This document shows, piece by piece, positions 1 to 64,000 of a stretch of DNA of 64,000 nt. This DNA comes from Aliivibrio sifiae. Lineage in GTDB: Bacteria; Pseudomonadota; Gammaproteobacteria; Enterobacterales; Vibrionaceae. Made by a program: the position numbers and the translations under genes. Below the pieces are notes generated by a model. That model ran no database searches. It was not told where the DNA came from and worked only from the letters and a program-made list of their open reading frames with translations. The stretch's first letter is position 1. The number at the start of each line of letters is the position of its first letter. The stretch is taken from assembly GCF_002954705.1 (NCBI RefSeq), contig NZ_MSCO01000002.1:1350829-1414828 (forward strand). Direction: 5' to 3'.

Positions 1-280
1 TAAGTTAATTAACGGAATTGGTATAAAAAGTTAAGAATATCTCCTAAAAAGTAAAAATTGACACAGTTAGTCCCCCTCAGAACCGTTGCATCAGATAGTT
101 AGTTCCTGATCACCTGGACCAGTAGTTAAAGTTAGATCGAGTAGCATCGAGATTGGTTGATTTGGCACAGTGGCCAACAGATTGGTTATATCCCTCATTT
201 GAGGAACAAAGTTGAAGAAGCTTTACAGCCATTTCAGAAAGCGATTTAAGGGCGGTGTAGTTCCCGTGTGCTTAGTGTTG

Positions 281-299
281 AGAGCCAACACTGGGCTCT
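281..299 (+). repeat. Small hairpin followed by T residues
   Basis: A 6-bp perfect stem (agagcc / ggctct) with a 7-base loop is followed by TTT. It could be a weak plus-strand terminator for a gene lost upstream. The stem is short, so the call is weak. Confidence 0.25.
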
Positions 300-360
300 T
301 TCATGGATATTGTAGCAAAAAAGAAACGGGCTTAAAATGAGAAAGCGGATCACAGGTAAT

Positions 361-391
361 AAAAAAGGTCGCTTCAAATTTGGCGACCTTT
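361..391 (-). terminator. Rho-independent terminator, minus strand
   Basis: A perfect 9-bp stem (aaaggtcgc at 364-372, gcgaccttt at 383-391) is followed on the minus strand by a run of six T residues. It would end a minus-strand transcript coming from higher coordinates, where only the small frame at 762-962 is visible. Confidence 0.6.
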
Positions 392-761
392 GGGAATTAG
401 TAGAACGTGCGTTATAAAGCTTGACGCCTTAATGTGTTGTTATTTGTGCCGCGACTCATTTCGGTAACGTGGCTAGCAACGATACAATGAGTGAATACAA
501 GGAATTTCCAGTAACCCCATAAAGTGCATTATCAACTAACTATTTTAAAGTTAGAGCCTTGTGATTATCTGTAATGTGCTTACTAATTTCTTCTTCTATT
601 TGTTTTTTGCCAGTTCTGGGGGTTCTTTCTCAGTATTATTATCTAGCAAGTAGAGTAAGCTTATTAGTAGACTTTTGTACGCAGCGAATTGTGATGACAA
701 TTGTTTTTGCGAATAAGTCAAACTGTTACAGATTGTTCGCTGTAGTTCAACCATCTGGTTT

Positions 762-962
762 TCATTTTGCTACAAAAACATCATTTTGCTTTAACTCCAT
801 TGCAGCCATTTCTAACTTCATCTGCAAGCGCTCTACATCGAATTTCGACTCCAGAATTTCATTTTCCTGTTTATTACCAACAATAACTTGACCAAATTCA
901 TGTAATGATTTTTCTATTTCTTCCACTTCACCAGACGGTGTTTCAACTATCAGACGCACCAT
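762..962 (-). CDS. Small hypothetical protein, possibly truncated
   Basis: A 66-residue charged open frame with a coding-like composition (rich in Glu and Lys, with a predicted helical, coiled-coil-like second half). I do not recognise the family. There is no clear ribosome binding site, and the inverted repeat of an insertion sequence lies only four bases beyond the start codon. The visible ATG may therefore be an internal Met of a longer gene cut by the insertion. The terminator at 361-391 is in the right orientation to end its transcript. Confidence 0.35.
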   Translation of the reverse strand: MVRLIVETPSGEVEEIEKSLHEFGQVIVGNKQENEILESKFDVERLQMKLEMAAMELKQNDVFVAK

Positions 963-966
963 ATTT

Positions 967-1563
967 GGTTCTGTCGCATAGCAGGGAACTAAATCGTCCG
1001 TGTGATGCTCAAATTGAAACGCAAAGTATCCCCATCATGGCGCATGGATGAAACCTACATCAAAATTAAGGGCGAATGGTGGCATTACTACCGAGCCGTT
1101 GATAAATATGGTGACATCGTAGATTTTTATCTAAGCAAAGAACGCGATGAAAAAGCGGCGCAAACCTTTCTACGTAAGGCAATCAATACTAATGGATTGC
1201 CAGATAAAGTGGTCATAGATAAGAGTGGGGCCAATGCGTTGGCTCTACATAATCTGAACGTCAAATTATGGCTAAGCGTTGTTTTTATGCTAAACTTAAT
1301 TGATATAGTCGATGTAAAATATCTCAATAACATCGTTGAGCAAAGCCATAGGCCATAAAGCAAAAGATGTATCAGGCGTTGGGTTGGAAATCTGTGGAAG
1401 GAGCAACTGCAACTATGTCAGGTCAAGAAGTTTGGACTCAAATTAAACGGGGTCAAGTTGGCGATGTAAGTTTACCCGTATGGGAGCACTTTTACGCGCT
1501 CGCTGCATAATTGTGTCTGGAGATCGGCATGCCTGTATCTAACTAAACCTTTGTGACAGAACC
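967..1563 (+). mobile_element. Internally deleted IS6-family element (type A)
   Basis: Terminal inverted repeats are visible at both ends: GGTTCTGTCGCATAG at 967 and, on the opposite strand, GGTTCTGTCACAAAG ending at 1563. These match the usual IS6-family end, which starts GGTTCTGTTGCA. The element is about 600 bp against roughly 800 bp for the family. The missing part is the transposase N-terminal DNA-binding region. No 8-bp target duplication is seen (ccatattt on the left, tcagatca on the right), so the ends have been rearranged since insertion. Its sequence is distinct from the IS copies found elsewhere in the window. Confidence 0.75.
1002..1510 (+). pseudogene. IS6-family transposase, 5'-deleted and frameshifted
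   Basis: The first frame (1002-1358) encodes the catalytic core: WRMDETYIKIKG with the first Asp, VVIDKSG with the second Asp, and NIVEQSHR with the Glu, so the DDE triad survives. At about 1350 the frame shifts. The C-terminal end, recognisable as GWKSVEGATATMSGQ and on to a TAA at 1508-1510, continues in another frame. About 60 N-terminal residues are missing. The protein is expected to be inactive. Confidence 0.8.
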
Positions 1564-1827
1564 TCAGATCATGCACCCATTAAGAAATTGAAGCTACCGG
1601 CGGTTTCAAAATTCAAAAACGTGCTTGGTCAACAATTCAAGGGTTTGAATCATTACGGATGTTAAATAAGGGACAATTTGATTTTTGGTTGCGTAACGAT
1701 AGACGGAAAACAATAATACGAGAGAGATCCGCCTTCATTAAGCGGCCTCTTTAATATTGAGATTATTTTACAATCATAATGAGACCATTGTAGGCCTCAT
1801 TTATCTATTCAGATTATTTGCAACAAC
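1564..1827 (+). mobile_element. 3' remnant of IS6-family element (type B)
   Basis: This stretch matches the last third of the intact element at 13365-14222, from the transposase motif HAPIKKL through GFESLRMLNKGQFDFWLRND to the right inverted repeat (attatttgcaaca) near 1827. The 5' two thirds are gone, replaced by the type A element directly adjacent. It lies in the same orientation as the intact copy beyond the polyketide locus. The flanking phosphopantetheinyl transferase gene reads into this end. Confidence 0.8.
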
Positions 1828-2588
1828 TCTGAGTATGTGATCACATATTCACTATAGACGCTGAATGATACAGTTTGCTTAATTGGGAGTTGGTAATGTA
1901 AAGCAAAGTCTTCATTTAAATGAAATACCATTTTAAAATTATCATCATCTACAAATTTTAACTTAGCCACCTCAAAGTCAAAATATTCATTAACATAGCT
2001 AAACAAAGATTTAAAAATACTTTCTTTTGCAGAAAAAATTAAAGAGAATACTTGCGATTCAGAATACCCACAACTTTTAAGCAGTGTATTTTCATTAATA
2101 TCAAAAATATGACTTGAAACTTCATTCACAATATTTATTGGGCAAATATTTTCGATATCAACACCTATCGATAATCTATCTACGCTTTTTTTTGATACCA
2201 TAACTAAAGCTGTATCACTAGTATGACTAATAGAACCTAAAATATTAGTTGGCCAGATAGGCTGACGAAAATCTCCAATTCCTATATCAAAACAATATTG
2301 ACTATCACCTTTTAGATATTTTAAAGCAAACCTAGCAGATAATCTACCGGCTAAAAATTCCGCTTGACGCTCTTTTAATGATTTTAAAATCATTTTTGGT
2401 AAAAAAACATTAAGGGAGCTGTACAAAACCAATGAGTACTTCGCTTGTGAAAATGTCAAAGCAACTAAAATCTGTTCATTACATTCATTGATGAAAAGTG
2501 AACAATCATTAACAAATGGCGTGTTCAAATCTAACTTTTTATAAAATACAAATCCTGTTAACATAAATATCCATGTGAATTTTAACAC
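1809..2588 (-). CDS. 4'-phosphopantetheinyl transferase, EntD/Sfp type
   Basis: It transfers the phosphopantetheine arm of CoA to a serine of carrier proteins and is the natural activator of the ACP in the neighbouring polyketide synthase. Family motifs are visible: a GSISHT-like segment, IGVDIE with the metal-binding Asp and Glu, and FSAKESIFK, the WxxKEA-like helix. The longest frame of 259 residues starts at a GTG (2588). An internal ATG at 2564, preceded by GGA at a suitable distance, is an equally good start and gives 251 residues. The last five residues and the stop codon are read from the inverted repeat of the adjoining insertion sequence, so the natural C-terminus has been replaced. 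It is separated from the exporter gene by a terminator, so it is probably transcribed alone. Confidence 0.85.
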   Translation of the reverse strand: MLKFTWIFMLTGFVFYKKLDLNTPFVNDCSLFINECNEQILVALTFSQAKYSLVLYSSLNVFLPKMILKSLKERQAEFLAGRLSARFALKYLKGDSQYCFDIGIGDFRQPIWPTNILGSISHTSDTALVMVSKKSVDRLSIGVDIENICPINIVNEVSSHIFDINENTLLKSCGYSESQVFSLIFSAKESIFKSLFSYVNEYFDFEVAKLKFVDDDNFKMVFHLNEDFALHYQLPIKQTVSFSVYSEYVITYSELLQII

Positions 2589-2812
2589 ACCATAGGAAAA
2601 AATAAGCTCATAACTGGGTCGTTATATATCAGCCCAAACAAAGCCAACTTTGTTAATTGATGCTTGAGAAGAAATTTACGATTTTTGATTTATAATAGCA
2701 CTCTTCACCGTTGCAAAAAATCCACCTGAACTGCCAATATAATTGGAGAGCGCGATAATGATCTTATATTTGTCAGTGTATTCTCTTAGAATAGCTAAAT
2801 CGTTGTCGAAAG

Positions 2813-2836
2813 GGTTGCAGCGTGGAAGCTGCAACC
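2813..2836. repeat. Perfect 9-bp inverted repeat
   Basis: ggttgcagc (2813-2821) and gctgcaacc (2828-2836) form a stem with a 6-base loop. On the minus strand it is followed by CTTTC, a poor T-tract, so it may be a second terminator or a protein-binding site. The flanking bases repeat part of the stem (aaggttgc). Confidence 0.45.
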
Positions 2837-2861
2837 GAAGGTTGCTTATCTTGAATTAAAG

Positions 2862-2891
2862 AAAAGGCCACTCCGAGAAGAAGTGGTCCTT
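2862..2891 (-). terminator. Terminator of the polyketide operon
   Basis: Arms aaggccact and agtggtcctt pair with one bulge around the loop at 2873-2881. On the minus strand the stem is followed by TTTTC and more T residues. It sits about 60 bases past the exporter stop codon. Confidence 0.6.
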
Positions 2892-2949
2892 AATTCAATA
2901 ATGCATACCAAGTAAGATTAAAATCGACTCATGTAAGTGAGTATAAGCC

Positions 2950-4218
2950 CTAATCCTCCACTGAAGCTAACCTAGGAAGTGCACCAATCTTTCTAAGCTT
3001 AGGAAAGCTCAAACCAACACCTGCAACAATCATGAGTAAAACGCCGCTTGCTATTAACGCTGTTTCAATCGATGTTTCAGCTATGGCAAAACCAAATATG
3101 CTCGCTGATACTGGAGTAAAACCTATAATGCAGAATAACAATATACTCATCGTTCTACCCATATACATAGCAGGGGTTCGTTGTTGGAACCATGTTGTAC
3201 CAGCAACACTTATCAACCCTAGACAAAAGCCAATAATCGCTATATGTCCCATTGCTATATGTAATGCTCCAGCATGAGCGAGCGATACCAGAACCCCGCT
3301 AGAAATTAAGTCACAAACAACTAATACAAATCCTAATGATTTTGCAGGTATTTTAACTAGCATCGCTGTGATCGTCCCAATTAACAGACCCCCTCCCAAT
3401 GCAGAGTATAGATTCCCGTAACCTGTAATCTCCGTCATAAATTTTTGTTTCGCTAAGAGTGGCATCGAAATAGCTAGTGGGCCATGTATGAAAAACGCTG
3501 CGGCCAACAAATAAACCATTATAAGTAGAATCGCTTTATCACGAAAACAAAACTTAAGCCCATCAACAAAAAATAAAATAAAATTATTAATTTTTTCTGA
3601 TTTCACATTAGCCTTCAGCTTAATCCTTAAAACTAGTAGTAATGAAAGAGCCAGTGCAAACGCGTCAACTAAAAAAGCCAATGCGATACTGAATAAATGA
3701 ACATCACCCTCAGCAACTTGATAATAGTTTCTAAAAGTATAAATAACCCAAGAAGCGAGTATCGGACCAACCACTTGTGCAAGTTGAGTTGTTCCCATGA
3801 AAATGCCATTACCTATGTTCAGTTTTTCCTCTGGGATAAGCGAAGGTAATAACGACTGACTAGATGACAAGGATATTGAGGAGAATGTACCAATGAAAAA
3901 TGCGAACACATATAAATGCCATAGCACCATAAACTCAGAGGAAACCAAGGCAAACAATGCAAATAATGTCAAACAAAACAGAACTCTTGATATTATTAAT
4001 ACTCGATATGGGGAGTAGACATCAGAGAGCACGCCTCCAAATAAAATAAAGAAACCTTGAGGCAAACTCATGCAAACAATAACTGAGCTAAGTGTCAACG
4101 GATTATTATCGATTGACAGAACCAACCAAGGTAGTGCGACAAGGGTAAAAAACCCACCTATAGAAGCAAGAATGAAAGATATACAAAAATAGACAAAATT
4201 CGATTTACTCCAACTCAT
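2950..4218 (-). CDS. MFS exporter of the polyketide locus
   Basis: A 422-residue inner-membrane protein with about twelve hydrophobic segments. The loop after the second segment (GGVLSDVYSPYRVLI) matches the major facilitator motif A pattern GxLaDrxGrkxxl. The overall look is that of EntS/macrolide-efflux type proton-driven exporters. The start ATG has a good site (GAGGG, 8 bases upstream). It follows the deacetylase gene by 124 bases on the same strand and precedes the terminator at 2862-2891, so it is probably the last gene of the synthase operon. By context it exports the product or provides self-protection. The substrate is unknown. Confidence 0.8.
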   Translation of the reverse strand: MSWSKSNFVYFCISFILASIGGFFTLVALPWLVLSIDNNPLTLSSVIVCMSLPQGFFILFGGVLSDVYSPYRVLIISRVLFCLTLFALFALVSSEFMVLWHLYVFAFFIGTFSSISLSSSQSLLPSLIPEEKLNIGNGIFMGTTQLAQVVGPILASWVIYTFRNYYQVAEGDVHLFSIALAFLVDAFALALSLLLVLRIKLKANVKSEKINNFILFFVDGLKFCFRDKAILLIMVYLLAAAFFIHGPLAISMPLLAKQKFMTEITGYGNLYSALGGGLLIGTITAMLVKIPAKSLGFVLVVCDLISSGVLVSLAHAGALHIAMGHIAIIGFCLGLISVAGTTWFQQRTPAMYMGRTMSILLFCIIGFTPVSASIFGFAIAETSIETALIASGVLLMIVAGVGLSFPKLRKIGALPRLASVED

Positions 4219-4342
4219 GATATTACCCTCAAAAATACATCACAATGTAATGCTGCAACGTTCAAAATAGATCTACTATGCTTTGGCATGATTACCTCTA
4301 TAAGTTGTATCTATATAATTTTTAAATTGTCTAATTATGAAT

Positions 4343-5242
4343 TTATATAACAGCAAAGTCACTATCAAGCCAATGTCTCGGCAAGGCAAAGCGATCTATA
4401 TTACAGACATCACGACTAATAACTGTTACTGCGGACGAATATCCAACCTTTCGAACCATTGCCTTAACGCGTTCATTATGGTCACCATAAGGGTATGCAA
4501 AATGCTTAACCTCTGCACCTAAAACATTCTCCAACTTTCTTTTAGATTCTAATAATTCAAATTCAACATTCTGGCTCTTTAGCTGACTTAATCGTGGATG
4601 CGTTACAGTATGAGATCCAATAGTAACAAGCTCATTATTACTTAGTTCAATAACCTGTCGCCAGTTTAGGGAATAACGTCTATTTATAATTTCATCATCT
4701 ACACCAATTAATTTTAATATCTCAAGTAGTTTTCCAGAATCATTGCCATCACATAATTCTTCAACCAGATTAGACAAAAAATAAATAGCTTCTCTCTTCT
4801 CAGACTTTGTCTCTGCTCTAAGTGAATAGTCCTTATTAGCAATAGAAAACTTCAATGATGGCAAGGATCTGACATGATCCTCCAGAATCCCAAAAGAGTG
4901 GATACATTTACTATCTGGGTAGCCACTAGTAAAATAAAGACAAGCTGGTATTCTGTGTTCTTTTATTATCGGGAACACAACATCATAGAAATCAACATAC
5001 CCATCATCAAATGTTAAAACTATACACTTATTATTAGTTCCAACATCTAAGGATAAAACATCATCAATTGAAATGAATTCGTAGCCATTATTTTTTGAAT
5101 ATTTTATGAATTCAACCAAATCTCTCTCCGCCATTTCCATTATAGAAACTGGAGCAACTCTGTTGTCATAATCAACATCACTAAGTACTCGATGCAGCGC
5201 AATTATATTGATTGAATCATTTAAAAAATCGTAAGTTATCAT
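4343..5242 (-). CDS. NodB-homology polysaccharide deacetylase
   Basis: This 299-residue protein has the NodB/carbohydrate esterase 4 signature: TFDDGYVDF with the catalytic and metal-binding Asp pair, SHTVTHP with the two zinc-binding His, and FAYPYG for the substrate-binding motif. These enzymes remove N-acetyl groups from amino sugars such as GlcNAc. There is no signal peptide, so the enzyme is probably cytoplasmic, as with enzymes acting on soluble or lipid-linked sugars. The site AAAGAG lies 5 bases before the ATG. It lies directly downstream of the synthase, which suggests that a deacetylated amino sugar is the acceptor or a building block of the product. That role is inference. Confidence 0.8.
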   Translation of the reverse strand: MITYDFLNDSINIIALHRVLSDVDYDNRVAPVSIMEMAERDLVEFIKYSKNNGYEFISIDDVLSLDVGTNNKCIVLTFDDGYVDFYDVVFPIIKEHRIPACLYFTSGYPDSKCIHSFGILEDHVRSLPSLKFSIANKDYSLRAETKSEKREAIYFLSNLVEELCDGNDSGKLLEILKLIGVDDEIINRRYSLNWRQVIELSNNELVTIGSHTVTHPRLSQLKSQNVEFELLESKRKLENVLGAEVKHFAYPYGDHNERVKAMVRKVGYSSAVTVISRDVCNIDRFALPRHWLDSDFAVI

Positions 5243-5271
5243 ACTTGCTCTTTAATATATTAAATTAGTGC

Positions 5272-5297
5272 ACCTGTGGCTGAGAACAACCACAGGT
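5272..5297. repeat. Stem-loop between synthase and deacetylase genes
   Basis: acctgtgg and ccacaggt form a perfect 8-bp stem with a 10-base loop, extended by a ttag/ctaa pairing after a 3-base bulge. There is no T-run on either side, so it is more likely an mRNA-processing or stability element inside the operon than a strong terminator. Confidence 0.5.
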
Positions 5298-5350
5298 CTA
5301 ATTAAGTTATAATTTCATAGTTATTAAATAATACAGATATGTATATTCAA

Positions 5351-8300
5351 TTATTCACTTGCATTGATGAAGGATTCTTTAATATTACAAATCAAATTGT
5401 CTATTGTTGACTTCTTGTAAAGATCTTTATTATAATTCATTTCAATATAGCACCCATCTTTTTTAATTGTCACTTCAAAGTAGAATAAAACCCCACGATT
5501 AAGCTCGCCACTTGCCCAATATTTATCGGCAACATTCTCATAATACCAATCTCCAAATTCCCATCTAGTATTACCACTAGGAAATATAAACAATTCGTCA
5601 GTAGATGATGCGCTATTGACATTAAACTCCGGCCTAATATTTATAGCCACCTGAGATGGTTGAATTACAGATATTTGCTCTTCTACCAAAGGGGCATTAC
5701 ATAAATATTTCAGTAGTGAGTAGTCCTCATTGTTATTCATCCCATTGTTGATTTGAGTAAAGGTATCCTTGCGACTAAGGTCAACCAATACAGGGTAATC
5801 CTCAGTGAAATAACCTAGCGTTGATGAAGCATCAGGCAATATGTCATTAGCTCTACGCCCATGGAATTGTAGATCAAACTGTAATTTACTAATCCCAGCC
5901 CAATCACCAATAGATCTAGCAATAAGTTCAATAACTTTCCTACTTTTATCTCCCTGTAGTTTTGAAACTTCTTTATCATCTATTAAAATAAGTTGAGTCC
6001 TACCGTTTTTGTATCGATTATTATCTAGATCTTGATTGTCAGTTTTTATTTCATCTGCACTTGACCAGTTTGATGACAGTAATTTTGGAAGCTGGCCTGT
6101 ACACTCCTCACTTTGAGCATAATCATTTAGTTTGTGACAGTACTCTGCGAAGGATCCAGTGACTAAGCTAACCTCATTTCCAGAAATCATTGAGTTATAT
6201 ACTCGATTAACCTGTTGCATTAATAATTTAACACTCATGCCATCAAGTAATAGCTGGTGATGAGTTAATAGTAAAACTTTCTCATCAAAATCATCAGAAC
6301 TAACTATATTAAACTTAAATGGTAGAGTGTGTAAGTTAATTTCAGAGATTGCACTTTGATATACTTTTTCATCAAATAAGTTGGTGGTTTTTATTTCACT
6401 AATTACCGACCCAATGCCATCATTGACAAATTCCACCATTCTTGACTTATCATTAATGTTCGATATTAACCTTAAAGAGTCGTTATCTTCCATCACCAGA
6501 AAAACTGCCGATTTGAAAGTATCTATATTGAATTTTGGATTTAGCCTCAAGACCAAACTTTGTGTCCAATGATTTAATTCATTCGCATCACAAGTCTGAA
6601 GTTGATTATTTACAACACTATAGCGACTAGGCAACCAAGGTGCATTTTTATATAACGATAAATCCTTATCTTTCGTCAATTCACTATTGAAGCTTGTTAA
6701 CTCCTCAACAATATACGTGACAATTCTGTTAATTGTCTGATACTTACTAACAAGCGAACCGGATACTTTTAAAGTTAACTGTAGCTGCAAAAGAGATGAG
6801 AACTCAATTGACATCAATGAATTAAGTCCATAGTCAAAAACACTAACATCAGGTTCAATATCATCAATAGAGCCTAGTCCCAATATATCTACGAAAGTCT
6901 GAGATACAAGCGAAGTAACCATGTTGAACTGTTCAGTTGACGAACTGCGAGAGAAATCCCCCATAAAATCACTTGCCACATTGCCCTTTTTCTCTTCAAC
7001 AAAATTAGAGAACACACTATGCTTCAATGGATTAGCAAACCTACTGACCGCATCTTCCCATACTAAGTCAAATACTCCGGCGTTTGGTACTCGGTAATTC
7101 AACAGATTTGTCATTTCATCAAATGCTTGCTCTGTGGATAAGAACCTCATACCGGAACTTTCCATCCGTCTCTTATCAACATCATCAAGATTTTTCGCCA
7201 TGCCTGCACTGCCCCAAGGCCCCCAGTTTACACTCAGCGTTGGAAAACCTTGCGCATTACGCCAATGAGCAAAACTATCCATAAATGCATTTCCTGCGGC
7301 ATAATTACTCTGTCCGGGCCACCCTATAATTGTCGCAATTGACGAGAAACAGATAAACAGATCCAACTTTGACTCGATGGTTGCGTTGTGCAGATTATAA
7401 GTTCCTTGAATTTTCGGAAGTAGCACATTAGCAAATTTATCTCTGTTTTGATTATTAATGGAAGCGTCATCTAGGACCCCTGCCGCATGAATCACCCCTC
7501 TTAATGGCGGCAAGTCTCGTTTGATTTCCTCTACTACTCTCACTACATCATTTAAATCACAAACATCAGCCCGCATAACAGATACATTAACCCCTGTAGC
7601 CTTGACATTTTCAATGGCATCAATGGCATGTGGTCTTGCATCGCTTCTGCTGATCAATACTATTGATTTGGCGCCATTATCCGCTAACCAATTCATTACT
7701 TCTAAACCTAAACCGCCTAAGCCACCAGTGACCAGATAGGTTGCATTTGAATATATAACTTCGTTATTACTTCCGAGAGTTACCACTGGTGGACGAGTAC
7801 TCATACTGCAAATCAACCGAGAACCTGATTCATTATCATACAAACTTGCAGATTGAGTTAACATATCGTTTATAGATTTAGTCTGTCGTGCTAACGGCAA
7901 AACACCATCATCTAAATAGGTATCTATACACATTCGCAAAAGTTCGTTTAACCTGAAGTTTTTAATAGAAAGTATAGATGATAGCTTCAAAGGGTAATAA
8001 ATAATTCCTTTTTGAGATATGACGTCAATCTGCTTTCTATTCAATGCAGCTTCAGTAGTAGTCAGATCAAGGAATCTTCCATTTTCTGCTATTACATCAA
8101 TCGCCTTGGACACCATTCTCCCATTAGATTGATTAAAAATCACATCAACCGACCCAATATCTTTCAGCTGTTGAGAGAAATCATTATCACTTGAGTTTAT
8201 TGCTATATCAGCCCCCCAGTTAAGAAGTTGCTCTCCATCTTTTTCTGAGTGAACAATCGCAACAACTTTCGCACCATTACGCTTAGCCACCTGAATAACT

Positions 8301-11300
8301 GCGTGTTCGAAGCTATTCAAAGTAGGTAATAGCAAAATTGTTTCGCCGCTAGTCAACTTTGAGCAATTTAACAGTACAAAATGTGCCTGAACAAAATCAC
8401 TTATATAATGAGCTTTACCTAGTGCCGACTTAGTACTTAACTTAGTTACATGATTTCCATCCACATCAATCAACGATGCAATATCGCCATTAAATAAACA
8501 GTAGATTTTATCTCCAGCAGCTATATCATTAACTCCACCTCCAATCTCTTCTATAGTTCCGATGATACCAATCAGTTGAGAACTATTAGTGTCAATGGCA
8601 CCCAAATCAAGATCACTACTTTCCACTCTAACTCTGACATTATAATTAGACAATGGAGGCAAAGATTGCTTAAAGACATCAATAGTTTTATTACCAAACT
8701 TTACTACATAATCATCTAGTACGTTTAGCTCAACTTTTCTCTCACTATAGTTAATCATATCTTTCATCGATAACTTACGTAATCGATTTACATAAATAGT
8801 ATCTGATCGAATTGCCAATTCTTGCTCAGTATTATCAGCTAGCATACACCTAACAAGTTTAGAAAAATTATTATCCAACTGAGTAGAGTCATATGGTAAA
8901 TCAACCAGATGTACATTCAGTTCAGGGTATTCCGAAGAATACACACGAGAGAACCCCCATATAGTAGCTTGCTCCGGATTAAACTGAGCATCACCGGGTA
9001 AAATAGCCTGTGAGGCGCTAGTAAAAAAGTATGTTGGAAGCCCCTTTAGGCTATCTATACCCACTATTGCTTGCGCTATCTTCAATGTTGAATCTGCAAG
9101 CTCAAGGGTTGAGTTGAATTTTTCTATCGCTTGTAAATGATCAAGAGGCCAGAGATAAATTACTTTTGTGATTCGATCATGAATACCATCCGTAAGCAAC
9201 TCCAAAGCGTTAGACCATGAATAATTTGAGTCAGTAATTTCAAGTATTTGTTTTTTAGTAATCGACCTGTACTTTATATCGTGTTCACTAATATAACTTT
9301 CAAAATCTCCAGAGTTGTCACCTTCACCTGCAAGTACTAACCAAAGTTCATTTTTGCCATCTATCGCCTCACTAGTGAGTGATAACTCTTCCCATTGATA
9401 ATCGTAACAAATCTTCTCTGCCGTCTTATCTGAACTCATGCTATTTGCTTTTAAAGACACCCCAATTACTTCAACTTGTACCTTTCCGTTACAATCCAAT
9501 ATTGTAATATTACCTAATATGTCAGTTTTAGTACGGTTGGTGGTAACAAGGTGCGCATAACAGCGAGGACTAGGCTTCTCATAGAGCCTAATCGCCTCAA
9601 TAGCTACGGGCAAGAAACTAGTTTTGATTGTTGGGAATAAACTCTGAAATGCACAATCTAGAATGCAAGGATGTAACGAATATTCATTAGCATCTTTTGT
9701 TTCTGTACTACTCAAATCAATCTCAACTAATGATATTTTATCTCCATACCAACACTGATGAACCGATTGGAATGAATCTTCATAATTCATCCCCATCTGA
9801 TGACAATGATTGTAAAAATCCACTTTTGTATAGTAGCTTTCCATTTCTGATTTAATACTATCTATATCAAATGTTTCGCTATCAGATTCATGAGTATCTA
9901 GAGTGACAACACCCTTCCCAAAAACTTCCCAATTTTCTGTAGCACTGTCTTGCGCTTGAATCACGTAACTACCAGAATATTCATCCAAACTAGTTTCCAG
10001 TAATATTGATTTCTTATTATCTAAATACAGAGCTCTATTAAATTCAATATCTTCAAGTACGATGATATTTTTTGAGGTTTTATGCTTAGCTAGCTCCATA
10101 CCCATTTCGATATAACAAGCTCCGGGATAAATAATTTCAGTGTCTACTTTATGTCCACTTAAATACTCCTGTTTTTCTAAGTCAATTTCAGAATGCCAAA
10201 TTAAATTAGTAGAGTTCAATTTAGCACCAAGAAGGTCGTGGTTACTCTTATGAAAGCCACCCTGTTTGCGAACATTACTTATGCGTGAAGATGCTACATC
10301 CTCATTTTCAATCCAATAAGAATTGTGATCCCATGCATAATTCGGTAAAGATACTGACTTAGAGCCGCGATTGCATAATTTAGACCAATCCACAGTGTAG
10401 CCAGATACATGTAGTTCCAGAATTGATTTCATGACCATTTCATGATCATTTTCTTTACGAATAAGCGAAGACACGACAGTACTCGCCTCCCCAGCTTCGT
10501 TGGAGTTAGCAATAATTGAACTCGACAATACAGCATGAGGGGATATTTCTAGAAATGTAGTAGTTCCACCTGACGTGATATTATCAATGGCTTTCTTAAA
10601 CAATACTGGTTGTCGCACATTCTCAGCCCAATACACCGAATTCCAGCAATCGGGGCCACTGACATCACCCGTCACTGTAGAATATATTGGAATGCTTGGT
10701 ACATGCGTTGTTATGCTAGATAAAGCATCAACAAGTGGCTCTTTAATCCTATCCATAATCGGACTGTGATACGGCACATTTACATTTAGCATTCTGGAAA
10801 ACACACCGTCAATATCAAGCTGACTTGACAACTTTTCCAATTCAATCTCACATCCAGCAAGAGTTATAGCCCGCTCACTATTAATCGCGGCAATAGTCAC
10901 CCTATCTTTAATATCCATTAGATACGGTGTTAATTCTTCTTCTGAAAGCGCAACAGCAAGCATTTTCCCTGAACCTTCAGTTGTATGCTGCAATCGACTA
11001 CGATGATAAATCACCTTTATAGCATCATCAAAGGAAAGAGCCCCTGAAGCATAAGCTGCGGCTACTTCGCCAGCACTATGACCAACAATGCAACTCGGTT
11101 TAATTCCCCAACTTTCATAAAGCTCGGTAAGAGCAACTTGAGTAGCGAAGATTGCTGGCTGTGCAATGTTTGTAGTATGGATTCTATCTTTATTATCCAT
11201 ATGATAAATTTCATCTACTAAGCTAATATCGCTATACTTTTCTATTGCTGCACTACATCGGTCTATCGCAGCTTTAAACACGGGTTCCTTGATATATAGT

Positions 11301-12967
11301 TCTTTACCCATCCTTGCCCACGTTGTACCCATTCCCGAAAATGTAAAGCACAGGTCATTAGCATTAGATAAGTTAGCAGCACCAACTGAATAGTTTTCAC
11401 TAGGCGAGTTAGATAAGAAATTTTCTAACTCTAATATTAATTTTGCTTTATTAGGCGCCTTTATGGAAATGCGGTGTTTAAAATGATCACGCTTAATACA
11501 AGCAGAATAACAGACGCTACTCAGATCGGATTCATCAATGTTAGGTAAAAACTGTAGCCAATTTTCGACTGTCGATTTCAAGCCAACCTTAGTTTTTGAA
11601 CTCAACACGAGAATACTATTTCGATTGCTTACACTTTCAGTTTTTTTATTACTGACCATAGGTGCTTGTTCAACAATAACATTTGCATTCGTTCCACCAA
11701 ATCCAAAAGAGTTGACGAGAGCGCGCCTTTTCTCACCTTTGCTAATAGGCCACTGAGTATTGCTGGATACGATGTCTACGTTCAGTTTTTTTAAATCAAT
11801 AGCTGGATTAGTATCGTTATAATGAAGGTTGCTAGGAATTACACCACTATTCATCGACATCACAACCTTAATCAGACCAGCCACTCCAGCCGCCGCTTCT
11901 GTATGGCCTATATTACTTTTCACTGAGCCAATAAGGCATTTATTGGCATTTTCTTCTCTTATGCCAAATATTGAACCTAAAGCATTCACTTCAATCGGAT
12001 CGCCTACAGGAGTCCCTGTGCCATGAGCCTCAATATATTGAATTTCATTCGGAGTAATGTTGGCTTTTTGTAGGGTTTTGTTAATAAGTTTCTTCTGTGC
12101 TTCACCATTAGGAACCGTAATTCCATTAGTATGCCCATCTTGGTTAATGCCACTAGATTTAATTACAGCTAGTATGTTATCGCCATCTATCAACGCAGAT
12201 TTTAGGCTTTTAAGCATAACTAGCCCAGCCCCTTCACTTCGAACATAGCCGTTTGCTTTTGCATCAAAACTTTTGCATTTAGCATCTGGTGAGAGCATAG
12301 AAGCCTTACATATAGATAACGTTAACTCTGGCCTTAATAATAAATTAACCCCCCCAGCGATCGCTAATTTACTATCCCCATTGATTATTGATTTACAGGC
12401 CATGTCTATTGCAACCAATGAAGAAGAGCAAGCCGTATCTAACGCAACACTTGGCCCCGTAAAGTCATATATATACGATAACCTATTCGCCGTTAGGGTC
12501 ATTGATGAACCAGTGGCTGAATGGTTGCAAATGTTACCATGTGCCATTGAATCTAACTGAATCTGCTCATAATCATGCATAAACTGCCCGATAAAAACAG
12601 CTGTATCACTACCTTTCAAGTCTGAGGCTTTCTGTCCCGCATTTTCTAGCAGTTCATGTGTGATCTCTAATAACCAACGGTGTTGTGGATCTATATGCGG
12701 AGCCTCATTAGGTGAGATACCAAAAAACTGTGGATCGAATTGGTCCAAACCAGATATAAACCCTCCACGACTAACAAACATTTTACCCGTTTTATTTTTG
12801 TCCTCATCATAGAATGCTTTTGAATCCCAACGTTCTCTTGGGATATCAACAATTCCATCGCCTCCATTTAACAGGAAATCATAATATAAATCTGGACTAC
12901 TGCAATTTCCCGGCAGACGACACGACATACCTATAATGGCAATATCACTATTAGTTTGGTTACTCAT
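5351..12967 (-). CDS. Single-module type I polyketide synthase with C-terminal condensation-like domain
   Basis: A 2538-residue megasynthase. Domains by motif: ketosynthase about 7-435 (DTACSSS with Cys180, EAHGTGT with His315, NIGH with His355); acyltransferase about 540-850 (GHSAGE, Ser631; VPYHSP near 731-736, which does not clearly tell malonyl from methylmalonyl); dehydratase about 905-1175 (His939; Asp1104 in LHPCILD); KR structural half about 1190-1400; a shortened ER-like segment about 1410-1700 without a recognisable glycine-rich NADPH loop; KR about 1740-1960 (GGLGGLG, Lys1852, Ser1876, Tyr1889, Asn1893); ACP about 2010-2095 (GLNSLMS, Ser2050); and a condensation/PapA-like domain about 2105-2538. 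There is no thioesterase, so release is probably by the last domain. A single complete module suggests iterative use, and a dead ER would favour a polyene or enoyl chain. The start is supported by AGGG 8 bases upstream. The product is unknown. Confidence 0.9.
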   Translation of the reverse strand: MSNQTNSDIAIIGMSCRLPGNCSSPDLYYDFLLNGGDGIVDIPRERWDSKAFYDEDKNKTGKMFVSRGGFISGLDQFDPQFFGISPNEAPHIDPQHRWLLEITHELLENAGQKASDLKGSDTAVFIGQFMHDYEQIQLDSMAHGNICNHSATGSSMTLTANRLSYIYDFTGPSVALDTACSSSLVAIDMACKSIINGDSKLAIAGGVNLLLRPELTLSICKASMLSPDAKCKSFDAKANGYVRSEGAGLVMLKSLKSALIDGDNILAVIKSSGINQDGHTNGITVPNGEAQKKLINKTLQKANITPNEIQYIEAHGTGTPVGDPIEVNALGSIFGIREENANKCLIGSVKSNIGHTEAAAGVAGLIKVVMSMNSGVIPSNLHYNDTNPAIDLKKLNVDIVSSNTQWPISKGEKRRALVNSFGFGGTNANVIVEQAPMVSNKKTESVSNRNSILVLSSKTKVGLKSTVENWLQFLPNIDESDLSSVCYSACIKRDHFKHRISIKAPNKAKLILELENFLSNSPSENYSVGAANLSNANDLCFTFSGMGTTWARMGKELYIKEPVFKAAIDRCSAAIEKYSDISLVDEIYHMDNKDRIHTTNIAQPAIFATQVALTELYESWGIKPSCIVGHSAGEVAAAYASGALSFDDAIKVIYHRSRLQHTTEGSGKMLAVALSEEELTPYLMDIKDRVTIAAINSERAITLAGCEIELEKLSSQLDIDGVFSRMLNVNVPYHSPIMDRIKEPLVDALSSITTHVPSIPIYSTVTGDVSGPDCWNSVYWAENVRQPVLFKKAIDNITSGGTTTFLEISPHAVLSSSIIANSNEAGEASTVVSSLIRKENDHEMVMKSILELHVSGYTVDWSKLCNRGSKSVSLPNYAWDHNSYWIENEDVASSRISNVRKQGGFHKSNHDLLGAKLNSTNLIWHSEIDLEKQEYLSGHKVDTEIIYPGACYIEMGMELAKHKTSKNIIVLEDIEFNRALYLDNKKSILLETSLDEYSGSYVIQAQDSATENWEVFGKGVVTLDTHESDSETFDIDSIKSEMESYYTKVDFYNHCHQMGMNYEDSFQSVHQCWYGDKISLVEIDLSSTETKDANEYSLHPCILDCAFQSLFPTIKTSFLPVAIEAIRLYEKPSPRCYAHLVTTNRTKTDILGNITILDCNGKVQVEVIGVSLKANSMSSDKTAEKICYDYQWEELSLTSEAIDGKNELWLVLAGEGDNSGDFESYISEHDIKYRSITKKQILEITDSNYSWSNALELLTDGIHDRITKVIYLWPLDHLQAIEKFNSTLELADSTLKIAQAIVGIDSLKGLPTYFFTSASQAILPGDAQFNPEQATIWGFSRVYSSEYPELNVHLVDLPYDSTQLDNNFSKLVRCMLADNTEQELAIRSDTIYVNRLRKLSMKDMINYSERKVELNVLDDYVVKFGNKTIDVFKQSLPPLSNYNVRVRVESSDLDLGAIDTNSSQLIGIIGTIEEIGGGVNDIAAGDKIYCLFNGDIASLIDVDGNHVTKLSTKSALGKAHYISDFVQAHFVLLNCSKLTSGETILLLPTLNSFEHAVIQVAKRNGAKVVAIVHSEKDGEQLLNWGADIAINSSDNDFSQQLKDIGSVDVIFNQSNGRMVSKAIDVIAENGRFLDLTTTEAALNRKQIDVISQKGIIYYPLKLSSILSIKNFRLNELLRMCIDTYLDDGVLPLARQTKSINDMLTQSASLYDNESGSRLICSMSTRPPVVTLGSNNEVIYSNATYLVTGGLGGLGLEVMNWLADNGAKSIVLISRSDARPHAIDAIENVKATGVNVSVMRADVCDLNDVVRVVEEIKRDLPPLRGVIHAAGVLDDASINNQNRDKFANVLLPKIQGTYNLHNATIESKLDLFICFSSIATIIGWPGQSNYAAGNAFMDSFAHWRNAQGFPTLSVNWGPWGSAGMAKNLDDVDKRRMESSGMRFLSTEQAFDEMTNLLNYRVPNAGVFDLVWEDAVSRFANPLKHSVFSNFVEEKKGNVASDFMGDFSRSSSTEQFNMVTSLVSQTFVDILGLGSIDDIEPDVSVFDYGLNSLMSIEFSSLLQLQLTLKVSGSLVSKYQTINRIVTYIVEELTSFNSELTKDKDLSLYKNAPWLPSRYSVVNNQLQTCDANELNHWTQSLVLRLNPKFNIDTFKSAVFLVMEDNDSLRLISNINDKSRMVEFVNDGIGSVISEIKTTNLFDEKVYQSAISEINLHTLPFKFNIVSSDDFDEKVLLLTHHQLLLDGMSVKLLMQQVNRVYNSMISGNEVSLVTGSFAEYCHKLNDYAQSEECTGQLPKLLSSNWSSADEIKTDNQDLDNNRYKNGRTQLILIDDKEVSKLQGDKSRKVIELIARSIGDWAGISKLQFDLQFHGRRANDILPDASSTLGYFTEDYPVLVDLSRKDTFTQINNGMNNNEDYSLLKYLCNAPLVEEQISVIQPSQVAINIRPEFNVNSASSTDELFIFPSGNTRWEFGDWYYENVADKYWASGELNRGVLFYFEVTIKKDGCYIEMNYNKDLYKKSTIDNLICNIKESFINASE

Positions 12968-13364
12968 TTTAAGACCCTATTAATACAACTATAGAAAAAT
13001 GGAATACATCGAGTCTCATAATGTATGATCAAACGATTGAGATTAAAGCATTATTTTTTATAGAACAATTGCAATTGCGATTGACTTCAAACAATCAAAA
13101 CACTAACTAACTACAAGGAAAATATTATAAGAGAATATCCAGAATGTGGATCTACCCGTATAGGTAAAGAGAAATGACATGACGCTGTACCAAATACTTT
13201 TGAAATACTAGGTTCCGCAGCTCTGGGACAAACTGGAGATCTTGTCTGTAACGATTGTAAACATACTTCTACACCTAATTGCTTCTAAACAAAAAATAAC
13301 GACTGGGTAAAATCAAATAAAGGGGCGTGATGCCAATCAGTTGATCTCATGCTAAGATCGGAGG
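12968..13364. other. Leader region upstream of the polyketide synthase
   Basis: About 400 bases without an intact gene. The part nearest 12968 must carry the synthase promoter. On the minus strand TTGTTC and TAATCT, 17 bases apart near 13035-13063, are a weak candidate only. A broken zinc-ribbon-like frame lies at 13115-13288. The right edge is the insertion sequence at 13365. Confidence 0.4.
13115..13288 (+). pseudogene. Possible zinc-ribbon protein remnant
   Basis: One frame reads YPECGSTRIGKEK, then a TGA at 13175, then continues in the same frame to LVCNDCKHTSTPNCF and a TAA. The spaced CxxC-like pairs (ECGS, CNDC) resemble a zinc ribbon split by one nonsense codon. No start codon is evident. 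It may be a decayed gene from outside the polyketide locus. The evidence is weak. Confidence 0.3.
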
Positions 13365-14222
13365 GGTTGTTGCAAAAAATTTAGTATCAGCCAAAATCCT
13401 TTCTTTCCCGATCTAATCGAGCGACTCAATGACCAATCCTGATTTTAAATGGAAACACTTTGCACCAGAAATTATACTTTGGTGTTTACGTTGGTATGGT
13501 TCAACGCCAATGAGTTACGCAAATCTCAGTGATATGCTCGCAGAGCGAGGCATATCGGTTAATCGCTCCACTATTTATCGTTGGTTTATTGAATATTCCC
13601 CTAAATTACGAAAAAAGTTACATCGTAATTATCAATTCATTAAAACCGACTCATCCTGGCAACTTGATGAAACCTACGTCAAAGTGAAGGGGAAATGGCA
13701 CTACCTTTACCGTGCCATTAATAAGCAAGGAGATACTCTCGATTTTTATTGTTCCCACAAGCGCAATAAAGAAGCTGCCTACCAATTCCTTAAGCGTTGC
13801 TTAAGATATTACGACATAGACAATCAACCTAAAACGTTAAACACGGACAAACATTCCTCATACGCCAATGCTATTGCCCGATTGAAGAAGGAAGGACGAC
13901 TACGAGAGGATGTCGAGCAGCGGCAAGTTAAATGCCTCAATAATGGCATTGAGTCCGATCATGCCCCCATTAAGAAATTGATCGTGGCCGCCGGTGGTTT
14001 CAAACTGAGGAAGCGAGCTTGGTCAACCATTCAAGGATTTGAATCTTTACGAATGTTGAATAAGGGACAATTTGATTTCTGGTTACGTAATGATAAACGT
14101 GAAACGGTAGTACGGGAGAGATCCGCCTTCCTCAATCGTTTATTCAATGTTGAGGTCGTTTTTCAATAATAATGAGTCGATAATAGGACTTATTTATCAA
14201 CTCAGATTATTTGCAACAGCCC
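13365..14222 (+). mobile_element. Intact IS6-family insertion sequence (type B)
   Basis: About 858 bp with terminal repeats GGTTGTTGCAAA at the left and, on the opposite strand, GGCTGTTGCAAA at the right, typical of IS6/IS26-like ends. It encodes one full-length DDE transposase. I see no 8-bp target duplication, which in this family often means replicative or recombination-driven rearrangement after insertion. Remnants of the same element occur at 1564, 22101, 23864 and about 41000. This is the only full-length copy in the window and could be the active source. Confidence 0.85.
13429..14169 (+). CDS. IS6-family transposase, full length
   Basis: A 246-residue DDE transposase. An N-terminal helix-turn-helix-like region (residues about 20-55, SYANLSDMLAERG) is followed by the catalytic core, with the first Asp in WQLDETYVKVKG, the second in NTDKHSSY and the Glu in NNGIESDH. 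It catalyses replicative transposition, forming cointegrates, and typically moves DNA lying between same-orientation copies. The C-terminal end GFESLRMLNKGQFDFW is the part preserved in the remnants elsewhere. The reading frame is intact. Confidence 0.9.
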   Translation: MTNPDFKWKHFAPEIILWCLRWYGSTPMSYANLSDMLAERGISVNRSTIYRWFIEYSPKLRKKLHRNYQFIKTDSSWQLDETYVKVKGKWHYLYRAINKQGDTLDFYCSHKRNKEAAYQFLKRCLRYYDIDNQPKTLNTDKHSSYANAIARLKKEGRLREDVEQRQVKCLNNGIESDHAPIKKLIVAAGGFKLRKRAWSTIQGFESLRMLNKGQFDFWLRNDKRETVVRERSAFLNRLFNVEVVFQ

Positions 14223-14398
14223 CCCCCTGAAGAAGGCATTAAGCTCACTTGACCTTTTTCACTCAAAACAATCACGCTGCTGCGATGTTGTTCAATAACA
14301 CGTCCGATTTGAGAGTCAGTTAAATCACCTAACGTTAGTTGTTGTTGAAAATAAGGTCGCCAACCTAGTTGAGATAGCGTAAGAGGCTGTCCGCTCAT
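14222..14398 (-). pseudogene. Truncated second copy of rsgA
   Basis: The first 57 or so residues (MSGQPLTLSQLGWRPYF onward) match the N-terminus of the intact RsgA encoded next door nearly residue for residue, with scattered differences (GDLTDSQIG against DDLTDLQTG). The frame then runs into the right end of the insertion sequence and stops (open frame 14207-14398). The OB-fold is incomplete and the GTPase domain is lost. Its own site GGAG precedes the ATG by 7 bases. The divergence shows this was a separate paralogue, not a recent duplication by the insertion. Confidence 0.85.
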
Positions 14399-14497
14399 TG
14401 ATAGCTCCGTAATAAAATAAGGACCGAGATACTATGTATCCAATAAGTTCATAGTAGTAGAAACCAATAAGCAATGATTGAAAAAAACGACACATAT

Positions 14498-14530
14498 AAA
14501 AAAACCGCCAATAAAATTAGCGGTTTATTT
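14498..14530 (-). terminator. Terminator of rsgA
   Basis: aaaccgc (14502-14508) and gcggttt (14520-14526) form a 7-bp stem. On the minus strand a run of T residues follows. It lies just beyond the rsgA stop at 14549. Confidence 0.75.
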
Positions 14531-14548
14531 TGTAATTAATGTCGAATA

Positions 14549-15610
14549 TTAATAAGCGTTAGACTCATAATCTTTTTTACGACTACGAGCATCCGCTATT
14601 GCGCCATGTACCATCTTACCAAACGCTTTATCTTTTGCGCGTTGCTCTGCCAAACTAGCACCATTAATCGCTTGTTCACGCATTAGTTTTTGAAAACTCA
14701 CTAAACGACGCTCTTCAAGTTGGCCTAGCTCAACAGCTTTTAATACTGCACAACCTGGCTCTGATATATGAGAACAATCCCCAAAACGACATTTTTCGGC
14801 AAGATCCGTGATCTCACTAAACGTTGCATTTACGCCTTGTTCGCAATCACTCAGTTGAAGCTCGCGCATCCCAGGGGTATCCATTAATAGACCGCCTTGT
14901 GGCATTAATTTAAGCGCGCGGTACGTTGTCGTATGGCGGCCTTTGCTGTCATCTTCACGGATATTTCCTGTTTCTTGAACTTCAAAACCAAGTAACCCAT
15001 TCACAAGTGTTGATTTACCCACACCAGATGAACCTAAGAAAGCAATAGTTTGTCCATTTTTACAATAACTATGTAAAGCAACTAAATCATTAGTATCAAG
15101 GGCATTTACACTGTAAACACTCATCATTCGATTCAGTTTCTGAACTTGATCTTGCTTGTCATCTGCATCGTCACATAAGTCCGCTTTAGTTAGTACCACA
15201 ACTGGTTCTACTTCGGCTTCTTTTGCAATAGCAAGGTAACGTTCAATACGACTCAAATTAAAGTCATTATTTAATGAACACACAATCATGACGTTATCTA
15301 CGTTCGCTGCAATTAATTGCGTTGCAACTTTTGACCCTGGGGCTTTGCGATCAAACAGAGATTGTCTATCCAATACGCGCTGAATTCGTAGATTTTCATC
15401 AAACAATACCCAATCACCTACACAAACACGATCATCCCCTGATGGTGGTAATAAGCTTACTTGGCCCTGTTCACTCAAAACAATAATACTGCTTCGGTGC
15501 TGCTCGATAATTCGACCCGTTTGTAAGTCAGTTAAATCATCTAGAGTCAGTTGTTGTTGAAAATAAGGACGCCAGCCTAGTTGTGATAGTGTGAGAATTT
15601 GCTCACTCAT
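14549..15610 (-). CDS. rsgA: Ribosome small-subunit-dependent GTPase A
   Basis: A circularly permuted GTPase that assists late 30S subunit maturation. It has an N-terminal OB-fold (to about residue 110), then a GTPase domain with the motifs permuted in order: LTKAD (G4), GSSGVGKST (G1), DTPGM (G3). A C-terminal zinc finger follows (CRFGDCSHISEPGC, Cys/His ligands). The longest frame starts at 15622, but the internal ATG at 15610 is preferred. It has GGAG 7 bases upstream, and the truncated paralogue at 14398 starts at the matching residue, giving 353 residues. Confidence 0.93.
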   Translation of the reverse strand: MSEQILTLSQLGWRPYFQQQLTLDDLTDLQTGRIIEQHRSSIIVLSEQGQVSLLPPSGDDRVCVGDWVLFDENLRIQRVLDRQSLFDRKAPGSKVATQLIAANVDNVMIVCSLNNDFNLSRIERYLAIAKEAEVEPVVVLTKADLCDDADDKQDQVQKLNRMMSVYSVNALDTNDLVALHSYCKNGQTIAFLGSSGVGKSTLVNGLLGFEVQETGNIREDDSKGRHTTTYRALKLMPQGGLLMDTPGMRELQLSDCEQGVNATFSEITDLAEKCRFGDCSHISEPGCAVLKAVELGQLEERRLVSFQKLMREQAINGASLAEQRAKDKAFGKMVHGAIADARSRKKDYESNAY

Positions 15611-15636
15611 TTGTTGCTCCATACATATGGTAGATT

Positions 15637-15704
15637 GTTTACCATTGATAAAATAATTTCATTAAGTGACGTTACTTACGTGTCACTACACATCAATGGT
15701 AAAC
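15637..15704. repeat. Large inverted repeat in the rsgA leader
   Basis: gtttaccattgat (15637-15649) and atcaatggtaaac (15692-15704) are perfect 13-bp arms. The 42-base interior holds a second imperfect hairpin (agtgacgt ... acgtgtcact). It lies 26 bases before the rsgA start, so in RNA it would place a long stem just upstream of the ribosome binding site. Confidence 0.6.
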
Positions 15705-16183
15705 ACTCTTTAGACCACTGAATTTATTACATTTTAGTTTCTAATTAAAGCGAGAGAATACTAGCATCTTCTATTGGATAAATAGCAACAATACTTACTC
15801 AGTTTGAGCTTCTTTTTGTCGTTTTAAGATCTTGGTAGCAATTATTTTGCTCTTGATCTTCTGTATTTAAGATTCTCAGTATTTATCGTCATTAAAACGT
15901 ATAAAATATGCCTCACTTTTATTCATGTAAAACAAGTTTGTCTTGTGATTACGATAAAAAAAATTGATTAAAAAGAGAAAACCTAAAGGGTGCTAACAAG
16001 AAGTTTAAAGTGGGAGTAATTAAAAGTAGTAATAGAAGTACAAACCTAGTTACTACTTTTATTGTTTAATAAAAAGACAAAAACGTAACAAAAGCAATAA
16101 GGCCACTTTTAATTTTATTTTTCTGAAAAAATATTTGTTTGATAATTGTTAACTTTAATAACAAATTAGAGCATAAACTCAAA
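15705..16183. other. Long AT-rich intergenic region
   Basis: About 480 bases with no gene between the rsgA leader repeat and the Fur-like sites before the M16 protease gene. The only notable structure is the hairpin at 16022-16060. I see no convincing small open frame. Confidence 0.4.
16022..16060 (+). repeat. Perfect 11-bp hairpin, possible small-RNA terminator
   Basis: aaaagtagtaa (16022-16032) and ttactactttt (16050-16060) pair perfectly around a 17-base loop and are followed by ATTGTTT. No protein gene ends nearby on the plus strand, so this could end an unannotated small transcript from the 15900 area. The stem is AT-rich and the evidence is limited. Confidence 0.35.
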
Positions 16184-16198
16184 TGATATTAATTATCA
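16184..16198. promoter_or_regulatory. Fur-box-like site 1
   Basis: TGATATTAATTATCA matches the 7-1-7 Fur consensus TGATAATNATTATCA at 13 of the 14 defined positions and is a near-perfect dyad. It lies about 190 bases before the M16 protease start. Confidence 0.55.
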
Positions 16199-16358
16199 GT
16201 TACTTATTGGTAATTCTATAAACCGGTATTTAAGTCGCCACAAAAGAAACAATATATTTACAAAATACAAACACAAAACTACAACAACTCAATAATAGAC
16301 ACACTAAATGACTGGTTTTGTGATATTGCTCGCATAAATATTTTATTGTTAGAATAAT

Positions 16359-16373
16359 GAATAATAATTATCA
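16359..16373. promoter_or_regulatory. Fur-box-like site 2
   Basis: GAATAATAATTATCA matches the Fur consensus at 12 of 14 defined positions, differing only in the first two. It ends 17 bases before the protease ATG, where bound repressor would block RNA polymerase or the early transcript. The background is AT-rich, so chance matches must be kept in mind. Confidence 0.5.
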
Positions 16374-16390
16374 CTTAGGTTAACTAATTT

Positions 16391-19246
16391 ATGTTTCGAT
16401 TAAAAAACATTATTCTTTTCATCATACCATTCTTACTTTTTTTGATATTAAATATACATACCGATCCGATAGGAAATTCAAATAAAAGTACGTCAGATCT
16501 ATCCACTCTTACTATTCTAAATCAAAATAACAAGCATATTTCGAAACCAAAAATAACGCCACATATTGACATTGGCGAGCTTGAGAATGGATTAACTTAT
16601 TACCTTGCTGAAAATAATACTCCAGAATCAAAAGTATATATTCGATTATTAATTAAAGCAGGAACAATCAATGAAGAAGATGGTCAACAAGGTGTTGCCC
16701 ATTTTCTTGAACACATGGCTTTTAACGGAACCAAAAATTATCCACTACATACTCTTTTTACAACCCTTGAAAATATAGGTATTACGTCAAGTATTGATGT
16801 TAATGCTGCCACTTACTATGAAAATACAATCTATACCTTAAATCTGCCTAATAATGATAAAGAAACATTAGATCTCGCATTAAATATTATTTCAGATTGG
16901 GTAAGTCATATCACAATCTCGAATGATGAGCTTAATAATGAACGCGGCATTATTTTAGAAGAATGGCGGGCTTCTTTAGGTCCAATAACACGACTACATA
17001 ATAAAAAAATGGCCATTGAAATGGCGGGCTCTCAGTATGTAATGCGCTCTATTCTTGGAGAGCCAAATTCAATAGAAACCATATCAAGACAACAGCTTAT
17101 TGATTTTTATAAGAAATGGTATCGTCCAGACAATATATCAATTATCGTTGCTGGTGATATTAATACGACTGAAATAAAAAAACTTATTAGACAAAAGCTA
17201 GGTAACATACCAAGACCCAAAAAAGCATTAGAATCTATTAATTACAGTATTCCTATTAAAGATGAATGGCGCTCTGCAACCGTATCAGAAAAAGGGATCT
17301 CATTTCCGACGGTTGAGTTAAGTTTTTTTTCTAATTACCGACCAGAAAGCTCTGATGATCGCTATAAAGAAAACTTAACAAAAAAAATTGTCGTTCTTCT
17401 ATTGAACCAACGTTTACAGCACTTAAAAGATACTGAAGAAAGCTCTATTAATTTTGCAAATTTCAATGTGACACCAGCAGGCAAAGAAACTGTTCAATCG
17501 ATCTTTACTCTCCAATTGTTTAAAAGTGATTATGATAAAGCAACAAAAGAACTAATGACTTTTCTTGCGCAACTAAAACAACAAGGTTTTAATTCTGAAG
17601 AAGTAGACAACGAGATCACTCAACTAAAAAATTTAAACGAAATAGCAAAAAAAAATAGAACAGACAGCCTTGAACTCATTGATAAATTATTATTTTCAGC
17701 AGAAAACAATGAATTATATCGAAATAAAAAAGACACTTATGAACTTGAAAAACGCTTCTTAAATGAAATTACACTTACAGATATAAACAATGTTTTCCTT
17801 TCATTTATCGAAGCACAATCCAAATTATTACTAACAACTCAACCTGTTACTCAGAAAAAAAAGAGCATGTCTGCAGAGCGACTAACATCCTTATGGAAAG
17901 AAACAGTAACAATGTCCCAACCTCTTTGGCTAAAAAAAGAAAAATTTACAAACTTACCAGAGCTAACAATAAAAAAAGGAACAATAAGTAAAGAAAAAGA
18001 GTGGAAAAACTATAACATCACCGAATATCGCTTAAGTAATGGCAGCAAATTAATTTACCAATACAACGATACTGAAGCTAATAAAATCTATTTTCGTGCT
18101 CTAACAAAGGGGGGATTACGTTCAATATCTAAAGATAAATATAATCAATTAAGGGTAGCAACCATTTTAGTCGATGACACAGGTATTGGTGAGGTATCAC
18201 AAGCGGATTTGCAAAATATCTTCCAAGGAAAGCCCGTCGCAATGTCTACTATACTGGCTGATTACCAACAAGGTTATTCGGGGTGGGCTGACAAGGATAA
18301 TCTCGCGAATATGTTTATGTTATTTCACTTAAAACTGACTTCAAGTCCAATATCAAAACAGCTTCTTTATCAAAATAAAATAGAAGCTTCACAGTATAAA
18401 AATACGATAGATGGATATCATAAATTCATAAGTAATGTGTATTCATTACGCTATCCTAATATTGATACGGTATACAGTGAGAAAAATCTAGAAATTGCTG
18501 ACTTTACTGCAACTATGCTTAGTAATACCTATGAAAAATACATCACCAATAAAACGGATTATACCTATTTTATTGTGGGTGATATTTCATCAAAAGAAGT
18601 GGAAGAATTTGCAGCGACTTATCTCGCTTCTATTAAGGTAAAAACACAAACTAGAGAGCCTTATTTTATGAGGGCTGTATCTCCTAAAGAGCGTTACACG
18701 GGCTTTTTTTCAAACGAGCAACGTGCAGAGGTGGAGCTTTATTTAACTCAATCACTTAAATGGGCAAGTATTAACGATTACTATTTAAGGCTTTCTAGTG
18801 AGATCATCGAGGAACAATTGCATCTAACACTACGAGAAAAGGCTTCTGGTACTTACTCTGTCACAAGTGAATTTTGGCAAAACATTAATAGCACACAAGC
18901 AGAAGGGCAAATTAAATTTATGTGTGCGCCAGAGCGAGTTGACGAGCTATTAAAGCTAACAAAACTCGTATTAAAAGAGATGGGAGATAAGGGTGTCGAT
19001 GAGAGAATATTACATAATAAATTACAACAACACTCTGAACAGTTCGACCAATACCTACGATCCAATATAGGGGTATTAAATGCAATGGAACACAGTTATT
19101 TAGAAACAGACACTCCCGATCTTATGTTTACAAACTTAGAAGCAAACAGTACTGCGACAAAGGAAAAAGTTGATAGCATATTACGTAATTTTTTAACTAA
19201 TGCGAGCCAATTCGAAGCCGTGCTATTACCCACAAATAAAAGCTAA
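16391..19246 (+). CDS. M16 (insulinase-family) zinc protease, PqqL/FusC-like
   Basis: A 951-residue protein with two M16 halves. An N-terminal hydrophobic segment (residues about 5-21) is a signal peptide or anchor, placing the enzyme in the periplasm. The inverted zinc motif HFLEH is at 104-108, with the distal zinc ligand Glu184 in NNERG. The next residues MAFNGTKNYP are characteristic of the family. The length is close to that of E. coli PqqL (about 930), and related FusC proteins degrade imported ferredoxin to release iron. The C-terminal half lacks a zinc motif, as usual. Two Fur-like sites precede it, consistent with iron-repressed expression. The gene is alone, with a terminator immediately after. 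Ferredoxin as substrate is inference. Confidence 0.85.
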   Translation: MFRLKNIILFIIPFLLFLILNIHTDPIGNSNKSTSDLSTLTILNQNNKHISKPKITPHIDIGELENGLTYYLAENNTPESKVYIRLLIKAGTINEEDGQQGVAHFLEHMAFNGTKNYPLHTLFTTLENIGITSSIDVNAATYYENTIYTLNLPNNDKETLDLALNIISDWVSHITISNDELNNERGIILEEWRASLGPITRLHNKKMAIEMAGSQYVMRSILGEPNSIETISRQQLIDFYKKWYRPDNISIIVAGDINTTEIKKLIRQKLGNIPRPKKALESINYSIPIKDEWRSATVSEKGISFPTVELSFFSNYRPESSDDRYKENLTKKIVVLLLNQRLQHLKDTEESSINFANFNVTPAGKETVQSIFTLQLFKSDYDKATKELMTFLAQLKQQGFNSEEVDNEITQLKNLNEIAKKNRTDSLELIDKLLFSAENNELYRNKKDTYELEKRFLNEITLTDINNVFLSFIEAQSKLLLTTQPVTQKKKSMSAERLTSLWKETVTMSQPLWLKKEKFTNLPELTIKKGTISKEKEWKNYNITEYRLSNGSKLIYQYNDTEANKIYFRALTKGGLRSISKDKYNQLRVATILVDDTGIGEVSQADLQNIFQGKPVAMSTILADYQQGYSGWADKDNLANMFMLFHLKLTSSPISKQLLYQNKIEASQYKNTIDGYHKFISNVYSLRYPNIDTVYSEKNLEIADFTATMLSNTYEKYITNKTDYTYFIVGDISSKEVEEFAATYLASIKVKTQTREPYFMRAVSPKERYTGFFSNEQRAEVELYLTQSLKWASINDYYLRLSSEIIEEQLHLTLREKASGTYSVTSEFWQNINSTQAEGQIKFMCAPERVDELLKLTKLVLKEMGDKGVDERILHNKLQQHSEQFDQYLRSNIGVLNAMEHSYLETDTPDLMFTNLEANSTATKEKVDSILRNFLTNASQFEAVLLPTNKS

Positions 19247-19265
19247 AAGCCTCCCTAGATAAAAT

Positions 19266-19303
19266 AAAAATACCGTCTCTATAGTACATACAGACGGTAT
19301 TTT
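19266..19303 (+). terminator. Terminator of the M16 protease gene
   Basis: aaaataccgtct and agacggtatttt form a 12-bp stem around a 13-base loop, with a short T-tail, 20 bases past the stop codon. Confidence 0.8.
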
Positions 19304-19485
19304 AATAAGAGAAAAAACTAAAGCCCATTCGACTTGTTCTTTATCCTAAACCTTATTTAATACGATCAAATATACCATCATTCTTTTTTAATTTAGTACA
19401 CACCTCTAGTCACGTAGTTAATCTATGTGAGCTATGCTTTAGGGAGCCACATTACATTAATCTAAAGACAAATACTTAAGGAACA

Positions 19486-19701
19486 ATGATGAATCAAATT
19501 AACCCTAAAAAACTACTAAACAGTAAATGGACAGCAGTTAATCCAGTAAAAAAAGAAAAGCACTTTTTAGTTACCGAGATTGAGTTTGAAGAAAATGAAG
19601 TGACACATTGTTTAATAGAAGCGGTAATGACAAAACGAACACAAGTCTTAAATTGGCATGAGTTAAAAAACCAAGAACATTGGCTTTCTGGCTGGAAATA
19701 A
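19486..19701 (+). CDS. TIGR02450-family small Trp-rich protein
   Basis: A 71-residue protein matching the conserved small family of gamma-proteobacteria with pattern INPKKLLNSKWTAV, then KEKHFLVTEIEF, then WLSGWK at the end. The function is unknown. The site AAGGA precedes two adjacent ATG codons, and the second (19489) has the better spacing. It is a monocistronic gene, convergent with the lipoprotein gene that follows. Confidence 0.8.
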   Translation: MMNQINPKKLLNSKWTAVNPVKKEKHFLVTEIEFEENEVTHCLIEAVMTKRTQVLNWHELKNQEHWLSGWK

Positions 19702-19714
19702 AAATCTACTTCAT

Positions 19715-20347
19715 TCACCAAAGTAAACCTAATAGAGGCACCCTAGAAGAATCCAATTTTTCATCTGTTACCGTTATCTTCGAGACACCAATCTTATTCT
19801 TCACTGTTACTGTTATAGTTGCCTCACCTGCTGCTACAGGGGTTACTAACCCTATATTCGATACCGTAGCTACCTCTGGATTAGAAGATACCCAAGAAAT
19901 ATCAAACAACTTAGCATTCGTATTATTTGTATACTTTCCCATTGCCATCAAACGAATAGTATTATCTAACGACGTTGTACTTGAACTTGGTATTAACCGA
20001 ATGGATTGTAATTTTACATCAACAACTTTAAAAACTATATTATTCTCAGACTCCATACCATCAAAATGTGCAGTTATTGCAGTCGAGCCTATACGCTGTG
20101 CTCTCAAAACGCCTTTGTCTACAGAACCATATACAGGATCAGAGCTGTGCCACTGAACCTTATTAGTCATATCTAATGTACAACCATTACTGTACTTAAT
20201 AGCAGACTGAAGATTTTTTTCATCTCCAACAAAAACAACCAATCTAGATGATTGTTTAAAATCATTTTCATTTCCAAAATTACAAGCGAAAAGAACTCCG
20301 CTTACAATAATGATTAGGCAATATTTAGGAAATAACTTATGACCCAT
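19715..20347 (-). CDS. Lipoprotein with bacterial Ig-like (Big2) domain
   Basis: About 210 residues from the ATG at 20347, chosen because AAAGAG lies 6 bases upstream and because the protein then begins with a normal lipoprotein signal (MGHKLFPKYC, hydrophobic stretch, lipobox LFAC). The long upstream extension to 20410 is unlikely. The C-terminal half is a Big2 fold: ISWVSSNPEVATVSNIG and GEATITVTV are the hallmark strands. An earlier stretch with WHSSDPVYGSVDKGVL followed by GSTAITAHF looks like a second, diverged repeat. It is likely an envelope protein of unknown partner. It lies between the M16/TIGR02450 genes and the integron cassettes. Confidence 0.75.
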   Translation of the reverse strand: MGHKLFPKYCLIIIVSGVLFACNFGNENDFKQSSRLVVFVGDEKNLQSAIKYSNGCTLDMTNKVQWHSSDPVYGSVDKGVLRAQRIGSTAITAHFDGMESENNIVFKVVDVKLQSIRLIPSSSTTSLDNTIRLMAMGKYTNNTNAKLFDISWVSSNPEVATVSNIGLVTPVAAGEATITVTVKNKIGVSKITVTDEKLDSSRVPLLGLLW

Positions 20348-20521
20348 CAACATCTCTTTATTTTTCAATAACTTTAAAAAAGTCATAAAGAATATAATGC
20401 TACGATCCATTCTGTAACTGTCAATTATTACAGCTTTTCATCCAATGGGATAAATAAAAAGTAACAATAATGAGTGACCTATCTTCCCACTTAAAAACCA
20501 ACAACTTATTAGATATGAAAA

Positions 20522-21070
20522 TTAGAAAACCCCATTTAAATTGACCAATATAAAATCAACCCTTTCGTTTACTGTACCAAAAGGAACTTCAATTAACTCA
20601 TAACCCGACTTTTCATACGCTAACACCATTTCGTTATAAGTATCCACCGCAACAAAAAAATCTTGTTTACGTTCACTATCATTGGTAAATATCTCTTTCC
20701 AAGGTGGAAAAATAAAGACTTTCGAATGGTATTTAAAATTAGATATCGCCGACGTTAATTCATCAGATAATTTGATTTGTTCAAGATTGGAATAGCCAAG
20801 AATATCGATGATACTTCGGTCAAAGAAAACCAGCCCATTTCGGCTTTGATACTGCTGATAAGATGCAATTTCAAATTCAAACATCAAATCACGAAAAGTT
20901 TCTTTATTAGCCCAAGGTAACGCATCACCTTTTTTCTCAACTTGAGTTTGAATGACTTTGCGACCAACCTCTTCAGAGCAAAAGAAATTTCGAGATTTCA
21001 ACTCATTGATAACCGTCGTTTTTCCAGAACCTGGACCGCCAGTAAATACTATAAAATTATCTTGATACAA
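20522..21070 (-). CDS. AAA-type NTPase / kinase-like cassette protein
   Basis: A 182-residue P-loop protein of the AAA_28 type. Walker A is GGPGSGKTT at about 10-18, and a Walker B-like segment LVFFDRSIID lies near 80. Such small proteins resemble nucleotide or metabolite kinases, but the substrate is unknown. The start is a TTG, supported by GAGGG and GTGAG just upstream; there is no in-frame ATG nearby. The gene lies immediately downstream of an attC site on the same strand, the arrangement of an integron cassette, but no attC is seen after its own stop. It may be the last cassette or have lost its site. Confidence 0.7.
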   Translation of the reverse strand: MYQDNFIVFTGGPGSGKTTVINELKSRNFFCSEEVGRKVIQTQVEKKGDALPWANKETFRDLMFEFEIASYQQYQSRNGLVFFDRSIIDILGYSNLEQIKLSDELTSAISNFKYHSKVFIFPPWKEIFTNDSERKQDFFVAVDTYNEMVLAYEKSGYELIEVPFGTVNERVDFILVNLNGVF

Positions 21071-21086
21071 AACTCACCCTCGAAAC

Positions 21087-21212
21087 AGCTAACGCCTGCA
21101 TAACACGTTTACTACTATGCAATTATGCTTAATATTGTATAGTAGTAAAGGAGAAACACCCGACAACCTGAGATGCCGAGTGTAGTAAATCGTGTTGATG
21201 CGATTGCTATGC
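21087..21212 (-). repeat. Integron attC site 1 (126 bp)
   Basis: The outer simple sites are agctaac (21087-21093) and gctatgc (21206-21212). Inner arms gcataacacgtttactac and gtagtaaatcgtgttgat are near-complementary with one unpaired base, the extrahelical-base pattern of attC. It shares about two thirds of its bases, mostly in the arms, with sites 2 and 3 and has the same length. The hydrolase stop codon lies inside its outer repeat, as is usual for cassettes. Confidence 0.75.
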
Positions 21213-21956
21213 CTGTTGTTTCAACTTGGCACAAGACTCACCAGACAGAAAACCTTTAGTGATTAACCTAACTTTATTAATTACTTTTTCTGAACCGTAA
21301 TCAGTTAAATCCATATGTTTCGAATTTTCAATTTCGACAATGCAACTATGATATTTACTTTGCTCTTTTTCAGTTAACAAAGCACTAGCCACTGTCGGGT
21401 ATTCGGTCGCTCTTATTGATAATACTTGGATCCTAGCTGTTTTTGGCAGAGCCACTCTACGATGATCTAATGTGATGACTTTGCTTATGTATGACTTATT
21501 TTCAGAAGCTAGCCATGCTGATATATCACCGCCATTTGAATGCCCAACTAACAGAATATTTTGAAAATCATACTCAGGATAACGAAGTGATATATTACTT
21601 TGCAGAAAATCTAACGTTTCAGCACCACGCTTCCAATTTTCGATCCTAGTTTGATATAAATCCCCTTTTTTAGATAAAGGAGGATCATTTGGTAATTCAT
21701 GATCAACAGCAACAGTTAAGTAGCCCATTTCATTTAAATTTTGAACCATCAACTGATATTTCAAATACGGGACTTTAAAACCAGCACTAACAAATGCAAC
21801 CTTACACTTATTACTCGTAGTGCATAAATCCTTTTGGACAGGAAAATCTACCGTTATTGGAATATTTCGCTCTCGGCTAGCATCGTAGATATCCAAAGAA
21901 GTTGCCATAACTGAGCTAGTTAATAACGACAACGCAAGAGGTACTGCAAACTTCAT
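21207..21956 (-). CDS. Alpha/beta hydrolase cassette protein, secreted
   Basis: About 249 residues with a signal peptide (MKFAVPLALSLLTSSVMA), so periplasmic or exported. The nucleophile elbow is VGHSNGGD (GxSxG), with a late Asp (TLDHRR) and His (SKHMDLTD) suited to the triad. It resembles dienelactone hydrolase or chlorophyllase-like esterases; the substrate is unknown. The ATG at 21956 is preferred over 21968 because AGGAG lies 4 bases before it. It is part of the integron array, with attC site 1 downstream and a broken attC plus a tandem repeat upstream. Confidence 0.75.
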   Translation of the reverse strand: MKFAVPLALSLLTSSVMATSLDIYDASRERNIPITVDFPVQKDLCTTSNKCKVAFVSAGFKVPYLKYQLMVQNLNEMGYLTVAVDHELPNDPPLSKKGDLYQTRIENWKRGAETLDFLQSNISLRYPEYDFQNILLVGHSNGGDISAWLASENKSYISKVITLDHRRVALPKTARIQVLSIRATEYPTVASALLTEKEQSKYHSCIVEIENSKHMDLTDYGSEKVINKVRLITKGFLSGESCAKLKQQA

Positions 21957-21980
21957 AAATCTCCTCATTTATATCAAAAC

Positions 21981-22074
21981 CATAGAAAAGCATAGAAAAG
22001 CATAGAAAAGCATAGAAAAGCATAGAAAAGCATAGAAAAGCATAGAAAAGCATAGAAAAGCATAGAAAAGCATA
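21981..22074. repeat. Tandem repeat, 9 copies of a 10-bp unit
   Basis: catagaaaag is repeated nine times without a mismatch (21981-22070), then begins again as cata. It separates the start of the hydrolase gene from a broken attC site. On the minus strand the unit reads CTTTTCTATG and lies in the hydrolase leader. Perfect copies suggest recent or ongoing slippage. Confidence 0.95.
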
Positions 22075-22093
22075 ACACGTCTATACCATGCAA
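22070..22093 (-). repeat. Broken attC half-site
   Basis: gcataacacgtctataccatgc matches the left arm of the three complete attC sites (gcataacacgtttgctaccatgc) with three differences. The other half is replaced by the palindrome and insertion-sequence remnant that follow. It marks the former boundary between the GFA and hydrolase cassettes. Confidence 0.6.
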
Positions 22094-22100
22094 ACCAACC

Positions 22101-22143
22101 TGAATATTCCCCTAAATTACGACGTAATTTAGGGGAATATTCA
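22101..22143. repeat. 21-bp perfect fold-back palindrome
   Basis: Arms 22101-22121 and 22123-22143 are exact reverse complements with a one-base spacer. The right arm is part of the transposase gene (encoding EYSPKLR). The left arm is an inverted copy of it, so a small inverted duplication formed at the breakpoint of the insertion sequence. Confidence 0.9.
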
Positions 22144-22363
22144 ATAAGCCAACGGTAAATAGTAAAACGATTAACCAATATGCCTCGCTCTGCGAGCATA
22201 TCACTGAAGTCTGCGTAACTTATTGGTGTTGAACCATACCAACGTAAACACCAAAGTATAATTTCTGGCACAAAGTGTTTCCATTTAAAGTCAAGATTGG
22301 TCATTGAGTCACTCGATTAGGTCGGGAAAGAAAGGATTTTGAGCTGATACTGCAACAAACCCG
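22123..22363 (-). mobile_element. 5' remnant of IS6-family element (type B)
   Basis: It holds the left inverted repeat (ggtttgttgca on the minus strand, ending near 22363) and the first 60 or so transposase residues (MTNLDFKWKHF onward to EYSPKLRR), with substitutions relative to the intact copy. The catalytic core and right end are missing. The open frame runs on through the palindrome and tandem repeat as an artefact to 21969. Confidence 0.8.
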
Positions 22364-22417
22364 AATATTATAAGCATCATGTTGATGGCTTGTTATGCGC
22401 GCTCTATCAGTTGCCCA

Positions 22418-22822
22418 CTATTTTACTGGACCTTTATCGAACTGTTTAAGACCATCATTAATATCAAACCAAGGCGCTTTTGAAGCAACAAAAATATGAA
22501 AGTTAGGTTTATGCGTTGGTGTGCTATCCAGAATACCTAAACGTATATTATGTTTACCGCCGGTGATTTTTCTAGAAAATAAGCTTGAACCGCAACACTT
22601 ACAAAATGCTAGTTCTGTTTCTTCACTTTTGGAGTAAATGGAAACAAACTCCTCACCTTTTGTAAAAGCAAATTTTGACGATGAAACTCCACCAACTGAT
22701 GAGTAATCTGAGCCAGTAAATTTACGACACTCAGAACAATGACAATTTCCCATGTAATCAAAATCATCAGGGACTTCAATTCCAATTTTCCCACATAGAC
22801 ACGAGCCAGTTAACATTTCCAT
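22418..22822 (-). CDS. GFA-family zinc-binding cassette protein
   Basis: About 134 residues with the zinc ligands of the glutathione-dependent formaldehyde-activating (GFA) fold: SCLCGK near the N-terminus, CHCSECRK in the middle and CKCCGS later. These proteins are common in Vibrio integron cassettes, and most have no proven substrate. The ATG at 22822 is preferred over 22840 because AGGAG lies 6 bases upstream. attC site 2 lies immediately upstream on the same strand. Confidence 0.85.
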   Translation of the reverse strand: MEMLTGSCLCGKIGIEVPDDFDYMGNCHCSECRKFTGSDYSSVGGVSSSKFAFTKGEEFVSIYSKSEETELAFCKCCGSSLFSRKITGGKHNIRLGILDSTPTHKPNFHIFVASKAPWFDINDGLKQFDKGPVK

Positions 22823-22836
22823 TTTTTCTCCTAAGC

Positions 22837-22961
22837 GCATAATGCCTGCATAACACGTTTGCTACCATGCAGATTAAGCCTAAATTTACCACTTAATGCG
22901 GTAAACCCAAAGAAACCTAGAATGCCGAATGTAGTAAATCGTGTTGATACATTTGTTATAC
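22837..22961 (-). repeat. Integron attC site 2 (125 bp)
   Basis: The outer simple sites are gcataat (22837-22843) and gttatac (22955-22961). Inner arms gcataacacgtttgctac and gtagtaaatcgtgttgat pair with one extra base. It joins the 2H phosphoesterase-like cassette, whose stop lies in the right-hand simple site, to the GFA cassette. Confidence 0.8.
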
Positions 22962-23654
22962 GCGTTGCTTAATTGAACTGCTAGCTAATTGTTTAGTTTC
23001 TGATAAGTTTTGATACCAGTTATTAAAAACCAATTCAAATTCAGTAAAAGATATCGTACCAAAATCAAAATATCTGTATCGATTTAATACATCAGTCACT
23101 TTCTTTTGATTAATTAATTGAGACGTAAATCTGACTGCTGTTACATGAGCTGTACTAAGTCTATATCTGCTATCAATCGTGGTGTGTAATGAAGATTCTT
23201 TATACCTATTTCTAAATTTATTTCGTAACTCATTCAAACCTTCCCCAATAGGAAAGCCTTGAATTAAAACGCAAGATGTTGAGGTTGTTACCCCCTCAAA
23301 TTTAATATCTATAGGCTCTGAGCCTTGCATGCATTGTTTAAAAATTTTAACATATGAAAAATCGTCGATGTCATCCAATTGAAATCCAGATATGCAGCTA
23401 ATGATAGAGAGAATAGTTAGATGTAATTCTTCTTCAGGATAATAATATTGCTCAGGTTCGACTTTCTGTAATTCACATAAGAAATCAGTTATCTTTCGAC
23501 TAACTTCATTATCATTATTTTGTAGATAAGTTAAAACAGTAACACCTCTTCGAGTATCGCTGGGATCACTAATTAACGTATCAATATCATATTGACCACT
23601 TTCTATTTTTGGGTAGGAAGAATCCCACATTTTATCATAAATTGTCTTTAGCAC
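22956..23654 (-). CDS. 2H phosphoesterase-like cassette protein
   Basis: A 232-residue soluble protein with two H-x-T motifs (LHLTIL near residue 78 and AHVTAV near residue 169), the spacing and form of the 2H phosphoesterase superfamily that includes RNA 2',3'-cyclic phosphodiesterases and RNA ligase-like proteins. The substrate is unknown, and the family call rests on these motifs only. The start is a GTG with GAGGAAG 6 bases upstream. It is a complete cassette: attC site 3 lies before it and attC site 2 overlaps its stop. Confidence 0.65.
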   Translation of the reverse strand: MLKTIYDKMWDSSYPKIESGQYDIDTLISDPSDTRRGVTVLTYLQNNDNEVSRKITDFLCELQKVEPEQYYYPEEELHLTILSIISCISGFQLDDIDDFSYVKIFKQCMQGSEPIDIKFEGVTTSTSCVLIQGFPIGEGLNELRNKFRNRYKESSLHTTIDSRYRLSTAHVTAVRFTSQLINQKKVTDVLNRYRYFDFGTISFTEFELVFNNWYQNLSETKQLASSSIKQRV

Positions 23655-23677
23655 AGATACTTCCTCATCAAATTAGC

Positions 23678-23803
23678 GTATAACGCCTGCATAACACGTT
23701 TGCTACTATGCAGGCTTAGCTGAATTTTACTACCTTAATCACTGAAACTAAAGGCAAACTGACAACGCCGAATGTAGAAAATTGTGTTATGCAGCCGTTA
23801 CAA
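23678..23803 (-). repeat. Integron attC site 3 (126 bp)
   Basis: The outer simple sites are gtataac (23678-23684) and gttacaa (23797-23803). Inner arms gcataacacgtttgctac and gtagaaaattgtgttatgc are near-complementary. Beyond it, about 60 bases of a former cassette gene remain before the insertion-sequence remnant. A frame ending in KEKIAMT with a TAG at about 23815 may be that gene's C-terminus. Confidence 0.75.
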
Positions 23804-23863
23804 GTGAGTGCGGTGTGCTCTAAGTCATCGCTATTTTTTCTTTTCCGAACACACTGACAATGT

Positions 23864-24535
23864 AATCTGAGTTGATAAATAAGCCCTACTATTGACTCAT
23901 TATTATTTGAAAATAACCTCAACATTGAATAATCAGTTCATGAAGGCGGATCTCTTCCCGTACTACGGTTTTACGCTTGTCATTACGTAAACAGAAACAA
24001 ATTGTCCCTTATTCAATATTCGTAAAGATTCAAATCCTTGGATCGTTGACCAAGCTCGTTTCCTTAATTTGAAACCACCAGCGACCACGATCAATTTCTT
24101 AATGGGGGCATGATCGGACTCAATGCCATTATTGAGACATTTAACTTGCCGTTGCTCGAAATCCGATCGTAATCGTCCTTCCTTCTTCAAACGGGCAATG
24201 GCATTCGCGTATGAAGAATGTTTATCTATGTTTAACGTTTTAGGATGTTGCTCTTTGTCATAATATCTCAAGCAACGCTTAATGAATTGATAATTGCGAC
24301 GTAACTTTTTGCGTAATTTAGAGGAATATTCAATAAACCAACGATAGATAGTGGAACGATTAACCGATATACCTCGCTCTGCAAGCATATCACTAAGGTT
24401 TGCGTAACTCATTGGCGTTGAACCATACCAACGTAAGCACCAAAGTATAATTTCTGGTGCAAAGTGCTTCCATTTAAATTCAGAATTGGTCATTGATTAC
24501 GAGATAGTATGAAGGATTGTGGGATCTTGGCGTTA
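23864..24535 (-). mobile_element. Decayed IS6-family element (type B) with internal deletion
   Basis: The sequence matches the intact copy in reverse orientation, from the right end (aatctgagttgataaataag at about 23876) to near the left end. Both inverted repeats are degraded. The left limit at about 24535 is approximate. It caps the integron cassette array on this side. Confidence 0.75.
23963..24493 (-). pseudogene. IS6-family transposase with in-frame 50-residue deletion
   Basis: The 176-residue frame aligns to the intact transposase, but the 50 residues between NYQFIK and RCLRYYD are missing, removing the first catalytic Asp. The deletion ends are caattcattaa and caattccttaa, short near-repeats. 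The C-terminus is frameshifted after LNKGQF. It is expected to be inactive. Confidence 0.85.
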
Positions 24536-24618
24536 ATCCTCATTTTAACACCAAGTTATGGCCTTTCTCCGATATTATCCTAAGAGCCATAACTGCCAGT
24601 TTTTAGAAAAATTGAAAT

Positions 24619-24652
24619 AAAAAACGCGAGCTGATAATCAGTCTCGCGTTTT
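24619..24652 (-). terminator. Terminator of ybiT
   Basis: aaaacgcgag (24621-24630) and ctcgcgtttt (24643-24652) form a 10-bp stem. On the minus strand it is followed by more T residues. It lies 24 bases past the ybiT stop. Confidence 0.85.
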
Positions 24653-24675
24653 GTTAATCTTGATACTAAGTAATA

Positions 24676-26289
24676 CTATTTCGTAATAGTAACCTGTAGC
24701 ATTTTAGTTTGGTGATCTAAGTACTCTTCATAAGTACCTTGGAAGTTGACTATTTTCTTATCTTTAACATCAATAATTTGTGTCGCTAGAGAAGAAACAA
24801 ACTCACGGTCATGGCTTACAAAGATTAATGTACCAGTGTACACTTTTAATGCTTCGTTCAATGCTTCAATCGCTTCCATGTCCATGTGGTTGGTTGGTTC
24901 ATCCATAACAAGTACGTTGATGTCTTGCATCATTAACTTGCCAAATAACAGACGGTTTTTCTCACCACCAGAACAGTTTTTAGCTTGTTTATTTGTATCA
25001 TCAGCAGTGAATAACAGACGACCTAAAATACCACGAACCATCAAGTCATCATGCTTAACGGTGCGCCACTGTGAAATCCAATCAAAGATGCTTAGATCGT
25101 TATCAAAATCAGCAGTGCTGTCTTGTGGGCAATAACCGAATGCTGCATTTTCAGACCATTTAACAATACCTTCGTTTTGTTGTAAGTCTTGAACTAAACA
25201 GCGTAAGAAAGTCGTTTTACCCACACCATTCTCACCGATAACAGCAAGACGAGTACCTGCTTCTAGTAATAAGTTACCGCCTTCAAACAGAACCTCACCA
25301 TCAAAGCCGTGACCTAGATTCTCAAGCTCTAGTGCCTGACGATGCAGTTTTTTGCCTTCACCAAAGTTAATTGATGGGCTCATTCGGCTTGATGATTTCA
25401 CTTCATCCAGTGAGATCTTGTCCATTTTCTTTGCACGAGAACTTGCTTGTTTCGCTTTCGATGCGTTAGCACCAAAACGGTTTACGAAATCTTGTAGCTC
25501 ACTGATCTCTGCTTCTTTTTTCGCGTTACCCGCTAATAGTTGATCACGGATCAGGCTTGATGCTTCTAAGAAGTACTCATAGTTACCAGGGTAAATACGC
25601 AATTCACCGTAATCGATATCAGCCATGTGCGTACATACAGAATTTAAGAAGTGCCTGTCGTGCGAGATGATGATCATTGTACATTTACGCTTGTTTAGCT
25701 CTTCTGCTAACCAGTTGATCGTATTAATGTCCAAGTTGTTGGTTGGTTCATCAAGTAGTAAGATATCTGGATTTGCAAACAATGCCTGCGCTAGTAACAC
25801 ACGCAGTTTCCAGCCTGGAGCAACTTGCTGCATTAAACCAAAATGAAGTGATTCATCAATACCTGCTTGAATTAGGATATCACCTGCACGGCTTTCTGCA
25901 CTGTAACCGTCCATTTCAGCGAATTCGCTTTCAAGCTCAGCCACTTTCATGCCATCTTCTTCACTCATTTCTGGCAATGAATAGATACGATCACGCTCTT
26001 GTTTGATTTCCCATAGCTTTTTGTCACCCATGATAACAACATCAACTACGTTGTATTTTTCAAACGCAAATTGGTCTTGGCTCAATACGCCTAACTTCTG
26101 TCCTGGCGTCATTGATACGTTGCCTGAACTAGGAGTCAATGCACCACTTAGAATCTTCATGAACGTTGATTTTCCGCAACCGTTCGCACCGATCAAACCA
26201 TAACGGTTACCGTTGCCAAATTTTGCTGAAATGTTTTCAAATAAAGGCTCTGCGCCAAATTGCATTGTGATGTTGTTTGATTGTATCAA
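24676..26289 (-). CDS. ybiT: ABC-F family ATPase YbiT
   Basis: A 537-residue soluble ATPase with two nucleotide-binding domains and no membrane segments; ABC-F proteins act on the ribosome. The first domain has Walker [10 protein letters not shown], a degenerate signature (APGWKLRV) and Walker [12 protein letters not shown]. The second has [16 protein letters not shown] and [11 protein letters not shown] charged linker lies between them. The sequence is close to E. coli YbiT (about 530 residues) over the whole length, including the odd first signature. It is a single gene with its own terminator. Confidence 0.92.
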
Positions 26290-26443
26290 CGAAATAATTC
26301 CTAGGGTTTACTGACAAGTCATGATTTGGCTATATAGAGCCACAAGATGAAGGACGAAAGTATGATGAATGAGAAAATCTAGCCGCGGATTATACAGAGA
26401 TCTTGATCACAATGTCGAGGAATATGATGTTTTAATACACAAT

Positions 26444-26472
26444 AAAAAAGCCCCGGAGAGATCCAGAGCTTT
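26444..26472 (-). terminator. Terminator of the outer-membrane barrel gene
   Basis: aaagccccgga and tccagagcttt pair over 11 positions with two G-U pairs and a 4-base loop. On the minus strand a run of six T residues follows. Confidence 0.7.
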
Positions 26473-26517
26473 ATGATGGTATTTAACGTCGTGATGATGC
26501 TAAAAAAGAACCATTAA

Positions 26518-27063
26518 TTAGAATTTATAACCGACAGTAAGAGAAAATTGGTCAGCAAAAACATTGTCTCCACTCTCTTTCAAATTGATAAAATCCAGCC
26601 TTACATCTGTATAGAAATGCTGATTGAATGTGGCTCTTGTACCAATCCCAGCAAAAATGGTTGAATCATCCCACTTCCCGAAATCGACGCCAAGAATGCT
26701 ACTATCTTCTTTAAACTTTGCAAAACCCAATACACCATAAGGTTTAATTGAGGCATTTTGCATATAAAAAGTATAACCAATATCAGTATCTAACTTAAAA
26801 GTTGATATATCAATATCAATATCAAAAAGAGAATCTGTACCACTGCCTTTATTTAAAGAAACATTAATACCAACAATGTCGTTAATGTCATAGCCGTAAG
26901 CCAGAGTAAACCCATTGGTTGAGTATTTATCATCAAAAGCAACATCATCAATACTGGTGGAGTTAAAGCCTAATCCAATTCGATGACCTTCTAAAACATT
27001 AGCATAAAGGGCAGTCGAAGATAAAAGCGAGGTTGCAAGAAGGGTTTTTAATACTAGTTTCAT
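26518..27063 (-). CDS. Small outer-membrane beta-barrel protein
   Basis: 181 residues from the ATG at 27063 (the longer frame begins at 27075), with a signal peptide (MKLVLKTLLATSLLSSTALYA). The mature part shows alternating amphipathic strands and ends in VGYKF, the terminal-Phe signal for the BAM complex. It looks like an eight-stranded OmpA/OmpX-like porin-family barrel. The function is unknown. It is a single gene with its own terminator. Confidence 0.8.
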   Translation of the reverse strand: MKLVLKTLLATSLLSSTALYANVLEGHRIGLGFNSTSIDDVAFDDKYSTNGFTLAYGYDINDIVGINVSLNKGSGTDSLFDIDIDISTFKLDTDIGYTFYMQNASIKPYGVLGFAKFKEDSSILGVDFGKWDDSTIFAGIGTRATFNQHFYTDVRLDFINLKESGDNVFADQFSLTVGYKF

Positions 27064-27200
27064 AATTACTCTCATTTTAAAATAATAATGATTTCATCCA
27101 TGAATTCGTGTTCTTATTCGTTGAATAAATAATATAAAATTAAAGATATTAAGACTAAACAGCTCTCGTTATTACATTTATAAGCATTACTTATCACAAA

Positions 27201-27225
27201 AAGCCCTAAATTAGATTTAGGGCTT
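27201..27225 (-). terminator. Terminator of the chitin monooxygenase gene
   Basis: aagccctaaa and tttagggctt form a perfect 10-bp stem with a 5-base loop. On the minus strand TTT follows. It is 49 bases past the stop codon. Confidence 0.8.
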
Positions 27226-27273
27226 AAATACTAGAAATATCTGTTTAAGTGAGTACCCATTTGTTATCTTCTA

Positions 27274-28461
27274 TTAACGCCAAACACCCCATTCTCCGGT
27301 TGTTCCTGGTTCTTCCCCTTTTGTCCACCACTGTGCTGTCCATTCTTTATTATTATGGCTAACTATATCCCCAGTATTATAGATTGAACCAGCTTGCCAT
27401 GCGTTTGTTGGCTCTACTGGCGGCTCTACTGGTGGTGTTGTATCGGCTTTAATTAAAGAAAGTTGGTAACTTAAATCAGCATTTGGTGCAAACACTCGGT
27501 TAGCGTAAATATTATTAGTATCATACATATAATGATTCATTTCTTGGTGCCAAATACCAATAAACCATTCTTTATTTTTCAATTGGTTAAATTGTCCTGC
27601 CAGTTCCGCTGACCATGTCGCCGTATTGTTCACAGTAATGGCTAAACTGATGTCTGTCGTTTCTGCCCCTGTGGCATCAAACGTTCTGAATCGAACGGTA
27701 TCACCTGATTCTACTGGTCCAAATCCTTGGCTAATGTAATAACCTAAATCAGAATATGATGGTGGTGGGTCGACTGGATCTGTCGGTTCTGGAGGTGTAG
27801 TCCCCGTTCCGTCAAATGAAATATCGCTGCAGTTATAAAAGCCTTCACCAGCGGCATCTTCACGCTGCCAACGAGTATAAAGAACGGCCGAATCAGCTCT
27901 ATCCGCAGGAAGAGTAATATTAATACGGTATTTCTTATCTTCGCCTACAGGCACATTGCCTGCAGTATCAATTAGATCTAAGTCACCCCATGTTAGTGGA
28001 ACGGTTGGATCGTAATTAGAATTAGATAAATAGAACTGCCAGTAAGAAGGGTTGTGAGGTGCAGTGGCATTAAAGATAAGTTCAATCTGGTTATTCTCAT
28101 CTAAGGTAACCGCCGTTTTTTGCCAATGAGAAGAACCTACGTTTAGACCTGCTTTTGCATTATCGCCTGCTGAACATAAGTTACCATCACGAACAATGGC
28201 TTGAACGTGTGCCATGTCTTTATAGTTTGGTACATTGGCAGCAACTTCATTACGTTGAACAAAAGGAAACGCTCCTGATTCATCATACGCCGCCTGACAT
28301 GCCTGATTTGGAATAGTATTATCCCAAAATCCGCCATCTAAATAACACGTATTTTGTCTTGCACTCGGGTACTCGACCCAGCCATGTGCCTGCGCTCCCA
28401 TTGATGATAATGCACCAACAAAGGCAATAGTGAGCGAACTGATTTTTATTTTATTTTTCAT
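27274..28461 (-). CDS. AA10 lytic polysaccharide monooxygenase, chitin-active
   Basis: 395 residues from the ATG at 28461, preferred over 28485 because AAGGA lies 9 bases upstream. The signal peptide ends ...GAQA, so the mature protein begins with His (HGWVEYP), the copper-binding N-terminal His of the histidine brace. The second brace His is in ATAPHNPSYW. The AA10 domain is followed by a Pro-rich linker, a middle domain of about 100 residues that I do not recognise, a second Pro-rich linker and a C-terminal CBM5/12 chitin-binding module (YNTGDIVSHNNKEWTAQWW). It oxidatively cleaves crystalline chitin outside the cell. Architecture and length fit the Aliivibrio salmonicida enzyme known as AsLPMO10B, as I recall it. 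Confidence 0.88.
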   Translation of the reverse strand: MKNKIKISSLTIAFVGALSSMGAQAHGWVEYPSARQNTCYLDGGFWDNTIPNQACQAAYDESGAFPFVQRNEVAANVPNYKDMAHVQAIVRDGNLCSAGDNAKAGLNVGSSHWQKTAVTLDENNQIELIFNATAPHNPSYWQFYLSNSNYDPTVPLTWGDLDLIDTAGNVPVGEDKKYRINITLPADRADSAVLYTRWQREDAAGEGFYNCSDISFDGTGTTPPEPTDPVDPPPSYSDLGYYISQGFGPVESGDTVRFRTFDATGAETTDISLAITVNNTATWSAELAGQFNQLKNKEWFIGIWHQEMNHYMYDTNNIYANRVFAPNADLSYQLSLIKADTTPPVEPPVEPTNAWQAGSIYNTGDIVSHNNKEWTAQWWTKGEEPGTTGEWGVWR

Positions 28462-28686
28462 GATTTCATCCTTGTCTATAAACAATAAAAATGAGGCGAT
28501 TAACGCCCCACTTTCGTTTATAAAATTAGCAAGGATTGATGGATTGACGATAAAAACAGAGACAAATAAGCGCTTTATTTACACATTTGTTATCTGCTTT
28601 CCATCTAATAATGAGTTAAATGAAAACACATTATATTCTTTCGAGTCAGTTCATTATTTATGCTTTACCTCAACATCAAGCTCAAT

Positions 28687-29667
28687 TTACTTAGCGCTTC
28701 TCTGTTGCTGTTTTCTCTCTTTCTTTTCCAGTTTACGTTGCTCAATCAACTTTGCAGCGTCACCACCAACGTGAGTTTCACCTCTTTCATCCGCTAATTG
28801 CACTTGTTTTTCACGCTCACGGAAACGAGACTTTTGCTCATCACTGTGCTGATCAATACATTTAGGGCAACTTATGCCTTTCTCAAACGCATCAGATTGT
28901 TTGTCTTCGTCTGTGATTGGCAAACGACACGCATTACACACATCGTAATGGCTTTTTTCTAATTGATGATTAACAGCAACTCGGCCATCAAACACATAAC
29001 AATCGCCTTCCCATAAGCTGTTTTCTTCTGGCACTTCTTCAAGATATTTTAGGATCCCACCTTCAAGATGGTACACCTCATCAAACCCTTGTTCTTTCAT
29101 GTAAGCTGTCGACTTCTCACAACGAATACCACCAGTGCAGAACATCGCTACTTTTTTATGTTTTTTAGGGTCTAAATTATCCGCAACGTATTGAGGGAAT
29201 TCACGAAAGGTCTCTGTATTTGGATTCACTGCATGTTTAAACGTACCAATATCCACTTCATAATCGTTACGAGTATCAACCAACAATACTTCAGGATCAG
29301 AAATAAGCGCGTTCCAATCAGCAGGTTTAACATACGTACCCACCACGTGAAGAGGATCAATACCTTCAACGCCCATAGTGACGATTTCTTTTTTTAACTT
29401 TACTTTAGTACGGTTAAACGGCTGCACGTCATTGATTGATTCTTTGTAAACGACATCAGCTAATCGAGCGTCTTTTTTAAACCAAGCAAGTAGCGTATTA
29501 ATCGCTTCACGAGAGCCTGCAACGGTACCATTAATGCCTTCACTCGCTAGCAGCAATGTGCCGCGAATATGATTCTCTTCTAATACTTGAGTTAATGGTT
29601 GACGAATGTCGGTGTAATCTTCTAATGAAACAAATTTGTATAACGCACAAACGATATATTGAGACAT
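28687..29667 (-). CDS. trhO: tRNA uridine(34) hydroxylase TrhO (YceA)
   Basis: A rhodanese-fold enzyme that hydroxylates U34 of certain tRNAs, the first step towards (m)cmo5U. The start at 29667 ([12 protein letters not shown]) is chosen over 29721 because AAAGGAAAG lies about 8 bases upstream and the extra 18 residues do not look conserved. The N-terminal acylphosphatase-like part ([11 protein letters not shown]) is followed by the rhodanese domain with the active-site loop [10 protein letters not shown], then a Cys-rich segment (CNACRLP, CPKC) and a charged C-terminal tail. It is about 326 residues, normal for the family. Confidence 0.92.
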
Positions 29668-29881
29668 GGGTAACTTTCCTTTATTTGCGAGGCTGGATCG
29701 TAAATCCAGAGCAATGAGCATGTGCCTAACGGCTTATAATTGTGGAAGGAGTATAACGAAAGCTTATCGATACAAATACCGACAGTTTTTGTGGTTTTTC
29801 TAGTCACATTGAATCAAAAAAATAAAAAGTAATGACCTATAAAACAATAAGATACCTTAAATTTACAATCTAAACAGACAT

Positions 29882-29914
29882 AAAAAAAGCGCTGAGAATA
29901 AGACTCAACGCTTT
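29882..29914 (-). terminator. Terminator of katA
   Basis: aaagcgctgag and ctcaacgcttt form an 11-bp stem with one mismatch, with a run of T residues on the minus strand. It lies 27 bases past the katA stop. Confidence 0.8.
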
Positions 29915-29940
29915 GATTTATAGTTACTTAATATAATAAA

Positions 29941-31392
29941 TTACGAGCTAAATTCACTCACATCAATATCAAGTAACTTACCGATACCTTCGCCATAAGC
30001 AGGGTCGGCTTTATAACAATGTCTTAAGTGACGAAGTTGAATTTCTTTTGGCACGCCGTTTAAGTTACGCGCAGTGTTATCAAACAAAATCGCTTGTTTC
30101 TCAGCTGTCATTAGACGGAATAGATCGCCCGGTTGTGAGAAGTAATCTTCATCTTCACGGTGATCCCAATGTGCAGCTGCGCCATCTAAATTTAATGCAG
30201 GTTCTGCAAAATCAGGTTGCTCTGCCCATTGGCCTTCGTTGTTTGGTTCATAGCCTAATGTGCTACCAAAGTTGCCATCAACACGCATTGCGCCATCACG
30301 GTGGTAACTATGCACAGGACAACGAGGTGCGTTCACTGGGATGTGTTGGTGGTTTACACCTAAACGGTAACGTTGTGCATCACCATACGCAAATAGACGA
30401 CCTTGTAGCATCTTATCTGGAGAGAAGCTGATACCCGGAACCACGTTTGCAGGGTTAAATGCCGATTGCTCTACTTCTGCGAAGAAGTTTTGTGGGTTAC
30501 GGTTTAGTTCAAACTCACCCACTTCAATTAATGGATAATCTTTGTGTGGCCATACTTTAGTTAGATCAAACGGGTTGTAATAAACCGTCGCCGCTTCTGC
30601 CTCTGGCATGATCTGAACTTTTAATGTCCATTTAGGGAAATCTTGGTTATCTATGCTTTCTAGCAAATCACGTTGATGACTTTCACGATCATTACCAATT
30701 ACTGCGCCCGCTTCTGCATCAGACAAGTTTTTAATGCCTTGTTGAGATACAAAGTGGAATTTCACCCAGTAACGCTCGTTATCACTGTTGATAAAGCTAA
30801 ACGTGTGGCTACCAAAACCATGCATATGGCGGTAAGTGGCAGGAATACCACGATCACTCATCACGATAGTCACTTGGTGAAGAGCTTCAGGTAATGATGT
30901 CCAGAAATCCCAGTTGTTCTTCGCGCTTCGCATATTTGTGCGAGGATCACGTTTAACCGCGTGGTTCAAATCAGGGAATTTAAGAGGATCACGCAAGAAG
31001 AATACCGGAGTATTGTTGCCCACTAAATCCCAGTTACCTTCTTCGGTGTAGAATTTCAGTGCGAAACCACGGATATCACGCTCGGCATCTGCTGCACCAC
31101 GTTCACCAGCAACGGTTGTGAAACGTGCAAACAGTTCTGTTTGTTTGCCAATATCAGAGAATAGTTTCGCTTTTGTATATTTTGTAATGTCATGAGTAAC
31201 CGTAAACGTACCGTAAGCACCAGACCCTTTTGCGTGCATACGACGCTCAGGAATCACTTCACGGTCAAAATGCGCCATTTTTTCTAAAAACCATACATCT
31301 TGAAGTAATTGAGGACCACGTTTACCCGCAGTTTGAACATTTTGGTTATGTGCAACAGGACAACCTGCCGCTGTGGTTAATTTTTTACTCAT
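29941..31392 (-). CDS. katA: Monofunctional heme catalase, small-subunit type
   Basis: A 483-residue clade 3 type catalase that breaks down hydrogen peroxide. The catalytic His53 lies in [12 protein letters not shown], the Asn in GNNTPVFF (about 126), and the proximal heme-ligand Tyr in [12 protein letters not shown]. There is no signal peptide, so it is probably cytoplasmic, although catalases of this type also reach the periplasm in some vibrios. It sits 55 bases downstream of the patatin-like gene on the same strand but ends in its own terminator. Confidence 0.95.
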
Positions 31393-31447
31393 TATTCATT
31401 CCTTAATATAGTAATAAAGCTCACGAAAAAACGGTTATAAAATAGGG

Positions 31448-32320
31448 TTATAAGCAAAAGTGACAGTTTTCTATATCTAATCCAAAAGTTCCCTCACGGC
31501 TGGATAAATGATCAACACCAGCGGACACTCCCATTTCATATCCTGCAATCAGTGTAGGAGATTTCATGGAAAGACGCTTAACGGCAAAGTCTTCAGGTGG
31601 AGCGATCACTCGAATCATCGTTCCTTCAGGAGGATTACGAATAAATTCCAATGATTGATTGTAATTTTCAGCACGGACAAGCATTGCTTGTGCTATTTGA
31701 GGGTATCGCGCTAATAGCTTAGTCATTAACCAAGGTGAACGTGCAGGTTTCATCTCATAGCTTAAAGGATGAGATAAAATCACCGTAATGTCTCTTGCCC
31801 CTCGACGATACGCTTCTTTTACTGGTATAGAATCTGCAACGCCTCCATCGGTATAGCACCCACCAGAAAAACACGGTGTTGATTTATAAGCGATAGGTAA
31901 GGCTGTTGTTGCTTCAAGTACATTATTTAAATTACTTTCTTTTACTTGGTAATAGTCAGCGTTACCGCTATCAATATTGGTTACCGCTGCATACATAGGA
32001 ATAGAAGAAAATAAACGGTCTAAATTTAAAGGATGTCTTCTGTTCGATTCTTCAATTAGCCATTTAACATCGACTAAATCACCACCACGAGCAAATCGAG
32101 TAGGATTAAAAAAACGCTTATTGGTGGCAAGAGTAGTGATGACATCAAAGCTACGTTGTGGTGCATTAGAAAGATATCCGATGAGATTCGATGCTCCGGC
32201 AGAGACACCAATAGCAAAATCATAAGGCATAAATTCTTTGTTCATAAAAGCGTCCAAAACACCGCTAGCAAAAATGCCACGCATTGCTCCACCTTCAACG
32301 ACTAATGCACTCTTCACCAT
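31448..32320 (-). CDS. Patatin-like phospholipase, YjjU type
   Basis: A 290-residue serine acyl hydrolase. The oxyanion loop is GGAMRG, the nucleophile elbow GVSAGA (Ser40) and the second catalytic residue Asp158 in the DGG motif (TDGGVAD). No signal peptide is seen. Such proteins hydrolyse phospholipid acyl chains, but the cellular role of the YjjU group is not established. The site AAAGAGAG lies close before the ATG. It may be co-transcribed with katA. Confidence 0.85.
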   Translation of the reverse strand: MVKSALVVEGGAMRGIFASGVLDAFMNKEFMPYDFAIGVSAGASNLIGYLSNAPQRSFDVITTLATNKRFFNPTRFARGGDLVDVKWLIEESNRRHPLNLDRLFSSIPMYAAVTNIDSGNADYYQVKESNLNNVLEATTALPIAYKSTPCFSGGCYTDGGVADSIPVKEAYRRGARDITVILSHPLSYEMKPARSPWLMTKLLARYPQIAQAMLVRAENYNQSLEFIRNPPEGTMIRVIAPPEDFAVKRLSMKSPTLIAGYEMGVSAGVDHLSSREGTFGLDIENCHFCL

Positions 32321-32681
32321 GCTCTCTCTTTAACCCCTAAAAATACTGTGGGGATAGAATAAACACTTTAGAGAATAAGAGATAATCGCTTGTACTTATA
32401 GCTGTGATTTATAAAACCTATCAAAAATTAGAGGTAAGTCATGAAGCTTAGTTATTCTTACTATTAATACGAACAAGATATTAAAAGAATAAAAAGGGTA
32501 TAGAAAAGTTTTCAATTCAAACAGATTAATCACAATCATGAATAATTAAAGGGGGCAACATAAATTCATTAAATAACAATAAGTTAATGTGATTCATATT
32601 TACATAGTTTTACCTTCACTTACATAAAATATCAAAGTATCTACTATACTTTTCAGAACTATTTTATTTGAGTACATTCTT
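32321..32681. other. Divergent promoter region, lipase and efflux genes
   Basis: 361 AT-rich bases between two divergent genes, with no open frame of note. TATACT at about 32646 is a plausible -10 for the efflux operon, but no matching -35 is convincing. No regulator gene lies nearby. Confidence 0.35.
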
Positions 32682-33842
32682 ATGCATAAAATTTTATTGC
32701 TTACTGTCAGCTTGTTTCTTATTTCAGGGTGTAATGACAATCCAACCCAACAAAAACAACCCCCAACTCTTCACGTGGATACATTAACCCTTCAATATAA
32801 AAATACTCGTCTTTCCAGTGAGTTACCCGGACGAATTTCCGCAATAAAAGAAGCAGAAGTTAGACCTCAAGTATCAGGCATTATTACAGAGCGATTATTC
32901 AAAGAAGGCAAAGAGGTCAAACAGGGAGATGTTCTTTATCAAATAGATCCTGCAACCTACCAAGCGAACGTCAACAGTGCAGAAGCAACACTTAATAGAA
33001 CATTAGCCGATCAGAATGTGGCCAAGAAAACCCTAAATAGAGTGGCTGAATTAGCGAAAAAGAAATTAAGTAGCCAACAAGATTTCGATGACGCACAAGC
33101 GGCTTACGAACAAGCAACCGCTGAAGTAGCAGTGTCCCAATCAGCTCTTGACTACTCTAATATTCTACTCTCGTACACACAAGTTACCGCTCCTATTTCT
33201 GGTCGAATTGGCATATCACAAGTATCAGAAGGCGCATTAGTAACAGCAGAGCAAAGTAATTACTTAACCACAATCCAGCAAATCAATGACGTGTATGTTG
33301 ATATGAGCCAATCTTCCCTTTCCTTATTAAAACTCAAACGAGAATTCCCAAGAAATAAAGATCACGAACAAGAAAGAAAAATTCCAGTTGATATAAAAAT
33401 GGAAGATGGGACTGGCTACCCAGTGCAAGGGTACTTAGAAGCATCTGATATTTCAGTTGATGAATCAACAGGTAGCATGACATTGAGAGCAATTGTTTCT
33501 AACCCAAATAATGAACTTCTACCGGGTATTTTTGTTCGAGCAACCATCTATAGTCCATCAGAAAAAGATTACATTGTTATCCCACAATCCACTGTTGTTC
33601 GCAGTCAAACCGGAGAACCGTTTGTTTATATTGCAAATGATAAAAATATTGTAGAAAAAAGAGCGATTTCATTAGGTAATGAGATGGAAAATAATTGGAT
33701 TGTACTTGATGGCCTCAAGGAAGGTGAGCACGTTATTATCAATAATTTACAAAAGATTAAAGAAGGTGCCCCTGTTGTTATCGATAATGCCACACCTCCT
33801 GTTGATGGCTCATCAGATGATCAATCTGCTGCCTCTGAATAA
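32682..33842 (+). CDS. RND efflux periplasmic adaptor lipoprotein
   Basis: 386 residues of the AcrA/MexA membrane-fusion family. The lipoprotein signal ends LISGC. The biotinyl-lipoyl-like halves (VSGIITERLFKEGKEVKQGD and TAPISGRIGISQV) flank a helical hairpin (about residues 95-160), followed by a beta-barrel and membrane-proximal domain. It links the inner-membrane pump to an outer-membrane channel. The pump gene follows after 19 bases. No outer-membrane factor gene is nearby, so a TolC-like channel encoded elsewhere is probably shared. Confidence 0.92.
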   Translation: MHKILLLTVSLFLISGCNDNPTQQKQPPTLHVDTLTLQYKNTRLSSELPGRISAIKEAEVRPQVSGIITERLFKEGKEVKQGDVLYQIDPATYQANVNSAEATLNRTLADQNVAKKTLNRVAELAKKKLSSQQDFDDAQAAYEQATAEVAVSQSALDYSNILLSYTQVTAPISGRIGISQVSEGALVTAEQSNYLTTIQQINDVYVDMSQSSLSLLKLKREFPRNKDHEQERKIPVDIKMEDGTGYPVQGYLEASDISVDESTGSMTLRAIVSNPNNELLPGIFVRATIYSPSEKDYIVIPQSTVVRSQTGEPFVYIANDKNIVEKRAISLGNEMENNWIVLDGLKEGEHVIINNLQKIKEGAPVVIDNATPPVDGSSDDQSAASE

Positions 33843-33861
33843 CCTTGATTAAGGAATTATC

Positions 33862-36800
33862 ATGTCTACATTCTTCTTAAAAAGGCCTATTTTTGCTTGG
33901 GTACTTGCTATCGTAACCATGTTGCTCGGTGTGTTATCCATCAAAATGTTGCCTATCGCACAATATCCAACCATTGCACCACCTGCAATTCAGATCAGTG
34001 CTAACTATCAAGGTGCATCAGCAAAAACCGTTGAAGACAGTGTCACTCAGATCATAGAACAGAGTATGACTGGGCTAGATAACTTATTGTATATGTCATC
34101 CATCAGTGATTCCTCTGGGAGTGCTTCAATTACATTGACCTTCAGTTCAGATACCGACCCAGACATTGCTCAAGTTCAAGTTCAGAATAATTTACAGCAA
34201 GCCACTAGCGGTTTACCTGCCTCCGTACAAAGTGAAGGGGTATCTGTACGTAAAAGCAGTTCTGGTTTTATGTCAATGATCACGATTTACTCTCCAGATG
34301 GAAGCATGAGTGGTCCTGATATTCAAGATTATGTAAACAGCTATCTTAAGGATCCAATTAGCCGTATTAATGGGGTTGGTGATGTTCGAGTCTTTGGCTC
34401 TTCTTATGCCATGCGTATCTGGTTAGATCCCGCGAAACTAAACAGTTACAATTTAACTCCTTCCGATATTTACAGCGCGGTAGAAAACCAAAACTCTCAA
34501 GTTACTGTCGGGCAACTAGGCGGAACGCCTTCGACAAAAGAGCAATTAATCAATGCGACAATTACGGCTCAGACCCTACTCTCAACAGTTGACGAGTTTC
34601 AAAATATTCTCTTAAAAGTGAATGAAGATGGGTCTCAAGTTCGTTTAAATAATGTTGCTCGAGTTGAATTAGCCAGCGAAGATCTCAGCGTTATACCCGC
34701 TTACAATGGTCAAGAAACCTCAGGGATGGGGATCACTCTCGCATCAGGTTCTAACTCCTTAGAAACACAAGAAGCGATTGATGCCAAATTAGCTGAACTA
34801 TCGAAAAGCTTTCCTGCCGGACTTGTTGTAGATAAAGCGATGGACACTAACCCATTCATTCAACTTTCTATTGAAGAGGTCGTTAAAACTTTATTTGAAG
34901 CGATTGTACTCGTTTTCTTCGTCATGCTGTTATTTCTACAAAACGTTAGAGCAACACTCATTCCAACCATTGCTGTTCCTGTCGTTCTTTTGGGTACTTT
35001 CGGGGTTGTCGCCATGATGGGCTTTACCATCAATACCTTAACCATGTTTGGTTTAGTACTTGCGATTGGCCTGTTAGTCGATGATGCCATTGTTGTTGTA
35101 GAAAACGTTGAACGTATTATGCATGAAGAAGGGGTTTCAGCTCTTGAAGCTACCGAAAAATCCATGGGACAAATTACGGGCGCGTTGATTGGTATAACCA
35201 TGGTATTGGCGGTTGTATTTATTCCAATGGCATTTATGTCTGGCTCTACAGGAGCCATCTACCGCCAATTTTCACTTACGATTGTATCTGCAATGGTACT
35301 ATCAGTAATGGTTGCCTTGATTTTAACGCCAGTACTGTGTGCTACGCTATTAAAGCCAAAAACTAAAAAAGAACCAAATGCATTTTTCTCAGGATTTAAT
35401 CGCATTTTTGACGCGTGCTCTAACCGTTATCAACAATCGGTTATTAACGTATTAAACCGCCCTACTCGTTTGATTTTACTCTATGTCGCGTTATTAGTTG
35501 GAACTGCGGGGTTATACCAGACCTTACCCAGTTCATTTTTACCAGATGAAGACCAAGGTAACTTCATGATCATGACCCAGTTGCCAAATGGCTCTACGGT
35601 CGCTCAAACCAAAAAAGTAATGGAAGACATTAACACTTACTTCCAAGAGGAAGAAAAAGACACCGTAAGAGCGGTATTTAACACCGCAGGTTTTAACCAA
35701 GCAGGGACGGGGCAAAATGCCGGAATGAGTTTTATCGGCCTAAAAGATTGGTCAGAAAGAACAGAAAAAGGGCAAGATGTTAATTCTATCATTCAAAGGG
35801 TCATGCAAAAATTTCAAAACTACAAAGGAGCATCCATTTTTGCGGTAAATCCACCAGCAATTAGGGAGTTAGGACAAGCAACAGGGTTTGATTTTTACCT
35901 TGAGGATAACGCCAGTCTTGGACATGATAAATTAGTAGAAGCTCGAGATCAGTTACTTGAACTTGCCAATAAAAATCCGATATTACAAAAAGTACGTACC
36001 AATGGGTTGGAAGATAATGCTCAATTCTACCTTGATATTGATTATGAAAAAGCAAAAGCCCTTGGAGTAAATATCCAAGATGTAAATAGCACATTATCGA
36101 TTGCTTGGGGCTCTGCGTATGTAAATGACTTTATTGATAGAGGCCGATCAAAGAAAGTTTATATTCAATCTGATGCCGAATACCGAATGACACCAGAAGA
36201 TATCAATGCTTGGTTTGTTAGAAACGACCAAGGGAAAATGGTGCCATTGAATACATTTACTCAATCACATTGGGGGAAAGGCTCTCCTCAACTGGTAAGA
36301 TATAACGGAAACTCAGCTATCGAAATTATTGGTGAAGCAGCTCCTGGATACAGTACAGGTGATGCGATACAAGCCATCGAAGACATACAAGCACAATTAC
36401 CCGATGGTATTGGTATAAGCTGGACAGGTATGTCTTACCAAGAATTAGAAGCAGGTAATCAAGCGCCGTTTTTATATGCCTTATCATTGCTAATGGTGTT
36501 CTTATGTTTAGCTGCTCTGTATGAAAGTTGGACCGTTCCTATTGCTGTTATTCTCGTTGTGCCGCTAGGTGTACTTGGTGCATTAACTGCGACGTACTTT
36601 AGAGGTTTAGAAAACGACGTTTACTTCCAAGTCGGTTTATTAACGACTATCGGTCTATCAGCTAAAAATGCGATCTTAATAATTGAGTTTGCTAAAGAGC
36701 TATATGAAAAAGGCATGGGACTAACTGAAGCAGCAATTGAGGCCTGTAAAATGAGATTGCGTCCTATATTAATGACCTCACTGGCCTTTATTTTAGGGGT

Positions 36801-36966
36801 ACTTCCATTAGTTATCAGCTCGGGAGCTGGCTCTAATGCACGACATGCAATCGGTACATCGGTAATGGGCGGGATGATATCTGCGACTCTACTCGTTATC
36901 TTCTTTGTTCCTTTATTCTTTGTTGGTATACAAAAAATGATGTTGAAATTTAAAAAGCCATCATAG
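33862..36966 (+). CDS. RND multidrug efflux permease, AcrB/MexB type
   Basis: 1034 residues, normal for the HAE1 group. The sequence begins [18 protein letters not shown], the first membrane segment. The proton-relay Asp pair is in [14 protein letters not shown] in transmembrane segment 4, and twelve segments plus two large periplasmic loops are evident. It drives proton-coupled export of hydrophobic compounds from the periplasm and inner membrane. Its substrates cannot be told from sequence. It forms an operon with the adaptor gene and ends at a strong terminator. Confidence 0.94.
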
Positions 36967-36985
36967 CAAATGAACAACCAGCGAT

Positions 36986-37025
36986 AAAAAAGCCCCATGA
37001 GCATTATACTCATCGGGCTTTTTTT
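36986..37025 (+). terminator. Terminator of the efflux operon
   Basis: aaaagccccatgag and ctcatcgggctttt form a 14-bp stem with one mismatch and a 7-base loop, followed by TTTTT on the plus strand. It starts 20 bases past the stop codon. Confidence 0.9.
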
Positions 37026-37122
37026 AAGAAAGGTAATCACTAAAGAGTTTATTAAAATTGATAATATGACCAGCTTCTTAACTGCATATTTAACTCAAAA
37101 AAATTCATTTTTCTCCAATCTA

Positions 37123-37443
37123 TTAATTAAAAAAGCTACGGTATCTCTGATCACATGCCTGTTTAACTTTCAATGATGCTATTTTATTTTTAGAGTTTTG
37201 AAGGTTATCAAGTAAGCATTGATTATAATTGGCATCCTTTTCTTCTAGCATAAAATTGTCCATATAAAGTTTCTCACACGCATTGGTTAGCATAATTGAA
37301 ACGCTAGGCTCTTCAGTCCCTGTAACATATTGAAAAATGCAATCTTGATATGCCTCTTTATCTTCTTTAGCTTGAACACTATTTGCAATAAATAGGCAAA
37401 GTAACATTAGCTTGAACTTATTCATGGTAATAAACTGACTCAT
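37123..37443 (-). CDS. Small secreted Cys-containing hypothetical protein
   Basis: 106 residues at most; an internal ATG at 37425 gives 100 residues and a cleaner signal peptide (MNKFKLMLLCLFIANSVQA). The mature part has four spaced Cys residues (DCIF, NACEKLY, QCLLDNL, QACDQRY) in a repeated pattern of two similar halves, suggesting two disulfides in the periplasm. I do not recognise the family. Neither start has a clear ribosome binding site. Confidence 0.65.
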   Translation of the reverse strand: MSQFITMNKFKLMLLCLFIANSVQAKEDKEAYQDCIFQYVTGTEEPSVSIMLTNACEKLYMDNFMLEEKDANYNQCLLDNLQNSKNKIASLKVKQACDQRYRSFFN

Positions 37444-37499
37444 TGAGTAAAAAAGACACTTATATTTAAGTAATGCCGATCAGTTAGTCACTTTATTGA

Positions 37500-37626
37500 G
37501 TAATTATGCACTATTTATTCAATGTCTAATAGATATGGCAAAGTACCCGTTAAGAGAGTGAAAGATAGATACAACAAGGGCTCCAGAATGATTGTAATAA
37601 ATTCGTCTGAAGCCCTTGTTTTTATT
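37500..37626 (+). ncRNA. Candidate small RNA ending in an orphan terminator
   Basis: No protein gene on the plus strand ends here, yet 37573-37626 forms a strong intrinsic terminator (see the next entry). The 70 or so bases before it hold no open frame. A transcript from about 37500 would be 100-130 nt long, a normal sRNA size. The promoter is not clear, so the 5' end is a guess. Confidence 0.3.
37573..37626 (+). terminator. Orphan intrinsic terminator
   Basis: aacaagggct (37573-37582) and agcccttgtt (37611-37620) pair perfectly over 10 bases, with further pairing of caga/tctg inside. TTTTATT follows on the plus strand. It lies between the divergent starts and ends of minus-strand genes, so its transcript is unaccounted for. 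Confidence 0.65.
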
Positions 37627-37760
37627 GATGTTCGCTTAACTGACTGGCATTACTTATATTTAAGTGTTAACTATACATAGAAGACTAACTGAAAAGGGCT
37701 ACAAATAAAAATTTATAACCCCTTTTTATATAAAGCAATTTAAAGACAGCTAAAAACTAT

Positions 37761-38900
37761 TTAATTAAACAGATACAAATACTCTCCATAGCCTTCTTTC
37801 TCTAAATCTGCTTTAGCAACAAAGCCCATGGCTGCAGAGTTCATACAGTAACGTAGCCCTGTAGGTTTAGGTCCATCACTAAAAACATGCCCTAAATGGG
37901 AATCTGCAAATTTACTGCGGATCTCGGTACGTTTACTAAATAATGAAAAATCGTCTTCTTCGGTTATGTAGGCTTTATTGATTGGCTTGGTAAAGCTTGG
38001 CCAGCCTGTGCCTGATTTGTATTTATCGGTTGATGAGAATAATGGCTCACCACTAACGATATCAACGTAAATACCCTCGGCTTTATTATCCCAATACTCA
38101 TTCTTAAATGGACGTTCTGTTCCCTCTTCTTGCGTTACATAATATTGCTTATCCGTCAGCATTTTCTTAATTTCTGACTCTGATGGCTTAGCATATGGCT
38201 TAACATTTTGAGCTATCTTTTGCTCATCAATATACTGACGTAATGTTTTTGGGTTATCTTCTCTGTCTTCACCAAAAACCAAATCTAGGTATTTATCACG
38301 CCCAGATCCGTGACGATAGTATTTATAACGAATAGGATTACGTTTGTAATAATCTTGATGATAATCTTCTGCCGGCCAAAACTTTTTAAACTCAATTAAC
38401 TCTGTAGCTAAAGGCTTTGGATAGACTTTCGCAGCATCAATCTCATTCATAAACTCCTGAGCAATCACTTGCTGATCTTCATTATGGAAAAAGATAGCTG
38501 GACGATATTGTGGACCTCTATCCACAAATGAGCCTTTACTATCCGTTGGATCCATATGTCTAAATAGCTGATCAAGCACTTGCTCATAGCTAACGACCTT
38601 AGGATCAAACGTCACTTGAATTACTTCAATATGACCTAATTTTCCTGATGACACTTGTTTGTAGGTTGGGTTTTCAAGCTCTCCTCCTGAATAACCAGAA
38701 ACCACATCCACCACCCCATCTAATTTTTCTAAATCAGATTCCGTACACCAAAAACACCCCCCCGCTAATGTAGCAACTTCGTAATTTCCATTCATTGGTT
38801 TAGACATATTGTCATCCGCAGTTGAAAAGAAACTCGTCATGGCAGCAAAAAATGAAGCGAACAGTAGAGCAGCTGTTGTAATTTTTAATCGGGATCTCAT
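37761..38900 (-). CDS. msrAB: Periplasmic methionine sulfoxide reductase MsrA-MsrB fusion
   Basis: 379 residues. An N-terminal signal or anchor (about residues 5-27) is followed by MsrA with the catalytic loop GCFWC (Cys49), then MsrB with [25 protein letters not shown] and RYCMNSAA holding the catalytic Cys. The CxxC zinc motifs of some MsrB proteins are absent. It repairs both stereoisomers of oxidised methionine in exported proteins. No thioredoxin-like electron-donor domain is fused. The site AGAGG lies before the ATG. It is divergent from the peptidase gene. Confidence 0.93.
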
Positions 38901-39127
38901 ATCAACCTCTTTATGGTTTCTTATTAATATAGTTATCAGAGTGATGTGCTTTGAAAAAGTTGCAATTTGTTATTAAATATTAATTCTGTGTTATAGCTTT
39001 TCGTTATTAAGATATAGCTCATAAATATGATAGTGCTGTCGGACGATTTATTGATTCAGTGCATCTTTCTAAGCAATTTCTTTGGTTAGAGTGGTTTTCT
39101 GTTCCCTTTCAATATAGAAGATAAATC

Positions 39128-40234
39128 ATGACTCAAGTGAATCAAGAGCGTTTAATTAATCACTTTCTAGATATTGTTCAAATCGACAGTGAATCAAAAA
39201 ATGAAAAAGCGATTGCAGAAGCACTTGCAGAACAACTAGGTGAACTAGGCTTTACCGTCACTAAATTACCCGTGCCTGAGCACGTATCAAACGGCTTTAA
39301 TATTTACGCAAGATTAGAAGGCGAATTAGAGGGCAGCATTGTATTTAGCTCGCACATGGACACAGTAACTCCGGGTAATGGCATTGAACCTATCATTGAA
39401 GATGGTGTGATCCGCTCTAAAGGTAACACAGTGCTTGGCGGTGATGATAAATCAGGTATCTCAGCGGTAATGGAAGCGGTGCGTGTTATCAAAGAAACAA
39501 ATCAAGCACACAAAACGATTGAACTTGCGTTTACGGTTTATGAAGAAGGTGGTTTACACGGTTCTAAAAACTACGATATGAGCTACATTCAATCTAACCA
39601 CGCTATTGTATTAGATTCAGGCGGCCCTATCGGTACAATCATTACCTCTGCTCCTGGTCAACAAAACCTAAAAGTAACCATCACAGGTCGTCCTGCACAC
39701 GCAGGTTTAGCGCCAGAAGAAGGCATTAATGCCCTAACGGTTGCCGCGGATGCAATCATGAACATGACGCTTGCACGTATTGATGAAGAAACTACGGCAA
39801 ATATCGGTGTGGTTCATGGTGGTCAAGCAACCAACATCGTTATGCCTGAGCTATACATTGAAGGTGAAGCCCGTTCTCTTGATGATGTGAAACTGGCAAA
39901 ACAAGTTGAACACATGGAAACAACCTTTAAAGCTGCTACTGATAAACATGGTGCAGAAATCGAGATCATCTCTACTCGTGCTTATAACGCGTATAAAATT
40001 TCAGACGATAATGCACATGTTGCAAGCATTAAAGAAGCGTTTGAGAGCATTAACATTAACCCATTCACTAAATCTACTGGTGGTGGCTCTGATGCAAACG
40101 TATTTAATGAAAAAGGCTTAACAACGGTTAACCTTTCTACGGGAATGTCTAAAGTACACACCACTGAAGAGTTTATTAAAGTATCAGATATGGTTGATAT
40201 CACTCGTTTCTTAACGGCGTATTTAACTCGTTAA
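39128..40234 (+). CDS. M20-family zinc peptidase, PepT-like
   Basis: A 368-residue cytoplasmic metallopeptidase. The metal and catalytic motifs are SSHMDTV (His ligand and catalytic Asp), GGDDKSGI (bridging Asp), YEEGGLHGS (general-base Glu and ligand Glu) and a late HTTEEF His. It is shorter than true PepT (about 408 residues) and fits the PepT-like group of M20 peptidases, presumed aminotripeptidases or dipeptidases. It is a single gene with its own terminator. Confidence 0.88.
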   Translation: MTQVNQERLINHFLDIVQIDSESKNEKAIAEALAEQLGELGFTVTKLPVPEHVSNGFNIYARLEGELEGSIVFSSHMDTVTPGNGIEPIIEDGVIRSKGNTVLGGDDKSGISAVMEAVRVIKETNQAHKTIELAFTVYEEGGLHGSKNYDMSYIQSNHAIVLDSGGPIGTIITSAPGQQNLKVTITGRPAHAGLAPEEGINALTVAADAIMNMTLARIDEETTANIGVVHGGQATNIVMPELYIEGEARSLDDVKLAKQVEHMETTFKAATDKHGAEIEIISTRAYNAYKISDDNAHVASIKEAFESININPFTKSTGGGSDANVFNEKGLTTVNLSTGMSKVHTTEEFIKVSDMVDITRFLTAYLTR

Positions 40235-40262
40235 CTACCGACTTTGGTTGATACATAAATGG

Positions 40263-40297
40263 AAGAGCGACTCCAACTGAGAGTCGCTCTTTTTTTA
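40263..40297 (+). terminator. Terminator of the M20 peptidase gene
   Basis: aagagcgactc and gagtcgctctt form a perfect 11-bp stem with a 7-base loop, followed by six more T residues. Confidence 0.9.
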
Positions 40298-40490
40298 TGA
40301 AATTACCAGAGAAAAAGAAAGTGAAAAATCCCGTTAAAAATGAGAAGCCAACGGTAGATTGTTTTCTAAAATCCCTTATTATTGATAAATAACAATAATG
40401 AAAAAAACTTTTATTATTGTGTCTAAAAAACAAGTAAATGGTTACATCTAGCGGTCATTATCATTGATATTTCAATAAGGTAGGTGCAAC

Positions 40491-40661
40491 ATGAACATAC
40501 CAAAAACAACAATCTTCTACGTCATCGCGTTTATTTTGATCAGTATCATAGGTTTTAGGGTTTATATGATTAAACAACAATTAATCCAGATAAATGAACA
40601 CGTCCCTACCCAATCAGAAGCAACTCATATCTATGACTATTTACTCTTGAATCAACGTTAA
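40491..40661 (+). CDS. Small single-pass membrane protein
   Basis: A 56-residue frame with a strong site (AGGTAGGTG, 5 bases before the ATG). One hydrophobic helix (residues about 8-22) is followed by a short polar tail ending LLLNQR. The family is not recognised. It is too short for standard gene callers, and the ribosome binding site is the main support. Confidence 0.55.
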   Translation: MNIPKTTIFYVIAFILISIIGFRVYMIKQQLIQINEHVPTQSEATHIYDYLLLNQR

Positions 40662-40807
40662 TGTATTTATTCATTGAGCGATGATTACGATTAAAAGAAC
40701 AAGATAAAAATTAGAAACAATTCACGGAATTACCTTACAGAATAAAAGCTGTTATCAAACCCAGTTATGATGCCTTTTTACGATATTTTCATATTAAAGG
40801 ATTATTT

Positions 40808-41023
40808 ATGAACTTCGTTGACGGTGTATTACACATCGAGTCATTTCTTGCTATTACACTTGGGATAATTGTTATTTTCGCAATTCTTCATTACGCAACA
40901 CAGGTTGATGTCTCTTTTGATTATTTATATAGCCACTGTTTAACTCAAGATTGTGAATATTATAGTTCTGATACGTATATATTTTTTGGAGCTCTCATAA
41001 ATACATTGCAGATAAAAAACTAG
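40808..41023 (+). pseudogene. Truncated membrane protein, 5' end only
   Basis: It has a good site (AAAGGATT) and an N-terminal hydrophobic segment (MNFVDGVLHIESFLAITLGIIVIF) that looks like the start of a multi-pass transporter. The rest of the 71-residue frame has no transporter character and runs into a decayed insertion sequence from about 41000. I read it as a gene cut after its first membrane helix. A glutamate-symporter-like origin is possible but not shown. Confidence 0.45.
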
Positions 41024-41212
41024 TGGCAGCCACTGGAGAACTCAAAATAATAAAGAGGGCCAGTTAATTCATTCAAAGATTTAAACATTTACGAGTGTTA
41101 AATTAAGAAACAATTCGATTTCTAGTTGTACAATTCTAAACACACAATAATACAAAGAGACCCACCTTCATAATTCAATTATAAGTAATTATATTATCAA
41201 CTTAGATCATCC
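41000..41212 (+). mobile_element. Highly decayed 3' remnant of IS6-family element (type B)
   Basis: It aligns with gaps to the end of the intact element: the bases encoding IKKLIVAAGG, then IQGFESLRMLNKGQFDFW, then the spacer and right end ttatcaact(c/t)aga. Many substitutions and small deletions make this the oldest copy in the window. It lies 100 bases beyond the distal end of the T6SS locus. Confidence 0.65.
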
Positions 41213-41312
41213 CCCCCTATCAAACGAGCATCATCATCAAATACAAAAAATTCAACGATGATGCCAAAATTAAACAACCTGTTTAACGCATTATATTCTA
41301 TTTTTTTTCGAG

Positions 41313-42236
41313 TTATAGCTCTTCATATAAATCATCAACTCCCGAAGTTAAAAAGCAATTAACAAACCTCTTTTCTTCTTCATAAATAGTAAGAAAATTA
41401 ATAAGTTCATCCATCTCAATAAAGTTTGTAGCTAAATCAATTACGGTTCCTGAATGGTTACAATTAAAATTGGAACCAATTTTGATTATATAATGTTTGC
41501 CTACTAAGGATTTAAGCTTTGAAACTCGAGAAGCTCGGTTATTTATTAGATCATTCTGAAGAGGTTCATATGGGCAATCTGCTATACAAAAGTCAACATC
41601 AGACCTGGCTTGTAAAGCTTTTAAGTTCTTTGCTATTTGTTCAAAATTTTTATAAGTTTTTGTTGTCCCCATAAAAGTCGATTGACTTACAGGCTTTACT
41701 CGGGACTTCACAGCTGTCTTCATGGCGAGATTAATTGCACTTGAAGCTAAATCTTCTGCTGATTTTTCGCAAATCAGTCTTCCTGCTATTTTCGCATTAC
41801 TCGATATGTTGCTTAAATCAGGAAACAATGTAGCCATTGTACTTCCAACATCTGCTCCTGAACCTTTAATTGCTAAATATCCTGTATTTCGAATAATAGC
41901 ATCAGTAAAGGGCATTGCTCGAGGCTTGCTTAAGTCGTCATTTTTTTCATTAATCCATATTTTTATGTTTTTATAAGCATCAGTTGTATAGATTGATTTA
42001 CTACCTCGTTTATAAATAATAATAAGTTGTTCAATTATACTATGTAATGAACCGGCTAATACTATATCCGAAACGGATACATCATACTTGCTCATTTTAA
42101 TAAAACTAAGAGGTAAAGGTCTCTTAAATGCAAGTTTATTCCTAGGATCTAAGTGAGATACTCCCCCGTTCGTTTCATAATAAATATTAGCATCAGGAGA
42201 TACTTTTTTCATAACTGCTTTTTTTAAATCTAGCAT
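41313..42236 (-). CDS. Unknown protein at the distal end of the T6SS locus
   Basis: 307 residues, soluble, with no signal peptide and no family I recognise. The middle has a Gly/Ala-rich helical stretch (AIKGSGADVGSTMATLF), and the C-terminal part has a Cys cluster (VDFCIADCPYEP, NFNCNHSG) that could bind metal or form disulfides. There is no clear ribosome binding site. It is on the same strand as the T6SS genes, 419 bases after the kinase, so it may have its own promoter. It could be an effector, an immunity or regulatory protein, or a passenger gene. Confidence 0.55.
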   Translation of the reverse strand: MLDLKKAVMKKVSPDANIYYETNGGVSHLDPRNKLAFKRPLPLSFIKMSKYDVSVSDIVLAGSLHSIIEQLIIIYKRGSKSIYTTDAYKNIKIWINEKNDDLSKPRAMPFTDAIIRNTGYLAIKGSGADVGSTMATLFPDLSNISSNAKIAGRLICEKSAEDLASSAINLAMKTAVKSRVKPVSQSTFMGTTKTYKNFEQIAKNLKALQARSDVDFCIADCPYEPLQNDLINNRASRVSKLKSLVGKHYIIKIGSNFNCNHSGTVIDLATNFIEMDELINFLTIYEEEKRFVNCFLTSGVDDLYEEL

Positions 42237-42655
42237 ATATTCTCTCTATTTTTAACAAGTTAAATGGGATTTATTGGTGTTATTTTTAGATTAATTACTT
42301 AATATAACATTTTAAGATATTTACCATGTATAATCAGGAAGAAACTAAACAACTATTCTTCAAAAAATATCAATGAAGTCACACTTGCTTTATGAATCAA
42401 CATTAATTTTTTATTTAAAGTTATTTACCACTCAAATACATAGCATTCTTTTACATTCCTAAAAAATAAAATTTTATTTACTCGACACCTCCTTATTATT
42501 TATATATTTTAATTTAGCATAGCCTCATATTAGTATGTATAAACTTAAAAAATAGTTAACAAATGCATATAAACTCTATAAAGCACATAGAACTCCCTCC
42601 TTTTAGAATTAAAAGCTCTTGTGAAGTACATATTTAGTACTTGTCACATAATTAT
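42237..42655. other. AT-rich spacer between the kinase and the unknown gene
   Basis: 419 very AT-rich bases with no open frame of note and no clear terminator for the T6SS transcript. It presumably holds the promoter of the 41313-42236 gene, but no convincing boxes stand out. Confidence 0.4.
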
Positions 42656-43162
42656 TTACACCCACTTCATAAGTACATTTCTAATATACTTTGCTTTTTT
42701 TTCAACTTTTGGTTCAATTTTTATATCTATTAATTGTTCAATCATTTTAATTAATGCATACCAATCATCCCCTTTTTTTACTAATCCTTTTCCTTGTAAT
42801 TGTGAAGGGCTTGCAAACGATGGAGTTGCTTGCCAACATGATAGTGTTTCCCGAGAAGTTCCTATACGGTAACTTGCACCAAAATCAACTAATCGAATCG
42901 AATCAAGTGCTGGAATAAACAAAATATTCGACGGTTTGATATCCCCATGTACCCATCCTTTATCATGGCAATGTTTTATTGCCCTAATAATATTAGGTAG
43001 TATCCATGTAAGCTGTTTTACATGTTCCTTATTAAAAGTACTTAATGGTTTTGCTGTTGAGTCATATTCAAAATAAATAACACCATTTGTGGTATCTAAC
43101 ATTAGTGGTTTTTTAACATAAAATCCTGCACATTCATTTACAGCTTGCCACTCTCTTTCCAT
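42656..43162 (-). CDS. T6SS-associated Ser/Thr protein kinase, N-terminus uncertain
   Basis: 168 residues from the only in-frame ATG. The catalytic loop HGDIKPSN (72-79) and DFG (93-95) are intact, with a late WYAL segment of the kinase C-lobe. The N-lobe is nearly absent from this start. The frame stays open for 38 codons upstream, to the tssM stop codon in the same frame, and includes AAGGAG at 43259-43264, but no ATG, GTG or TTG follows it. The real gene may start at a non-standard codon or may have lost its start. By analogy to PpkA it would phosphorylate the FHA protein encoded four genes upstream. No PppA phosphatase is seen. Confidence 0.7.
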   Translation of the reverse strand: MEREWQAVNECAGFYVKKPLMLDTTNGVIYFEYDSTAKPLSTFNKEHVKQLTWILPNIIRAIKHCHDKGWVHGDIKPSNILFIPALDSIRLVDFGASYRIGTSRETLSCWQATPSFASPSQLQGKGLVKKGDDWYALIKMIEQLIDIKIEPKVEKKAKYIRNVLMKWV

Positions 43163-43276
43163 GTCTTTTGAGTCAACATAATACTTCCCTATCTTAGATA
43201 AATCCCAATTTCCATCGTCTAATAAAAAACAATAAGAAAAGGATTTATAAGAAAATAACTCCTTTGAATTAATAAT

Positions 43277-46200
43277 TTATAATTGTCTTGGTAATGCAAA
43301 AGAGGTAAACAATGATTTATTAAAGCTCTGATTGGCATCTCTCAAGGTGTAATCAAGAATAATACTATTGTCTCCAACTTTATACTTTAGCTTATAGATC
43401 AAGCGATCGGATGTCGCACTTGAATACCCATCAAATAGAGCTCTAAATAATGCCCACTGACCAGTGTATGATCGAGTTGCAATACGATTTCCACCTTGAT
43501 AAAAATTAGTGGTAAGGTAACCATCAATTCCAGTTGTTGGCCAATTAAGATCTGTCCATATTCTTGGTCCGTGGCGGTAGCTAAAGATACTTTCTGATTC
43601 ACGAATTTGAAAATCAGTGACAGCAGTACTCATAGAGTTAGGTCTAACTGCAAACTTCAAGGCTAACTCTTGCCCCGCAGCCCCAAAGAAAGTTTGAGTT
43701 AACTTATGTGATTGACGCAGTTGAGCCAACATTTTATTACTAATAGGTAATGCCAAACCATCAATCGTCTTGCGCTTCAACGTCCCATTATCCCAATAAA
43801 CAAAAGGTTTTAACTGTTCATTAATAAACTTATCGACTAGCCCTTCTGGTTTAAAAAATTGAGCAAAATCATTCAGAGCAACTTCACCGCGACCATTTAA
43901 TGCAAATGGAAAACGTCCTTCAATTGCTGAACCATAAAACTGATATACCTGTTCGAGCCATTGTTGATTTAAATAACCAACGCTACCATTAATGACTTGA
44001 CTCCACGCTTTTTGTGATAAGTCTTTGGCCCATAGAGCAACTTGACTAGGTGCTTTTGCACCTTGACGTTGAAACTGAACAATCGCGTCTTGACTACCCG
44101 CAGCGTGTGCTAAAGCATATTCATGCATCATTTGAGCGGGGTCTGAACTCGATAATGCAACATCGAAATAAGTGCTCAAAGAGTCAAACTCTTGAATTAA
44201 GCTATCAAGAGGAATCGCCGTTCCTGCTTTTCCATTTCCATTTACGTAATTTCCATACTCAATAAAGGCTTCATTGACGACATAAGACGGCTGTAAACGT
44301 AACAATTTACCACCTACAGCACGGTTTATTTTATCTGCTTTACTTAAGCCTTTAGCCACTTTCTTAAAACCAAGTTGGCTAGCTATTTCTTTATTCCCCT
44401 TAGTATCAGGTTGTTCCTCTACTGCTAATGTCGTGTTGACAATAAGCGCTCCAAGTACATCAAGAACAGGACTTGTTGCTGGTTCTCGCGCATTTTTTAA
44501 TGAATAAGCAAATTCAGCCTGAGAATTAAAATTTTTAACTTGAATATTGTTAACTAAGTCTTTCCAATAATAAATATAATCAGCAAAATATAGACGTTGT
44601 ATCTGCTTACTTAATTCGGTTAACTCTGTTACCGATGCACCAGTCATATTTCCTTGAATCTCTTTAAATTCTCTTAATTGACGGCGTAAAAGTTCTGATT
44701 TCGCAGTTAAGTCAATTGAACTATATCCTTGCTTTGTATATATTTCAGGAATCAAATAACCATGAAAATCATTTGAAAACTCAAAGATAGTGTCAAATTT
44801 ATCCCCAAGTTGACGACGAATATCAACCTGACTACGATATTTTGGCAACTCTTTTATACGAGCATAAATAAGACGCTCTGGAGATAGCTCCTTTAAATTA
44901 TTAGTTGCTGCCGCAATAAGTGCATTATTTGGTTCTAAACGATCCTGATAATTACTATTAAACAAATCCGTTATTAATAGCGATAAAGCATTAATGTCAT
45001 CTGATGAAATATCACCTTGGTCTTTCATATTATCGATAAGATAAGTTTGAATTTCATTAATATCTAGGCGCTGAGCGTCAAACAGCATTTGGTAATAACG
45101 TAATACTTCAAATATTTTACTTGGATTGCCTAAACTTACAAATACATACAATTCTGAACTAATTAACTCTTCAATTTTTGGCAGTAAAATTAAATTAAGT
45201 TGTTCTTCGTAAAATTCATAAATACGGTCAGCAGTTTTACTTTGTTTAATGCTGACTTGTTGATACCAAACTTTAGGTTTAACTCCCTTCTCTGAAACAT
45301 CTCTTAATTCGTTAAGTAATACAATGATATCTGAAGTTGAATAATTATTACCAAGACGTTTTACATCATTACTGTATAACTTTAATTGCGTCATAGCATC
45401 TGCACGCCATTGTTCATCTTGATTCCAATTATTTTTTAATAAAACACCAGCATAGAAAATCGTCCCTACAACCAGTAAAACCATTGCACTTCGTACTACA
45501 AGATAACCTGAATGACGAAGTTCATTCACACCTGTAATACCTTTTTCTGGCAAAATAACATTGCTAAATAAACGAGTTGAGAAATAACTACGACGGCTTG
45601 ATTTTTGCTCACGATGACTTTGAGAGTTAAACTCTGTTCGCTCAGCGATAACTTGCGTTAATAAGTCATGCTCTCTGCCTTTTTGACCGGACGACGATAA
45701 ATAAGCACCACGGATCCATACAGCTTCACGAACTCGATTTTCATGACCAATATCTGCCAATAACTCATTAACTCGTTCAAGAAAAATACGCAATTGATAA
45801 GGTAAAGCAATTACGGAGTTCGACTTTTCACTATTAATATTACGTAATAACCCAAATTGCTGCTGAGCAACGGATTTAATTAGATCTTTACTTTGTTCTT
45901 CAAATTGGTATTTATCAAAACGACGAGATTCTGTACATGGGAAGGTCATCCCAAATGGGTTCTCAACATCACAACTCGAAAAGCCTTCAAAAAACTCAAC
46001 AAAATCAGCAATGGTATCTGCTTTTGAAAAAACACTATATACAGGAAGTGCTAGATCTAACATTCCTCCCATTGACAAAATGGCTTCTTGATAAATATTG
46101 CTTAATTTTTGACGATCCTTTCGATCACTTTCAAGTAAACGGTCACAACCAATAACTAAAATAGCACCATTTAGACCTTGACGAGGACGGTATTTTAATA

Positions 46201-46732
46201 ACTGATTCGCTAATACTTGCCATAATTGCTCGTCAATTCCTTCGTCAGAAAATAAACGGTGGCCACCTTCAATCACAACTATCTGGTCATTACTCCAAAA
46301 TTTAAGGTATTGCTCGGAATCTCCACCTTCAAGATGTCTATCAAAGACAGGTTCTAATCCATTTTTCCGAAGTAGATCACTTTTTGCATCGCCTTTACCA
46401 CCTAACATTAAGTACCAAGGTAGGCTGTACAAGCTATCTAGTTTATTTCGACCTGTACCTCGTATTTTTTTTGTCGCCACTTTAAACAATTGTTGGATAA
46501 TACGTGTATCTTGGTTTAACAAAACCTGTTGATCGTGTTTTTTATTAACTAGTTGCTCTTTTGTATATTGTTTATACCACCACCACATCAAAAATAGAAT
46601 GACCACGGAGCTAAGAACTGTCATGGTATATTTTATCAATTTCCATTCATCGTTAGATAAATAAGTCCAACATAATGTTGTTCCTGTGATCATCAATATC
46701 GCACATAAAACCGCACTGATTTTTTTCATCAT
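43277..46732 (-). CDS. tssM: T6SS inner-membrane protein TssM (IcmF/VasK)
   Basis: About 1151 residues from the ATG at 46732, which lies 7 bases after the tssL stop (a longer frame begins at 46762). Two N-terminal membrane segments and a third near residue 430 are followed by a large periplasmic part, the usual layout. TssM with TssL and TssJ makes the trans-envelope complex. The nucleotide-binding loop reads GGKGDAKSD where the family has GxxGxGKT, so the Walker A is degenerate. It is followed in the same frame by the kinase gene. Confidence 0.92.
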   Translation of the reverse strand: MMKKISAVLCAILMITGTTLCWTYLSNDEWKLIKYTMTVLSSVVILFLMWWWYKQYTKEQLVNKKHDQQVLLNQDTRIIQQLFKVATKKIRGTGRNKLDSLYSLPWYLMLGGKGDAKSDLLRKNGLEPVFDRHLEGGDSEQYLKFWSNDQIVVIEGGHRLFSDEGIDEQLWQVLANQLLKYRPRQGLNGAILVIGCDRLLESDRKDRQKLSNIYQEAILSMGGMLDLALPVYSVFSKADTIADFVEFFEGFSSCDVENPFGMTFPCTESRRFDKYQFEEQSKDLIKSVAQQQFGLLRNINSEKSNSVIALPYQLRIFLERVNELLADIGHENRVREAVWIRGAYLSSSGQKGREHDLLTQVIAERTEFNSQSHREQKSSRRSYFSTRLFSNVILPEKGITGVNELRHSGYLVVRSAMVLLVVGTIFYAGVLLKNNWNQDEQWRADAMTQLKLYSNDVKRLGNNYSTSDIIVLLNELRDVSEKGVKPKVWYQQVSIKQSKTADRIYEFYEEQLNLILLPKIEELISSELYVFVSLGNPSKIFEVLRYYQMLFDAQRLDINEIQTYLIDNMKDQGDISSDDINALSLLITDLFNSNYQDRLEPNNALIAAATNNLKELSPERLIYARIKELPKYRSQVDIRRQLGDKFDTIFEFSNDFHGYLIPEIYTKQGYSSIDLTAKSELLRRQLREFKEIQGNMTGASVTELTELSKQIQRLYFADYIYYWKDLVNNIQVKNFNSQAEFAYSLKNAREPATSPVLDVLGALIVNTTLAVEEQPDTKGNKEIASQLGFKKVAKGLSKADKINRAVGGKLLRLQPSYVVNEAFIEYGNYVNGNGKAGTAIPLDSLIQEFDSLSTYFDVALSSSDPAQMMHEYALAHAAGSQDAIVQFQRQGAKAPSQVALWAKDLSQKAWSQVINGSVGYLNQQWLEQVYQFYGSAIEGRFPFALNGRGEVALNDFAQFFKPEGLVDKFINEQLKPFVYWDNGTLKRKTIDGLALPISNKMLAQLRQSHKLTQTFFGAAGQELALKFAVRPNSMSTAVTDFQIRESESIFSYRHGPRIWTDLNWPTTGIDGYLTTNFYQGGNRIATRSYTGQWALFRALFDGYSSATSDRLIYKLKYKVGDNSIILDYTLRDANQSFNKSLFTSFALPRQL

Positions 46733-46739
46733 ATTATAT

Positions 46740-47840
46740 CTATGCTCTCTTAATCGTAGCATTCAAGCCAAAGCGAATATTTAATTCATTTCTAATCTTT
46801 CGTATCACCGATAAATTATCTCCAGCTCTAATATAAAGCTCGACACCATGATCCGTTTCTCGTATGAATGGTTCGTATCCCGCTTGTTGTAATTCTGACG
46901 CTAATCGCACTGCATCTAATGAGCGAGTAAATACAGCAAGCACGACTTCCCATTTCAGAATTTCTTTAGATGCTTGTTTTTTATTATCAGCATCTGAGCT
47001 AAGGTAAATTAATTCTTTATTATTTTTCTTACTTACACTCGACATATCAATAGCATTAAATTGTGCAAGAATTGGCTGGCTACGGTTAAAATACCAATAT
47101 TCTGATGCACCGTAAGCTGTGATTGTGCATAAGAAAGCAATTGCTAATGTTTTCGACATACTTAGCATTAGCCATGGTTGCTTACCTTCAATTAGTTCTG
47201 GTATTTTTGGTACAGGTAATACAGATTCACTGCGATAATGACAAATAATGGAATACACATTTGATTGTATTTCATGTAAAACACTTTCATCATCGTGACG
47301 GAAGCGTCCTTTAAATCCCAACATAAGTAAAACGTATTGTAACTCTAAAAAATCTACTAAGTTTGCTGGCTGTTGGCTCGCTTTATCCAATAATGTAAAA
47401 AAAGCCTCACCCCCGTTACGTTGAGAAAAAACTTTACTCAACAATGAATGGTTTTCCCAACGGGTACTTTCTCCCCATTGGGTATAGAGAATCGCTTCAT
47501 CAAAAGCGGCACACAATACAAAACAACTTTTTTCTACAATGCTAGGGTGATATTCAAGGTACGCTCCACGCTGACGAAACACAGAGATTTCATCTAATAG
47601 ACGCTGTCTAAAGCGATTAATGTCTCTTGGTTCTCCTTGACGAGGTAAGGTTACCAAAATTGCAAATAACTCAGTTGCAGAGTTCAGTAATGGGCTATTA
47701 TAAACTGCAAGATTATCAATAAGCATCTCTGCACCTAAAAGATCAATATCCTTCAATTCGGCATTTTCTTTCTTTACAGGTATTTTTTCTTTTGTATGAC
47801 GAACGACGACTGTCGCTTCTTCATTAAATAATCCACTCAC
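46740..47840 (-). CDS. tssL: T6SS membrane protein TssL (DotU/VasF) with SPOR-like C-terminus
   Basis: 366 residues. The cytoplasmic DotU domain (residues about 35-215, with AAFDEAILYTQWG and LMLGFKGRFR) is followed by a single membrane helix (about 230-250) and a periplasmic end resembling a SPOR domain (WEVVLAVFTRSLDAVRLASEL, then GVELYIRAGD). Such a tail would bind peptidoglycan and anchor the complex. The start is a GTG with AGGTGA just upstream. Confidence 0.9.
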   Translation of the reverse strand: MSGLFNEEATVVVRHTKEKIPVKKENAELKDIDLLGAEMLIDNLAVYNSPLLNSATELFAILVTLPRQGEPRDINRFRQRLLDEISVFRQRGAYLEYHPSIVEKSCFVLCAAFDEAILYTQWGESTRWENHSLLSKVFSQRNGGEAFFTLLDKASQQPANLVDFLELQYVLLMLGFKGRFRHDDESVLHEIQSNVYSIICHYRSESVLPVPKIPELIEGKQPWLMLSMSKTLAIAFLCTITAYGASEYWYFNRSQPILAQFNAIDMSSVSKKNNKELIYLSSDADNKKQASKEILKWEVVLAVFTRSLDAVRLASELQQAGYEPFIRETDHGVELYIRAGDNLSVIRKIRNELNIRFGLNATIKRA

Positions 47841-47847
47841 AATTCAC

Positions 47848-49164
47848 CTACCTAATTACATGAAATTCAATGTGTACGTCTTCGATGCGTTCGTCGATAT
47901 GCAAAGCGATAGGCTCGTCTTTTTTCACTAAGGTTTGCCATAATTCAGATTTAGTATCAATCTCAAAATACGCAGCATCGTATTTAGATTTAAGCTCTGA
48001 AGGCGCATAAGGTAGGTTTCGTAACCCTACACCGGATAAAGCATTACGAACTAAACCTGCAATATCACTATTACCTGCAAGCTTAATTGCTTTAGGAAAC
48101 TCTTTACTAAGGTACGAGGCACCTAAAGGTGACGTAGCAACCAAGATAAAACGTCCTTCATTATATAAACTGCGATCTTTAACTAGTGTTCGGAGTAAAC
48201 GTCGGGAAACAAATAATTGTTTATCCCATGATAATGTCGTTAAATTATCAATTTGTACTTCACGTAGCAGCATTAATAACTCGGAGAAAACCATAGAAAA
48301 AATACTGTATAAATTGTTTTGGTCCCATACTGGAGCATCTTTAGGCACTTTCCCTTCAAGCCCCTGCATTTGACCAGCCATTGACAAGCATTCTAAATAC
48401 AAATGTTTAGTTAATAAGCTACTACCTTGATTCCATTGTTGTAATTTAGGCATCCAAGCACCTAAGGCTTGCAACCATAAATAATCACGCATCATTGATT
48501 GATAACTTTTACTGCCATTTTCAATTTGTAGTCGAGTCGATATTGTCATTGCACGATACTGCACTTGGGCTAACACATCGGCCACACAATCTTTTAGATA
48601 ATTAGATACACCAAACTGCAAACAGTACGGTACAAAAGCTTGATTAAGCAGTACTGCACCTTCTGATTTATGCTCACTTACCTCACAAACGGATATGAGA
48701 GTGTAATCTTGTAACTCTTCATCTTCTAATTTTAGAACAATATTAAGCTCAGCAACCTCTAACAGTACTGATTCACTGTGCTCACGACTAGTATCGAATA
48801 CTGAATGCTCTACAGAAGAATGACGTAAGCGCTGATCAGCCCCAGCATCAACCGCACCAGGTCTTGATACAGATAAAGCAAGATACACTTTTTTGTGATT
48901 TGTATTTTTAGGTATATCTAAAACAAGACCACGATTAATTTCAAATGGCGTTCCATCTGGGAAGATCCCCCTTGCCCGACGAACAGAAACTTTACCTATA
49001 TTAAGCATAGAGCGATCCAGTTCGAGTAAGGTTAATCCGCTCCCTTGAGGGGCAATCTGCTCTGTGAATTCACGAGTTAAATGTTCAACATAACGTGTTT
49101 GCTGTTGAAAATGCTGTGGAGAAAGAAACATGCCTTCACTCCAAACGACTTTTTTATTGTCCAT
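47848..49164 (-). CDS. tssK: T6SS baseplate protein TssK (VasE)
   Basis: 438 residues, beginning with the typical VVWSEGMFLSPQHFQQQ. TssK trimers connect the baseplate to the membrane complex. AGAGGAATA lies before the ATG, which is 3 bases from the tssJ stop. Full length for the family. Confidence 0.94.
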   Translation of the reverse strand: MDNKKVVWSEGMFLSPQHFQQQTRYVEHLTREFTEQIAPQGSGLTLLELDRSMLNIGKVSVRRARGIFPDGTPFEINRGLVLDIPKNTNHKKVYLALSVSRPGAVDAGADQRLRHSSVEHSVFDTSREHSESVLLEVAELNIVLKLEDEELQDYTLISVCEVSEHKSEGAVLLNQAFVPYCLQFGVSNYLKDCVADVLAQVQYRAMTISTRLQIENGSKSYQSMMRDYLWLQALGAWMPKLQQWNQGSSLLTKHLYLECLSMAGQMQGLEGKVPKDAPVWDQNNLYSIFSMVFSELLMLLREVQIDNLTTLSWDKQLFVSRRLLRTLVKDRSLYNEGRFILVATSPLGASYLSKEFPKAIKLAGNSDIAGLVRNALSGVGLRNLPYAPSELKSKYDAAYFEIDTKSELWQTLVKKDEPIALHIDERIEDVHIEFHVIR

Positions 49165-49166
49165 TA

Positions 49167-49631
49167 TTATTCCTCTTCACCTGATACTGATAGATTAATC
49201 CCATCTACTTCAATATTAATGGCTGTAATTCCTAAGATTATCGGTTTATAGATAACTTTATTTTTTGCTTCACGGTAGGCAGCAAACTCAGCAATAACAC
49301 CGATATATTTAGTTTCTGCAGCAAGAGGAAATACTTCTTGACGTGTCTCTCCTGGTAAAATGCTTTCTAATTGGCGAGCAAGTAATAACTCTGCTTTTAA
49401 AACTCCCTGCTCATCATTATAAATTTGAATAAAATCTGCCTGTGAAAACGCTTGGCTATCAGTTAACTGATATACACGTAATTCTAACGGTGAAGGCTTT
49501 CCCATTACATTAGGGTTAATATTAGAAGCCGCTTTTATATTGAGTACAACTTGAGAAGTAAGGTCTGCACCACTAAAGCTACAACCTGATAATAACGAAA
49601 CAAAAATAAATGATATTAACCACTTTCTCAT
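49167..49631 (-). CDS. tssJ: T6SS outer-membrane lipoprotein TssJ (VasD)
   Basis: 154 residues with a lipoprotein signal and lipobox LLSGC. The mature part has the family pattern SPLELRVYQLTD and FIQIYNDEQGVL. It is anchored in the outer membrane and binds TssM. Its start overlaps the end of the FHA gene by 4 bases (ATGA). Confidence 0.92.
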   Translation of the reverse strand: MRKWLISFIFVSLLSGCSFSGADLTSQVVLNIKAASNINPNVMGKPSPLELRVYQLTDSQAFSQADFIQIYNDEQGVLKAELLLARQLESILPGETRQEVFPLAAETKYIGVIAEFAAYREAKNKVIYKPIILGITAINIEVDGINLSVSGEEE

Positions 49632-50590
49632 TTGTTATCTCCTTCTAGGTTACGCTCTAGGCGGATTGCATCATGAAAATAAGCATGAAATTTAATTTGC
49701 CAATCTTTATTTTCAACTTGTCGAATAAAATAACGCTTATACATATTCCAATATTTAGGTTCACCATTAAAAAAACTGGGGGTTGAAAGCTCATCAAACA
49801 TATCTTCCATTGCATGAGGTGAAATATCTGACAAAAAACGAGTTAACGCCATTTCTAAGGCTCTATCCAGATGTTGCTGCATTCGTTCTTCACTTTTTTG
49901 ATAAGCTATCAATCCGTATTTATCATTTGCATTTTCTTGTATTGAAGCTTTACCTTCCTTTGACTCTAAAAATAAATTTGATTGAAGACCTGAACCAGAA
50001 AATGGATCATCATCTAATGCCACAAAGCTTAAATTTACTTCTTTATGTTCTTGTATTTCTTCTATTTTTTCTATATTAAACGGGTTATCGCCAATAATAT
50101 TGCAATCAGAAAACGAAAAATCTAATTCAGGTTCAGGTTCAGGTTCAGGTTCAGCATGAGTAAGATTTGAAGAAAATGAAGACTCAACTTCAAAGATATT
50201 AAAAGGATCACCTCCTAATGAAGAATCTTCAGATAACGTTGATAAATCTTGAGTTTGAGCTTGCTCAGGAACAAAACAAGACACCAATAAGCGATAGCGA
50301 CCGATATCAAGAATATCTCCATCACTTAATGTTGTTTGATTATTTAAACCAAGCGGTTTATCTGAACCATTAATAAATAAACCATTAGTACTATCATCGA
50401 TAATTTGATACCCACGAGATGTTTTTTTAATAATTGCATGGGAAGCAGAAACTTCTCGAATAGCATCACTTAATTGAATAGAAGCACCAAAAGCACGACC
50501 GATACTCCCTCCTTCTTCAGGCAGTAATTTATTCCATTCAGAGATACTTTCTCCGTCTGGCGAACGAATAATTCTTATCGATATAGGCAT
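49628..50590 (-). CDS. T6SS FHA-domain protein (VasC/TagH type)
   Basis: About 320 residues from the ATG at 50590 (AAGGG 8 bases upstream, preferred over the frame start at 50632). The N-terminal FHA domain shows GRAFGASIQL, VSASHAII and STNGLFING, the phosphothreonine-binding loops. The middle is acidic and low in complexity, with a run of Glu-Pro repeats (EPEPEPEPE). The C-terminal helical part is as in other T6SS FHA proteins. It is probably the target or reader of the kinase encoded at 42656, setting the activation state of the apparatus. Confidence 0.88.
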   Translation of the reverse strand: MPISIRIIRSPDGESISEWNKLLPEEGGSIGRAFGASIQLSDAIREVSASHAIIKKTSRGYQIIDDSTNGLFINGSDKPLGLNNQTTLSDGDILDIGRYRLLVSCFVPEQAQTQDLSTLSEDSSLGGDPFNIFEVESSFSSNLTHAEPEPEPEPELDFSFSDCNIIGDNPFNIEKIEEIQEHKEVNLSFVALDDDPFSGSGLQSNLFLESKEGKASIQENANDKYGLIAYQKSEERMQQHLDRALEMALTRFLSDISPHAMEDMFDELSTPSFFNGEPKYWNMYKRYFIRQVENKDWQIKFHAYFHDAIRLERNLEGDNK

Positions 50591-50688
50591 ATTATTTACC
50601 CTTACATTGTTGTATCGAACGGTTAAATTCAATTAAGACCCGTGTTTTTAAAACAAATAATTTCGAAAAATAAATTTAATTCATGTTT

Positions 50689-50717
50689 ATTATCTAAGGT
50701 TCTGGCAATTTTGACAA
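50689..50717 (-). promoter_or_regulatory. Sigma-70-like promoter before the FHA gene
   Basis: On the minus strand TTGTCA and GATAAT are separated by exactly 17 bases, each one mismatch from consensus. The transcript would start near 50682, about 90 bases before the FHA start. It sits in the only large gap (232 bases) inside the T6SS locus, supporting a second transcript for fha-tssJKLM-kinase. Confidence 0.55.
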
Positions 50718-50822
50718 AAGAGCAACATAAGGCCCAACAGCATTAATCCCTTATATAAGGTGAAATTAACTTATTGTTATAATTAACATCAGAACACTTA
50801 TTTAAATAACCTGAAAAATATT

Positions 50823-53453
50823 TTATGCAATATCGATTTGAAATTTATTGTCATTAACGGTCAGTAAGACTTCACTTATTGACTGTGATTGACTCATTCT
50901 CACAATGCATTGATTCGCTAACTCGGGCATTAATTGACGATTAATTAATTGCTCAATTGCACGGGCTCCCGTTTCTGGTGATTGGTTCATACTGACTAAC
51001 AATTCAATAACTTGAGCCTCGTAATCAAACGTCGCGTTATAATGTTGCTTAACTCTTTTTTCAATGCGACGTAAAGACAGTTGAGCAATCTTACTCATCT
51101 CTTCATCATTCAATGGAAAATAAGGCACTATTGTTGTTCGACCTAAAAATGCAGGTTTAAAGAAACTTTGTAGTTCGGGAAAAATAGCGCTGGTTAATGT
51201 AGGTATAGAAGGACGACCATCAGCACACCCATTAACTACTGCGCTATCGGCTGCATTGGATGTCATAATAATAATCGTATTACGGAAATCAATTTCACGA
51301 CCTTCACTGTCTGAAATAGACCCCTTATCAAAAATTTGATAGAAAATATCATGAACACCTGGATGTGCTTTTTCCATCTCATCCAATAATAAAACGGAAT
51401 AAGGGTTTTTACGCACAGCTTCGGTTAATACACCACCTTTACCGTACCCGACATAGCCAGCAGGAGAGCCAAGAAGCATAGACACTTTGTGTTCTTCTTT
51501 AAACTCGGTCATGTTGATTGTAGTAATATTACGCTCGCCACCATAAAGTAGATCCGTCAACGCTAATGCGGTCTCTGTTTTACCAACGCCACTTGGACCA
51601 CACATCAAGAATACGCCGACAGGCTTACGGGGATCAGTCAACCCTGCGCGAGACATACGGATCGCTTGGGAGATCTCAGCAATAGGAGCAACTTGGCCAA
51701 TAACTCGTTCACCAATATGATCCTCAAGGTGCATTAAGCGCTCAACTTCTTCTTTTAACATGTTGCCGACAGGGATCCCTGTCCATAAAGAAATCACTTC
51801 AGCCACTGTTTGTTGGTTTACCTGAGGAAGCACTAAAGGTTGCTCACCTTGTATTGCATGTAATTCTTCCATTTTTGTTGCTAAAAGCGCTTTCTCATCA
51901 CTTTCTGATAAATCATCACCATTTAAAAACTGCTCATCCAATCTTGTTTGCAAAGAAATAATTTCCGCGGCTAAGATTTTTTCTTGTTCCCAACACTGGC
52001 CGATTTCTTGATGCTGCTCTTGTAGAGCAACTAAACGCTGTTGAACTTGTACTAAACGACCATCATCAATTGACCATAATGCAGCTTCATGATTCAGAGT
52101 TGCAATTTCATTTTCAACATAGCTGATCTGCTCTGCTACCACTTCTAATTGACGTGGTGTAGCACTCTGACTTAACCCAATTCGAGAACAAACTGTATCT
52201 AATAAGCTTATTGCTTTATCAGGCAATTTACGCTCAGGTAAATAACGAATAGACAGTAAAACTGCGGCATTAATTGCTTCTTGCATTACTTTTACATTAT
52301 GGTGTTTCTCTAAGCTTTTCTTTACGCCACTGAGCATATGTATTGCATCATCTTCGCTAGGCTCATCAATCGATACAACTTGGAAGCGACGAGTTAAAGC
52401 AGCGTCTGATTCAAAGTACTGCTTATATTCAGCCCATGTCGTTGCTGCAATAGAACGAAATTCTCCACGTGCCAACGCAGGTTTCAAGATATTTGCCGCA
52501 TCATTTTGACCAGCAGCGCCACCAGCGCCAATTAAAGTATGCGCCTCATCAATGAACATAATTATTGGCGTTGGTGATTGTTTAATTTCATTAATTACGT
52601 CTTTAAGACGATTCTCAAACTCACCTTTAATACTGGCTCCAGCTTGGAGTAGCGATAAATCTAAACTGCGTAATTCTACATTAGCGAGTGCCGGTGGTAC
52701 GTTACCATCGACAATTTGTTGTGCTAATCCTTCAACAATAGCCGTTTTACCTACACCAGGATCACCGACTAAAATTGGACTATTTTGACGGCGGCGACAT
52801 AAGATATCGATGGCCTTTCGAATTTCATTACCACGACCAGAAATTGGATCTAAATCACCGTTTCGTGCGGCTTGAGTTAAATTCTGTGAATATTTATCAA
52901 GAGCAGGCGTGCTCATACTCTCTTCGTCACTACCTACCATTCCTTGGCTTTGATCAGATAATACAGAGGTAGATGAAAATTGAGTTGCTGTTGTTGTAGC
53001 AATCGATTGGCGACTGAGCCACTCAGATGACAAGCTTTTTATCCAAGTTGATAATGCTCCATTATATGCACCTTGCTCAATCCTTTGTTTTAACACGATT
53101 AATACGTGAAACTCATTCATTGATAATTGGGCATGATTAAGAGACGCGATCATCCAAGCGTCTTTTAATAACTCAACTAATTGAGGAGAAAGCGATGGTG
53201 CACTGTCATTACCACGAGGTAAAGTAGCTAGATAATTATTCAGTTGCTCAAGAACACTTTCGCTTGCCATTCCAGCTTGCTCTACTGCTTTTTTCCACCC
53301 CATCATTGGCTGCTGCAGTAATTGAACAAACCAATGTTCAAGTTCAATTGAAAAATGATTACGTTGGACACACTCACCCGCAGCAGATTCAAGAGATGCC
53401 TTCATGTCCGGTGTTAATCTTTTTACTAGACTTTGCAATTCAATATTTATCAT
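50823..53453 (-). CDS. tssH: T6SS ATPase TssH (ClpV/VasG)
   Basis: An 876-residue AAA+ disaggregase that takes apart contracted sheath. The ClpN domain is about 1-150; the first ATPase module has GDPGVGKTA at 230-237 and FIDEAHTL; a coiled-coil middle region follows; the second module has GPSGVGKTE and LLLDEMEKAHP, then the D2-small domain. The start lies 6 bases after the tssG stop. Confidence 0.95.
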   Translation of the reverse strand: MINIELQSLVKRLTPDMKASLESAAGECVQRNHFSIELEHWFVQLLQQPMMGWKKAVEQAGMASESVLEQLNNYLATLPRGNDSAPSLSPQLVELLKDAWMIASLNHAQLSMNEFHVLIVLKQRIEQGAYNGALSTWIKSLSSEWLSRQSIATTTATQFSSTSVLSDQSQGMVGSDEESMSTPALDKYSQNLTQAARNGDLDPISGRGNEIRKAIDILCRRRQNSPILVGDPGVGKTAIVEGLAQQIVDGNVPPALANVELRSLDLSLLQAGASIKGEFENRLKDVINEIKQSPTPIIMFIDEAHTLIGAGGAAGQNDAANILKPALARGEFRSIAATTWAEYKQYFESDAALTRRFQVVSIDEPSEDDAIHMLSGVKKSLEKHHNVKVMQEAINAAVLLSIRYLPERKLPDKAISLLDTVCSRIGLSQSATPRQLEVVAEQISYVENEIATLNHEAALWSIDDGRLVQVQQRLVALQEQHQEIGQCWEQEKILAAEIISLQTRLDEQFLNGDDLSESDEKALLATKMEELHAIQGEQPLVLPQVNQQTVAEVISLWTGIPVGNMLKEEVERLMHLEDHIGERVIGQVAPIAEISQAIRMSRAGLTDPRKPVGVFLMCGPSGVGKTETALALTDLLYGGERNITTINMTEFKEEHKVSMLLGSPAGYVGYGKGGVLTEAVRKNPYSVLLLDEMEKAHPGVHDIFYQIFDKGSISDSEGREIDFRNTIIIMTSNAADSAVVNGCADGRPSIPTLTSAIFPELQSFFKPAFLGRTTIVPYFPLNDEEMSKIAQLSLRRIEKRVKQHYNATFDYEAQVIELLVSMNQSPETGARAIEQLINRQLMPELANQCIVRMSQSQSISEVLLTVNDNKFQIDIA

Positions 53454-53459
53454 AATTTA

Positions 53460-54443
53460 TTAACTCGTTGTTAGTAGCATTTCAACATACAGTTGATTAT
53501 TTAAACGGCCATTCATCCAGGCTGACTGACCAACTTTTAAACCTTTGTCTGAGCTGCTAGTTAATTGAACTCTTGGCAAATAACGGCTGTCGACTTTCAT
53601 ATAGAGCTTATATTTAACGTTAACGCCCATGTAGCTCCGAACTAAGTGCTCAATGGCGCCAATCATTTCCTTATCACTGCGGATCTTTATATAGTGACTA
53701 TAATTTCGAGGACATACTTTAATATGTAGCTTTTGACCAACCATAGGGGCACTTTCCCCAACCAATGCGCCAAGGCCTAATTGTCGATTCTGTCCGGTTT
53801 TTCCTAATTGAGTTAATGAACAAAGTGTTAAAGGCTGATACTCTAACTCACTTGTTTCTATAATAAATTCAGCATCAAAATAATCATCTAACAACAACTT
53901 GAGTGTAAACGGGCAGGTTAGTTTTAAACCTAATAATCCGGTATATTGAATTAAATGCTGTTTTGGAATTGCACTGTTGTTTTCTCCAAGGCCACATAAG
54001 CTCGATAGCATAGTAGTTAAGGATTTCTGGTGGCGATTCCATGCAAAAGTTTCTTCTTCTGCTTGACTACTTAAGTCGTGCTTTAACTCGGCTTGACAAT
54101 ACAAACGAAAATAACGGTTATTAAATACATCAAAAAAATCAACGGGGGCTTCATCACCCAAATCAAATTGAGCACACAATGCCTGACGATACATTTGTCT
54201 TGGTATTGTGCCTTTACAACCCGACAACGCTGGTAACGGGGTTTTGATTACATAACGACCGATAGTGTTGCTATATACTTCTGTAACTTGAGTTTGGTAA
54301 TACGCAGGCAATAACTCTGCACTAAAAGCAACATTTGGGCGTACACCATGGCATTCAGCTTTATGCTTAAATAACTGCCATGCTTTGTCTAATTCAACGT
54401 TTTGTTGAGTATTATTTAGGCGTGCTACAGTAGACTTTTGCAC
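53460..54443 (-). CDS. tssG: T6SS baseplate protein TssG (VasB)
   Basis: 327 residues of the ImpH/VasB family, part of the wedge with TssF and TssE. Recognisable parts are FAYSAELL-like FSAELLPAYY and the GLLGLKLTCPF region. The first 19 bases overlap the tssF end, typical of tight translational coupling in this locus. Confidence 0.9.
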   Translation of the reverse strand: MQKSTVARLNNTQQNVELDKAWQLFKHKAECHGVRPNVAFSAELLPAYYQTQVTEVYSNTIGRYVIKTPLPALSGCKGTIPRQMYRQALCAQFDLGDEAPVDFFDVFNNRYFRLYCQAELKHDLSSQAEEETFAWNRHQKSLTTMLSSLCGLGENNSAIPKQHLIQYTGLLGLKLTCPFTLKLLLDDYFDAEFIIETSELEYQPLTLCSLTQLGKTGQNRQLGLGALVGESAPMVGQKLHIKVCPRNYSHYIKIRSDKEMIGAIEHLVRSYMGVNVKYKLYMKVDSRYLPRVQLTSSSDKGLKVGQSAWMNGRLNNQLYVEMLLTTS

Positions 54444-56206
54444 CCAGCCCTCCTAGGGAAAGCCATGTAAAGTTCATCTTGTCCCTTCAGTTTAATATCA
54501 ACCTGAGTAAAGCTATTAAACCCTGCAAAATATGCAAAAAATCGTTCTAGGAGGTGAGCAAATAAACAAAGCCCTCCATTTACACCAGTAGGATCAAGGG
54601 TGATTGTTATCTTAGTTCCATAAGCAAAACACGTTTTTCCAGACACTCTAATTGGAGCGACTACTTGCTCTTGCTCTATTGTCGTTACAGATTCAATATA
54701 AGCATGATTTTGCGCATTCTGATTGTGGTTATATAAATCAAATACATTTTTTAGTGTCTCAACAGGATCATCTGAACCTAAGATTGCATGATAATTAAAA
54801 TGTAAATGACACAGTAAAGCCCATACATTTTTATTAGTTTCTTTGCTACGCATAGGCAGCGATGGTCGACGTAACAACTGAATATCTGCTGGAATAGTTA
54901 ATGATTCACGACACTCAATTTCACTTAACAATGACAGGTGACTCGCTACCATACCATCTGTTACTGTTGCATTGACTAACCAAGTTAGAGGCTCGCTTTC
55001 TGCACTAATATGCTCAAGATCAGCAACTTTTAAAGCGCTCTCTAATAAACCATTCTCATGCAATGTTTGTATTAACTGCCAGCGTAGTCCTGATTCGTTT
55101 CTATTAAATTTTTCACCGTAAATTTGTGCAATTTTTGCTGACTCTGCTTTCGTAACATCCATCACTTCATCAACAGAAAATAACTCCAAATTATGGCCTT
55201 GGTTTGCATCAAGCACGATTGGATATTGTTTTTTTAAGAAATCAATTTCAAGTGGATCTGAAACCATTTGGTGTAAATTCACTATAGGTGTAGTAAATAA
55301 CGAAAAACGTTCAACAGATAAGTTTCGAGCAAAATCTACGCTTAATTCATCAATAAATATTTGAAGCTTAAATTGATGACTACCTATCTGTTTTAACACA
55401 TCCCCAAAATTGAACTTAAAACCATTAAATCGCTCTGAAAACATAAAAAATTCAGTTAATAACTTAAAGCCACCAAAGCTTGCCGCTTGATAAGGAAGAA
55501 TCGTATCGCTTACATCAAAACCAATTGGCTCCATTGCATTTCTACCGAGTTCATAACTCTTACCCTGTGCTGATACACAAATTTGAGATGTATCCTGTGA
55601 TAAAAGGTCAAACAATCGTAATGCAAAACTAGTTTCACCTTTAAAATGAAGTTTTAAAGATTCAATTAATAATTCTGACAATACAACTGTATCATCAACT
55701 GCGGATATTGATATTTCGATCAAGACATTTGATTGCTCTGCACCTTTTGGTTTAGCTAGTTCAAATGGAGCAAAAGAAACATTAACGTTCTCTATTTTTA
55801 AAGGGAAAAGAGTTACATCTTCTGTTGTGCGAAATATAGCGCTAGCGGTCTGTTCATCACGTACCTCAAACTCCGTACCTACTGGAATATGATGAGTAGC
55901 ATTCGTACCATCATCCACTACAAAATCAAGCAAGCTATAAGAAGGAACTGGACGTAAGTAATGAGGAAAAAGCAAACGAATAAGACTTTCTGTAAATTCA
56001 GGAAAAGAATCATCTAAACGTTGTTGTAATTTACCATTCAAAAACGCTACGCTTTCAATTAAACGTGCAATTTGAGGATCATCAATGCTGTCTTTTTTTA
56101 TGCCGAGTGCATCTGCAGCTCCCGGGTGACGAGCTGAAAATTGCGACGCTTCCTCTCGAATAAAACGTAGCTCTTGTTCAAAATATGACAGTAATGTATC
56201 AGACAA
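54425..56206 (-). CDS. tssF: T6SS baseplate protein TssF (VasA)
   Basis: 593 residues, beginning LLSYFEQELRFIREEASQFS and containing RHPGAADALGI and LIRLLFPHYLRPVPSYSLL, the strongly conserved opening of ImpG/VasA proteins. It forms the baseplate wedge with TssG. Overlaps tssE by 8 bases. Confidence 0.94.
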   Translation of the reverse strand: MSDTLLSYFEQELRFIREEASQFSARHPGAADALGIKKDSIDDPQIARLIESVAFLNGKLQQRLDDSFPEFTESLIRLLFPHYLRPVPSYSLLDFVVDDGTNATHHIPVGTEFEVRDEQTASAIFRTTEDVTLFPLKIENVNVSFAPFELAKPKGAEQSNVLIEISISAVDDTVVLSELLIESLKLHFKGETSFALRLFDLLSQDTSQICVSAQGKSYELGRNAMEPIGFDVSDTILPYQAASFGGFKLLTEFFMFSERFNGFKFNFGDVLKQIGSHQFKLQIFIDELSVDFARNLSVERFSLFTTPIVNLHQMVSDPLEIDFLKKQYPIVLDANQGHNLELFSVDEVMDVTKAESAKIAQIYGEKFNRNESGLRWQLIQTLHENGLLESALKVADLEHISAESEPLTWLVNATVTDGMVASHLSLLSEIECRESLTIPADIQLLRRPSLPMRSKETNKNVWALLCHLHFNYHAILGSDDPVETLKNVFDLYNHNQNAQNHAYIESVTTIEQEQVVAPIRVSGKTCFAYGTKITITLDPTGVNGGLCLFAHLLERFFAYFAGFNSFTQVDIKLKGQDELYMAFPRRAGCKSLL

Positions 56207-56621
56207 AATTTGATTTCCTTACATCCAATGTATTACGACTAAGATCCAAAAAAGAGTCCAATATAATGGCTTCTTCCCCTTGCTCAGACAGCATCGCCGC
56301 AGAAATACGAAACTGTAATTGATTTTTTAATTTTTCTTGCTCTTCTACTTCAATCAAGACATCAATTAATCTAGGTTCATAGCGACGGATCAAATAAGTA
56401 ATATCAGCAATAATTACATCACTATTCGATTTACTCTGTGCGCGAGTCATATTACGTAATCCAACATATGCAATCGTATCAACTAACTCATCAGATGATT
56501 CTAATGCCGACCAAATTGGAGCTCTGCTTGATATAAGATCACAAATGTTATCAATAATTGCATCACGTACTGCATCTACATCATTCGTCCAAGATTGGGT
56601 TAATTTCGCCATTAAGCTCAT
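56199..56621 (-). CDS. tssE: T6SS baseplate protein TssE
   Basis: 140 residues of the gp25-like family. The conserved NMTRAQSKS and RYEPRLIDV stretches sit where the family has its sheath-initiating core. Overlaps the preceding tssC-like gene by 4 bases. Confidence 0.9.
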   Translation of the reverse strand: MSLMAKLTQSWTNDVDAVRDAIIDNICDLISSRAPIWSALESSDELVDTIAYVGLRNMTRAQSKSNSDVIIADITYLIRRYEPRLIDVLIEVEEQEKLKNQLQFRISAAMLSEQGEEAIILDSFLDLSRNTLDVRKSNFV

Positions 56622-57970
56622 GCTGATTCTCCCACTTCTTGATCTGACATAGAGGTAGTTAATAACACTTGAGCATCCATCATTTCATATTGGTACTGAG
56701 GCTGAAGCATGATTTCACATAAATAGCGTGTGCTGTCTTGGCTATCTTCTTTCATACGAACTTCACACGCTTTTAATGGATAACGAGCCATCACCGAGTC
56801 TTCACCATAATCAACTTCACTAATATAACGCTTTAGCCAATTCTCTAAACCCCGCTTACAATCTTCCATACTATCGTAACGGCCAATTTGGTCTCGGATC
56901 TGAACTTTAATATAGTGTCCAAAACGACATGCCATAAGATTTGTTTGCAACATGCCTAGCATTCGCAATTCTTCTGTCGGTGCCTTCCAAACAGATTGGT
57001 TACTGAAGAATCCTTTTTGCTCACTTAAATATAAGCTGCTTAGTGGAACAAAACCTTCTTCTGCCCAAAAACCATCATCTTCATTATAAATATCAACTTT
57101 AGCGATAAGTGGTAAATCATGTTGAATGATCGCTCCATATGTACCCGTTTCATTATATAAACGCAAAAAACCAAACCAACTAATACGTTCAAACTCTTGA
57201 ATAACATTTCCTGCAAGTAAATAGGCACTATTTCCCCAAAGCGCATAATCACGCTCATTACTTTCAGTGAAAATAAACCCTGCCGCATAATTTTGATAAG
57301 GACAGCGTTGTAAATACTCAGGTAAAGCCAAATGTAAAAAACGAGAAGATGATTTATCTCTTAATAATTGCCATGAAAGAAAATCACAGCTCTCTAAAAT
57401 ACGTTTTGCTCGGGCGTTATCGTGCAGTTGTCGATTGGGATCATCACCAAAGAAAAACTCATCAACACCTAATATCACAGGACATAAAGATTTTTCTGCA
57501 AGTTCTGATAGTAATTGCAAAGTATAAAGGTCGTCATGTGCTTCATCTTCACCATAATCAGACGTTATTTTATGGTCGATAACAAGAAGCCCAAATGGAG
57601 TACCTCCCGCAGTATCGAATTCATTCGAATATAATTTTTTAAATAAAGCCGTGTGCTTTATATCAAATGAATAATTGAGATCATCTGACACCATACTCCA
57701 ACTTAGATCTAATACTTTAACTTTAACTCTTCTCGGTGAGACTTGTTTTTCTGTCAATAACTGAAGATCAAACCAACTTGCTTCCAGTTGTTTAAAATAT
57801 TTATGTTGCATGATCGTCGAAAGTTGATAGCTAATAATATGATCTAAATTAGCTATCAATTTAGTAAGTAATGCTTTGAATTGGGCAGTATTACCTTTTT
57901 GAGAAAGTGATAACAATTCCTCCCAAGGCAAGTCTAATGGAATCGTTATTGATTGATTGATTGTATTCAT
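56618..57970 (-). CDS. Second TssC-like sheath protein (ImpD type)
   Basis: 450 residues clearly homologous to the TssC encoded just upstream: both share the early LSTIMQH(K/N)..F..LE.SW pattern, a mid GGTPFGLLVIDH / GGQPYGALIGDY segment, and a late basic (R/K)(A/Y)RHPL / ARYPLKA region. It is diverged and shorter. Some T6SS loci carry such a TssC paralogue (ImpD). Its role is not settled; a minor sheath or cap component is possible. There is no frameshift, so it is probably functional. Confidence 0.8.
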   Translation of the reverse strand: MNTINQSITIPLDLPWEELLSLSQKGNTAQFKALLTKLIANLDHIISYQLSTIMQHKYFKQLEASWFDLQLLTEKQVSPRRVKVKVLDLSWSMVSDDLNYSFDIKHTALFKKLYSNEFDTAGGTPFGLLVIDHKITSDYGEDEAHDDLYTLQLLSELAEKSLCPVILGVDEFFFGDDPNRQLHDNARAKRILESCDFLSWQLLRDKSSSRFLHLALPEYLQRCPYQNYAAGFIFTESNERDYALWGNSAYLLAGNVIQEFERISWFGFLRLYNETGTYGAIIQHDLPLIAKVDIYNEDDGFWAEEGFVPLSSLYLSEQKGFFSNQSVWKAPTEELRMLGMLQTNLMACRFGHYIKVQIRDQIGRYDSMEDCKRGLENWLKRYISEVDYGEDSVMARYPLKACEVRMKEDSQDSTRYLCEIMLQPQYQYEMMDAQVLLTTSMSDQEVGESA

Positions 57971-57991
57971 TGACTATCCAATTCAAAACAC

Positions 57992-58015
57992 TTCGGAGGG
58001 ATATATTCCCCCCGA
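57992..58015. repeat. Hairpin between tssC and the tssC-like gene
   Basis: ttcggaggga and tccccccgaa pair over 10 positions with one mismatch around a short AT loop. It lies in the 51-base gap and may tune the relative expression of the two sheath genes. Confidence 0.4.
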
Positions 58016-58021
58016 ATATTA

Positions 58022-59503
58022 TTAACCAGGAATATTTGCAACCATACGTAATGATGTGCTTAATTCTTCCATTTGCAGCCAAGGACGTAGATATGCGACA
58101 GCAGAATACGAACCTGGACGGCCAGCTTGCTCTTCAACAGTCACTTTTGCTTCAACTAATGGATGACGAGCTTTTGATTCATTACCAATCGCATTTGGAT
58201 TAACATATTTGTGGATCCAAGCATTTAGATCTTTTTCAACATCTTTAGGGTTGACATTTGATCCAATGAGATCTCTCCCCATTACTTTTAGGCATTGAGC
58301 TATACGGCTACTTGCCATAGTGTATGGTAGGCGAGCTGAAATAGCTGCATTTGCCATCGCATCAGGGTCAAAGCTACCTTTTGGTTTATGAGCCGTTTGT
58401 GCTCCCATAAATACAGCATAATTCGTATTTTTATAGTGTACTAGCGGAAGGAAACCAAGCTCACTTAATTCTTTTTCGCGTTCATCAGTCAAGTTAACTT
58501 CTGTTGGACACTTTTGCAGTAAGTCACCAGCATCTGAGTAATATGCAAAACTTGGTAAGTTCTCAACTTTACCACCGCTCTCAGTACCACGAACCGCAGT
58601 ACACCAACCAAATTCAGTAAATGATCGTGTTAGTAGTAAACCGAATTCATATGCAGCATTACTCCAGACAAAATCTTCATCTGAACCTATAATTTGCTGA
58701 CCATTATTACGTGTTTTCAATTCTTCAAAATCAAACGATTTTACTGGTACTGTTTGTGCACCATAAGGCTGACGAGCAAGGGTTTTAGGCAAAGTTAATG
58801 CCACATAACGAGAATCGTCACTTGCACGGAAAGCGTTCCAACTAACATAAGCTGGAGAATCAAAACCTGCTGCTACAGGCTTACCATCAGAAAAGGTTGA
58901 ATAAGTCGTAAAATCAAACATGCTTGCACTTGCTGCTGCAATAAATGGGGCATGAGAAGCAGAGGCTACTTCACCCATATAGCGCAATAAGGCAACATCT
59001 TCGTCACCATAACCGAACTCATAGTCACCAATCAAAGCACCATAAGGTTGACCGCCAGCAGTACCGAACTCTTCTTGGTAAACCATATTAAAGAAACGAC
59101 TACGATCGATTGCTGGAGCATCTTCAAATTGTACTAATAATTCATCTTTAGTATAATCTGCTAATTTGATTTTAAGATCAGCCCCAAGCTCACTATTTTT
59201 AACTAGTTTTTGTAAACCAAGCCAAGTCCCTTCTAATTTCTGAAAATCGCTGTTTTGCATAACAGATGAAAGCTGGTCAGAAATTTTAGTATCAATTGCG
59301 TTAATCGCTTTTTCGATAGTGAGAGTTAAATTTTTATCCCACGCAACCGTACCATCAAGTGCTTGCGAAGTCAGAATGCTCAAAAGCTCTTTTGTTGTAT
59401 CAACAGGTGTTTGAGCTGTAGCGGTAATCGCACGATCAAGAATATTGATTGTTACTTCCGCTTCTACACTACCTTCTGGTATCGTTTGTTGTTCTGTAGA
59501 CAT
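58022..59503 (-). CDS. tssC: T6SS sheath large subunit TssC (VipB)
   Basis: 493 residues, full length for VipB. Conserved parts are FKLEG-like FQKLEGTWLGL, EFGTAGGQPYGALIGDYEF and PFIAAASASMFDF. It forms the contractile sheath with TssB. The start codon overlaps the tssB stop by one base. Confidence 0.95.
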   Translation of the reverse strand: MSTEQQTIPEGSVEAEVTINILDRAITATAQTPVDTTKELLSILTSQALDGTVAWDKNLTLTIEKAINAIDTKISDQLSSVMQNSDFQKLEGTWLGLQKLVKNSELGADLKIKLADYTKDELLVQFEDAPAIDRSRFFNMVYQEEFGTAGGQPYGALIGDYEFGYGDEDVALLRYMGEVASASHAPFIAAASASMFDFTTYSTFSDGKPVAAGFDSPAYVSWNAFRASDDSRYVALTLPKTLARQPYGAQTVPVKSFDFEELKTRNNGQQIIGSDEDFVWSNAAYEFGLLLTRSFTEFGWCTAVRGTESGGKVENLPSFAYYSDAGDLLQKCPTEVNLTDEREKELSELGFLPLVHYKNTNYAVFMGAQTAHKPKGSFDPDAMANAAISARLPYTMASSRIAQCLKVMGRDLIGSNVNPKDVEKDLNAWIHKYVNPNAIGNESKARHPLVEAKVTVEEQAGRPGSYSAVAYLRPWLQMEELSTSLRMVANIPG

Positions 59504-60012
59504 TATTCTGCTCCTTCGTTATTCAGACCCAATTCTTGTGCTAAACCTTGAATTGCATCTGTACTTTGTAGGATTTCTTTTAATAGCCGCTCAAAATCTC
59601 TAGAACGATCAGCTTTACTTAATAACACTTTAAGTTGATTACGAGTTTCTACTAACTTCTTCAGTGGATCGATTTGTTGTACCACGCTCTCAGGATGAAA
59701 ATCTTTCATTGAACTGAAATTCATATTCACTTCAAATTGGCTTTCATCATTCGCTAATTTATTATCAACTTTATAAGAGAGCGTTGGGGCAACTTGACCC
59801 ATTACCATATCAAAATTATCTTTATCAATACTTGTAAATTCGCGTTCTTCTAAATCAACTTTTTCTGATTCTGGTTTATGCCCAGAAAAATCACCAATAA
59901 CACCAACAACAAATGGCAATTCTTTGGTTTCTACCTCACCGTTCGTTTCAACATCATAAGTAATACTTACGCGGTTTTTACTAACACGCTTATGTTGTGA
60001 ATTCAAAGCCAT
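59503..60012 (-). CDS. tssB: T6SS sheath small subunit TssB (VipA)
   Basis: 169 residues with the family opening KRVSKNRVSITYDVET and the conserved LPFVVGVIGDFSG. It pairs with TssC and carries the ClpV-recognised N-terminal helix. It follows hcp after 71 bases that include a hairpin. Confidence 0.94.
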   Translation of the reverse strand: MALNSQHKRVSKNRVSITYDVETNGEVETKELPFVVGVIGDFSGHKPESEKVDLEEREFTSIDKDNFDMVMGQVAPTLSYKVDNKLANDESQFEVNMNFSSMKDFHPESVVQQIDPLKKLVETRNQLKVLLSKADRSRDFERLLKEILQSTDAIQGLAQELGLNNEGAE

Positions 60013-60049
60013 AGCTGTGCCCTCGTTTATAAATTAAATAGCAAGAGTA

Positions 60050-60072
60050 AAGTACCTCATTACGAGGTACTT
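60050..60072 (-). repeat. Hairpin after hcp
   Basis: aagtacctc and gaggtactt form a perfect 9-bp stem with a 5-base loop. On the minus strand it is followed by a weak T-rich tract. It is a likely partial terminator or 3'-end protector that keeps hcp mRNA more abundant than the sheath genes downstream. Confidence 0.6.
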
Positions 60073-60083
60073 AATTATAAAAA

Positions 60084-60602
60084 TTACTGAGCGCCAGACA
60101 ATAACTTACCTTGAGGTAGGTTATAACTAACGATGCCGCCATCTTTAATTTCACCACCATCTAATTCGTAATTGTGTTTCTGTGCGATCTCAACATAAGA
60201 CAGTGCTATATTCTCATGTGGTTGAGAACCATCACTACCCGTAACATTATAAGAAACAAGACGTGCTTTAGATAATTTCACTTGGAAATATAATTTAGCA
60301 CCTGAACCATCAGCTTCAGGTTTAGTAAATGCAATCTCTACTGTTTTACCTTCTTTACCTGGGTTGAATAGGTAAGAAAGTAAGTCTTCAGACGCTCCAT
60401 CCACTTGTTTACTCAGGTTAATTTCACTCAATGCAACCATACCACCATCAGCATTATTACCATTACCTATGTCCATAGCTACATTACGTACCCCCCCCCA
60501 AGCATAAGAAGACAGTGCAAACCAACCTGCTCCCTCTAGACCTTCAACTGTCGCGCCACCTTTAACATCGACACTCTCAATACGCATATAAATACTAGCC
60601 AT
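60084..60602 (-). CDS. hcp: T6SS tube protein Hcp
   Basis: 172 residues beginning MASIYMRIESVDVKG, with the family's YxWG-like stretch and the late IALSYVEIAQKH motif. Hcp hexamers form the inner tube fired from the cell. AGGAAG precedes the ATG. The codons for Trp-Gly-Gly-Val at 60491-60499 are a run of nine G residues on the coding strand, a potential slippage site. Confidence 0.95.
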   Translation of the reverse strand: MASIYMRIESVDVKGGATVEGLEGAGWFALSSYAWGGVRNVAMDIGNGNNADGGMVALSEINLSKQVDGASEDLLSYLFNPGKEGKTVEIAFTKPEADGSGAKLYFQVKLSKARLVSYNVTGSDGSQPHENIALSYVEIAQKHNYELDGGEIKDGGIVSYNLPQGKLLSGAQ

Positions 60603-60634
60603 TTTTTCTTCCTTATCTTAAGTTCATAATATAT

Positions 60635-62014
60635 TCACCAACGAAGCGCTGTAGGCCCCGAAGATGACTCTTCTTCATGTTGTTTTAGTTCAGTATCATT
60701 AATAGATACTTGATCTACTTTATCTTCAATATTTACAGGTTCTGAAATAGAAGAACTCTCAGTAAACGTTAAAGTATTTTTAATGACACTAGGAGGTACA
60801 CTTACATCTGGTAGCAAAACCTGTTCAAAGTGATTCAATCCTGCGGCATTAAAAATTTTACTTACATTATCTCCATCCTGTTCTGTCATCATTTCTTGTA
60901 ATAATTCAGGAAGAGATAAGTATCCCCAACGGATCGCCTTTTCTAATAAAAACGAAACGGGGCTATGTGGTTCACTCTGACGGAAATAATCAGATACTTC
61001 TCGAAGTAAATGGAAAGCTAAATCACGATTCATATTATTCGTGAAACCTGTTTGCGAAAGATTATCTGCCGTTAGTATCATAGACCTAGATAAATTGCCC
61101 ACATGAGAATCAGCTTCTACGAACAAAGTATTTTCGTCACAAGTCTCAGCATTTTTCGATTGGTTTATTAAACATTCCTTTTCTTCATGACTTGTACTTT
61201 TCATTTCAGATTTCATGCCCGATAACTGCTGCAATGCGTTGTTATATTTAGTAAACAACGTTTTCAAAAAATTAAAGTTAGGAGCATTAATCCCTACAGA
61301 TTGAGCATGCGTTTTGGTTATCGCAATTAAACGTTCAATTTGAAAAAGACACTCGACTACACTTTCTAATCGTTGTCGAACATTATTACGTTCAAGAGCA
61401 ATTAACGAAGTCGCCTGTTGTTTAAGTTGACTTAATTCGCCTTTACGCTCTGCACTTTGAAAATCATAAAATGTAACGTGATCGACAAGTGGTAGCAGTA
61501 AAAAGGGGGTATACAATAAGCAACTTTCTTCACTATCCCCAAGTAATTGAAAAAACGCTTTCACTTTAACGTTATATTGCTCAGCTAAACGCTCTACATC
61601 TGAATCACTTTTTAACTTTTCTTCAGGTAATACAGGGTTAATGAAATTCCATTGTTGTTCCAATAAATCAGCAAACCAATTCATTGAATATGCAACGCTG
61701 CTAAGTGAGTTATCAAGTAAAATTTGAGAAGTAATAAACCACCCAATTAACTCAATATCTCTCGTCACATTTTGAAAAGTAGCCATTAAGCTAATTGATA
61801 ACACTTGCCAATTTTCACGATTCTCATCTTGTAAAAGTTCTAACTCTTGACTGCTTGGGTTCTGGCTAAGTTTACGTAAAGATGTTTGAGCAACATTAAA
61901 CTCATTACGTAAAGGACGAAATGTACTTTTATCTAATTTTAAATAAACTCCGCAAATAAAATCATCACTAATAGGAGTTTGAAACTCTAAAATATTTTTT
62001 TTTGTAAACTTCAT
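60635..62014 (-). CDS. tssA: T6SS assembly protein TssA
   Basis: 459 residues with the ImpA-type N-terminal domain (NWQVLSISLMATFQNVTRDIE, then SYSMNWFADLLEQQWN-like AYSMNWFADLL) and a C-terminal part with the conserved FLLEKAIRWGYLSLPELLQEM, which places it with TssA proteins that prime and cap tube/sheath growth. GGGGGA lies just before the ATG. A 168-base AT-rich gap separates it from the PAAR gene. Confidence 0.85.
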   Translation of the reverse strand: MKFTKKNILEFQTPISDDFICGVYLKLDKSTFRPLRNEFNVAQTSLRKLSQNPSSQELELLQDENRENWQVLSISLMATFQNVTRDIELIGWFITSQILLDNSLSSVAYSMNWFADLLEQQWNFINPVLPEEKLKSDSDVERLAEQYNVKVKAFFQLLGDSEESCLLYTPFLLLPLVDHVTFYDFQSAERKGELSQLKQQATSLIALERNNVRQRLESVVECLFQIERLIAITKTHAQSVGINAPNFNFLKTLFTKYNNALQQLSGMKSEMKSTSHEEKECLINQSKNAETCDENTLFVEADSHVGNLSRSMILTADNLSQTGFTNNMNRDLAFHLLREVSDYFRQSEPHSPVSFLLEKAIRWGYLSLPELLQEMMTEQDGDNVSKIFNAAGLNHFEQVLLPDVSVPPSVIKNTLTFTESSSISEPVNIEDKVDQVSINDTELKQHEEESSSGPTALRW

Positions 62015-62182
62015 TTATCCCCCAAATAATTCATCAATAAATTCGACGAAGCATATTTCATATACGTATAAGCGAAAATATAACTATTACAATTAATTTT
62101 CATATAGAAATAAAAATAGATATTTAAATAACATACATATAGACATTACAAATATAAGTATATTATTTATAAGTAAAATAAA

Positions 62183-62479
62183 TTAACCACCAATCAGAAC
62201 TGTTGGCATTCCCATAATTATAGTTCCACCGTGTGCAGTTATATCTCCCATACGAGCTGCTGGTTTATTATTAATTAATACTGTTGCACTCCCTTTAATT
62301 ATGCTGTCAGGTGGCCCTATACAAATACACATTTGCCCTAAAGTAGCTGCTGGTAAATTACCAATCAGGACAGTTGTAGGAAAAGGTAATAAAGGGCCTC
62401 CTACATGTGGAATAGGTACAACGACAGGAGTTTGCATTGGACACATGTGCATATCAGTTGCTCTAGCTGCTGGTAACAT
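62183..62479 (-). CDS. PAAR-repeat tip protein
   Basis: 98 residues of repeated short strands with the PAAR signature (PAARATDMHMCP, NNKPAARMGDITAHGG). It forms the sharp tip on the VgrG spike and can carry effectors. It has no extra effector domain. The start follows the upstream gene by 9 bases. Confidence 0.9.
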   Translation of the reverse strand: MLPAARATDMHMCPMQTPVVVPIPHVGGPLLPFPTTVLIGNLPAATLGQMCICIGPPDSIIKGSATVLINNKPAARMGDITAHGGTIIMGMPTVLIGG

Positions 62480-62488
62480 TCTATTCTC

Positions 62489-63052
62489 CTAAATATCGCC
62501 ATTTCCACCTTTAGCGATATCAAAACCAATATCTATAAAATGTTGATAACGTTCTATTGCCAACTGCCCTTCAGGTAGAACAGCACTTAAATCAATACAA
62601 CCTGCAACCGCTTGGGCATATAAATACTGCGGAGGAGGAACTATTGGTTCGTTAGGTCTTGTTATGCTTCCACCACTCCAAAATGCAGATTGAGCAGCCC
62701 AACCAGCACCAGAATCAAGACCAGCTTTAAGTGCCATTGCTTCTGCAAATCGACGATTAGTTTCATCTGGGGTATGTACCCATGCTTTTGTTGCTCGAAT
62801 TGCATCCCATTCTTGAGGATTCCAATCATCTCGATTATTTGTACAACAATATGCCCACCAAACGGCTTCTCGGACAGGAAGTGCATGTGCTAAATAGCAA
62901 ACAACATCTGCATGTAATGATTGCTCTAATGCTACTTGGATCAATTCATAAGGTGTCATTGTATCCTCTGCTAACAAGGAGAAATCATTATTTGCAGAAT
63001 AAAGCGCTAAAACATCAAGAGCTTTTTGATATGGGATCTTTAATAATTTCAT
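62489..63052 (-). CDS. T6SS-associated protein, DUF6931-like
   Basis: 187 residues, mostly helical and Trp-rich (EAVWWAYCC, GWAAQSAFWSGGS). It is wedged between vgrG and PAAR with a one-base overlap to vgrG, a position typical of spike-loading adaptors or conserved accessory proteins. I recall DUF6931 as the matching family, but the assignment is from appearance and context only. Confidence 0.55.
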   Translation of the reverse strand: MKLLKIPYQKALDVLALYSANNDFSLLAEDTMTPYELIQVALEQSLHADVVCYLAHALPVREAVWWAYCCTNNRDDWNPQEWDAIRATKAWVHTPDETNRRFAEAMALKAGLDSGAGWAAQSAFWSGGSITRPNEPIVPPPQYLYAQAVAGCIDLSAVLPEGQLAIERYQHFIDIGFDIAKGGNGDI

Positions 63053-64000
63053 TAGTTTACCTTTGTAATTGCACCTTTGATTTCAACCATAGCTCCCGCT
63101 TTTACTTGAGCGATAGCACTTGCTTTAAGAGCGACCGTTGCAGCTTTAATATTTGCTTTCCCTTGACCTTCAACTGTCACCATTGCTGCTTTCATCTCTG
63201 CTTTTGCTTTCCCTAAAATGCTAATTTGTGGCCCATCTATCTTAATACCACTAGCACTGATTTCTATTTTACTGGCTCCTACTTTCAGTTCTATTTTACT
63301 TTTTCCAGTAATCGCAATAGAACTACCATCAACCATAACCGATGATTTTGCTTCCAGTAACATTTTAGATCCGGCACCCAATTTAACTTCTTTGTCACTA
63401 CTCGAAGACCAATTATCTTTACTGTTTATTTCTATTGTTTTTTCACTTTTAAGAAATACTCCCTCTTTTACTAATAGATCTGAGGTTTTATCTATTATTG
63501 TTGTTTGCTTACCTTTAACGGTTGTTAGCCAATCATTATTCGCATTCAACAATAGGTCTTTTTCAGCATGAAGAAATATATGTTCTTTATCTTTTTGATC
63601 TTCAAAACGCAGTTCGTTACCTTGTTTATTGTTACCTTTTGGCGTAGTCCGAGTTTTAATTCCACTTTGAGAAGCTGAAGAATAAGGCGTCCTATTCGAT
63701 TTATTATAGATAGAACCGACAACAATGGGCTGATCAGGATTACCATCAATATATTGAACAAGTACCTCATCCCCAATACGTGGCACAAATTGCATACCAA
63801 ATCCTTTACTCGCTAACCCTTGAGAAACAGGAAGCCAGCACGATGAATTCTCATCTTCTTTGCCTTTTTGATCCCAATGAAATTGTACTTTTATACGTCC
63901 CATGTCATCACGGTAAATTTCTTTATCTTTAGGTCCTGTCACTGTTGCTGCATGAATAGAATGCACTTGAGGTTTTGGTCTTAGTACAGGTCGATATGGC
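63052..64000 (-). CDS. vgrG: T6SS spike protein VgrG, partial (5' end outside window)
   Basis: The C-terminal 316 residues are in the window, and the frame is open to the edge. Readable are the gp5 OB-fold region (RIKVQFHWDQKGKEDENSSC, GMQFVPRIGDEVLVQYIDG, PIVVGSIYN) and the beta-helix spike with many repeats ending in KITVKN-like AITKVN. No effector domain follows the spike. It is the first known gene of this minus-strand operon; its promoter lies beyond the window. Confidence 0.93.
   Translation of the reverse strand, partial: PYRPVLRPKPQVHSIHAATVTGPKDKEIYRDDMGRIKVQFHWDQKGKEDENSSCWLPVSQGLASKGFGMQFVPRIGDEVLVQYIDGNPDQPIVVGSIYNKSNRTPYSSASQSGIKTRTTPKGNNKQGNELRFEDQKDKEHIFLHAEKDLLLNANNDWLTTVKGKQTTIIDKTSDLLVKEGVFLKSEKTIEINSKDNWSSSSDKEVKLGAGSKMLLEAKSSVMVDGSSIAITGKSKIELKVGASKIEISASGIKIDGPQISILGKAKAEMKAAMVTVEGQGKANIKAATVALKASAIAQVKAGAMVEIKGAITKVN

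Follow-up and report, generated by a model that had tools for sequence, protein, structure and literature searches.

A four-gene locus on the minus strand of Aliivibrio sifiae (1809-12967) encodes a one-module polyketide synthase (PKS), a CE4 deacetylase, an MFS exporter and an EntD-type PPTase, and the synthase ends, behind its ACP, in a condensation-superfamily domain that resembles the E domains of NRPSs and has altered motifs. The PKS type itself is known, being like mycocerosic acid synthase (MAS); what the analysis adds is the conservation of the PKS-CE4-MFS trio, the E-like terminal domain with its HQ and LQ changes, and the setting of the locus between IS6-family sequences and the halves of a split rsgA-like gene. 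Our preferred reading, which we offer tentatively, is that the locus makes an exported polyene-acyl compound whose chain would be passed by the E-like HQ domain to the amino group of a sugar deacetylated by the CE4 enzyme. All coordinates are positions within the window, the whole 64,000-nt stretch of A. sifiae DNA that was analysed, and negative values lie to its left.

Genes of the locus and the synthase core

5351-12967, minus: PKS, single-module type I, KS-AT-DH-psiKR-ER0-KR-ACP-E-like, 2538 aa (ORF, Pfam, MAS match)
4343-5242, minus: CE4 (NodB-fold) deacetylase, 299 aa (Pfam, alignment)
2950-4218, minus: MFS exporter, EntS/TIGR00900-like, 422 aa (Pfam MFS_1, TIGR score)
1809-2588, minus: PPTase, EntD/Sfp-type, 259 aa, GTG start as listed (Pfam)
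11471-12949, minus: KS and KS-AT linker (aa 7-499), Cys and both His present (Pfam, motifs)
10397-11347, minus: AT (aa 541-857), GHSAGE and VPYHS motifs (Pfam)
9446-10240, minus: DH (aa 910-1174), catalytic His and Asp present, HxxxGxxxxP with T for G
7763-8785, minus: ER-like domain (aa 1395-1735), glycine-rich motif lost
7211-7744, minus: KR (aa 1742-1919), GGLGGLG, LDD and catalytic Tyr present
6710-6907, minus: ACP (aa 2021-2086), attachment Ser in GLNSLM

A sequence-only reading had placed four genes here with no other biosynthetic genes around them, and this is borne out: all 4 ORFs are open with no internal stop, their Pfam matches are far beyond chance, and a Pfam scan of 37 of the 48 window ORFs (11 small or overlapping ORFs were left out) finds PKS, NRPS, adenylation or glycosyltransferase families nowhere beyond the PKS and the PPTase. 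The left flank of 16.8 kb was inspected by eye, with the Pfam scan there applied to the split-gene pieces and transposases. Promoter and terminator scans returned sites no more frequently than chance. No described cluster with the PKS-CE4-MFS-PPTase set turned up in the literature, judged mostly from search listings.

Pfam gives the PKS ketoacyl-synt at 9.4e-82, Acyl_transf_1 at 2.8e-72, PS-DH at 2.5e-22, ADH_zinc_N at 3.3e-13, KR at 1.7e-66, PP-binding at 4.3e-10 and Condensation at 8.4e-24. Among solved proteins mycocerosic acid synthase is the nearest, and a single end-to-end match to it (query aa 8-2088) is the indirect basis for naming the psiKR. By domain set through the ACP the PKS is thus a MAS-like single-module type I enzyme, in keeping with the single-module synthase proposed earlier, and its module may be used iteratively. 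The domain order of the sequence-only reading stands as far as the ACP; its final plain C domain is replaced by an E-like one. The ER has PTLNSFEHA where the JamJ ER has AASGGTGQA, so that the glycine-rich NADPH motif is absent, and the ER of the Microbulbifer aggregans PKS is likewise degenerate. Judged by this motif the ER has very probably lost its activity, which is why a polyene or partly reduced chain, as had been suggested, is the expected product. Assignment as a PUFA synthase was rejected, with a PfaA score of 394.3 against a cut-off of 1010.1.

The assignments of the three smaller genes hold as well. The CE4 protein matches Polysacc_deac_1 at 2.5e-27 and has the catalytic Asp and Asp-His-His metal set (D79, D80, H211, H215) found in 4/4 aligned CE4s; no membrane-spanning or signal-like segment is predicted in it, and it scores 45.7 bits on the NodB equivalog model, whose cut-off is 240. 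The exporter matches MFS_1 at 7.6e-28. The PPTase falls in its superfamily by ACPS at 2.2e-12 and 4PPT_N at 4.8e-16, and scores 103.8 bits against the EntD equivalog cut-off of 169. A siderophore cluster, suggested by the EntD and EntS resemblance, was rejected because neither the Pfam scan of 37 window proteins nor inspection of the left flank by eye showed an adenylation domain.

The terminal domain of the synthase

5354-6700, minus: E-like domain of the condensation superfamily (aa 2090-2538; sequence and fold comparison)
6239-6259, minus: HQLLLDG, Gln for the second His of HHxxxDG (alignment)
5867-5869, minus: Gln aa 2367 in place of the E-domain Glu of (L)EGHGRE (alignment)

By sequence and fold comparison, this domain is closest to NRPS E domains and is not an ordinary C domain. 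Its top PDB sequence matches are E domains, and by fold E-bearing entries take the first nine places of the VIA-align top 50 (Z 26.7-30.1). The eleven E-bearing entries there span Z 23.6-30.1, the lowest two being 5isx at 24.5 and 5isw at 23.6, and the non-E superfamily members score Z 21.9-24.5, with C-type domains from 24.5 down; by these Z scores they are all one superfamily, so fold alone cannot decide between E and C. E domains have HHxxxDG and, within (L)EGHGRE, a Glu with a role of its own; the window PKS has HQLLLDG and LQFHGRR instead. In both this PKS and that of M. aggregans HQLLxDG replaces HHxxxDG and LQ(F/H)HGRR replaces (L)EGHGRE, and since the 2 terminal domains are 43% identical and carry the same HQ and LQ changes, the comparison suggests that the domain has been maintained by selection. 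Against TIGR01720 (cut-off 74.2 bits) the window domain gives no match, and the M. aggregans, Hahella, Sorangium and L030 domains score 20.1, 32.0, 28.7 and 33.5; a true E domain, L028, reaches 126.2 as the positive reference. Across 19 condensation-superfamily domains, HHxxxDG is found in 15, HHAVMDA in 1 (L028C), a degenerate motif in 1 (L008C2) and HQ in 2, namely the window and M. aggregans. A tree of the same 19 joins those two at 100/100, with L030/L031 nearest at 91/84; its deeper order is poorly supported (53/7), and the branches of two rows are very long. Literature searches on E-domain catalytic residues, and on LovB with HHxxxDG, found nothing.

Canonical C-domain release was set aside because the C-domain motif HHxxxDG is absent. 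According to PMC1894796, no catalytic residue of C domains matters more than the second His of that motif. The terminal domain has neither this His nor the Glu of E domains, which argues against amide-forming release. Its likeness to E domains argues the same way, as E domains are not known to form amides. In streptothrisamine the amine that is acylated sits on an amino sugar. Streptothricin ORF18, an HQ-type C domain, joins an acyl chain to this aminoglycoside according to PMC11546977, and HQ is therefore no proof of a dead domain; ORF18 has HQxxxDM rather than HQxxxDG and belongs to an NRPS C-PCP protein, and the likeness drawn here is one of motif and, putatively, of acceptor.

The main rival to the amide-release reading takes the domain to be a dead E-like docking platform or chain-length gate, comparable to the X domain of glycopeptide NRPSs, with the chain freed by hydrolysis or a trans-acting thioesterase and the CE4 enzyme modifying something else or acting later. 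We consider this a real though somewhat doubtful possibility. Both positions named for the E domain are changed, the structural comparison also brings up the X domains 4tx2 and 4tx3, a type II thioesterase is encoded downstream in M. aggregans, and glycopeptide NRPSs have inactive E domains as well as the X domain (PMC1894796). However, E domains and many C domains match better than the X domains do, no thioesterase family scores above cut-off in the scanned window proteins (the alpha/beta hydrolase at 21207-21968 is below it), and ORF18 is an HQ domain with known activity.

Relatives and mobile setting

M. aggregans, a distantly related marine bacterium, has PKS, CE4 and MFS in the same order, at 47.7% identity for the PKS (near full length), 41% for the CE4 and 48.5% for the MFS, and by this comparison the three are a conserved trio. 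In that genome a glycosyltransferase-2 (GT2) gene ends four bases upstream of the PKS ORF, its best score being to the EPS glycosyltransferase EpsD, below cut-off, with weak PgaC and NodC matches. By genome search the PKS locus is rare within the host family: a full-length PKS is present in 1/329 same-family genomes, the window's own, and 3 further ones have PKSs at 31-35% identity in which the long match stops at the ACP; the two of these loci examined (L017, L018) have several PKS ORFs side by side. The plasmid collection has 367 records matching the PKS, all below 60%.

A CE4 like that of the window is found at E 1e-10 in 1/7 relatives' genomes. Such a gene therefore does not go with the PKS family at large, which counts against the proposed pathway. 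The 6 genomes with no such match, together with CE4 relatives on two plasmids lying in or near polysaccharide gene regions, would also fit a PKS that makes a polyene lipid beside a CE4 aimed at the cell envelope or exopolysaccharide, for self-protection or as a hitch-hiker. We think this improbable, since the CE4 gene lies between PKS and MFS in both species and starts two bases past the PKS ORF in M. aggregans.

-2081 to -1365 (outside the window): rsgA-like C-terminal remnant, residues 98-336
967-1563, plus: IS6-family remnant between terminal-repeat-like ends, DDE-domain ORF 1002-1358
1564-1825, plus: ISVsa4-like right-end remnant, 79.7% to positions 592-856 of the right-hand IS6
13363-14224, plus: IS6-family element, complete, 93.9% to A. 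salmonicida ISVsa4, transposase 13429-14169
14225-14407, minus: rsgA-like N-terminal remnant, residues 2-62, 80%, abutting the IS6 end

The sequence-only reading had mentioned neither the split rsgA-like gene nor the IS6 sequences, which are the element at 13363-14224 and the remnants at 967-1825. The remnant at 967-1563 is 72% identical over 1033-1130 to the right-hand IS6, and the last codons of the PPTase overlap an IS6 remnant. The layout may be that of an IS6 composite transposon, the right IS6 being complete and the left side having remnants only; no target duplication was established. Because the locus adjoins an ISVsa4-like IS6 between the halves of a split rsgA-like gene, its surroundings indicate that it was acquired horizontally on mobile DNA. 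A shared origin with the Vibrio tasmaniensis plasmid NRPS cluster was rejected, as the PPTase alone is common to both (83.5% DNA, 77.3% protein).

There is a small chance that the locus is a non-functional passenger that lost GT2, CxxCH protein and thioesterase on transfer: the M. aggregans GT2, CxxCH and thioesterase genes are absent from the A. sifiae locus (Pfam scan; left flank by eye), searches for the CxxCH protein gave no match in the host genome (without positive control) or in the plasmid collection, the flanks have broken IS and a split gene, and promoter-like sites are at chance level; against it, the four genes are open and the catalytic residues of KS, AT, DH, KR, ACP and CE4 are present.

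Proposed pathway and known systems

In the preferred reading, the genes may be co-transcribed, and the locus PPTase would load the ACP; the MAS-like module would elongate iteratively, the dead ER leaving double bonds in the chain; the CE4 enzyme, having no export or membrane signal, would de-N-acetylate a GlcNAc-like sugar and expose its amino group; the C-terminal E-like HQ domain would take the chain from the ACP to that group; and the MFS protein would export the product. The trio and the EPS-type GT2 upstream of the M. aggregans PKS lend support to a sugar partner, and the CE4 relatives near polysaccharide genes, the ORF18 precedent and the host genome, with no further PPTase of this type at E 0.001, also favour the pathway as a whole. 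Against a sugar partner, the locus has no glycosyltransferase, and the host genome matches the M. aggregans GT2 weakly and in part (31% over residues 6-100, 1.2e-6). The earlier proposal that the last domain joins the chain to an amino sugar remains plausible, backed by the trio, GT2 and ORF18, and weakened by the absent His and Glu motifs and glycosyltransferase. We regard as unlikely the bolder version, in which an E-type domain was re-tooled for amide-forming release onto a CE4-made amino sugar and a new class of exported polyene lipo-amino-sugars was spread by IS elements among marine bacteria.

The locus is a small transferable system that poses a directly testable question: can an HQ condensation-superfamily domain, without the canonical His, hand a polyketide over to the amine of a sugar? 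A positive answer would tie PKS chemistry to Nod-factor-like logic in a compact glycolipid pathway; with a negative one, the locus would offer a natural case of a PKS carrying a dead E domain, from which the residual role of such domains could be learned.

Among known systems, the mycobacterial MAS and Pks2-type iterative PKSs have one module with the same order through the ACP, and MAS matches end to end. Their partners are Pap and MmpL, whereas here they are CE4, MFS and PPTase, the ER is degenerate and an E-like domain is fused behind the ACP. The NRPS E domains of GrsA, TycA, TycB3, PvdL-E2 and BacC are the best sequence or fold matches of that domain and have its HGR and GYFTxxYP motifs; the domain here differs in HQ for HH, in Gln for the Glu of EGHGRE, and in standing behind a PKS ACP in a locus without an adenylation domain. 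Fungal CT-A domains, likened by description only, are also terminal condensation-superfamily domains behind an ACP, and according to PMC10212144 are confined to fungi. Loci in Hahella sp. CCB-MM4 and Sorangium cellulosum So ce26 encode a homologous PKS that likewise ends in a condensation-superfamily domain and, no more than 10 kb away, a TIGR00900-type MFS, but retain HH, have a CxxCH protein adjoining the PKS and give no CE4 match at E 1e-10. The Nod factor system places an acyl chain on a de-acetylated amino sugar. No NodA or NodC was found here, and the CE4 is far below the NodB cut-off; the likeness to NodA/B/C is in acyl chain, CE4 deacetylation, amino sugar and export, with a PKS and its proposed built-in acyl-transfer domain supplying and transferring the chain.

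The gene set and its catalytic state

Four open genes on the minus strand run in one direction over 1809-12967, each confirmed by family searches far beyond chance:

5351-12967, minus strand: polyketide synthase (PKS)
4343-5242, minus strand: CE4 deacetylase
2950-4218, minus strand: MFS exporter
1809-2588, minus strand: PPTase

The PKS is ordered KS-AT-DH-(psiKR)-ER-KR-ACP, with a condensation-superfamily domain at its C terminus. The ORF listing and family searches agree with the coordinates and domain order of the sequence-only reading. That reading also saw no other biosynthetic genes, and Pfam scans of 37 of the 48 window ORFs add no match to another PKS, NRPS, adenylation or glycosyltransferase family. 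The nearest solved relative is mycocerosic acid synthase (MAS), and a single match to it spanning residues 8-2088 supports assignment as a MAS-like single module. Elsewhere in the window there is an LPMO/GbpA-type chitin-binding protein (27274-28485), and from 43277 onward mostly a type VI secretion locus (43277-63966: IcmF, DotU, VasE, FHA, ClpV-like, TssG, TssF, VipA, Hcp, spike) with two adjacent VipB-type sheath genes, 56618-57970 and 58022-59503.

Alignment of the PKS with seven relatives finds DTACSSS and two His in KS, GHSAGE in AT, the His and Asp (in LDCAFQ) of DH, GGLGGLG, LDD and Tyr in KR, and the Ser of ACP. The ER is degenerate, with PTLNSFEHA against AASGGTGQA in the JamJ ER, and that of Microbulbifer aggregans is likewise degenerate, with no ADH_zinc_N match at 0.001. 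A degenerate ER would leave a polyene or partly reduced chain. The CE4 protein has its Asp-Asp-His-His set intact and no detected membrane-spanning or signal-like segment; its best score, to PgaB, is below the cut-off (92.3 versus 321.9 bits), and on two plasmids its relatives are situated within or close to polysaccharide gene regions. At 0.001 nothing else in the host genome matches the PPTase, which is 77.3% identical to one adjoining an NRPS cluster on Vibrio tasmaniensis plasmid p2 (L016:19985-20734). That cluster comprises three NRPS genes and the PPTase, and a Tn3-family transposase lies roughly 3 kb away.

Relatives and rarity

The seven relatives came from scanning GTDB contigs with six peptide patterns. 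M. aggregans (locus L011) has PKS, CE4 and MFS genes in the window order at 47.7%, 41% and 48.5% identity; a GT2 gene ends four bases ahead of its PKS ORF, and farther downstream are genes for two CxxCH proteins and a type II thioesterase. Four of the seven (L008, L010, L011, L012) have an MFS gene no more than 10 kb from the PKS, the fetched DNA of the other three, all Motilimonas, stopping inside apparent NRPS genes. A CE4 match at E ≤ 1e-10 occurs in only one of the seven genomes. Of 329 genomes from the same family, the PKS finds four at 1e-200, namely the window's own genome and three whose PKSs are 31-35% identical, and at 1e-300 it finds 2 of 48 genomes of the genus of M. aggregans, that species and M. 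harenosus. The terminal domain was searched against overlapping samples of 390 genomes from the order of M. aggregans, 394 from the window's order and 369 from its class; about 900 bits or more is reached only in the two known owners, and four further places pass 1e-25 at 91-97 bits (two in G364, one each in G797 and G816). With a second owner and few matches, the trio is, among the genomes searched, rare but not unique.

PKS/MFS loci in four of the seven relatives are adjoined by unannotated CxxCH proteins, six in all:

L008:22624-24237
L008:25755-27263
L010:17905-19434
L011:19740-21401
L011:21419-23017
L012:17960-19564

They have 502-553 aa, are 34-51% identical and contain one CxxCH each, and in four of the six a hydrophobic N-terminal segment passes the threshold. 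Pfam gives one sub-cut-off CBM match among the six, and NCBIfam none among four scanned. L010 also has a 1499-aa ORF (4880-9379), RND permease to about residue 1060 and MFS transporter from 1076, which if real is an unusual fusion.

Mobile setting

To the right of the locus is an IS6-family element (13363-14224) at 93.9% identity to ISVsa4 of Aliivibrio salmonicida. On the left side, the last PPTase codons overlap what remains of the right end of a like element (1564-1825, 79.7%), and there are a second IS6 remnant at 967-1563 and IS91-type transposase pieces directly outside the window. The IS matches point to Aliivibrio as the probable host. An rsgA-like gene is split: one piece, at 14407-14225, covers residues 2-62 and directly adjoins the IS6 end, and the other, at -1365 to -2081 left of the window, covers residues 98-336; both pieces are about 80% identical to an intact copy at 14549-15622, and residues 63-97 are not found at the island ends. 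The intact copy has an ortholog (91-97%) in 12 of 13 sister genomes, G005 having only a 68% copy and G011 such a copy in addition, while the split copy is in none of the 13 at E 1e-30. The flanking elements and the split absent from the sisters indicate that the locus was probably acquired horizontally. In the MFS-PPTase gap, 48 bases within 2806-2854 are 98-100% identical to A. salmonicida and A. wodanis plasmid sites, possibly a small repeat or cassette border.

The terminal domain and the candidate product

PDB profile searches with the window and M. aggregans terminal domains put NRPS E domains first (GrsA 7.5e-22, BacC 1.3e-20, TycA 3.6e-18). With an AlphaFold2 model (nine sequences, mean pLDDT 75.8), Foldseek also ranks E domains best, TycA-E first at 1.1e-22, and VIA-align gives PvdL-E2 at Z = 30.1 (rmsd 3.1, 402 residues) and TycA-E at Z = 28.1 (3.4, 413 residues); C-type domains begin at Z = 24.5 (AmbE-CmodAA), level with two GrsA-E entries at 24.5 and 23.6. 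A plain E reading is spoken against by NCBIfam TIGR01720 (cut-off 74.2 bits), which does not match the window domain at all and scores below cut-off for M. aggregans (20.1), Hahella (32.0), Sorangium (28.7) and L030 (33.5), where a true E domain (L028) reaches 126.2. In a tree of such domains, the closest neighbors of the window domain (91/84) are C-terminal E-like domains at L030:1462-2871 and L031:1471-2877, the former with an adenylation domain upstream by eye. The M. harenosus NRPS (L008:16390-22593) has a degenerate domain (IQRLLLDR) near its end and then a final domain that clusters (100/99) with those ending the Hahella and Sorangium PKSs.

Both trio members have Gln for the second His of HHxxxDG, the only 2 of 19 compared domains with HQ, and Gln for the Glu of EGHGRE; L030 and L031 retain HH with Gln at the Glu position (IQRHGRR). 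In E domains this Glu is catalytic; a paper search on it found nothing. In C domains the second His of HHxxxDG matters most, according to PMC1894796.

The sequence-only reading had the chain joined to an amino sugar made available by the deacetylase. We sharpen this, tentatively, to an exported polyene-acyl compound in which the E-like HQ domain would hand the chain to an amine exposed by CE4. The M. aggregans GT2 and the precedent of streptothricin ORF18 favor the amino-sugar idea, whereas the loss of both His and Glu, and the lack of a glycosyltransferase at this locus, count against it. The same two losses fit the main rival, nearly as likely, that the domain is dead and retained for docking or gating, while ORF18 shows that HQ need not mean inactivity. 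The portions of the literature available on Aliivibrio wodanis polyketides or Aliivibrio type I PKSs, and on M. aggregans polyketides including PMC11285056, describe no cluster of this kind, and a search for iterative PKSs with a polysaccharide deacetylase found no paper. According to PMC11546977, activity is not in every case lost when the second His is mutated, and the ORF18 C domain couples beta-lysine oligopeptide thioesters with streptothrisamine, an aminoglycoside. HQ thus neither proves nor excludes catalysis, and alone is compatible with an active or an inactive terminal domain; the window domain shares HQ with ORF18, whose motif reads HQxxxDM.
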